From Blastocystis hominis (taxonomy: Eukaryota; Sar; Bigyra; Opalinata; Blastocystidae): 64,000 nucleotides of DNA. Under the pieces are notes generated by a model that saw only the letters and a program-made list of their open reading frames with translations, ran no database searches and had not been told where the DNA came from. The stretch is taken from positions 241,939-305,938 of the forward strand of contig NW_013171860.1 in the NCBI RefSeq assembly GCF_000151665.1. Reading direction: 5' to 3'. Shown in pieces: positions 1 to 64,000 of this stretch (position 1 is the first letter of the stretch; the number at the start of each line of letters is the position of its first letter). A program made the translations under genes and the position numbers.

Positions 1-3000
1 ACCATGGTCGATGGTTTGTATATTCCCCCAGATGTATCATTACCAAATCCAAATGGAATTGAATTTGATAATTTTTATATCGATATGAACGGAATCATTC
101 ACAATTGTTCTCACAATGAGGGACTGGATAAAGTTCCCGAAACCAGTAAGGACACCTTCGAAAACATGTTTATGTGTGATTATTGCGATCCGTTCAGTGT
201 AGGTACCTTGATCGGCTTTTTGAAATTGTCCGTCCTCGAAAACTGATTTATCTGGCTGTCGACGGAGTGGCGCCGCGTGCCAAGATGAACCAGCAACGAT
301 CTCGACGTTTTAGTGCTTTTCAAGTTCGTTTCCTTCCTTTTCCTTATTTAATTATGTGTAGGAGCGGCAAGATCGAAAGGACGCTGAAGATGAGATTCGC
401 TCCCGGATGTTGGCAGCAGGAAAAAAAGTACCTCCTCCGCGCACCAGCTCGTTCGATTCCAACAAAATCACTCCCGGCACCGAGTACATGATGGAGATCT
501 GCGACAACCTCCGCTGGTACATCGCCGATCGCATGTCGCACAACCCCGCGTGGCAGAACGTGACAGTAATCCTCTCGGACGGCTCCGTCCCCGGCGAGGG
601 CGAGCACAAAATCATGGACTACATCCGCCGCGAGCGCGCCCAGCCGGGCTACGACCCGAACACGAAGTGTGTTTTCCTTGTGTTTGTTGAGCTAGACACA
701 TCATCCACGGCCTCGACGCCGACCTCATCATGCTCGGCCTGGCCACTCACGAGGCGTACTTCTACATCCTCCGCGAGGAAGTCACCTCCAGCACGCTCCA
801 AGTCACTCGCTGCGCTTTGTGCGGCTCCGATGGCCATTTGTTTGTTCTTAAAACCTCGAGTTCACGCCTAGAGCCGCGCAGTGCCAGGGCAAAAAGCCGC
901 AGCCGCGCGGCGCGCTGACCCGCGAGAGCAAATACATGAAGCAGCCGCTGCAGATCCTGCAGCTGCCAGTGCTGCGAGAGTATTTGCAGGGCGAGTTCGG
1001 GCTGCTGGAGCGCGTGATTTCGTTCCCTTACGACTTCGAACACGTGCTGGACGACATCGTCCTGCTCTGCTTCCTCGTGGGGAACGACTTCCTACCTCGC
1101 CTGCCCTGCCTCAGCATCCGCGAGGGCGCGCTGGACCTTCTCTTCAACCTCTACAAGTCCATCCTCCCCGCCGAGCGCGGCTATCTCACCGCCGACGGCG
1201 GGAAAATCGATCTCCCGCGCCTCCACCGAATCTTCGAGGAGCTCGCCAAAGTGGAGGGAGAAATTCTCAGACGACGCAGGTGGGTCGCTGGGCATTGCTG
1301 AGCATGCAGAGCCGTGCAGATCAACCGGGACAATCAGCAGCGCGCGCGTGCTGCGAGAACCGACCATTTGCTCAAAGCGCCCGAAGTGAAACTCCCCGTG
1401 AAGCGGAACCGCGAGGAGATTTCGCTGGAGAACGAAGACGAAGATGACGATGACCAAAATGGCGGCGATTTTGACAAGGAAACTGCCGTGGATTCGGAGG
1501 ATTCCGCGAAGGAAAAAAAGGCGGCAAATTTGGCGGCAGCGGTGACGGACGCGCTCTTCGCCGAACAAACCGCGAAAATCGACGCAGACGCGGCAGCCAA
1601 TCAAAACCAAGACACAAATCCGAGCGATGGGAACACAAATCCGAGTGGTGGAAACGGAGAAACCGCCTCGAGCGCGCTGAGTGCGGAAGAGAAAGACAAG
1701 ATCGAGATGGAGTAGTTTCCCTGTTTCCCCTTTCCGTGTAGCTTCTCGCTGGAGTTTCTGAAGGAGTGGAAGAAGCGAAACACGGACGACAGCGTGCAGG
1801 ACACGATCCGGCTGGGCGAGGAGGGCTGGAAGCAGCGGTACTACCGCGAGAAGTTCTGCCGGAAGCCTGGAGACCGTCTGGACGGTGCGTTCTACCGGTC
1901 GATCTGCACGTCGTACGTGGAAGGCCTGCGCTGGATCATGCTGTACTACTACAAGGGCTGTCCGTCCTGGGACTGGTTCTTCCCGTTCCACTTCGCGCCG
2001 TGCGCGTCGACGCTGGCCGAGTTCTCCTACGAGGCCACGCCGTTCAAGGAGGGAAAGCCCTTCCGCCCGCTGGACCAGCTGATGGCGAACCAGCCGCCGG
2101 GCTGCGCGTATCTGCTGCCGAAGCCCTTCCAGGAGCTGATGACGTCGCCGAACTCGCCGATCCGCGATTTCTACCCCAAACGAGTGGGTCTGCGGCAGGA
2201 TGCGTGACGCACAGATCGAGTACGACACGGACGGACTGCCTTTTCGCTGGCTGTGGACCGCGCTGATCTCGTTCATCGATAAAGACCGACTGCTCGCCGC
2301 TATCGACAGCGTGATGGACCAGCTGACTCCCGCAGACCTCATTCGCAACCACGTCGGCGTCGATCTGCTATGCGTTCGCAGAGCCCACAGAGGTCACCTC
2401 TAGGTCCATTCTTCCCATCCAATCGTGGAAACGTGGAAGCAGAACAAGGGCGAGTTGCTGATTCTCCGCAATCCCCAGGAATTCCCCATTTTCGGAGCCA
2501 TCGAGACCTCCTCCGAGCCCTCTCTCGGTTTCCACGTTTCCACTTTTTGAGGTGTAGGCGAGAAAGTGTTCTCGAACCCTCCGGAGATGTTAGAGCCTGT
2601 TAACTACAACCACTGCCTCATGCTGCATTTCATCATGCCCCCCATCCAAATCCACCAATCAGCGCTTCTCCCCGGAGTGAAACTCCCGCGGTCGGTGCTG
2701 ACGGGCGAAGACATCGTGAAGGCGGTGACGCTGGACCGGCATCTGAACGTGTCCGATCTTGGCTTCGTGCAGAGCGAGCCGTCCTGGGGGTCAGGCGCAG
2801 TGCGCGAGCTGCGTCGTAATGGGTAGAGAGAGAGGAAACGGAGGGTAATGAGTAGGAATTATAACGGTGCGTATAACAGCAATGGCTATTATAACAACTA
2901 TTCTTGTTATAATCCTACCAATTATTACGCGCAGAACGAACCCAATCCCAAGCGGTTCCAGGGGGTCCAGGGGGTCCAGGGGGTGCCGCCCAATTTTGCC

Positions 3001-3525
3001 GCCAATTTCCAGCAGGGCTACCCGCCCAATTATCCCGCGCAGAATCTGCCGGGGTCGAATTACCCGCCAAACTACCCGCCTCCGCAGCCGTATCAGCAAT
3101 TCTACCCCCCACAGCCGTATCAATCGACACAATCCTATCAATCGACACAATCCTATCAATCGACACAATCCTATCAATCGCCACAATCCTATCAATCGAC
3201 ACAATCCTATCAACCAAACCAATCCTATCAATCTGCTTACCCTCCTCAGCCCTACCAGCAACCCTACAAGCCGCAGGACTATCCTCCTCAGCCCTACCAG
3301 CAGTCCTATCAGCAGCCCTACCAGCAGCCTTATCAGCAGTCCACGGCGTCGGCAATGCCCAGAAACCCGGGATTTGCCTACGGACAGACGACCTACCAGC
3401 AGGGACCACCCGGACGGCCGGGGCAAGGCGCGATGAATGGAGGCGGGTTTGCGAATAATCCGCTGTTTCAGGATCCGAAGGCGAAGGAAAGTGGAGCGGG
3501 AAAACGCCCATTTAGTTTTTTGTAA
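1..3525 (+). CDS. 5'-3' exoribonuclease XRN2/Rat1 type, 5' end outside window
   Basis: Nuclear 5'-3' exoribonuclease of the XRN2/Rat1 family, which trims rRNA and drives torpedo termination of RNA polymerase II. The visible sequence starts inside the conserved N-terminal domain ([13 protein letters not shown] at about 64-102), followed after a short intron by [18 protein letters not shown] and, at about 590-620, [25 protein letters not shown] at about 718-755 completes the acidic active-site set. The XRN2-type second conserved block ([22 protein letters not shown]) lies at 2220-2310. The initial MGVP exon is absent, so the gene is cut by the window edge. Several short introns interrupt it; a 27-nt intron ending at 2826 joins the catalytic part to a Pro/Gln/Tyr-rich tail (2848-3525) with QSTQSY repeats. 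Stop TAA at 3523-3525, followed by a TTTTTGTTGGAAAC variant of the 3' motif. The tail could be a separate gene, but the frame continues through the intron, so I favour one protein. Confidence 0.9.
3113..3240 (+). repeat. 18-nt coding tandem repeat (QSTQSY)
   Basis: An 18-base unit, caatcgacacaatcctat, is repeated about six times with few changes, encoding Gln-Ser-Thr-Gln-Ser-Tyr in the XRN2 tail. A smaller GVQ repeat (gggggtccag) precedes it near 2959-2988 and irregular PYQQ repeats follow to about 3345. This is low-complexity, probably disordered protein. Confidence 0.85.
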
Positions 3526-3585
3526 CTTTAGTTTTTGTTGGAAACATTTTTGGAACGGGTGTGGTGGCGTGAATGCTTCTGCGAG

Positions 3586-4526
3586 ATGAAAGAGAATAGT
3601 TGTATCCGCGTTTCCTGTATTCTTGAGTGTAGTGAATCTACTTGCTGGAGCGTGCTGTGGCATGACTGTAGATAGTATCTTATTTCCACTTGATACTCTG
3701 AAAACGTATTGTTGGAAAGAAAGCCTCAGGAATAGTCGTTTTCAAGCGCGCGCAGGGAGTGTCCTTGTTTCTCGATATTATAATTTGTTTAATGGGTTGG
3801 GGACGATTTTGGTTGGTTCCGTTCCCGCATCTGCGATGTATTGGACAATTTACGAGAGAGTGAAAGGGGAAACAAAGAAAGTGTTTAAAAACGACCCGCG
3901 GTTCTTTCCTCTATGTGAAATGATCGCTGCTAGTGTAGGTGAAGTAATTGCAGGCAGTATACGAAATCCATTCGAGATAACCAAGCAGTTTATTCAAGTT
4001 CGCGGTTATTCGAGTCCAATGAAAGCAATTGTAGCAATCTGCAAGGAAAGAGGGTTTCTCTCTCTTTACTCGGGTTATGGCATTATGCTGATGCGAGATA
4101 TTCCTTTTGATATTATCGAAGTAGGTTTCCTCGATTCTTTCCATTTCCCTTAGTTCGTTCTCTATGAGTCCGAAAAGCGCTATTTCTCTCAGCGAATCGT
4201 ATTTCTTTGCTTTTTCCGTTCCTGGATAGACCCGTACAGACCTTCGTCTCTACGAAAACATGGCAATGGGTCTGATCGCTGGAGGCATTTCAGCCTTCAT
4301 CACAACGCCTCTGGATGTGATGAAAACGCGCATCATGCTCTCTGCAGACCTCCCTGCAGCGCAGCGACGCGGGATCGTAGCGACCTTTCGCCAGCTGCAG
4401 AGCGAGGGAATGCGGAAAATGTTCGCTGGCGCGGTTCCGCGGACGATGTGGATCGCGCTGGGCGGAGCCGTGTGGTTTGGAGCGTTCGAAGAGTATCGGC
4501 GGGTGATCAATCGCTTGTTAAACTAA
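3586..4526 (+). CDS. Mitochondrial S-adenosylmethionine carrier (SLC25A26-like)
   Basis: Inner-membrane carrier of the MCF/SLC25 family, closest to the S-adenosylmethionine transporters that feed methylation inside mitochondria or mitochondrion-related organelles. Three repeat signatures are visible: PLDTLKT near 3687, NPFEITKQ near 3966 and TPLDVMKTRIML near 4300. RDIPFDIIEFVLYE and the third-repeat TPLDVMKTRIML resemble SAM carriers more than ADP/ATP or phosphate carriers. I chose ATG 3586: a 16-base first exon (MKENS) joins through a 31-nt intron at 3602-3632 to LNLLAGACCGM. Further introns: 4121-4153 (33 nt) and 4199-4229 (31 nt). Stop TAA 4524-4526; TGTTTGTT at 4588-4595. Length about 280 residues is normal for the family. 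In Blastocystis the target would be the mitochondrion-related organelle (inference). Confidence 0.88.
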
Positions 4527-4662
4527 GAAGGAAGGAAGTGTTTTCTTTTTTGATTGAAGAGTGGTTAAATGAATTGAATCAATGAATTGTTTGTTTCATT
4601 CATTCATTCATCTCCAATCGCCTTCTTCTTCTTCTTCTTCTTCCTCCTCCTTCCAAGACTCA
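4527..4662. other. Convergent intergenic spacer with simple repeats
   Basis: Between the SAM carrier (+) and the phosphatase (-). It holds the carrier's 3' motif TGTTTGTT (4588-4595), an attc run (about 4596-4612) and a ttc run (about 4621-4643). On the minus strand the phosphatase frame stays open through the ttc run as a Lys/Arg tract, which is very unlikely to be protein. Confidence 0.7.
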
Positions 4663-4670
4663 AACAAACA
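4663..4670 (-). terminator. TGTTTGTT 3'-processing motif of the phosphatase gene
   Basis: Minus-strand TGTTTGTT directly behind the phosphatase frame. The codon four bases upstream begins with T at 4675; cleavage there plus poly(A) would give TAA. No stop is encoded in this frame before the motif; the first one comes only at 4604, beyond the ttc repeat. The motif and stop-by-polyadenylation are known from Blastocystis; the exact cleavage site here is inferred. Confidence 0.75.
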
Positions 4671-4674
4671 CGGC

Positions 4675-5856
4675 AATAGCGAATCGTTTCGTTACTCAAC
4701 AATCTTTCCAACTGGTATGTGTCTCGAATCGGAGTGCGAATATCCTCCACATTTGTAAGTTTTTTGAAAAAAGGAATCAGAGCAAACAACTACGCTCAAC
4801 ACCTCTCCATTCACTCACTTCCTTATCATCTTTCCCTCCTTTATACGTCGAGATCGGCACAGCATTGTTTACATTGTAACTGTACACCAACGGCGTGTTA
4901 TCCAGAATAAACGTCTTTTCCTATGCGTCACACTCGCTCTCCGCAATCACCAAATCGCGATTCAGAATACGGAGATCCTTAAAGTGTTCTTGATCGTTCA
5001 CGAACGTTGTGTACTCTCTTGCTAAACAGTATTGAATGATCTTCTCGTCCTTATTGAAGATATCTACGAGATGCTTCGCATAGCTAGAGCTCTCATCGCG
5101 CTTTTGCATTCTCCTACGATTCTGTCGAAGCAGTAAACACAATGATTTCGTAGTATTTGTTCATGACTTCTAAAAAGTGGAACACGTAAGGTCTGTATTG
5201 TACAAACACCGTACATCGCTCTGTCTGCTGTGTGGTCTCATCGTATGTTTCGTTCTGTGAGTGACTCCGCGCTTCGAGCTGCGTACAATAAAACTATCAT
5301 CGTAGTACGAAGGTTCTTTCAAACTGCAATTCACGACAGTCCCGTCGAGATCTAAAACGAGTGTATATTTGGGAACGTTGGGAGCTTTGGGGGGGAGCAC
5401 GTTCGAATGGGGGTCTTGCTGCGAATATGGGTACCGATCAACAAAGGAGCGAATCGAGGAAAACACATCGAACATACTGATTCCATAGTCGAAAAGTTCG
5501 TCTGGAGTCTTTCCGCATGTCTCATCAGTACTGAAAAGAGTATCAATATCACCGTCAGGGACCAGAGAGCTGTGGTTAAGAACAACTCCGGAACACTCTT
5601 ATAGGATATATTCGTTCCTCATAGCAGTTCTCTTCTACCGTCTCGACGTATGCGTTTATACTTACGCGCGATCCTAGCTGTCACGATTTACAAAAGTAGC
5701 CGAACTCGAATGAAGAACGGGCCGTGGAGAAAAAATCTCGTTGTTATGAATTTGATCTTCCGAAATCATATCACTGGTTATACTCAGCCGACTAATGTGC
5801 GATCGTCGCCTATCAGTCGCGTCAGAGTCTACAAAAAATAAGACCCGGTGATGCAA
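4675..5856 (-). CDS. NIF/SCP-type (DLDGT) protein phosphatase, Dullard/CTDSP-like
   Basis: Phosphatase of the HAD superfamily FCP1/NIF branch, which dephosphorylates phospho-Ser/Thr targets such as the RNA polymerase II C-terminal domain or lipin. The catalytic loop YTLVLDLDGTVVNC (two Asp nucleophile/acid positions) is at about 5365-5325. Next come RPYVFHFLEVMNKYYEIIVF, TASTESYAKHL (across a 34-nt intron) and RDL-EKTFILDNTPLVYSY (across a 30-nt intron ending at 4921), the usual order for SCP/Dullard proteins. About 120 N-terminal residues of low similarity precede it. Start taken at ATG 5856; an upstream ATG in another frame cannot be ruled out. A 32-nt intron near 5676-5707 fits; the junction near 5560 is uncertain. 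The end is not encoded: poly(A) after T4675 would make TAA. A membrane helix was not recognised, so I cannot decide between nuclear and ER-associated types. Confidence 0.82.
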
Positions 5857-6100
5857 TACATACAGTCATATCCTGAAATACTTCTGTGATGATTAGCTTT
5901 ATTATCCATTAAATGGGTAGAATTATTCTCCAAAAGGTCTTACTAGCTGTGGATTTTAAACTACCCAAGTGATATATCTTTTATAAGCGATATTAATCAC
6001 ATGAAGTACTCTGCCACTTTTTATGGATTTGCAAAAACACCGGCTTTTTCTCCAACGTCTTTTTGTATTATTCTTGGTTTTTGTTGCCAATTCATAGGAA
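5857..6100. promoter_or_regulatory. Divergent upstream region (phosphatase / PI4K)
   Basis: About 245 bases between divergent starts. An open stretch from ATG 6001 exists, but its frame runs into stops and cannot be spliced cleanly into the kinase, so I treat it as leader sequence. No promoter element was recognised. Confidence 0.5.
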
Positions 6101-9100
6101 ATGAGCAAGGCTTTTTTGTCTCTACCGAGATACAGACTCAACGGAAACCAATATTCGTGGATGGTCAACAAACTCTCCGACCTTCTCTCGACTGTTCCAA
6201 GAAATGGTCAGAAACTGCGAGAGAGATATGTTTCGTTATTCCACGATGATCTTTCGATCCCTTCAGATCCGTTTCGTTTGATTTTGCGGATTATTTGTAG
6301 TGATTCTGTTTCCTACCCTCCTCCAACAAAAGGGGAGCACGAGCTTATTTTATCCTATGGAAATGTGATTGTAAAGACGAAAGGAAAGTATTCTGCATCA
6401 TCCGTATGCGAGCCATAGTGTTCCTGAACGATATTTTCTATTATTATTCAATTCCGTGAAGCGAATTCCGCATTATGTCACCTTGGTGCTTCAGCGCGAA
6501 AACCTACTCCGAGTTACAGAGCTAATAAAAGTTCGTATCGATTGCACAGTTTCACCTAGGTTGTGATGGATGTCGCTGTCGCTATTCCCTCGAAGAGTAA
6601 CGAAATCTATCAAATGATCGAAGACGTAATCAACAGTCTGCTTTCGGATGTAAGTCCATTCCATCATGATTCTCTCCAGACGTCCCGAGAACCGCTTCTC
6701 TTCGCCGTTCTGGAGTGTCTTTCCACCTGGCAGGGCGATTACCCCTTTCCCCACAGCGCTCTGCTTTCGCTCTGCTCCTCGCTGCTGCAGTTCATCCACA
6801 CTCTCAACGACCACTGTACCTCGATTTCCCCGTTTCCCCAATTCCCTATAGACATGCAAGCGCGCGGCAGCAGTCACGTGGACGTTTCGAACCGTCTCTC
6901 CGTGCTGATCCTCATCGAGGCGCGTATCTTCCGCACGATTCGCGTAGAATTCCTCGCCAGTCCGTCAGGAATAGTATTCCTCGATCAGTCTGGAACTGAT
7001 CCAGCCGCCCCTGATGTCGTTATTCGACCTCGCCAAGCATTACACGGGCCGCAGCGCGCAGCAGAGCCTGCTCATCGCGTGCTTCTCCCTGCTGGAGGAC
7101 GTCTGCTTCTATTTCCCCAACGAGAACGCCTGGGTGTGGAGCTGCGTGTGGCGCCGCATGCTCATCTCCTGCCAGGAGCGCTCGCTGCAGGTGTCCGTGG
7201 CGACCGCGGCGATGCAAAGCCTCGCCAATCTGCTGCCGTCGATGCTGGAGGAGATGTTGAAGTGCGCGGAGGACTTGTACGGACTGCTGGACACCGCGCA
7301 CATCCGCGAGGGCTGGTCGAATCGCCCGCGTTATCACCGAAATCGCAACGGTGCGGTGAATTACGAGAGTCGGTATTGTAGGAGAGAAGGAGGAGAAGAG
7401 AGAATTATCCGTAGCGATCTGGAAGCATCCCGAGCTGTTCGCTGCGTTTACGCGCCTCATCGTCACGCTGGCGCAGACAGAACAGAACAACCGCGCGGGA
7501 GACGCGCACGTGGCGTTCAAAATGAGCCTCACGCACACGCTGATCAATAAAATCGGGTCGTTTCTGCGGAATCTGGAGGGACAGCCCTCTTCGAGCGGCG
7601 AGCTGGCGGGATTGGACGCGTCGTCGGACATCAAGCAATACGAAACGGCGGTGTTGTCGCTCTGCTCGGAGCTGGTGCACGATGTGGATTGCGAAGAAGT
7701 GCGGAACGGGATCTATCAGATCTTGGTGGAAGGATTGGGAAGCAAAACGCCGATGCTCGCAGTGCTGCCGTGCCTCGTGGATTTGGCGCTGGAGGACGGG
7801 AAGGAGCGGCAGAACGACGTGAACAATATTCTCACCGGACTTCTCATGAAGATCGATACTCATAATGTGAGGAAACGTGGAACCGGGTGAGGAATAGTAT
7901 CAAGAAGTGGTGAATCAAGTGTGCAGTTGCTTGTCGCAGCTGATTCGAGGAATTCACGATCCAGCGCAGAGCCAGTTTCTGCAGAACCAGATTTTGGTTT
8001 CGTGTGTGCAGCTGGGCCAGACGTTGCTGAAAGGATCGACGAGCACGCAGCGATTGCAGTGGCAGATCAGCAAGAGCATCATCAGCGTGCTGTCCACGAT
8101 CGAGAAGAAGTGGGATCCCTACCAGCTGGACTATCCGATCGACTCCAATCTCAAGAACTATGTGAATGTGTGGTTCCATCTCGTGACGGTAGCATTGAAG
8201 GGAGTGAGCGAAGGGTAGATTAAATCGCTGTCCACCGAGCCGTGGTCGGAGTCCGCGGAGAATTCGCTGACGCTGTTTGCGTCCAAATCGCCGCTATTGT
8301 ATCAGTACATCACCGATATGGAGACGGACATCGAGCTGTCGTCTCTCTTCGCTTCTGCGGAGCCTGCAGCGAACGAGGAATCGCTCAAGACGGCGCTGCT
8401 GAAGCGCTTGGGAGAGAGCCACGCGGAGGAAATCAAGGCGCTGACGCACACCTCCGCGCTGTATTTGTTCACGGTGTACGAAGTGGAGTCGCGTCGAACG
8501 AAGCAGCTCCGCACGCTGAAGGGCATCTTCAGCTACTTCAAAGCGTTCACCGACACGACCCATCCGCTCTATCCGGTGCTTCTGGTGATCCTGGAAACGA
8601 TCTTCAACGAGTTTGTGGAGTTGCTGGATGGGGAGGATCAGTCGGAAATGACCGAGGCGATCTTGGAGGACCACATGGAGTTCCTGATCATCACGCTCTG
8701 CCATCGCTTCGAAGTCCTTCAGGACATTTCGCTCCGATACATCTGCCTCCTCCTGGAACACTATTCCTACTTAAAAACGAACGCTCGCTGTCTCAACGTT
8801 CTTCTGAAGTGCCTTCTCACCATGAAAATCAACCTCAAACCGCTCAACGAAGCGCCCGTGACGTTGAAAGAGAGCGAAATGCTGATGCTGAAGAACGACA
8901 CGCGTCTGCACTACCAGCTCGATCTCCCTCTGAGCTCCGACAAGCTCACCAACGTCTACAAGAAAGCCATGAGCGTGTTTTCGACCTGGATGGACAAGGG
9001 CGATTCCCAGTTCGAAGAGGAAGTCCTCATCAATCTGCAGAAGTAGCAGCGCCGCAGTCCGCTGATGTGTAGCACCGTCTCTCCCGAAGTGTTCTCCTTC

Positions 9101-12100
9101 CTCTACGAGCTCCTTCTCGAGAATCGCGAGACCATGCGGGATACGCCCTTCACCGACTTCCTCGCGCTTTCCGCGGTTCATTGTGGGAGCGAACGCGCGG
9201 ATTCATCCGTAGCCCTCAAGGAAAAGCTCAGCTACAACAGCGGGATTCTGCGCGAGCGCCTCAAGACCACGCCGGAATCTGCGATTGTGGCGGAGATGCA
9301 CGCCGAGATGAAAACGTACCTGGAGACCAGTTTCTCTCTGGACTACCACGATTCGCCGCACAACGAAGACGAGAGCCTCAAATCGATCTCGTTCCCCGCG
9401 GGATCCGACGATCTCGACCCGGAGCGGCAGCCGAGCGACTTGTTGATCCGCTGCGCGGCGCTGTACTCGATCCTCCGCGAAGAAACGGACCCGCTCGTGG
9501 TGCAAATCATCTGCTGGCTGCCCACCATTCTGCTTCAGTTTGAACTCCTTCGCTCCTTTTTGACGCGTAGAGAATCGCTCCTCAAGGAGGCGATCGCGAT
9601 TTGGCGCTGGCTCCTCGCGGAAATCCCGCTCCTCCACGTAGAGTTTCCCCGTTTCTCCGATCTAGTCCCGCCTGATCCGCGAGCTGAGCTGCGCGTGGCA
9701 AGTCACGCGCGAGTTGGGTCTGGGGATCTTCCGCGTGTCGGACTGCTGGCGCGACGGTCGCGACCGCTGGTTCCAAGGCGGTCTGCACCACGAGCAGCAC
9801 AAATGCGCCTGTCCCTGCCACTGCAACACGGTCTTCGTCAAGCTGGACCGGCGCTTCGGACATCTCCCGGCCAGGTCGCCGAGCCCGTTCGATCTGGACG
9901 GGATCATCGAGGGCCTGCAGGACGAAATCCAGCTGCAGTCGACGCCGCCGCCGATCGTTCCGCAGCTGCGCTGTGAGGACAGCGGCGACTCGCTGTGCGC
10001 GTCGTGCTGCCATTGCGTGACGATGCGGGAGCAGAGCGAGGACCACCGAGAGCAGGCCATTCCGCAGGTCTCGCTTTTCTACGCAGCGCCGACGCTGCTT
10101 CGCGATCTGTGCGGCGTCGCGGCGTTTGCGCCCGCAGTGTTCTGCTCGACGTACACGGAGGAGCACTGCAAGTGCCAGGGACTCTGGCTCGACTTCTTCC
10201 AGGAAGTGATGAACGCGTATGCGGAACGGTACTCGGATTTGGTCCGCGAAATCAGCAGCGTGTTCTTCAGCTCGCTGCAGAGCGACCTGTCGATCGGGAG
10301 CTTCTCGCTGGAGCAGCGACTGTCGTTCCTGCAGAGCGCGTGGAACTGCTATCACGTGTGCTGCGATCGGCAGCTGTTCAGTGAGAAGGAGTGCAAGGTG
10401 TTTTATGGAAGTCTGGTGATGGCGGTGATCAATCTGATCGTGAATGCGTCCTACGACGAGAACGCGCTGTTTTCTGTGGGAGCCGTGAACGGGTTTTGAC
10501 GTAGACGAACAGCGACTCGATGAGCCACGCGACGAACCGCCGCCAGCTGGATTTCCTGCTGGACATCTACGACGAAATCAACGTGGTCTATCTCGAGAAC
10601 AAGAAGCGACTGGCGCACCTCAAAACGTCGCGTCGATCCCACGTGGCTTCGGACGTCGGACTCGACGAAGATGCTCTCGATGTGAGTCTCTACTCGCAGC
10701 TCTTCCAGAACGTGGAGGCACGCAACGGCCGAGCGCTGCGCGAAGGCCGTTCAGGACTCACTTTCAACGTGTTCGACTCGCAGTCCACGCCGTCCGCGAG
10801 CCGATCCCCGCACATTTCCGACCACTTAACCGTGGTGACTTCCATTACCACGTCTTCCACGATTCGCCACGAAGAACTGGCGCTGGTTCTGCTTCGCGGA
10901 CTGATCGAGCAGTACTTGCTGAAGGTGAATCCGTGCCAGAACCCCGAGCGCGAGCTGCTGGACGAGTCGTACATGACGCACGGGAAAATGTACACGCCCA
11001 ATCAGTGGAAGGACGTCATGCAGCTCGCGCGAGCGCACTCCTCGGAGTGCACGGTGTGGCTCACTCGCCTCTACCCCCACGTGTCCGTTCTCCAGTCCGA
11101 GGTAGGGCTGCTGGCGCGTCGCGTCGATCGTAGCTGGTCCGATTGGTCAATCAGTACCCGCAGAGCTATCTCCACATCCCCGAATGCGCCAAATACTACG
11201 TTCTTTCCCTCTTTCCCCTCTCTCACTCGCAGATTTTAGATCGCACCGATGCCTCCAAGCCGTGGCTCCTCTACTGGACGCTCCCCTCCCTTCCTACCGT
11301 TTCCACGTTTCCTCCTTTCAACGCGTAGCTGATCGACGCGATGGCTCGCAACACGGCGGACCGAATGGAGTCCGCGCCGCCCATGAGCAACCCCTCCACG
11401 ATGCACTTCATCACCAAGGCGCTCGGGCAGTTCCCTCCCGAGTCGCTCTGCTTCTACCTGCCCCAACTGGTCCAGGGCCTGCGCCACGACACCACCAAAA
11501 TGCTCCAGGAGTACATCCTTCTGCTCTGCTCGCGGAGCATTCTCCTCACCCACCAACTGCTCTGGGCGCTCATCACCGAGAGCGAGGCCGAGGGAAGCGC
11601 CACCGGCAAGTTCGGGTTCTCCGGCAACCCGGTATCCCCGCGGGAGAGGCGTGACGCGTAGCTGACGGGGAGCGACCCGCTGCCGCAGATCTGCAGGAGT
11701 ATCATCGCGAAGATCCAGGACAACTTCACGCCCGGGCAGAAGCGGCTCTACGACCAGCAGTTCAGTCTGTTCAACATGCTGATCAACGTGAGCGGCGAGG
11801 CGAAGCCGTTCAAGAAGGAGGAGCGTCGCGGCGAGATCATGACGCGCCTCACCGAGCGCCTAGCGGAGCTGCAGCGCACCGTGAAGACGCAGTACTGCTA
11901 CCTGCCCACCAATCCCGAGTTCCGCATCAAGGAGGTCGTCGTGGACAGCGCCGCCGCGATGCAGTCCGCGGGGAAGGCGCCCTACCGCCTCATGTTCCGC
12001 GTGGAGCGCTGGGACGGACCGGACAGCGCGCTGCGCGCGTTGGAGCGGAAGCCCCGCGTGGGCGCGGTGCGGTTGGAGGGTCGGAGTGACGCGTAGCCTG

Positions 12101-13277
12101 CGAGCGGACATTCCAACGTGCGACGCTCCGCCAAGGCCGCGCTGAAGGACTTTTATTCGCCGTAGAATCGCGGGAGGAGGGAGTGAGCACTAGGCGGCTG
12201 TCCTCGCGCATCAACGTGGCCTCTCCGCAGCATCTGCAGAACTTCCGAACGCTGCAGTCGGCGTCGCTTCTGCGCAGCGATAGCTCCGTATTCAGCACCA
12301 AGTCCATTCCGGAGGTGCAGCCCAAAGAGTCCGAGACCAAGACCATGGGACTCATTCTGAAAGCCTATGATGATTGCAGGCAGGACACGCTCGCATTGCA
12401 AGTAATGCGATTGCTGCAGATCATCTGGGAGGCCGAAGGAATCGACATTCCGCTTATGGTCTACAATGTAACCCCTGCCAGAACGAGTACGGAAGACAAG
12501 GTGATGGGAGGCATTATCGAATGCGTAAGGGCCCATGTCCCGATTTTATAAATAGGTCCCAAATAGCGATTCGCGAGATAATCTGGGGAAGAAGGGATTC
12601 ACCACGCTGAAGTCGTACTATGAGGTAGAAGCAGGGTGTTTTGTATTCAGTGTAGTCGTTGTTTGGACGCGAGGATGGAGAGAAATACGAAATGGGACTA
12701 CGAAGATTCATTCGAAGTTCGGCGGCCTATGCAGTGGCTTGCTATATTTTATGGGTCAAGGATCGGCATAACGGCAACCTCATGATCGATAATAACGTAC
12801 AAACGGAGATGCGATTTCATAGTTGTAGGGAAATTTGATTCACATCGATTTTGGCTTTTTGCTGGGTACTTCTCCCGGAGGAAATATCGGTTTTGAGAAG
12901 GCGGCGTTTAAACTGTCGAAGGAAATGTTTACGTTACTTGGCGGGAAAATCGACGCGCCTGCCTTCCAGGAGTTTTTGGACCTCACGGTGGAGGCTTTCT
13001 TGTGTATTCGAAAGTATTGGAGCCAGATCTGCTCTCTGGTGGACTGCATGTCGGATAGCGGATTGCCCTGCTTCCTTCCGGACACGCTGGTGAACCTGAA
13101 GAAGCGGTTCACTCCGGATCTGTGCGAGATGCAGGCAGCGAAGGGAATGTACGACCGAGTAGGGGGAGTTTGGGGGGATGTGAGTTGTAGTCGATTGATT
13201 CAGAAGAAAAGCTTACGACGATTCTGTACGATGGTATTCAGGTGATTCAAAATGGTATTTACTCCGATGCGTGGTAA
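6101..13277 (+). CDS. Phosphatidylinositol 4-kinase type III alpha (PI4KA/STT4)
   Basis: Makes PI4P from phosphatidylinositol, mainly for the plasma membrane. About 2,100 residues after removal of roughly 25 short introns, the usual size for PI4KA. The C-terminal kinase domain is unmistakable: MGLILKAYDDCRQDTLALQ (about 12344-12400), VMGGIIECVPNSDSRDNLGKKG, the catalytic loop VKDRHNGNLM (about 12750-12788) and the metal-binding HIDFGF (about 12840-12858). The end ILYDGIQVIQNGIYSDAW matches PI4KA C-termini. Example introns: about 6389-6419 (31 nt), 12534-12564 (31 nt), 13160-13191 (32 nt). The large N-terminal region is helical and poorly conserved, as in the family. Start ATG 6101 is the first in a frame that stays open. 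Stop TAA 13275-13277; TGTTTGTT at 13284-13291. Confidence 0.9.
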
Positions 13278-13399
13278 TATTCTTGTTTGTTACGAAACAC
13301 GGCAGAATCTGAAATGATTCATTTTGTAGGGGATGAGGACTGGGCAGATTCCGCTGAGGATTCATGTCCTCAATATCCTTTTGTGTTTGAATAATACCC
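13278..13399. other. Short spacer
   Basis: Holds the PI4K 3' motif at 13284-13291 and the leader of the ENTH gene. Nothing else is seen. Confidence 0.6.
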
Positions 13400-14790
13400 A
13401 TGAATTTTCTGAATCAGGCTAAGGGATTGGTCGCGTAGGGAGTGTACGCGCAAATTTGATGGTTTAGCAAGAAGACCGAGTTGGAGAAGACTCTGGACCA
13501 GGCTCTTTCGAACGAGAACTGGGGAGCCTCTGGAACGATGCTGAACGATCTCGCTCAGGCGTCCTACAACGAGTATGGCGTAGAAAACCGGATCTAATCG
13601 TCTAGTGCTGACTACAGAGTGATTTCTGAGGCTATCTGGAAGACCCTCGCTGTCCAGCCCAAGTACTGGAAGCAGATTTTCAAGGTACGTTTCATTCTCC
13701 CAGATCTTGCTTACGTTCTAGGCTCTGAACCTGATTGACCATCTGATCCGTAACGGATCTCCCCGCATTATCGATGACACCCGTGATCGTATCGAGAAGC
13801 TGCGCGCTCTGCAGGAGTTCTCCTTCAAGGAGCAGCAGTACGAGCGTGGAAACGGAAGTACGCCCTGTGTTGTCTAGTTGACGGTCAGTCCGCGAGAAGG
13901 CCTCTCTGATCATCGAGCTTCTGGACGACGATTCTCGTCTCCGTTTCGAGCGCAAGAAGGCCAAGGAGCTCAAGCAGAAGATGGCCTCGCGCCAGAACGC
14001 TGTGGGCGGCGGCGCTCCCGCCAGCGCGGGTCCGCAGATGCGCCAGCCGTCGCGTCCGATGCCTCGCAGCCGCTACGACGACGACGACTACGACCGTCCT
14101 CGCCGCCGTCGCTTCAGCGATGACGAGGACGAGCGGCCGCGTCGCCGCCGCGCGGATGTGAGCGACGATGAGGACGAGCGTCCGCGGCGGAAGCCGGTGA
14201 AGAAGGCGTCGCGGTACGACGACGACGACGAAGAGGAGGAGAAGCCGAAGAAGCGCGTGGTGAAGAAGGCGGCGAAGAAGGTGGCGGACGACGAGGACTT
14301 CGACGAGGAGGAGGAGAAGCCGAAGAAGAAGGTGGCCGCGAAGAAGGCGCCGGTGAAGAAGGCGGCGAAGAAGGCGGCGGCGGTGGAGGACGAGGACTTC
14401 GACGAGGACGAGGAGGAGGAGAAGCCCAAGAAGAAGGCGCCGGTGAAGAAGGCCGCGGCGAAGAAGGCGGCGCCGGTGGAGGAAGCGGAGGAGCCGGAGG
14501 AGGAGGAGCAGGGCGAGACGGACTTCATGGACATGTTCAGCGCGATGCCCGCGCAGAGCAATGCGGCGCCCGCGCAGCAGATGGACTACGGATATGGAGC
14601 CAACATGAACGCCAACGCGTACGGAGGCATGGTGGATCTCAGCACTCTCGCTTACGATGCCCAGCCCCAGGACCAGCAGCAGCAACAACAGCAGCAGCAG
14701 CAGGCGTATGGATATGGTGGCTACGGATATGGAGGCTATGGAGCCTATGGATATGGAGGCCAGCAAGGATTCAGTGGATACGGATATTAG
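13400..14790 (+). CDS. ENTH-domain (epsin-like) protein with Lys/Glu repeat tail
   Basis: Endocytic adaptor candidate: ENTH domains bind phosphoinositides and bend membranes during clathrin uptake. The ENTH fold is spread over the first exons: TELEKTLDQALSNENWGASGTMLNDLAQASYN, then DADYRVISEAIWKTLAVQPKYWKQIFKALNLIDHLI, RDRIEKLRALQEFSF and REKASLIIELLDDD, ending about 14000. Introns include 33-nt (about 13436-13468), 33-nt (about 13573-13605), 37-nt and 31-nt (about 13860-13890) ones. The remaining 260 residues alternate acidic (DEDFDEEEE) and basic/Ala (KKAPVKKAAKK) blocks, then a Tyr/Gly/Gln tail (YGYGGYGYGG). I do not see clear clathrin-box, NPF or UIM motifs, so 'epsin' is by the ENTH domain only. 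Stop TAG 14788-14790; 3' motif TGTTTGTTGGAAACA at 14807-14821. Confidence 0.85.
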
Positions 14791-14846
14791 TCGCGATCGC
14801 TTGGGGTGTTTGTTGGAAACAGAAGGAGTGAATGAGCAGTTGAGAG

Positions 14847-14965
14847 AGTGAATCGATTAATATATATATATATATATGGGAATGGACAATTGTGACAGTG
14901 AATCGATTAATATATATATATAAGGGAATGGACAGTTGGGACAGTGAATCGATCAGTATACGAAT
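14847..14965 (+). repeat. Tandem repeat with TA microsatellite, about 50-nt unit
   Basis: Three copies beginning agtgaatcgatta/c at 14847, 14897 and 14943. The first two carry a TA dinucleotide run followed by a gggaatggaca box; the third is cut short. It lies between the ENTH gene's 3' motif and the start of the fucosyltransferase-like gene. Copy number probably varies between strains (inference). Confidence 0.8.
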
Positions 14966-14998
14966 AATGGAAAGAAAAACAAGAAAGAGTGCGCCTTA

Positions 14999-16569
14999 AT
15001 GAAGGGAGGAGTTACAAAAATCTATAGGTTTATTTTTGTTTGGATGTTCGAATTACAAGCTATCACTTCTCTCATTGTGATCTATCTACTCTCTCTTCTC
15101 GCTTGCTATGCAGCGGTGAAGGCACAATGTCGTGGTGTTTGTAATATGAACTTTTACACTTTTAATGCCTCTGAAATTTGTATTACCAATGATGTTTGCC
15201 AAAGCACGAACAAGAATCTTCTCCAGGCAAACATCCAGTTTCCCCCTAAAAGTCTCAAAACGCATGAAGAAATGCATAAAGTGGATGACGCTGCGTCTCT
15301 TCGAACCGAGTCTGCGTCGTTATCTCAAAATGTGGGAAAACAGAAAACCTTGTTAGGTATAGATAAGTGCTCTTATCCGTCCCAAGAAGGGAACAAAGAA
15401 ATCAGCTGGAACACCGGATGAAGCCAGCAATAAAAAGAAGGAGGAGTGGAGGAAGCAAATTAACCAGCTGAGAACGGTAGACTTTTTAGAAATGGAGTCT
15501 ATCTTTGCTGGCCACACAAACGATTTAAATATCAACTTGCCTCAGATTCAGTATGAGGACAGAGTGAAATATTTCCCTTGGAACGATACGTTCAACTACG
15601 GTAAGTTGTGTCGGAGAGTTCTTTCCCGCATCTCCAAGAACAACACGTACTTCATCATCTCTGGAAGCATCAACGGCGGAATCGGTCACAAATACCTTTC
15701 TCTCTTATACTCGGTAACCTACGCGATTCTTCTCCGCAGAAGATTTTTCAGTAGCCCATCATCTCCTCCATAATCTCTAGTTCACATGCGCGACGCGTTT
15801 TGGAGCGAAACCAACTCCTGTCTGCGCTCTCTTCGCTACGAAGGAGGTTACCAAGGCCTGGTGGTGTGCAGCAAGATGAATCCCTGCGTGTCCTCCCTCC
15901 AATCCACCGTCGACGAGCTGCCCCAATCCAATCTCGTCGTTCTGGACTTCCGCCTCCCCACGCTCTTCTCCGACGCGAACCTGGAGCGTCTCCGCGCGCT
16001 CGGGATCATCGGGCCCACGGACTCCTGGAACACGTACAAGATGCGCATCGTTCGCCTGCTGCTGAACCCGTCGCGCACGAACATCAAGCTGATTCGACGC
16101 GAGTGGGAGCGGCTCCAGGTCCCGCGCGTGGACCTGTCCACGCACATCCGCTGCGGCGGGCAGCTCGCCGACCATCACGAAGCCACGGTGATGGTCTCTC
16201 CGCAGCAGCTGGAGCGCATTCCCGGGATGATTCGGCAGGTTCTTGCGAGCTCTTCGATGGCGTACAAGGCGAACGGGCCGCTGCAGAGCAGGCCGGTCGT
16301 GTATTTGTCGACCGATTCGTCGAAGGCGGAGGCGAAGCTGCGGTCGGAGCTGACGGAGATGACGGTCCTCACAGTGTCGTCGCTGCAACGCGGACATACT
16401 GTTTTTGCGGGGGCCACGAGCTTGCAGCGCGCTCTGCTGGATATCTATCTGATTTGCAAGTCGCATACGTTTTTGGCCACGCAGGGAAGCGGGTTCAGCC
16501 AGATCGCGCGGATGTTGTGCATGCCGGAGTATGTCGCTATCATTCCTGTGAACAAGACACACATTGCTT
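14999..16569 (+). CDS. Type II membrane fucosyltransferase-like glycosyltransferase
   Basis: Probable Golgi enzyme of the fucosyltransferase (O-FUT/NodZ/FUT8-like) fold. Start ATG 14999 gives a short cytoplasmic tail, one membrane anchor (about residues 18-42, SLIVIYLLSLLACYAAV) and a lumenal stem. The stem exon joins through a rather long (about 49-nt) intron to PDEASNKKKEEWRKQ. Donor-site-like motifs follow: GSINGGIGHKYLSLLYS near 15664-15710, HIRCGGQLAD near 16143 and VVYLSTDSSKAEAKL near 16299-16340, in the order seen in FUT8/NodZ-type enzymes. The acceptor and sugar cannot be told from sequence. A genomic TGA lies at 16632, but the 3' motif variant TGTTTGTA (16574-16581) lies inside the frame; poly(A) after T16569 would end the protein at ...NKTHIA. 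The encoded longer tail would overlap MRE11 exons on the other strand. Confidence 0.75.
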
Positions 16570-16573
16570 TTGG

Positions 16574-16588
16574 TGTTTGTAACAAACA
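16574..16588. terminator. Palindromic bidirectional 3' element TGTTTGTAACAAACA
   Basis: Reads TGTTTGTA on the plus strand (end of the fucosyltransferase-like gene) and TGTTTGTT on the minus strand (end of MRE11), overlapping by one base. In both directions the base at -5 is T in codon position 1 (T16569 and T16593), so polyadenylation there would create TAA for both genes. The same 15 bases recur at 57924-57938. Confidence 0.75.
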
Positions 16589-16590
16589 GT

Positions 16591-18545
16591 TCATTGGGTT
16601 CGACGTGTGTTGGCTGCTCGCTTCCTACGAGTGAGAAAAGAATGAAAAGAGGAGAAGTACTGCGTGGCGCGGCGTTTGGGAGCCGGTTGAGGCGCTGCTT
16701 CTTCTTCTTCCTCCATTTTATCGTCATCGTCGTGCATATCGCTTCTTTGCGTTATTTTGATTCGTTGAACGTACGCTAAAGTCTCGAGGTATTGCGTGCT
16801 GTCCTTCTCATACGCTTCTTTGACAATCTGCACCAAACTATCGGACGTGGCATTGCGTGTATCCACTTTCTCCAACACCTCCCTTGTGCAATGATCGAAA
16901 TGCTCCATCATCATATGCCACGACATCGAGCATCGCTTATTCACATACTGCGACACTACGCAATCACTCTCTCCGCCCACAAAAACAAACATGTATCACG
17001 CATATGCATTGCATTTAATATCTTCAACCCGCCTTGCTCTTTCAAAAACGTCTCGATAAACCCGACCATCATCTCGAACTGCGCCGAACTCGACAAGCTT
17101 TCATCCATTCCCATTCCTTCTTCTTCTCCTTCTCCTTCTCCTCCTCCCGCACCGAGCGTCAACGCGCGTTTTCGACGAGGATACAGCAAACTATTCGGAT
17201 TGGCGATGCGTCCGACGTATTTGGCTCCGAATAATGGCGGCGAAATGGAAGGAAAGCCTGTGATATCGACGGAAAGACGCACGAGAGGAAGTTTATCGCT
17301 GGGAGGGAGTCGAGAGAGAATGGATTCGATTTGTTGATCGAGTGTTTTCTCGATGGCTTCAGCGACGGTGGGCGACGCGGCATCGAGATGCGGAAAGTCG
17401 CTCAGAGAGCACGTTTGGAAAATGAAAGGCCGCATCTAGAGTGGATAGGAGTGGAAAAGAGAGAAAAAAACGTTTTGAATGGGAATGGGAGTGACGTGGA
17501 AGTCGGTCCCTGTGATTTCTAAAAGTGCAACGTGTTTGGGAATCGATTCGGCTTCGATGAGGGACGTCACGCAGGACGATCCTGGCTGCATTGTGTAAAA
17601 TCTCTATGAATCGAGGAGGAGGGAGAAGCCAACGTTCTGCGCATTGAACGTCGGATCGATTTTGCACTCGTGTTCATGGCCCCAAATCACGAAGTCGAGG
17701 AATTTCGGAAGCAAATCCAGGCGGAACGTGCGCTGCGAACCGCGCGACTCGAGGTTTTGGTGGATCAGGAAGAGATGGAACCAGTCGTCCGAGTTGGGCG
17801 GCTCGAAGAACGTTACCTGCTTCTTTTCAAACATGCGAGACAAACGCTCGTCGGGCACATAGCCCATTCCGTAAAGAGCTAAGCGTGTGGATCCTTTGGA
17901 GAGGAGGATTGGCGTGATCTCGATGTTTTGAACACTGTGGAAGAGAGGAAGAAGAAAACGACTCTGGAACGCAGGCGAAGTAGTTCACTAAGCGAGAGGA
18001 ACTCAGGATGTCGAGAGCGGAGTGGGCTTTGCTTTCGGGACCCTGAGAAATGAGGGGATGTTGAAGAAGAAATCTACTTCGTGCGTTGGGTCGTCGTGAT
18101 TGCCGTGGATTACGAATACAGGTAAGGCGATGTTCAGGTTTTCGTCTTCATAGTTGACCGGCCTAGCGGTAAAAGCAATGGAACACCGAAACAAGACAAC
18201 TAGAGGCGATTTTTCTGTAGGATGATGCGTAAAGTTGATATCTCCCGAGCCTAGACAATATTTGTTTAAAAGCGATGTTGTTTTGTCTAGAGTACTGGGT
18301 GTAGGCTTGTTGTCATTGAATAGATCACCTCCTAACAGCAAGAAATCAACCTAGCACGTAAATTCGCTTTCAATCAATTGCATTTAATTCACGGGCCGTT
18401 TTCAGTATAAACTCAAAGGATTCGAAGGAGTCATTTCCGATAATCGGGTCGGCCTCTCTATGTACTAGTAACGTGTAGGAGGATGATACTTATACCCAAG
18501 ATGGTTGTCCGTAGCAACCAAAATGCGAAATGTGTTCTCTGACAT
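16591..18545 (-). CDS. MRE11: MRE11 double-strand-break repair nuclease
   Basis: Nuclease of the MRE11-RAD50 complex, acting in DNA end resection and checkpoint signalling. Phosphoesterase motifs appear in order: ATDNHLGY, LLLGGDLFNDNKP, VIHGNHDDP, WFHLFLIHQN and VIWGHEHECKIDP. The capping/DNA-binding region includes RPFIFQTCSL. ATG 18545 begins MSENTFRILVATDNHLG. Intron 1 is 32 nt (gtatcatcc...acatag) and yields HLGYKEADPIIGNDSFESFEF. Intron 2 (18351-18381) is a 31-nt GC-AG intron; it alone restores KTARELNVDFLLLGG. Later introns are normal GT-AG. The acidic/basic tail (HDDDDKMEEEEEAAPQ...) resembles the C-terminal tail of other MRE11 proteins. Genomic TGA 16591-16593, but the cleavage point predicted from the motif at 16581-16588 falls right after its T, so the mRNA would read TAA. 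Confidence 0.93.
18351..18381 (-). other. 31-nt GC-AG intron in MRE11
   Basis: Minus-strand intron beginning GC and ending TAG, exactly 31 bases. Removing it joins ...TARELN to VDFLLLGG, the conserved MRE11 sequence. The nearest upstream GT would give an in-frame stop, so GC-AG splicing is the only reading I can make work. Confidence 0.8.
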
Positions 18546-18688
18546 ATTATTATATTATTTTATTTAAAAAAAGGCGGGAAAATTACAACAACAAACAACA
18601 ACAACAAAAACAATTCTTTTGTTATTACTATTATTATTATTATTATTATTTTTTACTTAATTAAGAATGAATAAAATAGAACATGGAA
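18546..18688. other. Low-complexity spacer between MRE11 start and MTR3 end
   Basis: Contains caa/aac repeats (18583-18612) and an att run (about 18627-18650). On the minus strand the caa run includes GTTGTTTGTTG, which may serve as the 3' motif of the exosome gene that ends at 18689. Confidence 0.55.
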
Positions 18689-19564
18689 CTACTCACTTAC
18701 TCGAAGTAAGTAATCTCGCATCGAGCCGCAGAAGCGAGCTGCCTCTTCCATGCACTTCGAAAGGCACTACAAATCAAAGACGTTCTTGGAACTCACCATC
18801 GCACAGATATCGATATCGACAGCGCCACAGTGCGAAATGTGAATGATTTCCTAGGAATGAACCCCTCCATCAACTCCAACCTTCGTAGAGTTCAAGATAG
18901 CCAGTTGCGTGTAGCACTTCGCTTTCTCTAACTCATCGGATGTGGGATTGACGATCATTTGGTTGTTTTCCATCACACTCTACAGGGGAACCCAGAAAAT
19001 CGAAACGAACGACACAGCAGCAACCAAGGAGTCCAAACAAGTTCAGCCCAGCGTCCGTTAACGCCAGAGAAGCACACATGAGGGATAAGCCGAGAGGATC
19101 TCCATCCACTTCTAGCACCATGATATACAGCTCAACAACGGCTTTAGGAAAAGCCTCCAAGTCCACACTGGTAGAGAGAATCTTCTCTAGAAGCAAGGAC
19201 ATTGACTTCGTTTCTCTGTTCTAAACAATAAAAAGCACGAAAAACAAGAAACGAGTAAGTTTGGCTGATATACGTCTTTCTGTGCGAATGGGGCATATTT
19301 AAAATCACAGTAGAGAGCTCCCTTGTCCTGACTGTCTACGGAACGGAACGAATCACGGGGTCCTTGAACAGAACACATAATCTTCATATTTCCCAACTCT
19401 ACATAAGCACTTCCGCTGGCATTCTTCACAACGCCTGTGGAGATCAACAGCTGCTTGTCCATTGGCGTAACAAAAGTGAGAAAGCATTCCAGTCTTGGAG
19501 TTTCTGGACTTCCGATAATAGGGGGTATTTTGTGCACTTTCAAAAAAACAAAATTCTCATTCAA
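18689..19564 (-). CDS. RNase PH-fold exosome subunit, MTR3/RRP41-like
   Basis: Structural subunit of the exosome ring that degrades and trims RNA 3' ends. Visible RNase PH features: STGVVKNASGSAYVELGNMKIMCSVQGPRD, then CDFKYAPFAQKD, then after an intron NRETKSMSLLLEKILSTSVDLEAFPKAVVELYIMVLEVDGD and a second half with MCASLALTDAGL. The pattern SGSAYVE plus GPR and YAPF is closest to MTR3 or RRP41; I lean to MTR3 because of the long N-terminal part before SAYVE, but this is not firm. Start ATG 19564. A 30-nt intron near 18755-18784 precedes the final exon, whose stop is TAG 18689-18691. It shares a 56-bp divergent promoter region with the CDK gene. Confidence 0.78.
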
Positions 19565-19620
19565 TTTCGGCTGTCTCTTTAGTTCATCCCTGATTTCTTT
19601 ATTTAGAAGACTACGAAAGC
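19565..19620. promoter_or_regulatory. 56-bp divergent promoter region (MTR3-like / CDK)
   Basis: Only 56 bases separate the two start codons, so both promoters and both 5' leaders must fit here or reach into the coding sequence. No TATA box was recognised. Confidence 0.6.
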
Positions 19621-21737
19621 ATGGTCGAATATAAATTAGAAGGGTATGAATTGCTGGCTAAAATTGGAGAGGGAACTTATGGAGATGTGTATAAAGCGAA
19701 GAGAATTGCTGATGGGAAAATATGTGCGATCAAATTTGTACAGTTATCTGCGTATTCTAAGTGTATAGATCCGATTTCGCAAGTCCTCTCTGGAAAATGG
19801 GGTTAGTATGTCAACAATTCGAGAGATTCACTTTTTACGCAGCATCGATAACAAAAATATAGTAAAACTGTACGACATCGTGTCTCCAGACGGTAGTGCT
19901 TTTTTTGCATCTATTACATTAGTCAATTTATCCTTAGAGTATTCCAAATTAAACCCTATCTGTATGATTATGGAATACGTTGAGCACGATATGTGGGGTT
20001 TTCTTCAATATACCAGGGATAAGAAGTTGGCATTGTATGTGTCGTCGCGGTCTGTAATGTATAGATACTCTAAAGACCACGTTCGCTGGTACATGTACCA
20101 GTTTCTCCAGGCGCTAAGCTATCTCCACAAAAACATGATCATGCACCGCGACTTGAAGACGTCGAACCTCCTGCTGACCAACAAGCACGAAATCAAGCTG
20201 ACCGATTTCGGCCTGGCTCGTCAGCTCCAATTCGGCGACAAGAATCGCTACACGACCGAAGTGATGACGCTCTGGTACCGTCCGCCCGAGCTTCTCCTCG
20301 GCAAGTCCGAGTACAGCACGGAGACGGACGTGTGGTCGGCGGGGTGCATTTTCGGCGAGCTTCTCGCATGCGGCCCGCTGTTTCCGACGCACTCGGACAA
20401 CAAAGTAAGCGAACTCGCTCGCCTTCACCGCAGATCGAAGAGCTGAATCTGATCTTCAAAGCGTGCGGCACGCCCAGCGACGACGAAATGCGCCACCTCA
20501 TGCAGTAGGCCTCGAGACTCGCTTCCATCGCAGGAACCAAGCGGCCGAGCTGAAGCACTACCCGGGCGATTTGGCGGGCTATCTTCGCCAGCGCGTGGAG
20601 AACTACGGCGTCAACAACGTCGACTGGATCACCGACGAGGTCGTCGATCTGCTCTCCCAGATGCTCCAGGTCGTTCCTTCCAAGCGAAAGCCCGCCAAGG
20701 AGGTTTCCACGGTTTCTCCGATTCACGCGTAGCTGCTCGAGCACGCCTACTTCGACGAGGTCCGCGCCAAGGCGCCGGAATTGCCGGAGCTGGCGCCGTC
20801 GATCCAGACGCACTCCTTCCAGGTCAAAAGCCGCATTCTCCAGAACACCGACAGCACGCACGCCGCGCGGGCCCCGCCGCCGCCCCCCGCGGAGCCCTCC
20901 TTCTTCTTCGACAACCCGCTCCCGCCCTTCGCGCCCCCCAGCGTCTTCGCGCCCGCCGGGTTCCCGCCGCCGCGCCCGCCCTTCTTCGCCCCGTTCGATC
21001 CGCGCTTCCCCTACCCCCTGCAGCCCCAGCAGCCCCAGCAGCCCCAGCAAACGCCGCCGTTGGCGGGCTATCCGCGAGCCATGGCGCTGCAGGGACCGCA
21101 GGGACCGCAAGGAGGGGCGGAGAAGGGAGTGGAGCCGTTCGGAGCGAGGAGGGGAGAGGGGAAGGAGGAGAGGAAGGCGAGGGATGGAGCGAAGAATCGG
21201 TCGGAGCCGAGGAACGCGGAGGCGGGGTATGCGAGCTATCCGCGGTCGGAGGAAGCGAGTCGAGGAGGATCGGTGAGGCGTGGAGAGAGAGAGAGAGAAA
21301 GAGAAAGAGAAAGAGAAAGGGGAGAGAGTCCGAGTCGAAGTCGAAGACCATCGAGTCGAGATCGAAGTCAAGGGCATTCCAGGGGTCCGAGTCAAAGTCA
21401 AAGTCAAAGTCAAAGTCAAAGTCATATTCAAAGTCAAAGTCAAAGTCATATTCCTAGTCAAAGTTATGGTCTAAATCGGAGTCGAACGCGAGATCGAAGT
21501 CCAAATCGATATCGGAATCGAAGTCGAAGTCGAAGTCGAAGTCATGGTCGAGGTAGAACTCGAAGCCGAACGCGAAGTCGAAGTCGAAGTCGAAGTCGAA
21601 GTCGAAGTCGAAGTCGATATAAAGATCGATATAAATATCACAATAGGAGCCGAAATCAAGATCGATTTCGACATCGCTCGCATTCGCGTTCTCGTTCTCA
21701 TTCTCATTCTCGCTCTCGTAATATATATCATCGGTGA
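19621..21737 (+). CDS. Cyclin-dependent kinase, CDK12/CTK1/CDK9-like, with RS-rich tail
   Basis: CMGC kinase likely to phosphorylate the RNA polymerase II C-terminal domain. Glycine loop KIGEGTYGDVYKA near 19651; VAIK-type lysine in CAIKF just before a 31-nt intron (19738-19768); cyclin-binding helix STIREIHFLRSI near 19808; HRDLKTSNLLL near 20142; DFGLAR near 20202; YTTEVMTLWYRPPELLLG; final helix LLEHAYFDEV. The T-loop and PELLLG block resemble transcriptional CDKs. After the kinase domain comes a Pro-rich segment (20870-21040) and a long Arg/Ser/Gln tail (21240-21730) with SQSQ and SRSR dipeptides, like SR proteins. Human CDK12 carries its RS domain on the N-terminal side, so the order is reversed here. 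Introns of 30-31 nt at 19738, about 19892 and about 20036. Stop TGA 21735-21737; TGTTTGTT follows at about 21746. Confidence 0.87.
21360..21725 (+). repeat. agtcaa / cgaagt coding repeats (SQ and RS dipeptides)
   Basis: Hexamer-like repeats, agtcaa first and then cgaagt, encode the SQSQ and SRSR stretches of the kinase tail. Long open frames on the opposite strand here are by-products of the repeat. Confidence 0.85.
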
Positions 21738-22685
21738 AACTATTTTGTTTGTTTGAAATAAATAGTCAATGGGATGAGACGTTTATACTCTTGTTTGTAT
21801 TTTCATTGTTAACTGCACGAATGATGATCCATAGTCTCTTATTATCGAGTTGAGATAAAGAGGCAAGAATATAATAGGAAATATGGGGAATTGTTCGTTT
21901 AATATATTATAATATGTTTATATCACTGTTAGTCATAATTATAACAATAATGAAAGTCAAGTCAAGAATACAAAACAGTTGATTCTATTCTCAATCTCTT
22001 TGTTATTTTGATCTGATAGTTGCATGTTCATGGATTATAATTCATCAGGTATCTATCTTTTAGAAAAAATGATCCAAATGAACACATTAGTTTGCAAAAT
22101 ACATTCGATCGCTTATTGATATAAAAATGAAATTGCATAATCTATGTGGTAGCAAAAAACGAAAAATGAAGTGTTTCTGCGAATTGTCTTCTTTGAAGAC
22201 TTTTGGTGATTCGTTGTATTACTGACTATAAAGCAGTGAGATTGTGATTATAATAGATATGTAATATCTTAAATTACAGAAAGTGAAGGAAAAAACACAA
22301 TTAATGCAATTGTTTAGTATTTCCAAGGTAAATGTGTAATGAAAGTAATCACATATATAATAATGGACAAAGAATTAAAAAGGAAAACCATAAAAGAGGT
22401 AATAATTAATGAATAACCACTCTGTTATTGTGCTCTAATGCAGTCCTGTAATCATGTTGTGTTTTGTGACTCTTTATGACATTAGGATCAATTACAAACA
22501 AAAGTTATTCGAGAGTTTGATGTTGCTAATATAAACATGAATTAATCTTGCATGGTTTTTATCCATTTTTCCACAATTACATTTGTCTAGCACTTCATTT
22601 TCAAAAGTGGGCTATCCAGTTGTGCTGTTCCTATATACTCTTACTGCAATAGGGATTTTTGATATTATCCTTTGTGTTATAGAAA
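21738..22685. other. AT-rich intergenic region, possible unrecognised upstream exons
   Basis: About 950 bases, much more AT-rich than the coding blocks on either side. It carries the CDK 3' motif at its left end. A short open stretch from ATG 22363 (MDKELKRKTIKE) is followed by a gtaata...tgcag intron-like sequence and could be a 5' exon of the LRR gene or of a lost neighbour. I found no RNA gene or repeat. Confidence 0.4.
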
Positions 22686-25252
22686 ATGAGTTCAGTGAAC
22701 ACTTTGAGTAATTATGTTTCCTTTTCTAACACATAGTAAATCAATATTTCTTATCCGAAGGGTATATAATTGAAAATAGGAGTAGAGTAATTACCAAAGA
22801 AAATGAATCTTTTCATTTGCAGACATACAGAGGAGATCATAAAAATGAGTATACGCTATTCAATGACACAAAAATAATGCATTACAAAAATGGCTTACTA
22901 ATGAAATCGTGTGACATAAATAATGGAAAAATAGACGGTGGCATTATCGTTTACGAAAATGGATACTCCAAATATTGGCAAAAGACTACATCTTCAAATG
23001 AAGAAATAGAAATTCGTATTTTAAATGCAAAGAGAGGTCTCATAAAGGAATTAATTATTACCTCTACACAAAGAGTGATTTATCGTGGAGGAGCAGATGA
23101 GAACGGGAAAAGAAAAGGAAAAGGTTTTGCGTTTGATCCTGAAACAGGAGGGTTGCAGCTAGAGGGCTTCTGGATTAATAATCAACTGAGGAGGATCACT
23201 CGGACCTTTGAAGGGGATCAAATGACTGAATATAGTAATGATTCTGATAACCTCGATATCACTAATCGTCACGCAATTTATATTGGTGGTTACTTCTATG
23301 ATAAGGACAAAAATCTCTGTTATCGCAATGGAACAGGCTATTTAATCAACCAAAAGGGGTTTGCTTGTAGTAAAGGGGAATGGGATAAAGGAGAAGAGAT
23401 TAGGACTGACCAGTTACGCGATGGTTGGCTAGATTCAGAAGAAGATCCTCTTAGGGATTATGACCGGCAGTGTCAAAATCTTGTCATCCCTGCCGAAAAA
23501 TACAAAGAGAGTAGTGTGTTGAATCTGAATCGATTTCACGAATTGAAGAAAATTGATATTAAAGAACACAACTTTTGCAATGTGCTGCATTTTAACATTT
23601 GTGGCATAGATACATTGAAAACCATCAATATTGGAAACAAGTCTTTTTATAATGAAGATCGCGCGGAACGAATGAATCGCACTTTTAGTATAATGAATTG
23701 TAAAAACTTGCGAACTATCAAAATTGGTCTCTTATCTTTTCACTTTTTCAGCGGTGCATTTGAGCTTAGCAATCTCCCTTCTTTGGAATCCATTCAATGT
23801 GGAGAAATTGGAAGTGGTTCCTGTAACTTTTCGTTTTCGAAGTTTCTCATCAAAGGAACGCTTTGAATTGTGAACTGTTATGTCTAGATCTTCCCGAGCT
23901 TAAAACGATCATTCTAGGCGATCATTCATTTGAATGTCAGGAAGAAATTGAATTGTCAAGTAGGAAAGCGGAGCTATCCTTTTCTAATGAAAATAGATCT
24001 TCCTCGTTTGGAATCCATGGAGCTGGGATGGGCAGCTTTATCAGGAAAGCTGGATAATACTTCATTGATAATGAAAGGTACGATTTTTGGATCGAATCGT
24101 TTCTTCAGATCTTCCGAAGCTAAAATCCATGCGGTTGCTGGGTTCTAATTTTCTGTATGTTCAATCAGTGACTCTGAGCAGTCTGCTTTATAATAGAAAT
24201 CATGACCGTAGATATTCCCAGTGTCGACGAAATTGTTATAGGTCCGAGCAACTACAACAATCACTTTTTGCTCTTTCCTGAAGCCACTAGAGTTCGAATC
24301 AGTAGTAAGGCAATGCGTTGTTATGTTTAAAGAAAGATATCTCCAATTATTTTAAACTACACATTACGATAGGAAACTCTCCCATTAAAATCAGTCCTGG
24401 ATTGAAATTTAACGAATTGGAGTTTAGTTACGGGGAGAAGATCATTAACATTCCTGCGTATTCTGGTAATGACAGTGAAGAATTCATCAACATCAACCGA
24501 TTTGCGAACCTTGAAGAACTGATTATCGGAAAGAATTCGTTTATGAAGGTTACCAGTGTCATTATTGATCATCGAGAAAAACTGAAAGACATTTTCATTC
24601 ATTGTCAATCGTTTTTCACTCCTGTGAATACTCAGTTGCGCGGTTCGTTCAAGGTATCGAACTGCAAGCAATTGGAAACAATCACGATCGATTGCTTGAG
24701 CTGCATTCATTTTTGCAATGATTTTGTGTTGTTGAATCTTCCTTCACTCAAAACACTCAAAGTTGGAGAAATCGGGAAATATTCCTCCAACTTTTTTCGC
24801 ATGTCCTTTTGTTTAAAAGGTGATTTCTATCCCAATCGTGTTCTATCTCTAGATTTACCAAGTCTAGAATCGGTTGTTTTGGGAGATGAGGTCTTTCAGT
24901 TCTCTTTAGACACGGTGTTTGAAAGTAGTTTTTTTCGAATTCTCACGATTCAGATCTTCCTTCTCTCCGAACAATCGAGTTGGGTTACAAAGCTTTGATG
25001 GGTTGCGATGATGATCAGTGTCGTCTTTCAATGCAGAGTTGCTTTGATTCGGATTGGTAATGTTCAGATTTGCCCAAATTAGAGAAGATCATTGCCCCTT
25101 CAAATAGTTTCCAAGAAGTGCGCATTTTGTTACTCATCAATCTTCAACCCAAGGAAGTGAAATTGGATAGTTCGTCTTTGCGAAAGGTACTCTTTTGTTT
25201 TTCGTCAGGGATTAATCATCCGTTGACTGATCTGACACGAAGGATTATATAA
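22686..25252 (+). CDS. BspA-like leucine-rich-repeat protein (MORN-like N-terminus)
   Basis: Member of the large LRR families of Blastocystis; function unknown. The start is inferred: ATG 22686 opens MSSVNTL, joined by a 29-nt intron to INQYFLSEGYIIENRSR and by a 36-nt intron ending at 22822 to TYRGDHKNEYTLFND. The N-terminal 200 residues contain Gly/Tyr repeats reminiscent of MORN motifs (YENGYSKYW, YRGGADENGKRKGKG). From about 23480 irregular LRRs follow, of the form NLPSLESIQCGEIG and DLPSLESVVLGDEVF. At least five introns fall in phase 1 just before a D/N-L-P that begins a repeat. One of these (23856-23887) begins GA rather than GT. I see no signal peptide or membrane helix. Stop TAA 25250-25252 is uncertain; TGTTTGTT at about 25291. 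Sequence is AT-rich unlike its neighbours. Confidence 0.65.
23856..23887 (+). other. Non-canonical GA-AG intron (32 nt) in the LRR gene
   Basis: By comparison with the other repeats (AAA-G|gt...ag|AT-CTT-CC) the junction here should be AAA-G|ga...tag|AT-CTT-CC, giving KG-DLPELKTIILG. The donor reads GA instead of GT. Without splicing the frame hits TGA at once. This is either a GA-AG intron, a sequencing error, or a lost splice site. Confidence 0.55.
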
Positions 25253-25524
25253 AGTGAGTTTAGTTTTGCTTGTATACTATTACGTTCTCAGCTTGTTTGT
25301 TTGCTACTTGTTAAGAGTCTTTTCTTTTAAGTTTGAATCAATCAATAACTGCTCGCATTATCGTTAATGATCTTGTTTCTTGTATTGTATCATCGGTGAA
25401 GTTGACTCTGAAATGTTTAATTTACAATTCTTTTCATTTCTCATCACATCAATGTATGAGTCGACGTTGATAAACGATTCATTCAGAATCTTAATCGTAT
25501 TTTCAGCAAAACAAACAATCTCAA

Positions 25525-27396
25525 TCAAAATCCCTCTTCAAATTCCACTACAATCTTCAAAATGCATGGATAACAGTAGCAAAAGAAGTCGCGAAAGGCA
25601 GCTTGCTTCCCTTTTTCATCTATCAAACTAAGAAGCGAGAAAACAGCGAGCACAGAGTGATAAAACACCTACATTCCACGCCAACTCCAGTCCTACGCTT
25701 AGATAAGTGAACAACGTAAACGCCAGCTTTCGATTTTCTACGCTTGTGTCTTTCTGAAACTTCATTTCATGATATTCTCTGTGATGCTCCAGCAACTCTT
25801 CGATAACGTTGCTGATAAGCTCCGTTTTGGACGGAAAGCAACGATTCATCACATATTTCGTCACACTACATTGAACAAAACAATTCCAATCGTCACAGAA
25901 TGACAAAGCTTCGAGGATCAATTCGACACTCCTCCTCTTCAGCAACCATTTCTCGAAACACTCTTTTCAGTTTTTCGACTCTCTCTTCGTAGGGTTCTTG
26001 CTTGATCGCCCTGTAGTTGCTGATTCGTTCTTTGATCACATCAATATTGTTCTCGATTCTACACTTCTCCACTTCCATCGCCAATCCCCACCTCGCCTTC
26101 ACGCTTTCTTCAGACTTGTAAAAACTCACTTCGCAGTCTTGGAAGTAATAGAACGGATGCTTTCCGAGCAGTTTATACGTTCTCTTCACGATCTTCGCGA
26201 TGATTTCGGCTACGATCGAACGCTTCTCTTTCCTTTCTACAGCTCTCGTTGAATTCTGGCGTTTGCAACAGCGGAACGCCGACAAACGAAGTGAAGATCA
26301 TATTGAACCCCGTTGTGTTATAGCTTCTCGAAAATTCATTGCTGATTTCGAGCAAAGCGTCTAGAATGATAAGCACGCTGACGAGAGAAAAAAACCTTTC
26401 GGAATCTTCGATTTGACCGCTTCGACTTCTGCCACATCGTTCGTCAGAGCGCTCCAAGGGAGATCCACCTGATTGCTGGCATAAAGACTCGCAACCTTCT
26501 CGTAAATCTCGCGCAGCTCTTGGTTTGTGTGCTCCTTGAAGTGCTTTTCGCAGTCTTGCTTCGTCGCGCAGTGGGTTTTAATCTCTTCGAGCAGTTGGGG
26601 AGGCGGGAGAAACTTTTTCCCGCTCTCTGTATTGATCGCTTGTCTTTTCAAAAAGTCATTTCCATTGAGAACAACGAAATAGTAGAGTTGAAACTCTTGG
26701 ATGTTCAGATGTTTCATGAGCAGATGCCGTCTCGTTATGTATAACGGACCGCCCTTATACCCATTTATAAATATCACGCCTGGAAGATTGTAGAAGATGA
26801 AGTCACTGTCGGTTGTAAGAACGAGGGCGTTATTTAGATAGCTGTAGCGAGCAATATCCCTAGAAAGCAAGCACTCATCGTTCATACCGATCTCCATCAA
26901 TTCCAGATAATCCTACAATACTCATACCGTATGTATCAGTGAACGCAGCCATTACAGCATCTATACAACAGTTGGGTATCCCCAAATGCTCTACTTTATA
27001 AATCACAGTGACTCCTACCCTTCTTTTTCAAACCACTTTCCCAAAATTTAATAATTTGCTTTTGCAGACTTGCTCTTCGACTTACATACGTATCCGCTTT
27101 GCTCGGATTGTTTATTGCATCGATAAACACTTTAATAACTTTTAGCTTCAGTTGCTTCAGCAGTTCAATGAATTCGATTGTCTTTTGATAAAGATATGTT
27201 GGATTATGACTGTAGGCAAAGCCAGAGGGAATCAAAGAATGGTACAGTTGGTTAGCATAGGAGAGTCCGTCAACAACCAAGTTGCATTCCGGATCTCTAC
27301 AAAAAGTGCAATTCACTACATCTACCTTATCCTTCGCTTTGATGTATGCGCATGGATTTGATTCTGTATGAGAGCACGGGTACCACTAACACCCAT
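25525..27396 (-). CDS. PIN/XPG-fold protein of the Asteroid/FEN1-like family
   Basis: Structure-specific nuclease fold. Start ATG 27396 gives MGVSGTRALIQNQ, the MGI-x-GL type beginning of XPG/Asteroid proteins. A 29-nt intron leads to DPECNLVVDGLSYANQLYHSL, the first metal-binding Asp; later exons give GDRDIARYSYLNNALVLTTDSDFIFYNLPG, the Asp-x-Asp pair. Resolved introns: 28 nt, 28 nt, 35 nt, two of 31 nt. The C-terminal half is helical and not conserved; a last exon (LIDEKGKQAAFRDFF...EEGF) ends at TGA 25525-25527, with TGTTTGTT at 25510-25517. The Glu residues of the FEN1 active site are less obvious (SGIDGDRD replaces the usual EAEA/EADR), so activity is uncertain. Asteroid-like is preferred to FEN1, which would be shorter and better conserved. 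Confidence 0.68.
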
Positions 27397-27647
27397 TGAA
27401 AAAAAGTATAAAAAATGGTAATTCTGTGTTTGACATACTAGAGACAATCCTGAATGATTGATTGATCGTTAATCCGTACTCTCGAAGCTGTTATAGCGCA
27501 CATGGGAATGGTAAATCTTCCTTCCAGCATGATGTCCTCCTCCTATCCATATATATATTTTTTTATTTTTTTCTCTGCACCACCCAAGTGTTCCTTTTCC
27601 CCTCACGTCTTTCTCCAACAAACATCTCATCAACTCATCACCAGTCT
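27397..27647. other. Spacer between nuclease start and giant gene end
   Basis: Holds the giant gene's 3' motif (minus TGTTTGTT, 27617-27624) and the 5' leader of the nuclease-fold gene. A run of t's at about 27559-27574 is the only other feature. Confidence 0.55.
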
Positions 27648-30600
27648 CTACAACGCCAGTCGGATGACAACATCCATGGGGTTCTCGGGCTCTCCGCACC
27701 AGCACTCGCACTTGGTATCCGTGAGGAAGCACGAGCACTCGCTGCCCATGTCCTCGAAGATGTATCCTCCGCTGCAGGGGTACTGTGACACCGCGAAGGC
27801 GTAGTTCTCAGGGAGGTTCAGCGCGCGATTGCCCGCGCTGTCCTTGAAGTCCTCCGCGTTGAACTTCACCGTGTAGCTGTGGCCCGCAGGGATCGCCGAG
27901 CCGCGCACCACCACGCGGTTGGCGTCCACGAACAGGCGCGGGTACACCTTGTCCTTCTCGCGCGCGTAGTGCAGCGTCACGTTCCGCGTGGTCTCGTCGG
28001 TGAGCACGAACACGAAGTCCTCCGCGAGCTCGATCCGCTTGTTGAACACCAGCACCAGGTCCTCGCTCGCGGGCACGTGCTGCTGCCCGTTGGCGGGGAA
28101 GATGCTCATCATCTGCGGCGGGGTCTGCAGGCTGCGCACCGTGAAGTGCAGCTCGATGGGCTGCGAGATGCACACGCCGAACGTCGAGCAGATCGAGCCT
28201 TCCGGCAGCACGATCCGCACCTCCGAGTCCTCGGGGTAGAACAGCTGGCGCGCGGCCACCACCATGTTGTTGCTGAACAGCATCTCGCTGGTCGGCAGGT
28301 ACAGCGGCGCGTCGTTGTTCACCAGCACCTTGTAGAAGGCCGAGCCCGCCATCACCGGACGGTCGAACGTGAAGGTCACTTCCAGCGTCGACTGCTGGCT
28401 CTCCGCGCCGTTCTTCGGCATCGAGTCCACCAGGGCGGGCTCGGCCGTCAGCAGCGTGTCGTTCGTCACCACGAACGCGAACTTGTCCGCGGGGAGCAGG
28501 GCGGGAAGCGGGAAGCGGCTGAAGGCGTCCAGGAAGAGACCCAGCGTGGTCTCCACGACGTATTCGTAGGCGGGGTGCAGCGGGCGGAGCGGCGTCACGC
28601 GGACCGTGTTGCCCTGAATCTCGAAACGCGTGTTGTTGGGACGGAGAATCTGCGTGAACTCGGGGTGCTGCGGGCAGGAGAGCGTCAGCGTGCCCACGTA
28701 GGGGATCACGGGCAGCGCGCCGGTGAGCTCGATCGCCGCGTTCACGTAGACCTGCACCGATCCGCTCGGCGAGAGCGACGCCCACTGCGGACTGTCCACG
28801 GCGGCCGTGGTGAACACGAAGTCCTCCTCCGCCAGACGGCGGCGCAGCACGGTGCGCGAGGCGTCGAAGTCGGGGTCGAAGATGCAGCGCGCGTTGTACG
28901 TGGTGCTGGGCTTCAGCTCGGACAGCAGCACGCTCATCTCGCGCATCTCGGGGAACACGTAGCTGCGGTAGCCCTTCTTGATGAACTGGGCGCGCGACGG
29001 CCACACGGGGACCGTGCTGCCCTCGGGCACCACCAAGCAGTACACGTTACCGGGCATGTTCACCGCCTCCACGGCCACGCGCACGAAGGACGCGCTCGTC
29101 TCGGACAGGATCGGATCGGCCAGCAGCATGGACGGCAAAGCGAAGTCGTTGTAGGTCGCGAACATCACCGAGCCGCTGATCGGCACGAACTCCACATCGA
29201 AGCCCTGGCAGTCAATGAAGTATTCGGTATCCGGGTCCAGACTCTTGAACAGGTACGCGGGCGGATTGTTCACCGGGTCGACCACCACCTCCTGCGAGCC
29301 CAGAATCTCCGCATCGAAGCGCTGGCGGATCGTGCAGGTCGCCGTCGTGTGGAACTCGCTCGTCACGAAGAACGACACGAAGTCGTAGCCCGGACGCGCC
29401 TGGATGGTCAGACGCGGCTGCCCGCAGAACACGGTCACGCGGTTCGAAGGCAGGCCGGCGAAGTTTCCGTTGACGGTGGCGCGGACCGTGATGGTGATCG
29501 AGCTGCTCGTGCAGTACTCCATTCGGATCGGGCAGGACTCCAGAACGGTTCCGGAGATCGCGCACTCGTCGTCGAAGACATTGCCGTAGTGCACCGTGTA
29601 CTTCTCGATGGGGAAGTAGTTCTCCAGCGGGTGCGTGAAGCCGACTCGCATCTCCCCCTGCGACATGCGCTCCGCGACCAGCTTGATGTTGGCGCCCTGC
29701 GGGAAGCGATCCACGTCCTCCAGATCGATCGCGGTCACGAAGTCGCGCGACACCTCCGTGCAGCGCTCGCCCTCCTCGACCTCCTGGTTCGCGCAGGTCC
29801 GCACCGTCACGCGGTAGTTGCTCACGCTGTTCGACACCGTGATCGTCGCGCTCGTCTCCGCCGTCTGCGCCTGCTCCGCCTCCGACACCGTCTGGTTGAA
29901 CTGCAGCTCCGCTACCACCACGTGGTAGGTCACGTTGTTCGAGCGCGACGCCGTCCAGCACGCCTCGGCCTCCGTGTACACGATCAGGCCCGCGCTGGTC
30001 TTCACAGGATCGTTCAGGCGGCAGATTCGGAGGTCGGTGATGGGCTGCGGCGTGGAAGGCTTCGTGCGGAACTCCACCGCGTAGGAAGGAAGCGAATAGC
30101 CGAGGCTGTTGCGAGCCACCAAGCTCAGCTGGTAGAGCGTGTCGGGCTCCAGATCGGTGAGCGTCAGCACGCCGCTCTCGCGCGCCGTCGTGTCCTCCAG
30201 GGGCGCGCGGTGCGCCGAGGGCACCAGCACCGCGATCATGGACTGGATGGCGTCGCCGCCAGCGCTCGCGCCGCTGTACTCCACCGTGGCCGTCGTGGCC
30301 GTCACCGCGGTCACCGCCACGTACGTGGGCGGCATGGGAATGCCCGAGCTGGTGGTGAACTGCGGCGTGGCGAAGTCCGTCGAAGAAGGCATGTTGGTCT
30401 CATCGCAGAAGGCCTCGGCCTCCCAGGTGATCGTGTAGTTGGCGTTGGACAGCAGCGGCACGGTGAAGTAGGCGATGCGATCCATGAAGCGGACGCGGTC
30501 GTCGGTGGTCAGCAGCGACAGCACGTCGTTCGGGTAGCCCTCGGGCGTGAAGGTGACCACGCCGCCGCACGAGTGCACCGCCGTCGAGAAGTGGATCTCC

Positions 30601-33600
30601 ACGGACATCTGGGAGTCGGCGTGGTAGTAGATCTGCAGCACCTCCGGCTTGACGTTGTCCTTGCGGAGGATCAGCTCGGAGGCGGCGGAGGGAAGGCCGA
30701 ACAGGTCGGTGAACGCGCCCTCCTCGACGAACACGCGCACATAGCGGTCGGTATCGCTCACGAAGCTCACTTCGAACGTGTAGCTCTCCGAGTCCTGGTG
30801 GTACTGGAAGTTGGCGATGTCGCAGTTGGTGCAGTGAAGCAGCTGGCTGTTGAAGTCCGTGAACGAGGACAGGATGTGGGTGATGTTGGGGATCACCACG
30901 GTCACCGGGATGTTGAAGATCGAAGACTCGGAGGTCCACTCGCTCGAGAACTCGGGCTTGGTCGACTGCATGTTGTGGAAGAACGTCACCGGGCCGACAG
31001 CGTCGTTGGTGCTGTTGTACTTGTTCGCGAACACGCCCTCCGGGACGGTCAGCGACACCTCGTTCAGCGAAGTGGTCGCGTGGATGTACTGGATCTGGCA
31101 CAGACCGCGCACGGCGTTCAGATACGACTGCTCCACCACGCGGTAGTCGGGGTTGCTCACCACCACCTTGCCGCACGCGAGATCGGTGGGCTCCGAGGAG
31201 AGCAGCTCGAAGCCGCAGAGCGCGCTCGAGCAGTAGAGATCGGTGACCGAGAGAGAAATCACCGGCTTCATCACATACACCGAAGAGAAGGAAACGTCGT
31301 GCTCCATCTTGTTGCCCGCATCGTTGAAGATCATCTCCGAGAGGAAGCGAATCGACCACTCGCAGCTCGTCGTGCAGGACAGCTGGATCGTCATCACGTA
31401 CTGCATCACGATGTCCACGTGCTCCGTCACGACGCTCAGCACCTGCACGGAGTCGGAAGCCGTCCACATCGAGGACGTGAGATGGCTGATCGGACCGTTC
31501 TGGACGTTCAACGCCAGTTGGATCGTGTTCTCGGAGCTCGACAGCACCTCCACGGTCATGTTCGGAGAGACTTCATTGATCCACACCACCAAGCTCGATT
31601 CTGCGTTCGGATTGCCGTAGAGATCGTACACGACGCCCTGCGGGTACACGAGAGTGAACTGCACGATCGACTCGTACAGCTCCACCATCGAGAACGTCAG
31701 CGACCAGGAATACTTCTGGCCCTCCTCGATCACAGAGAACGTCTCCATGACCACCGTCGCGCTCTGATCGTCGTATTCGATCTGCAGCTGTCCGTAATCC
31801 ACACCCTGCACGACCTTATCGAAGGTGCCGAACACGGTAATCGTTTCGTTGTCGTGCATGTAGCGCTGCGTCGCCTCCAGCGTCATCTTGGGCGGCACCA
31901 TATCGATGGTGATCAGATAGCGCACAGGCATGCACTCGTTTCCATACGCATCGCGGCAGTTCTTCAGCGTCACCAGCACCGTGCCCAGATAGTTGTCCAC
32001 GCGCTCCTCCATCGCTGTGAAGCGCAGCGTCACGTTCGTGCGATCACTATTCAATTCCTCCACGTGGTTCAGCACCACACTGTCGTGCGTGATCTCGAAC
32101 AGCGTATCCTGCTCCACCGGCTCGGTGAACCAGCAACTCAACGTCACTTCGCCCACACTGATCACCGAAGGAACCTCGCACGACACCATCGGCGACACCG
32201 TATCATAGAAGCCATTCACCACAATCGTCTCCGCGTTCATGCTCTCATCCGAGCCAATCACCGCGCCCGCAGCCAGCGAGACGGACCAATCTCCCTGCTG
32301 CGTGATAGTGAACGTAAGTTCCACGGTGTAGCCGTTGATTGCCACGCTCTCCAGGACGGCATTGACGCCAGTGACCTTGCTCTCCACGATCGACACCACC
32401 GGCTGCGAGAACTCGAGAACCACCACGTTCGGACGACCCGCGGGAATCACGGGGTTTGAGCTGAGGCGGAGCACGCCGTCGGTCGCCACCAGCACAAAGG
32501 CGTTGGAAGCGGCGTTCTGGAGGCCATTGGTGGCCGTCAAGGCGCCAGCAGCGACGACGATCGACATCTCGTCGCCCGGAGCGAACTGGACCACAGTGTT
32601 GCTGAGCAGAGCGACAGACTCCACGAAGCCCTCGCCTTGCGGTTCCTGCATCACGAAGCTGATCGCGTTGCCGTTCAGCGTGCCGGTCACGTAGGTAGCG
32701 AAGTCGGCCGACAGCGAAGCTTGCTTGTTGAATGTCAGCGTGATCGTCACAGGGAGCGCGCTGAACGCAATGCCGCCCTGGATCGTCACCGATTGGACCT
32801 GAGGCGGCTCGTTATCCACGACCACCTCGAAGGAGGCGGGCGAGACGGTGTTGCCAGCCAGATCCACGAACGCCGTGGAGGACAGCGACAGCACGCAGCG
32901 GAAGGAAGTCGAGAGCAGCACGGGCGTCATGGTGATGGTGACCGTATCGGCCTGCACAGACGTCGACTGCACGGCGAACAGCTGACTCAGAGACATGCCC
33001 TCCGCGCCAGTGACCGAATCCAGCACGAACAGCTCTTCGATGGCGTCCGACACATCGGCCATTCGATGGTTGAAGACCAGCTCCACAGAGAAGGCCATCG
33101 CGCCGTTCAGCGTGGTCGTGATCACCGGGTCGATGGGCTGCATCACGGGCTGCTCCGCGTAGTACACGATCTCGTAGCGCGCGTACGTCTCCATCGCGTT
33201 GCCATAAGCATCCACGATGTTCTGGAGCGAGAACGCGACCACGCCGCTGCCCGTGGGCTGGAACTGGAGCAGGTTCGCGCAGCTCTCCGTGCTGTTGAGC
33301 GTTACAGACGTCAGCGAATCCACGTTACTCACCGTGAACTCCACGGGGTGAGTGAAGGTCACACAGGCAGTGACGGGCAGTTCAGAGACGTACGCCTCGG
33401 CAGCGACGCTGGCTTCCGGAGCAGCGCGGCTGTAGTGCACCGTCAGCGTGGCAGGGGACGAGGCGCGACCCAAAGAGTCCACGAAGAAGCCCTCCGCGAA
33501 CTGCAACGTCAGATCGCAGTCCGCATCGGTCTCCCAAGCAACGCTGATCTCCACCTTCTCGTTCTGCACCTGCGTCACAGAGCCCTGGCACGTCAGGCTG

Positions 33601-36600
33601 CGCGTGAGCTTCGACAGCGTCATCACCACGTTGGCAGGCACCGTGATCGCCAGATGGGCATCTCCGTTCACGAACGCTTCGCCCTGGCTCGGCGTGGCCG
33701 TGTCGATCTGCACAGACGACACTCTCTCGCCCACAGTCACCGTGGTGTCGATGAGCGGGTAGGCTTCGTCGATCTCGAGGAACACGTAGCGTCCAGCAGA
33801 AGGCAGCTGCCAGTGCGTGCGCACGAAGTCCTCTTCCAGATACAGGTAGCAGCGATTGCCGGTCGTGATGTCCACCGTCAGCACGACGCACTGCGAGGTC
33901 ACTTCCTTCACGACCGCACTGCTGCAGCCCTGCAGCGCGTTCACGCCTCCCTGGCCGCGCAGAATGCTCCAGTCGTAGCACAGCGTCACGTCGTTCCGAG
34001 TGTTGGCAGCGAAGACCGTAGGCGTGGTGCTGATGATCGAAGGCGTGCTCTGGTACGAGCGGAATCCGATCATGATGCTGTACGAGAGACCGCCGTAGCC
34101 GTCCTGCGCCGCTCCCTCCAGAATACGGATGAACACCGAGCCCTCCGTCAGACTGCGACCCGTAATCGTCCAGTTGCACAGCGAGTTCGGATAGGCGCTG
34201 GTGATCACCGCGTTCTCCGTCAGAATGAGGTCAGGCACGGTGAGATCCATGAGCGCGCAGTCCGTAACCGTCCACACGTCGATCGCGAACTCCTGGGTGT
34301 TCACGTACGTGTCGTCCAGCAGGTTGTGAATCTTGTAGCTCAGCTGAGGACCGTTGATCGTGAACTTCGCAGAGCAGTTGTTGCTCGCACCGCCCTTGTT
34401 GCCCACCAGATCGGTCACCTCCTTCACCGAGAAAGTGAACGTGCTGTTGCTGACGCAGGTGATCGTGATCAAGAAGGCGGTATCCGACTCCATCGTAATG
34501 TTGCGCACTTCGCAGGCGCTCGGGAGGTCCAGATTGGATTCCGCGAGCGGCTGGCACGGCTCGCTCAGCTCTCCCGGAATGGTGATCGTGTTGAGCACGG
34601 TGCTCTGCGCGGGGCAGCGCAGCGTGACCGTCGGACTCACGAAATCGTAGCTGAACTCCATGTCGTTCGACCGCAGATTGTAGTTGTTGTGGGCGTCCAT
34701 CATGCACTGCTCCTTCACATACACCGTGAAGACGCCGCTCGACAGGCTCGCACGCATGTCTCTGTTCCGCACCGTCACATCCACGACCTGGTTGGACGTC
34801 AGCGACTGCTCCTCCATCGAGAAGCTCACCTCCAGATTCTCCGCACCGACAACCTCGAAGCACGAGGTGTTGAAGCTCTCCATCAGCTCGCTCACGCTCA
34901 TATGCATCTGCAGAGTCTCCACCGCAGGACCGAAGAGCGTGCTGCCCATCGCGGACAGCGTGATGACTGGAGGATAGCCGTCCACGTAGATCACGCGGGA
35001 GAAGGAGGCCGAAGGGAGGCCCGTCAGCTCGATCGCGGCGCCCTCCAGAATCGTCACGTTCAGATTGCCCTCCTGGGTCAGAGGACACACGCCCCTGTAG
35101 GAGAACACGTTGTCCGTCTGGTTGCGCGTGAACACGCAGTTGGTCAGCGGCTGACCGCCCTCGAACTGCAGCAGGAAGTAGCTAGCGGGCTCCTTGTCTC
35201 CGAACGAAGCCATGTCGGTGAAGGAAACCTCAACCACGAAGTTCTCCTCCTCCTCCGTCTTGGGAGTCATCTCGAAGACAGGCACCGTGGGCGTGTTGTC
35301 GAAGTAGATCTGGAACTGCGTCGCCTCGTTGAAGAGTCCGACGCTGTTGATACACGCCATGGCCGGAATGTAGATCGTCATGTTCTTGTAGCGGTCCTCC
35401 GGATAGGTCTCGAAGTTGAAGAACGTGATGGTGAACGTCTCCAAGATCGTGCCGTTCTCGTCCACGCTGTCGCTGATCTTCTCAATGCGAGCCACATCGC
35501 GGTCGTACTCGAAGACGCTCGGGAACACGTACTCGTAGCTCGGACACAGCCACACATAGTCGATGCTCAGCGTGAAGGTGTTCTGCACCTGGCTGGTGTA
35601 GCGAGGAGCATCCACCGTGATGCGAGCGCCCTCGTTCAGCGTCAGAGGCGTCAGGGTGTTCGACACAAAGTTCGGGTTGCCGGCAAAGTCGGTGAAGCGG
35701 CCTTCCGGAACGAAGAAGATGATGTACGTTCCGTTCACGGGCTTGGGATCGAACTCGTAGTGGCACGTGTGGTCGTTCAGCTGGCTCACCGTCACGGACA
35801 CTTGCTGAACGGCGATTCCGATCGAGTTGCACGTGAACAGCGTGTTGGGCTCCGAGATCGAGAACTGGATATCGATCGTGTTGGTGTACAGGTTCGACGA
35901 CTCCGTCGACAGAGTCACCTGCGGACGCGTGTAGTCCATCTCCACCGACTGCATCACCATCGTGATGGCATCCTGCGAGAACACCTCATTGCCGTAATCA
36001 TCGCTCAGCAAAATGTTCTCCACCAGGTCCACCTTCACCGTTCCCTCCAGACAGTTGCTCAGCTTGTAGCTCACCACGCTCTTGTCGTCCTGCACCACGT
36101 GCGACAAGAACGCAGCATCGCAGCCTTCCACCGTCACCAGGCTGATCGACTCGTTGAAGCGGTACAGCGGCTCGTCGAAGAAGATCGCCACCACAGGCGC
36201 GTGGTTCCAGTACTGCTTCAGCGTCTCGGGGAACTCGGTCGTTCCCTCCTCCACGAACGCCAAGCGACCCACCGGAGCCGCGAAATCAAACTCGATCGTG
36301 TCCTCGAACGCCAAGTTCTTGTTGCCGTAGCTGTCGACTACCTTCTCGGCCTCCGCTCCGTAGACGCAGAATCCGTCCATCACCGCCAGAGAGATCGAGG
36401 GCAGCACCGACAGAGACGAGCTGAGCACATAGCCCAGAGGGCGGCACGCGTTCCGGAAGTACATCAGCTCCGTAGGCAGCGCCGAACCGATCGTCGGGAG
36501 GAAGCCCTCATGGAACGAAGCCGTGAAGACGCCCTCGTTTGCGACAGAGCTCCAAGGCAGGTCCACGGACTGCCGCACATCGATTCCGCCCTCCGGATAG

Positions 36601-39600
36601 GTGAGATACACGCCCTCCAAAGACAACTTCGCGGAGGTGGAGCGGTACTGCTCCTTCACGAACAGACCCGCAGGAACGGTCACCGACTGCATCTCGCTGG
36701 TCATCTCGAAGGTCAGCTGCACTGCCTCCTCTCCCGCCAGGATCGTCATCATACCCTCGCTCACCACACTCTCGTTCAGCGTCCAGTCCGCAGCAGGCGA
36801 GCGCAGCACGATGTTCTTAGCGCCCAGCGTGTTCGTCTTCATGTCCACCAGATGGACATCGCGCAGCAAGGTCGCATCCACCGACTCGCCAGCCAGCAGA
36901 ATCGGCTCCGACGCGTACGTCGCCGAGGCTACCGCATCGCTCGTCTTGCAGTAGCCAGCGTTCAGCGTGATCGTCGCAGGCACCTCCAAAGCACGCAGGG
37001 CAAGCGTCGTTCTCGAGGGAGTCTCGCTCACGAGATAGGCCTCCATGTTGCTCACCACAGGCTCTCCCCACTCGGCACAAGGAATGGACGTGTCCACCGT
37101 GATCATCTGGAGACGCTTGGAGGAATCGAAGGACACGGTCAGCACAGGAGGGTTGCGGAGATAAATGATCGTGTTGTAGGGGATCATGTTGTACGTCACG
37201 GGAATCAGAGTTGTGTTGGTGGTGTAGGAAATGGCTCCCTCCTCCATGGACACATACACCTCGTTGGCATCGACCGGACGAGGGAACGCGATGCATCGCA
37301 TTCCGTCTTCCTCCTTGTCCTCGGTCGGCAGAATCTGATTGCCAGCAGTCACGTGGATCTTGCTGTGGTCGCGGTAAATGGTGTAGTTGACTCCGAACGT
37401 GAAGCAAATGTGGATCTCCGTATCCAGAACCTTCTCGTACGCCGTGTAATCCATGGGGTACTCCACATACGACACCTTGGGAGCACTCGTGAACCGATCC
37501 TTCTGGCTGGTCAGCCAGTAGGTCACGTTCGTGACCTTGTCAAGAACATGGAAATAGGTGTTCGCGTAACGCGTGAAGTAGTATTCGTTGATCGACATGT
37601 AGTTCACTCCACGAGGCACAGGATACGCAGACTCTCCCACAGCGACGCTGTAGCCCAGAAGCTGGGTGGGCAGCGAGGAATACTCCGAAGTGATGTCCAT
37701 GTAGTCGTTCGTCTGCTCGGCCCACTCCGAAGAAGACCAGTACAATCCGAAGATGAAGCGGATGTGGTCGTAATCGTCATACTGCGAGTCGCTGTGATGA
37801 TTGCCCGTCGTGTAGATGAACAGGTTATCTTGGAAGTCCAGCAAGAAGCCGTGCATTTCGTAGTTGAACGAGTAGTCGTTCGACACATTCGCGGGAATCT
37901 GGCGATCCAAATGCTGCGTCATGGCCACGTAGCTCCAGGACACCACCGTTCCAGCCTCCGTATCCTTCTTCGGGGTCCAGCTGATGCAGCCATCCGTTCC
38001 GTGATCGATGAAGCCGATCAGGTCGCTCACCCATCCAGAATCCGTGAAGAAGATCTTATCCCACGTGAACACCTTTCGAAGCGGAACGAAATCAAACTCG
38101 GGCGAGTAGTACGAGTTCACACGCACGATCACGATATCGCCGGGATTGAAGGCGGGATCGTACGCGAACTTGAACTGCGACTCCGTAAACTCGACAATGA
38201 AGGCTCCATCGCACGTCACTCGGTCCTCATGGATCTCGATCACGTGGTGATCGATGGTGTAGGTATGCACATCCACAACTACGCCATTGGATTGCCGACT
38301 CACGACCATGTGCACGTTGTGATCGGACGTGAACGCGTTCGAGAAGTCGCAGCGACTCGTCGGCATGTCGGAGCTCAGCAGGAATTCCAGACGGAAGTTG
38401 TCGCTGGGCAGGATGTAGGTCTCGTTCTGCGAGGGAGCACCCAGATTCTCCTGCGACAGCTGGAGCACCATCGTGATACGCGAAATGAAGATGTTCACCG
38501 GGGTCTGCTGCTTCACAGGAGCTCCCGAAATCGAGGTCACCACGTCGTGGTTCAGCGAGACATCAAACTGCGCAGTGTCCTGCACGATGCAGAGCGTAAC
38601 GTCCATAGCCAGATGGCTCGGGTCCATGACAAAGTTCTTCTGCTCCACAGCGACATTCGAGACATTGTATGACAGCACGTTCTCGCTCGAGGCCTTCACC
38701 GGCGAGTCAAACGTCACATGCACAGCCGCGCAGCCCTCGCTTCCGCGTGTGTACGTCAGCGAGTAGGTGGGCTGAGGAACCTTCACCACCATAATCGAAG
38801 AGCGCGTGGGGTAGTTGAGGACACTGCACGTGCTCGGAACAAAGCCCACGAAGTCGATCACTCCAGGAGCCGCTCCATCCACCAGCACGCCGAGCAGCTC
38901 CGTTCCCTCGATCGACAGATCGATATTCTCGCCACGGAACGACAAGTCGTTCACCTGGCAGCCGTTCTCCGTAAAGCCAGACACGTCCACCACAAAGGAA
39001 TCCTCCGATACAAACAGGTCTTCGTTCGAGCTCCAGCCCTGTAGGGTTCGCGAGCTGGACATGATTCTGCCCACGTTGATAGGAATCACGTTCTGCGTGT
39101 TCGATCTCTGGCCCCAGTACGAATACAGCACGCCAGCCTTGATCTCAATGTTGCTCTGGCCGACGCTTGTCGGGTTCAGCACGAACACGTCCACTAAGTA
39201 AGCATCACTAGAGGTTACAGGGCGCAGACGTCGCTACATTGTCGTTTGAACTTTCACAACTTTCAAACAGTCGGGGAAAGTAGCGATTTCGGAAACATTG
39301 GTCACATGCTGAAGGACGGTCCAGCCTCCATCAATGCGAACAGTTGCAAAATCAGGAACTTCAGAGATGTCACCGATAGAAGCCTTCACATCCACACTCT
39401 GAGCAATGTAGCTGTCTACAGTTCAAGTTCGCGCGGCAGAACCTACAGGAAGCAGAAACACTATACTCGGGAGAGAGCTCACTACCAGATCTAAACGCTC
39501 CCTCGCCCAGAAGTAAGGTAATCATTCCGATTGTTTTGTCCTCAACTTCAGCAGTAATCACAAACTCTGTAGACTCTCCAGAGGACGGAGACAACGAAAC

Positions 39601-39759
39601 AAATCTAGGAACAAACACTCTAGCAGCATTTTCTAAAACAGCAGGTTCTGAAAAGGTACAGCGAAAGGACACCGTTCTCGAATATTGGTCCATATTCGGT
39701 GCCTCGCACTGCACTGACAATGCAGAAACTGCAGCACATATGACTAACGTAACAATCAA
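27648..39759 (-). CDS. Giant secreted Ig-like/FN3 repeat protein, 4,016 residues
   Basis: Predicted secreted or surface adhesin-like protein. Start ATG 39759 gives a signal peptide (MIVTLVICAAVSALS). Two introns (39416-39446, 31 nt; 39208-39237, 30 nt) are followed by one uninterrupted exon of 11,560 bases; total coding length 12,051, divisible by three. Most of the chain is a series of about 100-residue beta-rich units with a recurring D-x-x-GN turn (DSYGN, DDYGN, DFAGN, DLVGN, DAYGN, DLAGN, DLYGN, DSAGN), typical of bacterial-type Ig-like domains. FN3-like modules lie at about residues 3120-3500 (TATTATVEYSG, LEPDTLYQLSLVARN), and two SbsA/Big_5-like domains at about 3755-3975 (MPKNGAES, FPANGQQHVP). 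The end is a Cys signature, C-x12-CxC-x6-CxCxC-GE, shared with the gene at 44023-45399. No C-terminal membrane helix is seen. GC-rich throughout. Stop TAG 27648-27650. Confidence 0.85.
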
Positions 39760-39967
39760 AGTCTAGAATGTCAGACACCGCCCAAGCGGGCAAAGAAACC
39801 TACCGAGTGCATATTTCTCTTCTTAAATTGTCAATATCAGCTAAATATGGAAGAAATCAACCAAAATAACGAACCGAGTGGTTCAAATAACTGGCGCAAA
39901 ATGGAAAAATCCCCGCTCACCACAACTTTAAACACTTTACCCGTTTTTCTTTCTAACAAACAGAACA
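39760..39967. promoter_or_regulatory. Upstream region of the giant gene
   Basis: About 200 bases between the EngA stop and the giant gene's start, both on the minus strand. It includes EngA's TGTTTGTT (39955-39962). No further element was recognised. Confidence 0.5.
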
Positions 39968-42022
39968 TCAACTAGTGAGATGAATTACCCCTTCGCTTTG
40001 CTGCTGCCGCTGCTGCTGATGCGTGATTCTATTCTTCAAAATCCCTCCATTCCGTACTGTGTAAGGATTCTCTGAAGCCCGCACAAAAATCCGGACCGGC
40101 ACTCCGTTCAGATTGAACTCTTCTCGCAGGCAGGAGCACAAGTAACGCAAATAGGTTGCATCCAGTTCTTTCACATTGCAAAACAACACAAAGCTTGGCG
40201 GTCGCGCCTTTGTCTGCGTGATATACCTACACAAACATAACCAATGTATTCCCATCCATACTTCAACTTCACTTCCTTGCCCGATTTCGTTCGAGGAGGA
40301 GGATGGCGGAAGGAAATTGCATCGAGCCATCGATTCAGAATTCCTGTCGAGATGCGGGTCCGCCATCGGTCAAAAACATCAAGCGCCAGCGGGAAGACAG
40401 CATCGGTTCCCCTTCCATAGAGTGCCGAAACGACGATCGAAGGAACGTGTCCAGCCTACTTCCACAACGCGACTCTGCCGCCTACCTGAGGCACGAATCG
40501 ATCCATGTATTGGACAAGCTGCTTTTTGGCGGCTGCGGGCGACTGCATCACGTCGCTTTTGTTGAGAATCACGAAGAGTCCGCGGCCCTTATCGAGGACC
40601 TCCTTCGCGAGAGCGAGATCGTGTTTGGTGAGGAGGCGACTGCCGTCCAAAATAAGAGCGACGACGTGCGAATAGTCGAGTTGTTTGTGAGCGTGGAAGA
40701 CGCTGAGCGAGTTCAGAGAGGGCGGCAAAACGCCGTCGGCCTTGGGGATTCCGGGCGTGTCGACGACGCGGATACGTCGATTGTGGAATTCGATCTCCGT
40801 GCTCACCGTGTCGCGTGTGAGTCCCGGAATACTCCCCGTAATGAACCGATCTGTCTTCAAAAGAGTGTTGAGAAGCGTCGATTTCCCGCTGTTTGGGATG
40901 CCCAAAATCGTCAGCTGCAAGATCTCATCATCCAGATCGCGCGTGTTCTTTTCGTTACTCGGCTCGCTCGATTCTACCATGTCCACGTTCGTTCGCACGC
41001 GATATCCCTGCCGGCTCCGCGACGCCTTCGCTTCCCTTGCCTCCAGAATCTTCGCGTAGCGCTCTCGCTCCGCGGCTTTGTTCAGATTGATCAAATCGCC
41101 GAACGGCTGCAGCACTTCGAACAGATCCAGCAAGCCCTCGCCGTGCTCCGCGGAAACGCCCACAGGCTCGCCCAGACCCAGCTGGTACACTTCAGATTTG
41201 AGTTCTTCCCAGGGCGGGCAGTTTCCATTGTCGTCTGTGTGGGAGAAAATGCCTTCGGTCTGCTCGTGGGAAAGTGGAAAAGAGGTACCTTGTTGACTAC
41301 GACGAAGATTCGGGAATGCAGCGATTTCTGCTTCTTTCGGAGCCATCTGGGGTTGAGACAAAAAGCGGAAACGGGTACGAGGCGATGGCGCGGTCTTCGT
41401 TCGTCACCCCGACCTTGCCGTCGAGGAGGAAGAACAGAACATCCGCTTTTTCCACGGCGTATTCCGTTTGTTTGTTGATTTGCTGCTCGATTCTAGGCAA
41501 TAAGGCAAGTATTGAGCGGGATACAGGCTGATGTTTTTGTTTTCAGGAACATACCCTCCGGTGTCGATCAGAGTAAACTCCAGACCCGAGATATGCCCTT
41601 TTCCCTCACGACGATCACGCGTTGTTCCAGCTTCTTTGCTCACCAGTGCATCGCGTCTGCCCACGAGTCGATTGAACAAAGTAGACTTCCCGACGTTGGT
41701 TCGTCCAACCAGAGCAACCGAAAAGTGGTTCAGCTGGACCACTTTGTCGTTCCTTTCCTTTTTCTCCTTTTTTTGTTTCAAACTAGTGCCAATAGAGTAC
41801 CAAAACATACTCAATCTTCATGTACTGCTCATGATTCGATCCTATGAATCTCCTCTGAGTTGCAGTCGATAGAAAAGAAGAGTAGGCTGTTACACGATCC
41901 CAAACAACCGAAGAACACGGAAAACATCCCAGTCTCGAGATTCCTCTCCCAGAATGAATGGGTCTAATGCAACGAGCGAGTCTGAACGATTTGGCTCCAG
42001 TTCTGCCGAAAAGACAAAACAT
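39968..42022 (-). CDS. der: EngA/Der tandem GTPase, probably organellar
   Basis: Double-GTPase ribosome-assembly factor of bacterial type. First G domain: [19 protein letters not shown] and [14 protein letters not shown]; second: [30 protein letters not shown] and VILNKSDVM; then a KH-like C-terminal part ([44 protein letters not shown]). Start ATG 42022 gives a basic, Arg-rich leader ([27 protein letters not shown]) lacking acidic residues, as expected of a mitochondrial-type presequence. A 28-nt intron joins the leader to [13 protein letters not shown]. The genomic TGA is at 39968-39970, five bases before the motif. In bacteria Der matures the large ribosomal subunit; here a role in the organelle's ribosome is inference. 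Confidence 0.87.
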
Positions 42023-42107
42023 GTCTGGCACTCTGAACCAAATCGAGCGAAATACCCATTTTAAATCAATACCTATCACCTTGATGCAACAAACAAGCGG
42101 TCACAAC
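42023..42107. other. 85-bp spacer between GT49 end and EngA start
   Basis: Contains the GT49 gene's TGTTTGTT (42088-42095) and EngA's leader. The two genes are in the same direction with almost no spacer. Confidence 0.6.
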
Positions 42108-43866
42108 TTAATACTTCTTCAAATTTTCTTTCAGTTCAATTCCCGCATCCCGTCGCAACTGCTTCCACTTTATGCAATCGAACAACTTCATCCCGTTAAC
42201 CACACCACTCAGCTTGTCCACGATGGCACCCAATCCCGACTGCGTCGAGTCCCAAAACTGGCCAAACTCCATAAAATCCTTCGCGTTTTCCTCCGACCCC
42301 TCGCAGTTCGGATTCTGCACCTCATACGACGGCAGCATGCTCAGCGTGTACGCCTCGTACTGCTTCTTGACGTCCTCGTTCTGCCGGAACACGCGCGTCT
42401 GGATGGTTCTACGCTCGACTCCCTCGCCTATCCGCACGACTCCAAGCTGGTATCCACGAAATACGACCCCAGCAACAGATGGAACACGTAGCCTTCATGC
42501 CGCAGATACTCCGTCAGCTGCGTCGAGTCGAACCCGGGCGTGACGAAATCCTCGTCGTACGGAATATCGAACGAGTTGTGGCGACGCATGTAGAAACTAT
42601 CCGTCAATCGGGGAAACTGGGGAAACTAGTCATCCAGAGGCTCCATGCAGGACAGTTTCCGCATATAGTACTTGTCCTTATTCGGCTCAAACCACGATTT
42701 CTATTCTGAACCGCGGGACCCTGGCCTACCATAAGGAACTTTCCCCGCGGGAAGCACTTTTTGGCGCGTAAACAGGCGGCCGCGTCGTTCAGAGTCTCGT
42801 GATCGCTATGTTTGAGAGGCGTTTTGTTCGGACTTTTCTCCGTAAAAGGCGGGAATGGCGACCAAATGGATGGGCTCGTAGAGCACGCTGAGCGGAATCT
42901 GGCGAAGCCGCGTGTAGAGATTGGCGGAGGGCAGCATGGAGGGCTCGATCTCGATGAAGTGCGTGGTGAAGACGGTCGAGATGGCGACGTTGCGGAGGAA
43001 ATTGGCGGGGAAGACCGCGTTGTAGAAGTCGCTGTAGACCACGGTGATGGTCATCTGGCTCAGAGGGAGGGACTTGAGCGCTTCGAGGACGGTGGAGTGG
43101 GAGGAGGCGTAGGGACCAGCGAAGACGCAGAGATTCACGGGACTAGAGATTAGAAAATAAAAAGAGAAAGAGAGAGAGATACCCTTGCCACAGCGTGGGA
43201 AGGACGGACATGCTAGATAGTTTGTCGATTCTGAGGTAACAAAAAAAGACAAAAAAATACTCAAGAACACTCACCAGAGTGATGTCGTACGGGAACGCAT
43301 CGTTGTGGATAACTGGGTTCAAAAGAGAGAAGAAAAAGAGTTACAGTTCTTAGGTTTCACGTAAGCTTGCTCCCCTTTCACTGTATACACCTTAATGGTC
43401 GCGGAATAACGAATCAAGCTTGCAACATCGATAGTTTCCTCTGTTATCGAGCTGGCGATCAACCCCGTCTGTTTCGCTCGCTCATACACGGCTCGACGCA
43501 CCATTTTGGGAACGAACGACGTATCAAGGCGCTTTGGAGGCTTCTCTCTTTCTCCGATCACAACTCGGATCGGTCTCTTAGCTTCCTGAGAGACCAGTTG
43601 AAAACCATCCTTGTTCGCATCAGAAACATACATCTTGTTTTGGAATTTGCTGATAGGCTCCTGGAACAGCTTCAACTTGGCTGTCAAAGACTAGCATCAC
43701 ACCAAAACACGAACCACTACATTTTCCGGGAGGGAGCGCAATAGTACATTCAGAAAAACGACGATCGAGCACACTAAGATTCTTGGGCATTACGAAACAT
43801 AGAAAACTCATACAGGTCCATGATCAGATTCACGATTGAGTACTGTCCATTCGAGTTTTTCGCCAT
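42108..43866 (-). CDS. LARGE/B4GAT1-like glycosyltransferase (GT49), type II membrane
   Basis: Golgi glycosyltransferase resembling the GT49 domain of LARGE, which adds glucuronic acid in matriglycan-type chains. ATG 43866 gives a short cytosolic part (MAKNSNGQYSIVNLIMD) and one membrane anchor (LILVCSIVVFLNVLL) formed across a 32-nt intron. The catalytic region follows: DITLIDKLSSMSVLPTLWQGPVNLCVFAG, then FPANFLRNVAISTVFTTHFIEIEPSMLPSANLYTRL, and the C-terminal RHNSFDIPYDEDFVTPGFDSTQL. The DxD motif expected near 'FIEIEPS' is replaced by ExE (EIE), so metal binding is questionable. The LARGE order (start of domain, NxLRN, Y-DE-F) is kept. Introns of 30-44 nt. Stop TAA 42108-42110. Confidence 0.8.
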
Positions 43867-44022
43867 CTTGTCTCTCAACTCTTTGAATGAGTTTCGGGTT
43901 GAAACTCCAAGAAGCGTTTCATGAGTGTCCCAATTCCAGTGTATTTTTAGGTTCTGTTAGGGACCATATATAGCTCTCCGTCCGTATATTATTGATAATC
44001 CGTTAGTAAGAGACACGAAACG
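43867..44022. promoter_or_regulatory. Divergent promoter region (GT49 / small Ig-like protein)
   Basis: 156 bases between divergent start codons; contains a tatata stretch near 43965-43990. It could co-regulate a glycosyltransferase with a secreted protein (inference). Confidence 0.5.
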
Positions 44023-45399
44023 ATGAGCTCAAAGCTGTTAGTTGCTTTGTTTTGTCTGTCATCTGTTGCTTATGCAGCGTGTAATGCGGATGATGTGACC
44101 TGTGAAGATCCCATCCGGTTTGAACAAAGTACTTGCTGTCGCGAAAATTGTGATGAGTAGACCCGTCTAATTTTTATATTTCAAAGTATTCTCCTTATTA
44201 TGGAGAGACAGACGTTCTTCTTGATACGACGTTCCAACTCCAGTTCACCGATTCCATTTATATTTCTGAGGGACTGGATCATTACTTTTTCCTTCTAAAC
44301 CAGTTTAGTGGAGTGTCGACCGAACTCCCTGCTAGTTGCATAAATGTGGTGAGCGGACACACGCTGGAGATCTCCGTTATGGCTTGTTTGGGAGATATTC
44401 TCGAGGCTAACACCGTGTATGTTCTTTATATTTCCCAGCGTCTCAACGACACTGGCATTCAAACTTTGTCGAGCGTGAAGGGAATCAGTTTGAGCGAAGC
44501 CGCTTTCGGCCTCCAGTACAAGAGCATTTCGTTCCGCACCATTCAGCGTATATTTCGATTCTCCGTTTCAGTTCTAGACATTTCTGCGGACGTCGTTCCC
44601 GAGAAGTGCTCTCCCGCCTTCGGATCGACCAATGTTCCCCTGAAGCCGGTCATCACGATCGCGTTCAGCTCTGCTGTGCATCTGGGCGTTGGAACCATCG
44701 AGCTTCGTTCGTCCACGCACCACCCCTCGGCGTCCGTGACGGTGGATGTGTCGGACAAGACACACGTGGTGCTGGGCGAAGATCTGAAGTCCCTGCAGGT
44801 CTACGACGTGTCTCTGATGGGCAACGAGCAATACCAAGTGCTGTTTGACGCTGGAATCGTGCTGAGCGCGAGCGGAAGCAAGTGCGGAACGACGGACGCG
44901 TTCGTGTTCACGACGGAGCCTGGTAGGTCGCGTGGAAGCCGTGTGTAAATTGGCAGATGTGGAGAAGCCGTTCATCAAGATCATCAGTCCTGCCAACTTC
45001 AAAACGGGTCTTCCGAAGAATCTCCGCGTGTACGTGGTGTTCAGCGAGAGCGTCCGACCCAACGTGGGCATGATCAGTTTCCTCTCGGAGAAGGAGGAAG
45101 TGGCGGTGAACGTGCAGAGCAGCGGAGAAGTGCGCTGCGAGGGCGACACGTGCACGATTCAGCCGAACGGAGGCTTCCCTGCGGGGACCTACGAGATGTC
45201 GTTCAGTGAGTCGACGTTCGTGGATCAGTCGGGGAACACGCTGGTGGAGGGCGTGGCCTCGCATGTGTTCTCGGTGACCGAGGAGAGCTGTGGAATGGCG
45301 TTCCTGAGCGTGAACGAAGGCGAAGAGTGCTTCTGTCAGAGCTTGGAGAACCAGTGTCAGTGTCGATGTGGAGAGACATACTTCGTTAAGGACTACTAA
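44023..45399 (+). CDS. Small secreted Ig-like protein, relative of the giant protein
   Basis: About 410 residues. Start ATG 44023 gives a signal peptide, MSSKLLVALFCLSSVAYA. The first intron that keeps frame is 32 nt (gtacttg...gagtag, about 44130-44161), leading to NPSNFYISKYSPYYGETD. Two domains of SbsA/Big_5 Ig-like type follow: VPEKCSPAFGSTNVPLKPVITIAFSSAV and ISPANFKTGLPKNLRVYVVFSESVRPN, each ending in D-x-x-GN-like turns (FVDQSGNTLVEG). The C-terminus carries C-x12-CxC-x6-CxCxC-GE (GEECFCQSLENQCQCRCGE), the same spacing as the giant protein at 27648-39759. Other introns: 30 nt at about 44549, 34 nt at about 44922. Stop TAA 45397-45399; TGTTTGTTGGAAACA at 45428-45442. Secreted or surface location is likely; function unknown. 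Confidence 0.78.
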
Positions 45400-45408
45400 A
45401 TGTCATAC

Positions 45409-46910
45409 TCACTGTATTTCTATCGAGTGTTTGTTGGAAACAGAATAGGCTCCAAGCGAATGGACTCGCTCATACAAGCTTAGAAACTGCGCAGTGAGCT
45501 TGCTTCGGTTCAAGTCGCAGCTTTGATCGGACTGGTTGTCGAGTGAATCGGTGGATGAATGCGTGGATGAGCTATTCAAAGAATGGATGGATGAGCTATC
45601 CGAAGAATGCGTGGATGAACTATTCAAAGAATGGATGGATGAACTATCCGAAGAACTCTCTGATTCGCTCTCAGTCTGCGTCTCCAGTCCGTTCTCACTT
45701 CGTTTCAACTGCCTCTCGTCTTCGTTCATTGCTCTCCGTTCCTGTTCAAAGAACAGCAGCTCCAGCTCCACTACAGTACTGAACGCTTGCTGCACTTTCT
45801 CTCCCAGCTCCTTTTTCAGCACCGAAACCAGCAGTTTCTTCTGCTGAAAAGCTTCTCTACTCTTCAGATTCGCTCTCTTCGCTCACTTTGGACAGCCGAC
45901 ACCGCGACGGCGCAAGGCTCGACGCCATTTCTCTGGATTCGATCCACACTGGTCCTCCACGATCTCTTCAGGCGAGTGGAACAGCTGGATGTATCCATTC
46001 ACGTGGGCTTCCCCGCGGATATGAAACAGTATGATCGCCTCCAGCTCGTTCACCAAGGCAGATCGAGGCTTGTCGCCTACCACGCCGTCGTTCTCTTGGA
46101 TGCTCCGAGCGAGCTCTTCGCGTGGCATGCATGCAGGGAAGTTCATTGAAAGATACTCCATGTCTTCGAGATTTGCTTCGGGAAGCTCGTTTTGCATGAG
46201 TAGATAGATCAGGGTGGACTGGGTGGATAAAGGAAAGCAGAATGGAACGCAAAAGATATTATACAGATTTATACAAAAGGTAGAGTCTCTCAATCTCCAT
46301 TGGATCGAAGGGATCGAATGAATCCACTGAAAAATCGAGGCCTTGCTTTGAAAAGTACAATAGACTGCTTACCCACGTTGTTCATTCGCTTTATTAGGTG
46401 CTCACACCAGACTTTGGATACAAGAGTGCGTAACTCCTCATCTGAATATTTACAATCATAATCTAGAATCTGTCAAACCAAAATAGCATAATACTGTCTC
46501 TGGAAAAAACTGAAATCTCCTCAGACTCATATGGAATGTCGATCGAACCATGGCGACACTTCTTGTGCTTCCGGTTCTTTTTCTTTTCACTGGATCTGGG
46601 TTGGTGGATTCTCATGGTAAAAGAATACCGAAAAACATACTGCTTCTGCTTACAGGCTATGATATTGAGACGCGATGCTTCTTGGTACAACTGTTCTATC
46701 GATAACTAGAAATGATCCAAAAGATCAGGTCGCACTTTTCCTATCTGACTTGGTTTTCTCTGAAACATCAATATCACAGGAGTCTAGATATCAAATGATT
46801 TCCCAGTATCCAACATTATGTTGATAGTCAATGGCTGCTGGAGCAAAATCGAACGAAACATGCCGATTTCGAACTCTCTCCCTATCTGGTTCTTCCACAA
46901 GACACTCCAT
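45409..46910 (-). CDS. Unrecognised multi-exon protein with Ser-rich repeats
   Basis: I do not recognise this family. A consistent model starts at ATG 46910 (MECLVEEPDRERVRN), uses introns of 31, 30, 30, 32, 31, 46 and 30 nt, and gives about 400 residues without internal stops. The N-terminal half has basic patches (EKKKNRKHKK), the middle is helical (EELRTLVSKVWCEHLIKRM, ALVNELEAIILFHIRG), then a coiled-coil-like stretch (KKLLVSVLKKELGEKVQQAFSTVVELELLFFEQERR), then Ser/Asp/His repeats (SSIHSLNSSSTHSSD). It has no signal peptide. The encoded stop (45409-45411) is only 10 bases from the opposing gene's stop. A motif variant TGTTTCCA lies in the frame at 45442-45435, with T45447 in codon position 1 at -5, so the protein may end earlier by polyadenylation. 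Confidence 0.6.
45428..45442. terminator. TGTTTGTTGGAAACA, imperfect palindromic 3' element
   Basis: Plus-strand TGTTTGTT serves the small Ig-like gene. The reverse strand reads TGTTTCC, a degenerate copy that would serve the orphan gene. The same extended sequence (TGTTTGTTGGAAACA) also follows the ENTH gene at 14807-14821, where there is no convergent partner, so the GGAAACA half may have a role of its own. Confidence 0.55.
45557..45652 (-). repeat. Two 48-nt coding tandem copies
   Basis: 45557-45604 and 45605-45652 are direct copies differing at two positions. On the minus strand they encode SSxHSLNSSSTHSSDS-type repeats of the orphan protein. Confidence 0.9.
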
Positions 46911-47859
46911 TAAAAAAATGAGATATTCCAGAAACGACGAAAATGTTGACTATTTTTGACTTGTTGTAGGCAAGTGATATGCCCTTGACAGTTCGCCATT
47001 TTCACCGTATAAACAAATATCGACTACAAGCAGCCCTTACGAATGGTTATGAAACACCCAATTAACTCAAAAATGGTCATCGAGTCTAATCAGCACTCTG
47101 GCATTGTCCTGAATGATATGCCACACACTCAGCATAAGCAAAGCAATCGTATAGTCGCACCGTTCGCCCCCAAAACAATCCTTTTCCGACAATCGAAAGT
47201 GCTCCACGAGTCTGCAGTGCCTTAGCTCACTTATTCCAGAAATTACATTTCTCTACAGGGGCTATCTATTGAAGTAAGAGGATAATGTTGTTGCACGCCT
47301 TTTCTCGAGTTTGCTTATTCCTTCATCGCTCTCAGCCTCCTTATTCCAAAATGCGTATTTTCCAAAAATACGACAATCCCATAAATGAGAGCGCGAGAGA
47401 CACCCCTTAGAGTAGAACGGGCAATGGGGGGTGAAAATGGGTCTTTAGTGGTGTCAACGAGTGTTTCTTGAGTCATTAGCGTTTGTTTGTATCGATTTCC
47501 AATACCGGGATGTTCCAGTAAAAAGAAAAGTCTCGTTCAAGGAAAACCTTGCGCGTGTCAGTTGCGCACGGTTTCGAAGTGCTCTTTGTTTTTGATATCA
47601 TTTCCTGACTACAAAGAGGGGGAAGGTTGCAACATTTTCGTTTTCAGACATCTAGTGTATTGACCAATCAGATTGCAGCAAGTGTACAGTAATGGCAATT
47701 GCCTATAATAATCAAGTACGGTTAATCACTCTACAAATCGTTTTCCTTACCAATTTGCATTAATTTTTAATTTTCTTCCTTTTTATGTTGAGCAGAGTCT
47801 GCCTACTCACCAAGGCTGTAGATGTTTTTCACCGAGGCCTGACTTTTTAGACCCCCCGC
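46911..47859. other. Divergent spacer with possible gene remnant
   Basis: Nearly 950 bases between the orphan gene (-) and glutamine synthetase (+), long for this genome. On the minus strand a frame at about 47050-47250 stays open for some 60 codons (SELRHCRLVEHFRLSEKDCFGG, then an ALLMLSVW stretch) after an intron-like tag. GGAATAAG-like boxes recur three times upstream of it on that strand. It could be a decayed LRR-type gene or an unrecognised exon. A plus-strand frame at 47043-47225 overlaps it and looks like a shadow. No RNA gene is seen. Confidence 0.35.
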
Positions 47860-50073
47860 ATGGTCCTGCGCCGTGTTGCCACCTCCACTTCACCCCTTAT
47901 TGATGAAGTGTTCGGTATGTACTCATTTAACGACGAAACGCTCCAGAAGTCGGTGCCTAAATTCGCGTATGTGGAAGCGAATCGAAGTGAGGTATAGATA
48001 CGAGAAGGTCCTGGAAGCGAGAAGGAGCCCTGAGATTGAGTTGGATAAGGATACTGCCGATGTGGTTGCCCAGGCCATGATGAAATGGGCGGAGAGCCTG
48101 GGAGTGACCCACTTCTGCCACTGGTTCCAGCCGCTGTCTGGAGTAACGGCTCAGAAGCAAGATGCTTGTTGGTGTGTGCAACACGATTAATTTTAGTTAT
48201 TTCCCGTGTGAACGGCAAGACGGTTTCCAATTTCACGGGTAAGAAGCTGATTAAAGGAGAGCCCGATGCTTCCTCATTCCCCAACGGAGGTTTACGAGAG
48301 ACGCACATGGCTCGTGGCTTTACTGTGTGGGACCCCAACAGTAATCCGATTATTGTGAAGCACGACAACGGAGGCACCTTGTACATCCCGTCGGTGTTTA
48401 TTTCCTGGACGGGAGACGTTTTGGATCAGAAGATTCCCTTCCTCCGTTCGAACGAAGTGCTCATCCGCGAAGCGGACCGCTTGTTCCGCATCATCGGCCA
48501 TCCGCAGACCAACTACAGCGTGAACTGCGGCATTGAGCAGGAGTTCTTCCTAATCCAACGCGAGTACTACGACAAGCGTCCCGACCTCAAGCTTACCGGT
48601 CGCACCTTGTTCGGTTGTCCTGCTCCGAAGGGCCAGGAACTCCACGACCAGTACTTCGCCGAAATGTCCACCAAGTCGCTGAACTTCATTCACGACGTGG
48701 AGATCCAGATGTGGAAGCTTGGCATTCCCTCCACCACGCGTCATCGCGAAGTGGCTCCCGGACAATACGAGCTGGCTCCGCTGTACAACGAGAGCATTCT
48801 GGCCACCGATCAGAACCTGCAGTGCATGGACATCCTCAAGAAGCAGGGACGAAAGCACAACCTGAAGGCTCTCTTCCACGAGAAGCCTTTCTACGGAGTG
48901 AATGGATCTGGAAAGCACAACAACTGGTCGCTCAGCAGCAAGGAAACGCCTACGTTCTTGGAGCTGGGATCGCATCCTGAGAAGAACATTCCGTTCATCG
49001 TTTCGGTGGCCGCATCGATTCGAGCGGTGGACAAATACGGAGATTTGCTGCGTGCCTGCGTTACGTCGGCTTCCAATGATCATCGATTGGGCGGTCATGA
49101 AGCGCCTCCTGCGATTATGTCGATGTATCTGGGCGAAGACGTGAGCAACGCGTTGGAATTGTACATGAAGCGAACGAACGCGACGCCGTACTGCGTCAAC
49201 GACAATCTGAAGACGGGAATCAGTTCGATTCCGAGCATCAATCGCGAGGGAAACGACCGAAACCGAACCTCTCCGTTCGCGTTCACTGTGAATAAATTCG
49301 AGTTCCGTGCGGTGGGATCGAACCAGAGCGCGGCACGAAGCAACATGGTGATCAACACGATCATGGCCGATTCGCTGCGCTACGTTGCGGATATGATTCT
49401 GTTCAACAAGCGGAAGATGTGCTTAGAAGACGCCATCCAGCGAACTGTGACGGATATCGTGAAGAAGCACAACCGGATTATCTTTAACGGCAATGGATAC
49501 TCGCAGGAGTGGGTCTCGCGGGCTGCCGAGCTGGGTCTTCCCAACAACGTCTCGTCTCCCGAGGCCATCAAAGCGTGGACCGATCCGAAGAACGTGGAGC
49601 TGTTCACCTCCATGGGAATCATGAAATCGAGCGAGATCAGCTCGCGTCAGTCGATTCTGTGGGATCAGTACAACAAGGATATCTTGGTGGAGGCTCGCTG
49701 CATGCGCGCTCTCGCCACGGAGCGCATCTTCCCCGTTGTTTTCAAGTCGCAGACGCAGTTCAACGCGTCGCTGTCGGCGCTGGCTGCGAACTGTCCGGCG
49801 GTGGATCGAAGTGCGCAGGTGTCGTACGTGAGCAGCATGGGCGAGGAGCTGAACAGCGCGATCGCGGCGCTGAATCAGCTGGAGAAGGTGATTAAGACGA
49901 TCGAGACGCCGGGATTGATCGAAGGCGAGGAGGCGCAGTCGTACTTCTGCCGAGACGACATTCTCCCGGCGATGGCGGAGCTGCGAAAGCACGTCGATCG
50001 GCTGGAAGGCATGGTGGATTTCCGGGAATGGCCATTGCCGTCGTACTCCGCGATGTTCTTCAACCAGAGTTAA
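47860..50073 (+). CDS. Type III glutamine synthetase (GlnN/GSIII)
   Basis: Makes glutamine from glutamate, ammonia and ATP; the large GSIII type common in Bacteroidetes, cyanobacteria and many algae and stramenopiles. About 710 residues, usual for GSIII. Start ATG 47860 (MVLRRVATSTSPLIDEVFGMYSF); the Arg-containing beginning could be a short organelle-type leader but this is weak. A 31-nt intron (about 47967-47997) joins FAYEKVLEA; a 29-nt intron precedes FISRVNGKTVSNF. GSIII hallmarks: HFCHWFQPLSG, NCGIEQEFFLI, HREVAPGQYELAPLY, GVNGSGKHNNWSLS and RLGGHEAPPAIMS. After 48209 the gene is a single exon. Stop TAA 50071-50073; TGTTTGTTGC at about 50154. Confidence 0.93.
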
Positions 50074-50268
50074 GATCGAGAAGATGGTTGGAGCTGTGGT
50101 TTGTCAGTTTAAGAAACAACGCTATGTTAGTAAACGGTTTAACGCAATGATTTTGTTTGTTGCAATCTGCTTTGAGTGAGGACCTAGGAGGAAGTGCATG
50201 TGAGTTCACTCCTTTTGATGAGGTCATTCTTCTATAGATTGATGACATTCAATTCTATGAAACCTATT

Positions 50269-50317
50269 TCATTCATTCAATCAATCAATCAATCATTCAT
50301 TCATTCATTCATTCATT
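50269..50317. repeat. attc / aatc simple repeats
   Basis: Runs of attc, then aatc, then attc again, in the spacer between glutamine synthetase (+) and La (-). Similar attc runs lie near 4596-4612. No gene is seen in 50074-50352. Confidence 0.85.
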
Positions 50318-50352
50318 TCCCTTCTGTTTCTCACAAACACACCAAAAGACTT

Positions 50353-51388
50353 TTAGTCCAGCTTGGCTTTCTTCGCCTCTTCTTCTCCCTCTCCCTCTCC
50401 TTCATTCTCTCGTTCTCTCTTCTCTCCCTTCTCGTTCTTCTTCGCCTTCTCCCCATCGATCATCAGCGCCTTCATCTTCGTCCACACTCCGTTCGCCTTC
50501 TTTCCCTTCAGCACCTGCAACTTCAGCGGCTTCTCCGCGATCGTCGTCGTTTTCAGCTCCTCCACCGCCTTCGCCGCTTCTTCGCACGTCGCAAAGCGCA
50601 CCATCGCCTGGTTCTCGCCCTCCGTGTGCAGCACGAAGCTGTACTCCGTCAGGTACGGCTTCAGCACTTCGCGCAGCTTCTCCGTCGTCGTTTCGGTGCC
50701 GATGTTGCGGATCTGAACGATGCTGTCGCGGCAGAAACTCAGCCGCTTGTTGCGCTCCTCGAACTCCTTCTCGCGCTCCGAGAGCAGCTGCTTCTCTGTG
50801 ATCTCCACGCCGGCGAACACGATCTTCTTCTCCATGAACGCGGCCGCTTCCTCAGCCGTCTCGAACTCCACATTCACCGATCCCTTGAACTCGCGAGTGC
50901 TCACGAAACGACGCATTTCGATGAAGCGAACTACGAAGATGAATCACAAAAACGGACAGAAATACTGTTGCCGTAGGGCTTTAAGCCTTCAAGAAGATCG
51001 TCCAGCGTCGCACTGGTAGGGAAGCCACGCATATGGACCGTGCGGAGAGAAACATCGTTTTCAGGCTTTCTGAAATCAATGTTGCTCTTCACCTTGGTAA
51101 AGTCGCTGTTGAACTACATGAAAGCTTGCAACGAAACATACGGCTAGCTTATCGGAACTCTTAATCGCATCAACAACAACCTTAGGATCGGTTGTGAGCT
51201 GCTTCAGACGATTGAACGTCATGAGGGTTTCAATGGTCATAACTACCTGTAAAATACGTCTCGTACACGATACATCCCTCAGGATCAGCAGACATCTTTT
51301 CCCTCATAAACTTGTCGCGTCTCAAATTCAGTCCACTGAAATAGAACTCCACTTGCTTCCGAATCTTGCTAGCCAAGTCTTCCGACAT
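50353..51388 (-). CDS. La protein (La motif plus two RRM-like domains)
   Basis: La binds the oligo-U 3' ends of RNA polymerase III transcripts and protects tRNA precursors. Start ATG 51388 gives MSEDLASKIRKQVEFYFSGLNLRRDKFMREKM, a La motif beginning. The La motif's second part (LMTFNRLKQLTTDPKVVVDAIKSSDKLA) leads through a 28-nt intron to FNSDFTKVK, then an RRM (RTVHMRGFPTSATLDDLLEGLKPYGN) and, after a 35-nt intron, EFKGSVNVEFETAEEAAAFM. A second RRM-like unit (SIVQIRNIGTETTTEKLREVLKPYL) is followed by a Lys/Glu-rich end (EKAKKNEKGEKRE). An upstream ATG at 51475 adds hydrophobic residues not seen in La, so I use 51388. Stop TAA 50353-50355, then a TGTTTGTG variant. Confidence 0.88.
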
Positions 51389-51501
51389 GATAAAATGGTA
51401 TGGAACCAATTGTAAAAGAGCAACAAAAATATCCCCGACTTTTGGAATTCCGAAAAACAAACACATTTTACCCATTTCAAATCTAAACTACGTAAAAACA
51501 G

Positions 51502-52961
51502 CTATTGCGAGCCGCGGCACGCCCCGTCGAGAACAAAAGAATGAAAATCCTCTGGAATATACACGTCGGGAGCCCCAAACTCTTCCTACACAGTAATTCC
51601 AAAACCTCGCTTCTCTCTACCATTGCGATGCTTTTCATATGCTGAATCGTTCGAAAGTAGTGAAGATCGTCCAAATAGTCGTAGCGATTGGAGATGTGGT
51701 TCAGTATTAATTGCTTCGCTTTCATCTCCCTCGCAAACGCTGCAGCCTCAATCGCAGTGCTGTGTCCTTTCGAATGGACTTTCTTCTCCAGCAAGCGACG
51801 CTGCTTACAACTCAGCGCGGCCGTGGCTTCCATGGCGTCCGGTTGGAGCTGCATATTCCCAATGATGTGTTCGGATCGCTCAAAATCCTGGGGTAAGGGA
51901 CCGACCGTCGCTTCATGCACCAAAACATCACAGCCACGAATCAAATCGGCCATGCGTCTAGAACTCAGAGATTTGGTTCTGCCTCTCTACTGTGGATTTC
52001 TAGTGTCGCCGAGGATCGAAATATGCCTTCCTTTTTTCACTTCCGAGATGAGTTCACGATTGGAAGGATCGAGAACGGTTTGATCGGGTAAAACGCATAT
52101 TTCTCCGCTCTGCAATTAAGTTACGCCCGAATACACGACATACCTTAAAGCGTTTCAACACATCATAAATGGTTCCGCCTGACTTTTCGATTTCGATTTT
52201 GTTTCTTTGGAGAAGAGGCACCACGACATCTGCATTTACGTTCCCTGGCTGGTCCTTTTCAAAGTAAGAGTATCCAAATGTGGTAATGGGATGAGAAACA
52301 ATTCCCGCCAAAACGCTGCCAAAGTCCTCAGACACACATTTCCATTCGAATTTGTCGTTGGGATACAGCGCTCTTACGGTGATGCGATCTCTGTTGATTC
52401 CACTAGCAGGAAGAGTACTACAAGGTTGATCTGGGAGACAGAGCTCTGTGATATCGATATTGCATTGGATATGCGATTCGCACACATCAAAACAACTGCT
52501 GATGTAGTTCCCCAAGCCAGAAGGTCCATAGAGGTGGATCGGCGATTCCCTTAGCAATTCTGGATTTTTCTCAAAATTGATGCCTAAAATGACAGAGGGA
52601 AGACCAAAAATGTGATCTCCGTGGAGATGCGTGATGAAAATCCGATTTAGCTTATTACAACCAAACCGGAAGTTTTCTAAAGACTGTAGATGCGACTTGT
52701 TCACAATGTGCCGCTTCGAACTCTTGTTGAAAATGCACAACTGACGGAACGTGCCTACGTGCTCACCATGCACCACTCCTCGGTTTACCTTCTCCACAAT
52801 CGAATAACCAACTTTCTGAACCTCGTTTCGTTGGGAGGAACATTCCCATCGCGCTCGCTATTGGATCAATGGGTCTTTCGCTACCACTCACTTCCACGAC
52901 GTAATGAAGGCTTCATTGCCCCCGTCCCAAAAAAGGTCATAATGAGGTCTCTACTCGCCAT
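51502..52961 (-). CDS. tRNase Z (ELAC-type, short form)
   Basis: Endonuclease that removes 3' trailers of tRNA precursors. Start ATG 52961 gives MASRDLIMTFFGTGAMKPSLRR; a 34-nt intron restores SAMGMFLPTKRGSESWLFDCGEG and another 34-nt intron GTFRQLCIF. The metal-binding motif FITHLHGDHIFGLPS follows, then HISILGDTRNPQ and DVLVHEATVG, and the final HIS...NHISNRYDY block. The length (about 430) is nearer the short ELAC1/bacterial form than the double-domain long form. For the end, a 35-nt intron joining SIAM to EEFGAPDVYIPEDFHSFVL is preferred to the unspliced frame because it restores a tRNase Z-like tail; stop TAG 51502-51504, with a TGTTTTTA motif variant behind it. Confidence 0.86.
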
Positions 52962-53174
52962 AGAATTGCTTCAGCCTTAAACTATCCCTCTTCCTTGAGT
53001 TTCGAAGAAAATCGAATAAAAAGTTTGAGTACTTTTTAGTACAATATTACTTTGCATCGGTTTGTCTGTTTCTCACTAAACTTTGATTTGTAAAATTGGA
53101 ACTTGAAGGAGAAAAATACAACCGCGGGAATAGTTTCGAATTAAAATCATTACGGAACATTTTTTTCGAAAATC
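52962..53174. promoter_or_regulatory. Divergent promoter region (tRNase Z / PDI)
   Basis: About 210 AT-rich bases between divergent start codons. No specific element recognised. Confidence 0.5.
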
Positions 53175-54919
53175 ATGAGATTCATCTTTGTATTGCTTTT
53201 GCTATTTTCTATTGCGCTCAGCAGAGACTACTATGCGATGTGAGGTCATGGTGAGAAGTTTAATGTCCAGGGAGGTCAACGAGCTGGAGCCTGAAGACCT
53301 TAACGAGTTTCTCAGCGATGATTCAGACAGATATTTGGTTCTTTCGTTCCGAGGAGAGCAATGTCTGACTTGCAAGTGGCAACTCTATTATCCCACCCTT
53401 TTGACCTATCACTTTGAAGGAGAAAATGATGTATGACACTCTAGCAAGATTTAATGACGCAGATCATCTTTGGTGTGATCGACACGAACAAAGCCGGCAG
53501 AGTCGCCGAGTTCTGCGATGTGGATCCCGAGTCCGCAAAGCTCGAGCTCCGCATTCTCACAAAAGGCGGTACTCGTTGTGAGCAGTACATCGAGCCCGAA
53601 CCACTCGTTTTCTCTATTTCTCTGTGTTTCACTCCCTCAGACCGATTTCGTGACGAGCGTAACCGGTCGTATCGCCAAGAAGAGCTACGTCATTCCTCAC
53701 AATCGTCCCACGTTCGAAGCCATGCGCGCCGATAAGTCCAAATCGCACTTCATCGAAGTCATGTCTCCCTTCGAGCGTCCCTGCTACGATTTCTCCATCC
53801 AAGTCGAAAAGGCCGCCGAAGCCTTCGCCGTACCTCCGTTTCCCCGTTTCCACGCTAGATGGAGCCGTCCGTGGACTTCAACCGCATCGACTGCTCGCTG
53901 ATGCACGACCTCTGCGAGGAGCTGCACGTGCAGGGCGTCCCCGCGGTGATGTTCTTCCCCGCGGAGAACGTGGCGTACAACCAGACGTACCCCGAGTACC
54001 CGACGGTGAACGGGATCGTGGACTTCCTCAACGGCGTGCTGGGCACGCACCGCTCTCCGGACGGCGGGCTGGACGAGCTCTATGGGCGGGACGCGGCGCT
54101 GGACGCGCTGGCGGAGCGGTTCGCGACGGTGAGAGAGAGAGAGAGAGAGCGGTGATGCGTAGGCGACGGAGGCGGAGCGACGAGAAATGATGAAGCAGGT
54201 GAAGCGGGAGCGGAAGCAGCACTTGAACAGCGCGCTGTACTACACGGTGATGAAGGATGTAGCGAGAGAGAGAGGGAGTGAGAAGTAGATTCTGGCCAAC
54301 GGCATCGATGTCGTGTTCGATCGAGTCAATGAGACGCTTCTCCAGGCGCGCGAGGTGGGCGTGCTGGACCCCAAACACGCGCCGCTCATCGCTCGCCTCA
54401 ACGTCTACCGCGCGTTCGAGCCCATCGAGCCCTCGCGATCCGTGCTCCCTGCTTCTCGCCTCTTCCCATAGATCATCCTGACGCCGCAGAACGTGGACCG
54501 CGTGCTGAACGGGCAGCGGAACGTGATGGTTCTCTTCTACGATCCGCGCTGCCCCGTCTGCAGAGACTTCGCGCAGGTCTACCGCGACGCCTTCGAGAAG
54601 CATCCCTTCACCGTTTATTTCGCCTCTCTTAACGCGGCTCATTTTGAAGCGCTCCGAGTAGGGTTCGGTTCGAATTCGCGAGAAGATTCGGTTCAATGTC
54701 ACCGATCATCCCGTGTTGAAGTACTTCGCCGAGGGAGAGCCGCTCGAGAACGCGCTGGAGATCCCGGAGAGAACGCCCGATGGCATCGTGGAGTGGCTCC
54801 GAGCGCAGCTGGTCGAGCAGACGCGGAGAAAGAAGGAGATGGAGATGAAGATGGCCATGGAGGGGTCGGCGGCGGAGAAGGTCGAGAAGGAGGAGCAGGA
54901 GCAGGAACAGGAGTTGTAA
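53175..54919 (+). CDS. PDI-like ER protein with thioredoxin folds and ERp29-C-like domain
   Basis: Secreted-pathway protein of the disulphide isomerase group. Start ATG 53175 gives a signal peptide (MRFIFVLLLLFSIALS), joined by a 31-nt intron to MEVNELEPEDLNEFL. A thioredoxin-like unit follows with CLTC (GEQCLTCKW) in the active-site place; a second thioredoxin-like unit (CEELHVQGVPAVMFFPAENVAYNQTYPEYP) has no CxxC seen; then a helical block like the ERp29 C-terminal domain of plant PDIL2 (DAALDALAERFATATEAERREMM... KDILANGIDVVFD); then a last thioredoxin unit with CPVC (YDPRCPVCRDF). The C-terminus is EQEQEL, a plausible KDEL-like retrieval signal. Canonical CGHC is absent, so activity as an isomerase is uncertain. 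Several exons are joined by 28-45-nt introns. Stop TAA 54917-54919; TGTTTGTT at 54947. Confidence 0.78.
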
Positions 54920-55008
54920 TTTGGAACGGGGATTGTTGGAGGGTGGGTTGTTTGTTGCACACAGCTTTTCAAATTGACATGAGCTGATCTGCCATTTTTT
55001 GAGAAGTG

Positions 55009-55802
55009 ATGAGTGTGAAAAACGTTTCGAACGTGGGAGAAGTCGAACCTGTAGTTTCCGTGCTCTCCCAGGCATTTGTGGATGATCCGAGTTTAGTTTT
55101 CGTTGGATCCATGATTCATAGTCGTAACGCGCCTGCTTAGAAAAGATAGTCAAGCTCCCTATGCTGTGCGATGCCTCTTTGAGCACATGGTACCCTCCTG
55201 TATAACCAATGACACAAACGTGCAGATCAACAATGAAGAAAACGCTACCATTATCTGGTGAGGCAAAAAGTGCAGGCTAACATGAAGGTGGAAAAACTGC
55301 GATGCTCCTCTGGGATATACGTTCATTCTCAAGTCTCTAATGAATCTGCCGACATGGGCAGACATGATCGGTTCCTACTACGAAGTATGGACCGTAGGGG
55401 CTACAAACAGTATTTCACATAGGCAATCAACTATCTCCGCAATATCTTCGGGAAAGAGCCCAAAGTGAGTCATCCTCAAAGCGTACTCATGTAGTTCCCC
55501 CATCTGTATGTATTTGCAATTGCTGTGGATCCCCTGATGAAGCACCAAGGTCTCGGCTCCAAAATGATGGCCTTGGTAACCGAATACGCAGACACGTAAA
55601 GTGAACAAAACTATTTTTGAAGGTAGATACAATTACCCGGTTTACCTTGAAAACTCAAAAGAGGAGAACTTAAGGTTTTACGAGAAGCACGGGTTCGTCG
55701 CCCTCGAGAGACTGCAACCCTTCGGAGACACTTCCTGCTTGTGGCGAATGCTCCGACCCATGAAGAATCCCAAGCGACCTGCTGGTGAGAGACTTTCCGA
55801 CT
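55009..55802 (+). CDS. GNAT-fold N-acetyltransferase
   Basis: Acetyl-CoA-dependent transferase; substrate unknown. Start ATG 55009 (MSVKNVSNVGEVEPVVSVLSQAFVDD). A 31-nt intron (gtttag...atag) restores DPIVTRLLRKDSQAPYAVRCLFEHM; later introns of 36, 30, 38, 30 and 31 nt join the rest. The core is clear: LYVFAIAVDPLMKHQGLGSKMMALVTEYAD holds the acetyl-CoA-binding Q-G-L-G-S turn, followed by YLENSKEENLRFYEKHGFVALERL. About 210 residues. The frame reaches the motif TGTTTGTT (55807-55814) without a stop; T55802 is position 1 of a TCC codon, four bases before the motif, so poly(A) there gives TAA. An encoded TGA exists only inside and beyond the motif. Confidence 0.8.
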
Positions 55803-55806
55803 CCGA

Positions 55807-55826
55807 TGTTTGTTGCTGAACAAACA
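55807..55826. terminator. Inverted 3' motifs, TGTTTGTT-4-AACAAACA
   Basis: A perfect 8-base inverted repeat with a GCTG spacer. The plus-strand copy serves the GNAT gene, the minus-strand copy the second fucosyltransferase-like gene, whose TAG is at 55836-55838. Both poly(A) sites must therefore fall within about 30 bases. Confidence 0.8.
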
Positions 55827-55835
55827 GAAAACTAA

Positions 55836-56906
55836 CTACTTGTGACTAACATAGTATGTCTTTTCAGAATGAGATAGAACCGAGGCAAGTCTTCCATATG
55901 AACTATCCTCTGTGTAGATTAAGTAGTCACAACTAGATAAAATCATCAAGTCGATCAACGCTCGTTGTCCATGATTCGATCCATCAGAACTGCGTAAATT
56001 TGATGTGTGTCCGATCTTAAAGTCATCGGAAGTGTGTATCAACTGCGGAAAGATGGATTTGAGTTCGGTTAAGACTTCCTGTGAATCAGTGGAGACAAAC
56101 AAATTATAGTTAAAAATATAATTCTCTGTAACAACCTTGTTGATCATATCAATCACACGATACATAGTAGAGGGGGAAAAGAACACATTATCTTCATTAT
56201 CGGAGGCAAGCGAACCTCCAGTTCGAATTTGAACACCAATACTCGGGTATTTGTGCAAATTTCGAACAAACTCTTTTGAATAAGAAGCAAGATTGCTCTT
56301 AGGCACAAAGAAGGTATACGTAAGTAGTTTACGAACATCAATGTCTGTTGGAAGAGACTCAAAAAGACCTAGTGATACTAGACGCTGTCGGTTTTCGGAT
56401 TTCAACAGTATTTTTTGTATATCATCTTCTGTAAATAACACTCTTTGGCATATATCTTTCCTTATGTAAAGCGAATCCACACGAGATAAAAGGGGGCATC
56501 TCATTGATTCAATGAACCCCCCGGCCTTTAATGGATGAATTTTATCATCCATAAGATCAAAATAAGACATCCAATTAACTACGATTAAAGGTTCACCAAA
56601 CACCAACTCTTGAGTCTCATTCCTGTCACCAAAGCTAATAAGGCCGCTGTACGCAGGCCTTGAAACACATTAGCAAACCCACCCCACTGATTCTGGTCAA
56701 AATAGATAATACCGGAGGCTTGGGATCCCTGCTGTAATAGACTGAGCACTTTATCTGTGCGATTCACAACGAACGACTGGGCAATACTATTACTATTCTT
56801 TCCGAAAAGCGCGTCATCCTACCTCAAACGATACACATAATCCTACAGCGTTCACTAAAGTGATCAAAAGTATATAAAGTACAAAATAAACACAAGTTGT
56901 AATCAT
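55836..56906 (-). CDS. Second fucosyltransferase-like secreted/membrane protein
   Basis: Related in fold to the gene at 14999-16569. Start ATG 56906 gives an N-terminal hydrophobic segment (MITTCVYFVLYILLITLVNA), a signal peptide or anchor. After a 37-nt intron the body reads SNSIAQSFVVNRTDKVLSLL, then DQNQWGGFANVFQGLRTAALLALVTG, a GG-x-xN-x-x-GL nucleotide-sugar motif of fucosyltransferase type. Later blocks are SIGVQIRTGGSLASDNED, LFVSTDSQEVLTELKSIFP and ALIDLMILSSCDYLIYTEDSSYGRLA, again the usual order. HIRxGG in the first gene and QIRTGG here occupy the donor-binding arginine place. Length about 330. Stop TAG 55836-55838. Acceptor and sugar are unknown. Confidence 0.72.
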
Positions 56907-56967
56907 TTTTTGGGAAGTTAAGTATTTTTAGTTGTCTCAAATAGTGTGTTTTGAAAACTGGAACAGG

Positions 56968-57040
56968 TCCCATATAGTCTAATAGGTTAGGATAGCAGGC
57001 TCTCACCCTGCCGATCCGGGTTCGATTCCCGGTGTGGGAA
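56968..57040 (+). tRNA. tRNA-Glu (anticodon CTC)
   Basis: A full cloverleaf can be drawn: acceptor TCCCATA pairs with TGTGGGA (57033-57039) with one G-T pair; anticodon stem GCAGG/CCTGC encloses loop CTCTCAC with anticodon CTC at 57002-57004; T arm CCGGG-TTCGATT-CCCGG. No intron. A T run at 57043-57047 would end polymerase III transcription. The downstream protein gene starts only 46 bases later. Confidence 0.95.
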
Positions 57041-57085
57041 CTCTTTTTAACTCGTATTTTTTCTTGATCTGATATTTCCATTTGA

Positions 57086-57799
57086 ATGGAAACCAAAGAT
57101 CGTATTTTATCAGTTTTGACGCGACAAAGACAGCGATATGAAGAGCAAATGAAAACTCTGTATGAGGTACATGTGTATCTTGTTTTGTAATTACTAGTTT
57201 ACAAATCTGTATCAAAACAGTACAGGTGTCAATCCGCTAACGGGCCAAGTAAGAATATTGTGATTTGGGAGATGTGTAGAGAATTGTCGCTTTACAAAGT
57301 ATTTCAGATCAGGAAATTAAGGTAGTAAGGAAATCTGCGTCAAACGCGTTTGTATATCCTCTCACTTGGTTCGAACAGCAAGTTTTGGAATGTATTGATC
57401 CAAATTCGGGCGTGGTGAACACTGTGGAGGGTGCAAATCGTTTGATGCAGTTGATGAAGTCTACAAATACGGTGTGTATTCTGATTGTTTCATCATCGAT
57501 AGATTGGGGAGCGTTATTTGCTCATAGAGTGTATCCGAAATATATCCAATCGCTCTGCACTTGATTACTGCTATTTGAAAGGTCTTCAACCCACTCTGAT
57601 AAGGTATATGGAAGACAATCATGATATTGTAACCAACTATGACTATATTATGAATTTGCTACACTTGTTATGTACGATTGAACTGCCTAATTCAAACCGT
57701 ACACCCCTGAACTCGTCACAACTCACCTATTTTCTTCATTGCGGCGATCCCGATATCGAAACGGAAGCCCACAATGTTCTAGAGCATTGGTCCCGTTAG
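57086..57799 (+). CDS. TFIIS N-terminal-like (LW) domain protein
   Basis: Start ATG 57086 (METKDRILSVLTRQRQRYEEQMKTLYE). Introns of 31 nt at about 57168-57198, 57250-57280 and 57473-57503 give a continuous protein of about 200 residues. The C-terminal half (TIGERYLLIECIRNISNRSALDYCYLKGLQPTLIRYMED ... DIETEAHNVLEHWSR) has the helical pattern and AxxxLExW ending of the TFIIS N-terminal/LW domain seen in IWS1, PNUTS and Elongin A, which bind transcription factors. The N-terminal half is unknown. The assignment is by pattern and is moderate. Stop TAG 57797-57799; a TGTTTGTA 3' motif lies at 57924. Confidence 0.6.
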
Positions 57800-57923
57800 T
57801 TTTTACCATCCTTCCATTGAATCCTTGATGATCCATTCACTCATTTACTAATTCACGCACCCATCCACTCATTCACTAACTCACCCACTCATTTGATAAT
57901 CTATCCCATAGCCATTTCTCTCG
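57800..57923. repeat. cattcac/cactcat-rich 3' region
   Basis: Spacer after the TFIIS-N gene with imperfect repeats of cattcact/cactcatt type. It probably is the 3' untranslated part of that gene, unusually long for this genome. No open frame of note. Confidence 0.55.
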
Positions 57924-57938
57924 TGTTTGTAACAAACA
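57924..57938. terminator. Palindromic bidirectional 3' element TGTTTGTAACAAACA
   Basis: Identical to 16574-16588. Plus strand TGTTTGTA for the TFIIS-N gene, minus strand TGTTTGTT for the GH47 gene, whose TGA is at 57950-57952. Both sides have T at -5. Confidence 0.75.
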
Positions 57939-57949
57939 CTTGAAACACT

Positions 57950-60900
57950 TCACTTAAACACCCTTAACGGATGGGCCTCCGTATTAAACACTTGTTTCGT
58001 AAGATCCACAATCTTCTCGTCCTTGAACAACAAATACACGTATTTCAGCGTCTCTGCGAAGAAGAAGCTCTCCGCACGATCCTCCTGCGACGCTTTATCG
58101 TTCACATTCCGCAAGTGGGTGTATCCATAGTTCGTGCGGCAGTACGTATCGATTCCCTTCCACATCTCCCAGCCCCACTCGCGATAGATCGGGTCGCCCG
58201 TGATCTGGTTCAGGTAGTACATCGTCTCCAGCGCCTCGGGCCGCAGAATGTAGTACGTCGCGCGCGAGTTCACCGTGGGCTTGTCCCCGTTGAAGAACAT
58301 TCCCTCCGCCGAGATGCCCGTCTGCGTGCTCCGGTACATCAGGTAGCAGCTGTACGCCAGAGCCTTCGCGTTCTCCAGATCGCGCTCCGAAGTCGCGGGA
58401 CTCACGTTGTGCAGCACGCCCAGCGCCAGCATGCCGCCCACGAAGCAGGTCAGATGGCCCATCTCCGCCTTGAACGAGCCGCTCGCGCTCTGCTCGCCGC
58501 AGTAGAGAAGCCCGCTGGGGCTGCGCCGGAGGAGCCGCTTGGTGAATCCGTCGACGGCCTCGTTGTACATCTTCTGGAGCGTCTAGGCGTGATGGAGAGA
58601 GAGGAGCAGCGGACTTTGTCCTTTTTGCCGCTCTGGATCCACATCTTGAGGAGGTATTCGTAGTAGGAGTCGCTGCTCGCGCCCATGCTGAAGGTCTGGC
58701 CGTCGTGTTTGCCCGTGTTGGGGTTCAGGAAGAGCGACAGCATGCCGTCCGCCGTCGGCGTGTTCTTCAGCGTCTCGTACATCTTGTCGATCACCTTCTT
58801 GTATTTCTTCTCCTTCGACGCACGCGCCAGGTATCTCCGTTTCACCGTTTCCACGTTCCTTACAAGTACTCCAGCGACATCGAGCCCAGCTCGGCGAGAA
58901 TCACTTTCCCGCGGGTCCACGACGGCACCTGCGCCTCGCCCGTCTTCAGATTGATCGAGGACTACGCGTCATCGCTCTCCCTCTCCACGTAGTACTTTGG
59001 GATAGCCAGAGGGCGTGTTGAACGCGGGGAGCAAGCGGTCCGCGATGTCCCTCGCCTTCTTCAGGAACATCTTGTTCTCCGTGAGGTCGTACGCCGCCAG
59101 CAGGCCGCCCACCACGCGGATGTTCGTTTCGAACACCGACACGCTCACGTACCGGTCGAACTCCACGTTCTTCTCCACCCACTCCGTCGCGTCGCTCAGC
59201 TCTTTCTCCAGCCCCAGCAGCTTCAGCGTGTCCAGCGCGTCCAGAATCGTCATCCCGAACCCGCCCCAGTTGTTTCCGCGGCCTCCCGACCGCGGATGCA
59301 CCTCGTCGGCGCCCCACGCGAACTTCCGGTACCTGCGTCTCACCCTCCCCGCGGGACCCTACCCCGCCCACGCGAAGCAGAACGCATCCCGGACGTACTT
59401 CGCGCGGTACTCGCTCAGATAGTGATACTCGTCGTGCAGGGCGTCGGGCACCGCGAACTGGAACTTCCCGTTCTTGATCTCCGCTCCGTCCTTCTCCAGC
59501 AGCAGCGAAACGAATCGCTCCAGATCTCCGCTCAGCACCGGCAGCGGCGTGGGCGGCGACAGCGCGCAGTACTCGTCCTTTTCCGCGGGAGGCGGGCGCA
59601 GAAGAACGTCGTCGCCGCCTCGCAGCAAGCCGGGGACTTTCTTCTTCGGTCGGAACGGCTCGCGGTCCAGATAGCGCTGCAGAAGCTCGGAAGGCGGCGT
59701 CTGCAGGTCATAGAAATCGAGGGATCCCACGATGGGGCACTGAGCGACCTCCTCGAGCTGGGCCTGGGCCTCACGCTCCTCGCTGTCGTGGAGATCGGCT
59801 TCGGCGACGGTGTCCTGGGCTTGAGCGGGGCTCTCCGTGGGCGCTGCGTGGCTTCGAAGCGCCTCCTCGCTGGGCGCGGCGTCCATCGCTTTGGGTCCCT
59901 GCTGTCCGGCCCGTTCTGCTGAGGCCTCCGCTCTCTGCTCCTTCTCCAACCCCGTCGCTTCCATCGAGCTCTCTGCGCCTTTGGATGCCCTCGCGCCCGC
60001 TGCGCCCGCTGCGCCCGCTGCGCCCTCCGATTCCATCGAATTCTCCTCGGCCACGGCGGGTCGGGCGGGCTTCGACGTCTCCACGGCGCCCTGCGCCACC
60101 GCGATGAACCACGGCATGGGCTGCGGCGTGGTGCTGGCGGGCCGCGGCGCGGGCTCGGCGTGGAGCAGGTAGGTTCCTTCGCAGAGCAGCGCGATGGTCC
60201 GCACGTCGTCGGCGTGGTTCGTCATCAGCGACGCTACTTGGTCCTCCGAGAACGGATAGCTCGACAGCAGCAGCTGGAACATCCGGCCCTGCACGCCGTA
60301 CCGACGGGACGGGCTCGCGCCCACGTACAGGGTGCGCACACCCGCGGGGAAACGGACGATTCGGCTGGTGTGGCCGAGCGCGCCGTTCACGAAAAGCTCG
60401 ATCGTGGAGGAGTAGGCGCCGTTGCCTTGCGACTGGGAACGCAGGAAGAGGAACGTCACGTGGTTCCAGTTGTTCTTGCTATGCGTGAATTGGGGAAACA
60501 GCAGAAACCGAAGGCGATGAGAAGTGAGCTTGAGAACGGTGGTGAGTTGGTTGGGAGAGCGCCAGATCAAGTTAAATCGCCTGTGGGTTGAGAAGGAAGA
60601 CGGGGAGTACATTTCTTCAGGGTCCAAAATCAAAGCAAAACCATTACAGCTCTCGGCGGTAGAACATGTTAGGTCACGATTTCCAAGAACGTAGTAACCG
60701 GACTTCGAAACTTTTTCAGGTAGATAGATCCAAAAAGACATCTAGACATGGTTACTGAGCAGGGGCAATACTGTCCAGTTCGGCGTATCCTTGAATGAAG
60801 AAACGCTGTAATAATTGTATCCATTCAACTCAAGACCGCTATTATCCCTGTTGCTCACTTCAACTGAGAACACTTACGGAACGTTCACAATTTTCTTTAT

Positions 60901-61171
60901 AGCCGGCTTGGGAACACGTCTACTCGATGTAGAACCGAAAAAGCTAGGTCTAGTTTGTCTAGATATCAAGATCACGCACAACTGCCTACTTCATGGAATA
61001 CTTATCAGCATTGCTAGCCAAACGATATGCATAGCGAATAGCCAAAGTTACACAAAAAAGCATGAGACAGGCAGAAATCAACAAGGCATAGCGAAAAACG
61101 CGAACGCGGCTCCACGGCTCTCTCTTTCGCGTGGCTATAGTATAACCCTTACTGAGTCTTATAGATGCCAT
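57950..61171 (-). CDS. Type II membrane LamG-GH47 alpha-1,2-mannosidase
   Basis: Glycoside hydrolase family 47 enzyme that trims mannose from N-glycans in the ER or Golgi. Start ATG 61171 gives a cytosolic tail and one membrane helix (YALLISACLMLFCVTLAIRYAY). A 31-nt intron leads to QTRPSFFGSTSS; two 30-nt introns lead to WTMSFWIYLPEKVSKSGYYVLGNRDLTC, a concanavalin/LamG-like domain that continues to about 60150 (IELFVNGALGHTSRIV). An Ala/Glu-rich linker (60120-59700) follows, then GH47 signatures: EYRAKYVRDAF, WGGFGMTILDALDTLKLLGL, VSVFETNIRVVGGLLAAYDL, GMFFNGDKPTVNSRATYYILRPEALETMYYLNQITGDPIYREWGW, and DRAESFFFAETLKYVYLLF with NTEAHPL. The catalytic Glu positions are kept. LamG fused ahead of GH47 is unusual. 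Confidence 0.85.
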
Positions 61172-61433
61172 CCATCAATATATGAGAAAAAGGAAATGAC
61201 ATTGGACTAATTCGGGTTCCTTCTGAAAATCTCTCCGAGCTCGAATAGCTCAGCTGGTTAGAGCGTCGTGCTAATAACGCGAAGGTCTTGGGTTCGATCC
61301 CCAGTTTGAGCACTTTTTTGCTTCTTTTTTGTTTGTGTTTTGAATATTTAGGCATACATCTCATTCATTTCTTTATTTGTTTGTTTCCCTCCTATTCATT
61401 TGCCCATAGCATGCCTTTCCTTCAACAAACACA
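61172..61433. other. Spacer with tRNA-Ile and two 3' or 5' ends
   Basis: Between the GH47 start (-) and the UPF1 end (-). It holds the plus-strand tRNA-Ile, whose T run follows at 61314-61319, and UPF1's TGTTTGTT (61424-61431). The polymerase III gene is in the opposite direction to both neighbours. Confidence 0.6.
61239..61312 (+). tRNA. tRNA-Ile (anticodon AAT)
   Basis: Cloverleaf: acceptor GCTCGAA with TTTGAGC (61305-61311) including a G-T pair; D arm GCTC...GAGC; anticodon stem TCGTG/CGCGA with loop CTAATAA, anticodon AAT at 61273-61275; T arm TTGGG-TTCGATC-CCCAG; no intron. The T run at 61314-61319 is a polymerase III terminator. Confidence 0.95.
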
Positions 61434-64000
61434 TCAGAAACCAGTATCATTCAAATCAACATCCAATAAACCCGCAAGTTCGTCTTCCTTCTCCTCTCCC
61501 TTCTCTCGTCCTTTGCTTGCACCACCCACACTCACACCAGCACTAGCACTAGCACCCACACCTCTCTCGTTTGTCTCTGCATACTCCGCAGCGGTTGTCG
61601 TTCCCATATTCTGCATCAACCGCTTCGACAGCTTCGACTGCCGATTATCCACATATTTCGTGCGTCCTCGCAGGTCCAGCGAGTACAGCGACAAATGATC
61701 CAGCGACGCTCCGCACACGAGACATTTATTCATCTGGAAATGATTCATGAGCTCAACCCAGATCGGATGCGACCGCAACGTGTTCGGATTGCCGATGATC
61801 ACAATTCCGTACTTGGCTCGCGTGATGGCGACATTCAACCGTCGCATATCGTTCAGGAATCCCAGCACGCCATCCGAATTCGACCGAACGCACGAGAAGA
61901 TAATATAGTCGTTTTCGCGTCCCTGGAACTCGTCCACGCTCGCGATTTCCACCTTTTTCACCTCCTCCGCCTTCTCCATATGCCGCGACAGCACCTGCCG
62001 CAGCAGCGTTCGCTGGCTGTCGTACGGCGTGATCACGCCGATGCGGTCTCCGGGGATGCCGCAGTTGATAAACCGCTCGACGACCTTCTCGACGCAGGTG
62101 GCTTCCATGCGGTTCAGGAAGGATCGGCCGGAGGATCCGGGATCTTCCGAGCCCTGCACGCACCAGAACATCATGGGCATGTCCGAGCGGGGCCAGGGGA
62201 AGGCGAGGTTGCGCGTGCGCTCGGAGGAATGCACGGCGTTCTTGAGCGCGCCGTTGTAGAACATGTTCGACGGGAAGATCGACAGCGCGGGGTGCATTCG
62301 GTACTGGATGTTCAGGCAGTACGGCTTGATTCCTAGCGACAGCAGGCGCTCGAACAGCGAGATGTCGAACTCCGCGCGCTTGGCTTCCTGGTCCTGGATC
62401 ACCGGGCCCAGCTGCTTGTGATCGCCCACCAGAATCAGCCGGTCGCAGCCGTTCACGATCGGGATCAGACACTCCGGCTCGCGCGCCTGCGTCGACTCGT
62501 CGACCAGCACCGCGGGGAAGCTCAGCCCGGCGAGGCGCGCGTCCAGAGCGGCGCTGCAGGTGCAGCAGACGACCTCGGCGTGGGAGAGAATGGTGTGCTC
62601 GGCGATGGTGAGGTAGGACTTGTAGAGCGCGGCCTCCTTCTCGCTGAGCTGCCCGTTCTCCTGCAGCTTCGCGTTGAGTTTGTAGAGCTCGCTGGTCGGC
62701 CCGCCCACGTACACGGCGAGGTTGTGCAGACAGACGTTCTCGACCTCGCTGCGGACGCTCTCGCGGGAGCGGGCGACGAGGCGGACCACGCAGAGGCCGA
62801 GGCGGTGGAGCCGAAGCGTGAGGTTGTCGACGGCGATGTTGGACGGCGCGCAGACGAGCACGCGCTGCTTGTACGATTTCACGATGTGGTAGATGATGGT
62901 GGCGGAGACCACTACAAAGGAGCGAAGCCAAAAGCGCGGGACCTGTCTTGCCGGTGCCAGGCGGGCCCTGGATGAGCGTTAAGTGCTTGTTGAGCGCGTT
63001 CTTGACCGCGTCGAGCTGGAATCCGTTGAGCTGCTTGAAGTTGGGCAGCGAGTAGCTCTTGATGTACACCGGCGGATACTCCTTGTCCGGCACGTTGTAC
63101 CCTAAAATCGACTGGTAGATGAAGTCCGTCATGCGCTCCGGGTTGAAATACGAGCTCACCGCCTTCAGCATCCGCGTGAACGGCGTCGCGTTCCAGCAGA
63201 ACGTCACCGAAAAACCCGTCTGGCGGCCGGTCGGCGGCTCTTCCTGCGATTTCATGAGGACTTTGATGCGGTTGTTGTCGATATGGATGACTTTCCCCGC
63301 GTAATTGCCTTCGCACACCGTGTCTCCCACCTTCGTCTCGTAGTGGATCACGATCTCCTGCCCCACGTTCATGCGGTAGCGACTGTCGAGTTGGTCGTGG
63401 ACGAACGTGGCGATCGTGCTCTGGCCGATGCCCGTGTCCCAGGTGATCGAGACATCCGTGATGCGCTTGAGGTTGTTCGCCACCTCGTCCGCCTCCATAT
63501 CCAAGCGGATTAGCGGAGAGAAGATGCGGCTGTACTCCTCCGCGTTCTCAAAACGACTGGGCACCTTTTCGATGGTTTTTATGAGTTTTTTGGGGTTTGA
63601 GATGATATCGTATATGGTGGCTTGCGGGTTTATCTTCCATAAACTCTCGAGCGTTTGGATTTCTTTCTGGGAAACCGGAATTGTGAATTGACCTTCCGGG
63701 GGACCGTTACTTAGAATCGAGTCAACAAAATGACGGTTCTGAATAATGTGAGTCCACGAATCTGCGTCCCAACCAATTTCCTTTAGACGTGACCGATCCA
63801 AACAGTTGTCTCTGCAAATGATCGTATAATCTCCGTTCACGCTCTGGATAATTCCCAGACTAAACACATTTGTGTGCTGAGCGTTATTCAAGCAGCTCAG
63901 AGGAGTGTCTTTTGTCATAGGAATGAGTCCATCTGGATGGAGAATAATTGATCTGTGATCATTGTAAATCAAATGCTGAATAATATGGCTCCTTGATTTA
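61434..64000 (-). CDS. UPF1/RENT1 nonsense-mediated decay helicase, 5' end outside window
   Basis: RNA helicase of superfamily 1. At the right edge the frame continues upstream (KSRSHIIQHLIYNDHRS), within the Cys/His-rich N-terminal domain; the start lies outside. Downstream: the stalk and 1B region, then LIQGPPGTGKT (Walker A) just before a 31-nt intron (62904-62934) and VVSATIIYHIV; VCAPSNIAVDNLTLRL; FPAVLVDESTQAREPE (DEST; UPF1 has DESTQA/C); LILVGDHKQLGPVI; YRMHP; DEFQGRENDYIIFSCVRSN; and RLNVAITRAKYG. All helicase motifs I-VI are present. The C-terminal tail is short and lacks an obvious SQ cluster. Genomic TGA 61434-61436, but T61436 is at -5 from TGTTTGTT (61424-61431), so the mature stop may be TAA from poly(A). 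Confidence 0.93.

Follow-up and report, generated by a model that had tools for sequence, protein, structure and literature searches.

The cysteine-rich tail that closes a giant and a small secreted protein of Blastocystis hominis is supported by sequence as a defined C-terminal module. The preliminary description had proposed such a module from the two proteins, and its occurrence in a multi-copy family, its C-terminal place, its conservation among orthologues and the lack of a Pfam or NCBIfam name for it bear this out. It is a new module, nameless in the libraries searched, whose function we infer. Throughout, C1-C6 within the tail denote its cysteines, while the names C10, C11, C13, C14, C19, C24, C34, C36 and C38 are contig labels.

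The tail in the window and across the genome

Six-frame translation of the window, that is, the whole 64-kb stretch of DNA analysed, returned exactly two matches to C-x12-CxC-x6-CxCxC, at 27696-27776 (minus strand) and 45289-45369 (plus strand), which are the C-termini of the giant and the small gene, respectively; the shared cysteine spacing described earlier was thus recovered at these two sites only. When the C1-C2 spacer was set to 12-14 residues and a following G was included, two matches were observed as against none in 200 residue shuffles of all six frames. The features of the two genes are as follows.

27648..39812, minus strand: giant secreted-protein gene, ATG at 39812, stop TAG at 27650-27648 (ORF reading)
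27648-39194, minus strand: giant main ORF, 3,848 aa
39709..39812, minus strand: giant signal-peptide-like start MHS-TLIVTLVICAAVSALSVQ (sequence and frames, read by eye)
27795..28127, minus strand: giant terminal Big_5 (PF13205, ORF residues 3689-3799, 33.3 bits versus a cut-off of 23.6)
27651..27776, minus strand: giant six-cysteine tail, C1 to C-terminus (the pattern itself at 27696-27776)
27617..27624, minus strand: TGTTTGTT 3'-end motif of the giant gene (sequence)
44023..45399, plus strand: small secreted-protein gene, exons 44023-44128, 44161-44922 and 44957-45399, 436 aa (gene model)
44023..44076, plus strand: small signal-peptide-like start MSSKLLVALFCLSSVAYA (by inspection)
44923..44956, plus strand: 34-nt phase-1 intron directly 5' of the terminal Big_5 and tail exon (gene model)
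44957..45258, plus strand: small terminal Big_5 (PF13205 residues 290-390; CopC-like fold)
45289..45396, plus strand: small six-cysteine tail, C1 to C-terminus (pattern at 45289-45369; strands predicted)
45428..45435, plus strand: TGTTTGTT 3'-end motif of the small gene (sequence)

Details of the preliminary description are corrected by this reading. The small protein, given there as about 410 residues, comes to 436 aa in the three-exon model, and neither protein stops at CGE, the small one continuing for 7 residues to CGETYFVKDY and its stop codon and the giant one for 13 to CGEPENPMDVVIRLAL and its stop. The x12 spacing is common to both window proteins and does not define the family, since C1-C2 varies among relatives, from 12-14 residues among B. 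hominis paralogues to 12 to 26 in database relatives, being longest in the C34-type proteins; the fixed part in six-cysteine members is CxC-x6-CxCxCG. According to our reading of sequence and frames, the giant start is split by a 41-nt GT-AG intron (39803-39763). Pfam recognised fn3, Big_5 and weaker CopC/Big_12 matches in the giant ORF, and three Big_5 stretches (82 bits) in the small protein.

Searches of the 18.7 Mb genome with single-protein queries, together with a Big_5 search, yielded at least nine distinct tail proteins at 11 places, with the tail C-terminal in each; this count is a lower bound because genome searches score best candidates only. The preliminary description had held that its proposal would fail if no further proteins carried the pattern or if the pattern fell at random positions, and the additional proteins with uniformly C-terminal tails speak for the proposal. 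Six cysteines are present in seven of the nine (giant, small, C13, C14, C19, C38 and the C34-type protein, whose 128-residue end exists in three identical copies, once on C34 and twice on C36), and four cysteines in the other two, C24 and C10. The C34-type protein was found through similarity to C38 and C10 through similarity to C24; the C10 match is weak when taken alone (E 0.6), with C3-x6-C4-x-C5 kept close to the likely gene end.

From the position of C6 the proteins run on for 3-15 residues, where the value of 3, that of C10, depends on a stop made by poly(A) addition. The published rule places the poly(A) site four bases 5' of TGTTTGTT, in the part of PMC4159000 available, and the C10 sequence ...ATTTTTATTT-GGAG-TGTTTGTT matches it, so that the C10 stop codon would come from polyadenylation. 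An exact TGTTTGTT lies within 120 bases 3' of six of the eight stops examined, C14 and C24 being the exceptions, and also after the presumed C10 end.

Upstream parts of the family vary widely, as deciphered by Pfam: a Big_5 array in C38, HRM and fn3 in C19 and C14, and HRM with one Big_5 in C24. Paralogue ends (domain plus tail) are just 22-27% identical to the small one, with the cysteine frame kept in six-cysteine members, and each paralogue closes with extreme C-terminal residues of its own (ETYFVKDY, PVDLFEL, EPENPMDVVIRLAL).

The DNA pattern for CxCxCGE occurred at 12 genome places as against 6 for the pattern reversed, and four of the 12 are family members (C13, C19 and both window genes). 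The other eight were translated and rejected, cysteine C3 standing seven residues before C4 in none of them; they lie on contigs C1, C2 and C4, at C13:1161468 and C24:252773, and at C36:524676, C36:525279 and C38:204400.

Terminal domains, exon structure and conservation

The domain preceding the tail is matched by PF13205, the SbsA-type Ig-like family (Big_5), and the tail itself lies outside PF13205: in the small terminal exon, 145 residues long, the match stops at residue 99 and C1 follows further on, at 110. The terminal Big_5 exceeds the Pfam cut-off of 23.6 in five of nine proteins (small, giant, C19, C14 and C38), the giant and small matches upholding the earlier claim of a Big_5-like domain beside the tail; it falls below that cut-off in C13 (15.8 bits) and C24 (15.4 bits), and the terminal domains of the C34-type protein and C10 gave no Pfam match to Big_5. 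In Pfam searches Big_5 was matched in 6/6 in A1 (E<=1) and in 7/8 in A3. The model of the small terminal domain resembles CopC and S-layer SbsC entries in a PDB fold search, in which the matches were of Ig and CopC type and the tail was absent from the best 50 rows.

Searches of Pfam, NCBIfam and PDB gave the tail no name, in agreement with the preliminary description. Six tails compared with Pfam at E<=10 produced only two weak matches, both from the C13 tail (10.5 and 8 bits), and none of the six matched NCBIfam at E<=1. Two other matches were likewise weak, namely SVA (PF05326) over the tail region of the C10 end comprising domain and tail (16 bits versus a cut-off of 23, E 0.012), and the one match of a tail profile to PDB sequences, 7a3t_A (Core protein, E 0.52), taken as chance. 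Among the matches listed by literature searches, no title concerned such a cysteine tail.

Hydrophobic, signal-peptide-like starts were recognised by eye in the giant and small proteins, as the preliminary description had it, and, as candidates, 5' of the main C13 and C24 frames. The suggested check for signal peptides in further proteins turned out positive in part, with such starts in four of the nine (small, giant, C13, C24); upstream of C19 no signal-peptide-like start was found, and the candidates for C14, C38 and C34 were not accepted. A search of the nine tails for a hydrophobic segment of membrane or GPI type gave a best 19-residue hydropathy of at most 0.76 in every one.

Thirteen of the 15 Big_5 places in the genome search fall inside tail genes as read, and another, C38:56329, stands just 5' of the open frame on C38 and was counted, by assumption, with that gene. 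The sole place outside tail genes, C11:254474, encodes a short protein ending in MLIGIGIGMGIMLVLIFVAYFILRCLV and a basic tail, with a best 19-residue hydropathy of 2.68. This Big_5 protein thus appears to carry a transmembrane segment instead of the cysteine tail, a single case that is suggestive only.

A phase-1 intron of 32-37 nt, starting GTAGG, lies directly 5' of the terminal domain and tail in small, C13, C14 and C34; for the last three, one to three other GT-AG choices exist and the intron was picked by typical length and GTAGG start. Introns are short in the B. hominis genes read here. The reading frame is open across that intron position in giant, C19, C38 and C24, and therefore an exon-shuffling reading rests on four of nine genes.

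Database relatives were obtained with two kinds of query. The C19 end found four proteins of about 2,380 aa, all four with the tail at the end, and a profile of eight ends found 28 proteins, of which 21 have the tail (seven small-type, 11 C34-type and three four-cysteine) and seven lack it. Together the 32 comprise 22 six-cysteine proteins, three four-cysteine proteins and seven frames without tail, and exactly nine residues follow C6 in all 22 six-cysteine proteins. Tail types beyond small, C34, C24 and C19 were not among the hits of this search, which reaches similar-length proteins sharing short words. One relative, P0012, is labelled singapore isolate B (sub-type 7). Three other database proteins were put aside: in one of them a small-protein orthologue is represented by an upstream fragment, and the other two are distant Big_5 proteins (E 0.034 and 0.96) in which no tail was seen.

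Six small-protein sequences were compared, the near-identical P0009 and the partial P0033 being excluded; their mean pairwise identity is 58% in Big_5, 45% in the loop between C1 and C2, 92% over the last 23 residues, which start at C2, and 100% over the last nine. For five C19 sequences the corresponding means are 60% in Big_5, 78% over the whole tail starting at C1 and 86.5% over the part starting at C2. The last value is reached by 77 of 2322 windows of equal length in the C19 protein, and therefore some other parts of that protein are equally conserved. In these alignments the extreme C-terminus is constrained inside each type and different between types, and a single receptor signal is therefore not obvious, since the C-terminal residues vary among paralogues.

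Predicted fold and cysteine pairing

An AlphaFold2 model of the small protein's terminal exon, built on 17 sequences and with a pLDDT of 84.9 on average and of 57-70 in the tail blocks, has predicted tail strands at residues 124-129, 132-137 and 140-145. The hairpin register read from the DSSP string sets C2 (124) opposite C6 (137) and C3 (126) opposite C5 (135), which leaves C1 to pair with C4; the conserved C-terminus forms the last strand. In the four-cysteine branch the missing cysteines are precisely C2 and C6, the residues that face each other in this predicted hairpin: the C24 protein and three database orthologues carry F or L in place of C2 and E in place of C6, while V and Q stand there in the C10 copy. 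As C2/C6 is one of 15 possible pairs and the losses in C24 and C10 are possibly one event, this is support rather than proof. A model of a four-cysteine end repeats the register (127-132, 135-140) at low confidence (mean pLDDT 61.2, tail about 40-54), with a helix replacing the third strand, and shares alignment rows with the small model.

We read the tail as a likely hairpin stapled by disulphides, paired C2-C6, C3-C5 and C1-C4 and completed by the extreme C-terminus as a third strand, and not as a metal cluster. The preliminary description had offered a disulphide knot and a metal cluster among several roles; the former is the best evidenced of those offered, through the secreted nature of the proteins and the joint loss of C2 and C6, and for the latter nothing of weight was found.

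In its predicted form the tail would share with theta-defensins, which are cystine-ladder beta-hairpins, CxC strands stapled face to face; it differs in having C1 upstream by an Ig domain and in ending large proteins, and a sequence relation is not claimed. Mucins and von Willebrand factor, also long secreted modular proteins, likewise close in a cysteine-rich piece, a C-terminal cystine knot, which is longer, with other spacing and inter-chain bonds; the Pfam scan of six tails gave no cystine-knot match.

Possible roles of the tail

We consider it fairly probable that the tail is a disulphide-stapled hairpin end-piece of secreted, mostly Big_5-type proteins, serving attachment or assembly at the surface coat. 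In such a mechanism, C2xC3 and C4xC5xC6 would form the two hairpin strands, stapled by C2-C6 and C3-C5, while C1, standing after the last Ig-domain strand, would close onto C4 and the last residues would add a third strand to the hairpin. These tails, which carry neither a membrane segment nor a lipid-anchor signal, would lie exposed at the protein tip, and a partner may recognise the module together with the extreme C-terminus, which is strongly conserved within each type. Such recognition could make the tail an attachment or assembly end by which adhesin-like proteins are held in, or directed to, the surface coat. An attachment, sorting or assembly end-piece would fit both the conserved last residues and the C11 transmembrane case; a surface-anchoring or sorting tail was also among the roles that the preliminary description had offered.

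A purely structural cap, in which the tail seals or stabilises the last Ig domain against proteases without any sorting, is possible and on balance doubtful. The gut is rich in proteases, the tail follows directly behind the terminal domain and shares one exon with it in four of nine genes, and a small sheet is predicted; however, the tail from C2 is far better conserved than the domain to be capped, and all six small-protein sequences agree at each of the last nine positions. A cysteine-rich end on giant, modular secreted proteins also brings to mind covalent dimers or polymers formed by pairing of tail cysteines between molecules, an account rendered improbable by the inferred pairings, all of which are intra-chain and use every cysteine (six or four), and by the Pfam scan, in which none of six tails matched a cystine-knot domain.

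Bacterial type IX secretion and GPI attachment use C-terminal signals that are cleaved off, and the C-terminal place and conserved last residues of the tail could suit one that a transport or attachment enzyme reads and then removes. Such a signal is quite improbable given that the tails have no hydrophobic stretch and that the alignment displays no cleavage-like site common to paralogues. That the tail has no function of its own and is common merely by descent of nine genes from one ancestral last exon could draw on the phase-1 intron at the same junction in four gene models, yet is very improbable when ends only 22-27% identical keep the cysteine frame in six-cysteine members and orthologues are 86.5-92% identical from C2 to the end. 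The faintest prospect is given to a metal-binding cysteine cluster: CxC and CxCxC motifs can bind metal and one tail has a weak zinc-finger match (10.5 bits versus a cut-off of 27), but signal-peptide-like starts place at least four of the proteins in the secretory path, where cysteines tend to oxidise, and the four-cysteine branch has lost two cysteines together.

Blastocystis is carried by about a billion people, as stated in the accessible part of PMC5608401. Surface and secreted matter in the genome papers, as far as the available portions of PMC3129679 and PMC5608401 go, comprises hydrolases, proteases, sugar-binding and collagen-like proteins, coat carbohydrates and general Ig candidates. 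Denoeud et al. 2011 reported 26 Blastocystis genes with IPR008009, Ig-associated and proposed in adhesion; the tail proteins resemble these in being Ig-type and from the same kind of organism, and differ in InterPro family, and the accessible text makes no mention of a cysteine tail (PMC3129679).

Tentatively, and with less probability than for the end-piece itself, the tail may represent a new stramenopile C-terminal sorting or attachment module: a stapled mini-sheet that a dedicated receptor or a surface layer would read, keeping giant and small adhesin-like proteins on the cell with neither a membrane nor a lipid anchor, and that would have spread between genes as an Ig-plus-tail exon following a phase-1 intron. 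Overall, the shared C-terminal tag provides a sequence handle for a set of proteins that possibly belong together, and makes testable the question of how secreted proteins that lack a membrane anchor come to be held or assembled.

Identical tail-protein ends on C34 and C36

Three stretches of the organism's own genome each encode a 128-residue end of a tail protein, that is, a protein closing in the C-terminal cysteine module:
C34:364477-364860, copy one
C36:141459-141842, copy two
C36:208422-208805, copy three
These ends share 100% identity, and the Glu/Ala/Gly-rich insert between the first and second tail cysteines differs among database relatives.

Tail-less protein and features of the window

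C11:253000-258500, minus strand, gene region of a small Big_5 protein (L051)
This protein is without the cysteine tail and has a transmembrane segment followed by a basic, cytoplasmic-like tail; a start, MFQTIAVLVILSIVSA, is found upstream.

Within the window the following were recorded:
27879-38672, plus strand, very long open frames of 1,526 and 2,011 aa opposite the giant gene
45554-45673, 24-nt tandem repeat just 3' of the small gene
48085-50073, neighbouring type III glutamine synthetase
61434-62912, neighbouring AAA_11/AAA_12 helicase-like protein
The long plus-strand frames are probably a shadow of the giant gene's codon use.

Hormone-receptor domains and the four-cysteine copy on C10

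Repeats of the hormone-receptor domain (HRM, PF02793) are plentiful in this protist genome, with 62 matches at E<=0.1 (e.g. C7:286016, C1:1922527 and C11:151130), 26 of them marked as individually exceeding the cut-off; among 14 control genomes one gave a match, below the cut-off.

C10:106000-110500, four-cysteine copy of the tail (L063)
C10:104037-104507, HRM matches, same strand, about 2.6 kb upstream of the copy
Judged from the sequence, the stop codon of the four-cysteine copy would arise by polyadenylation just before TGTTTGTT, and the copy and the HRM matches may constitute one gene.
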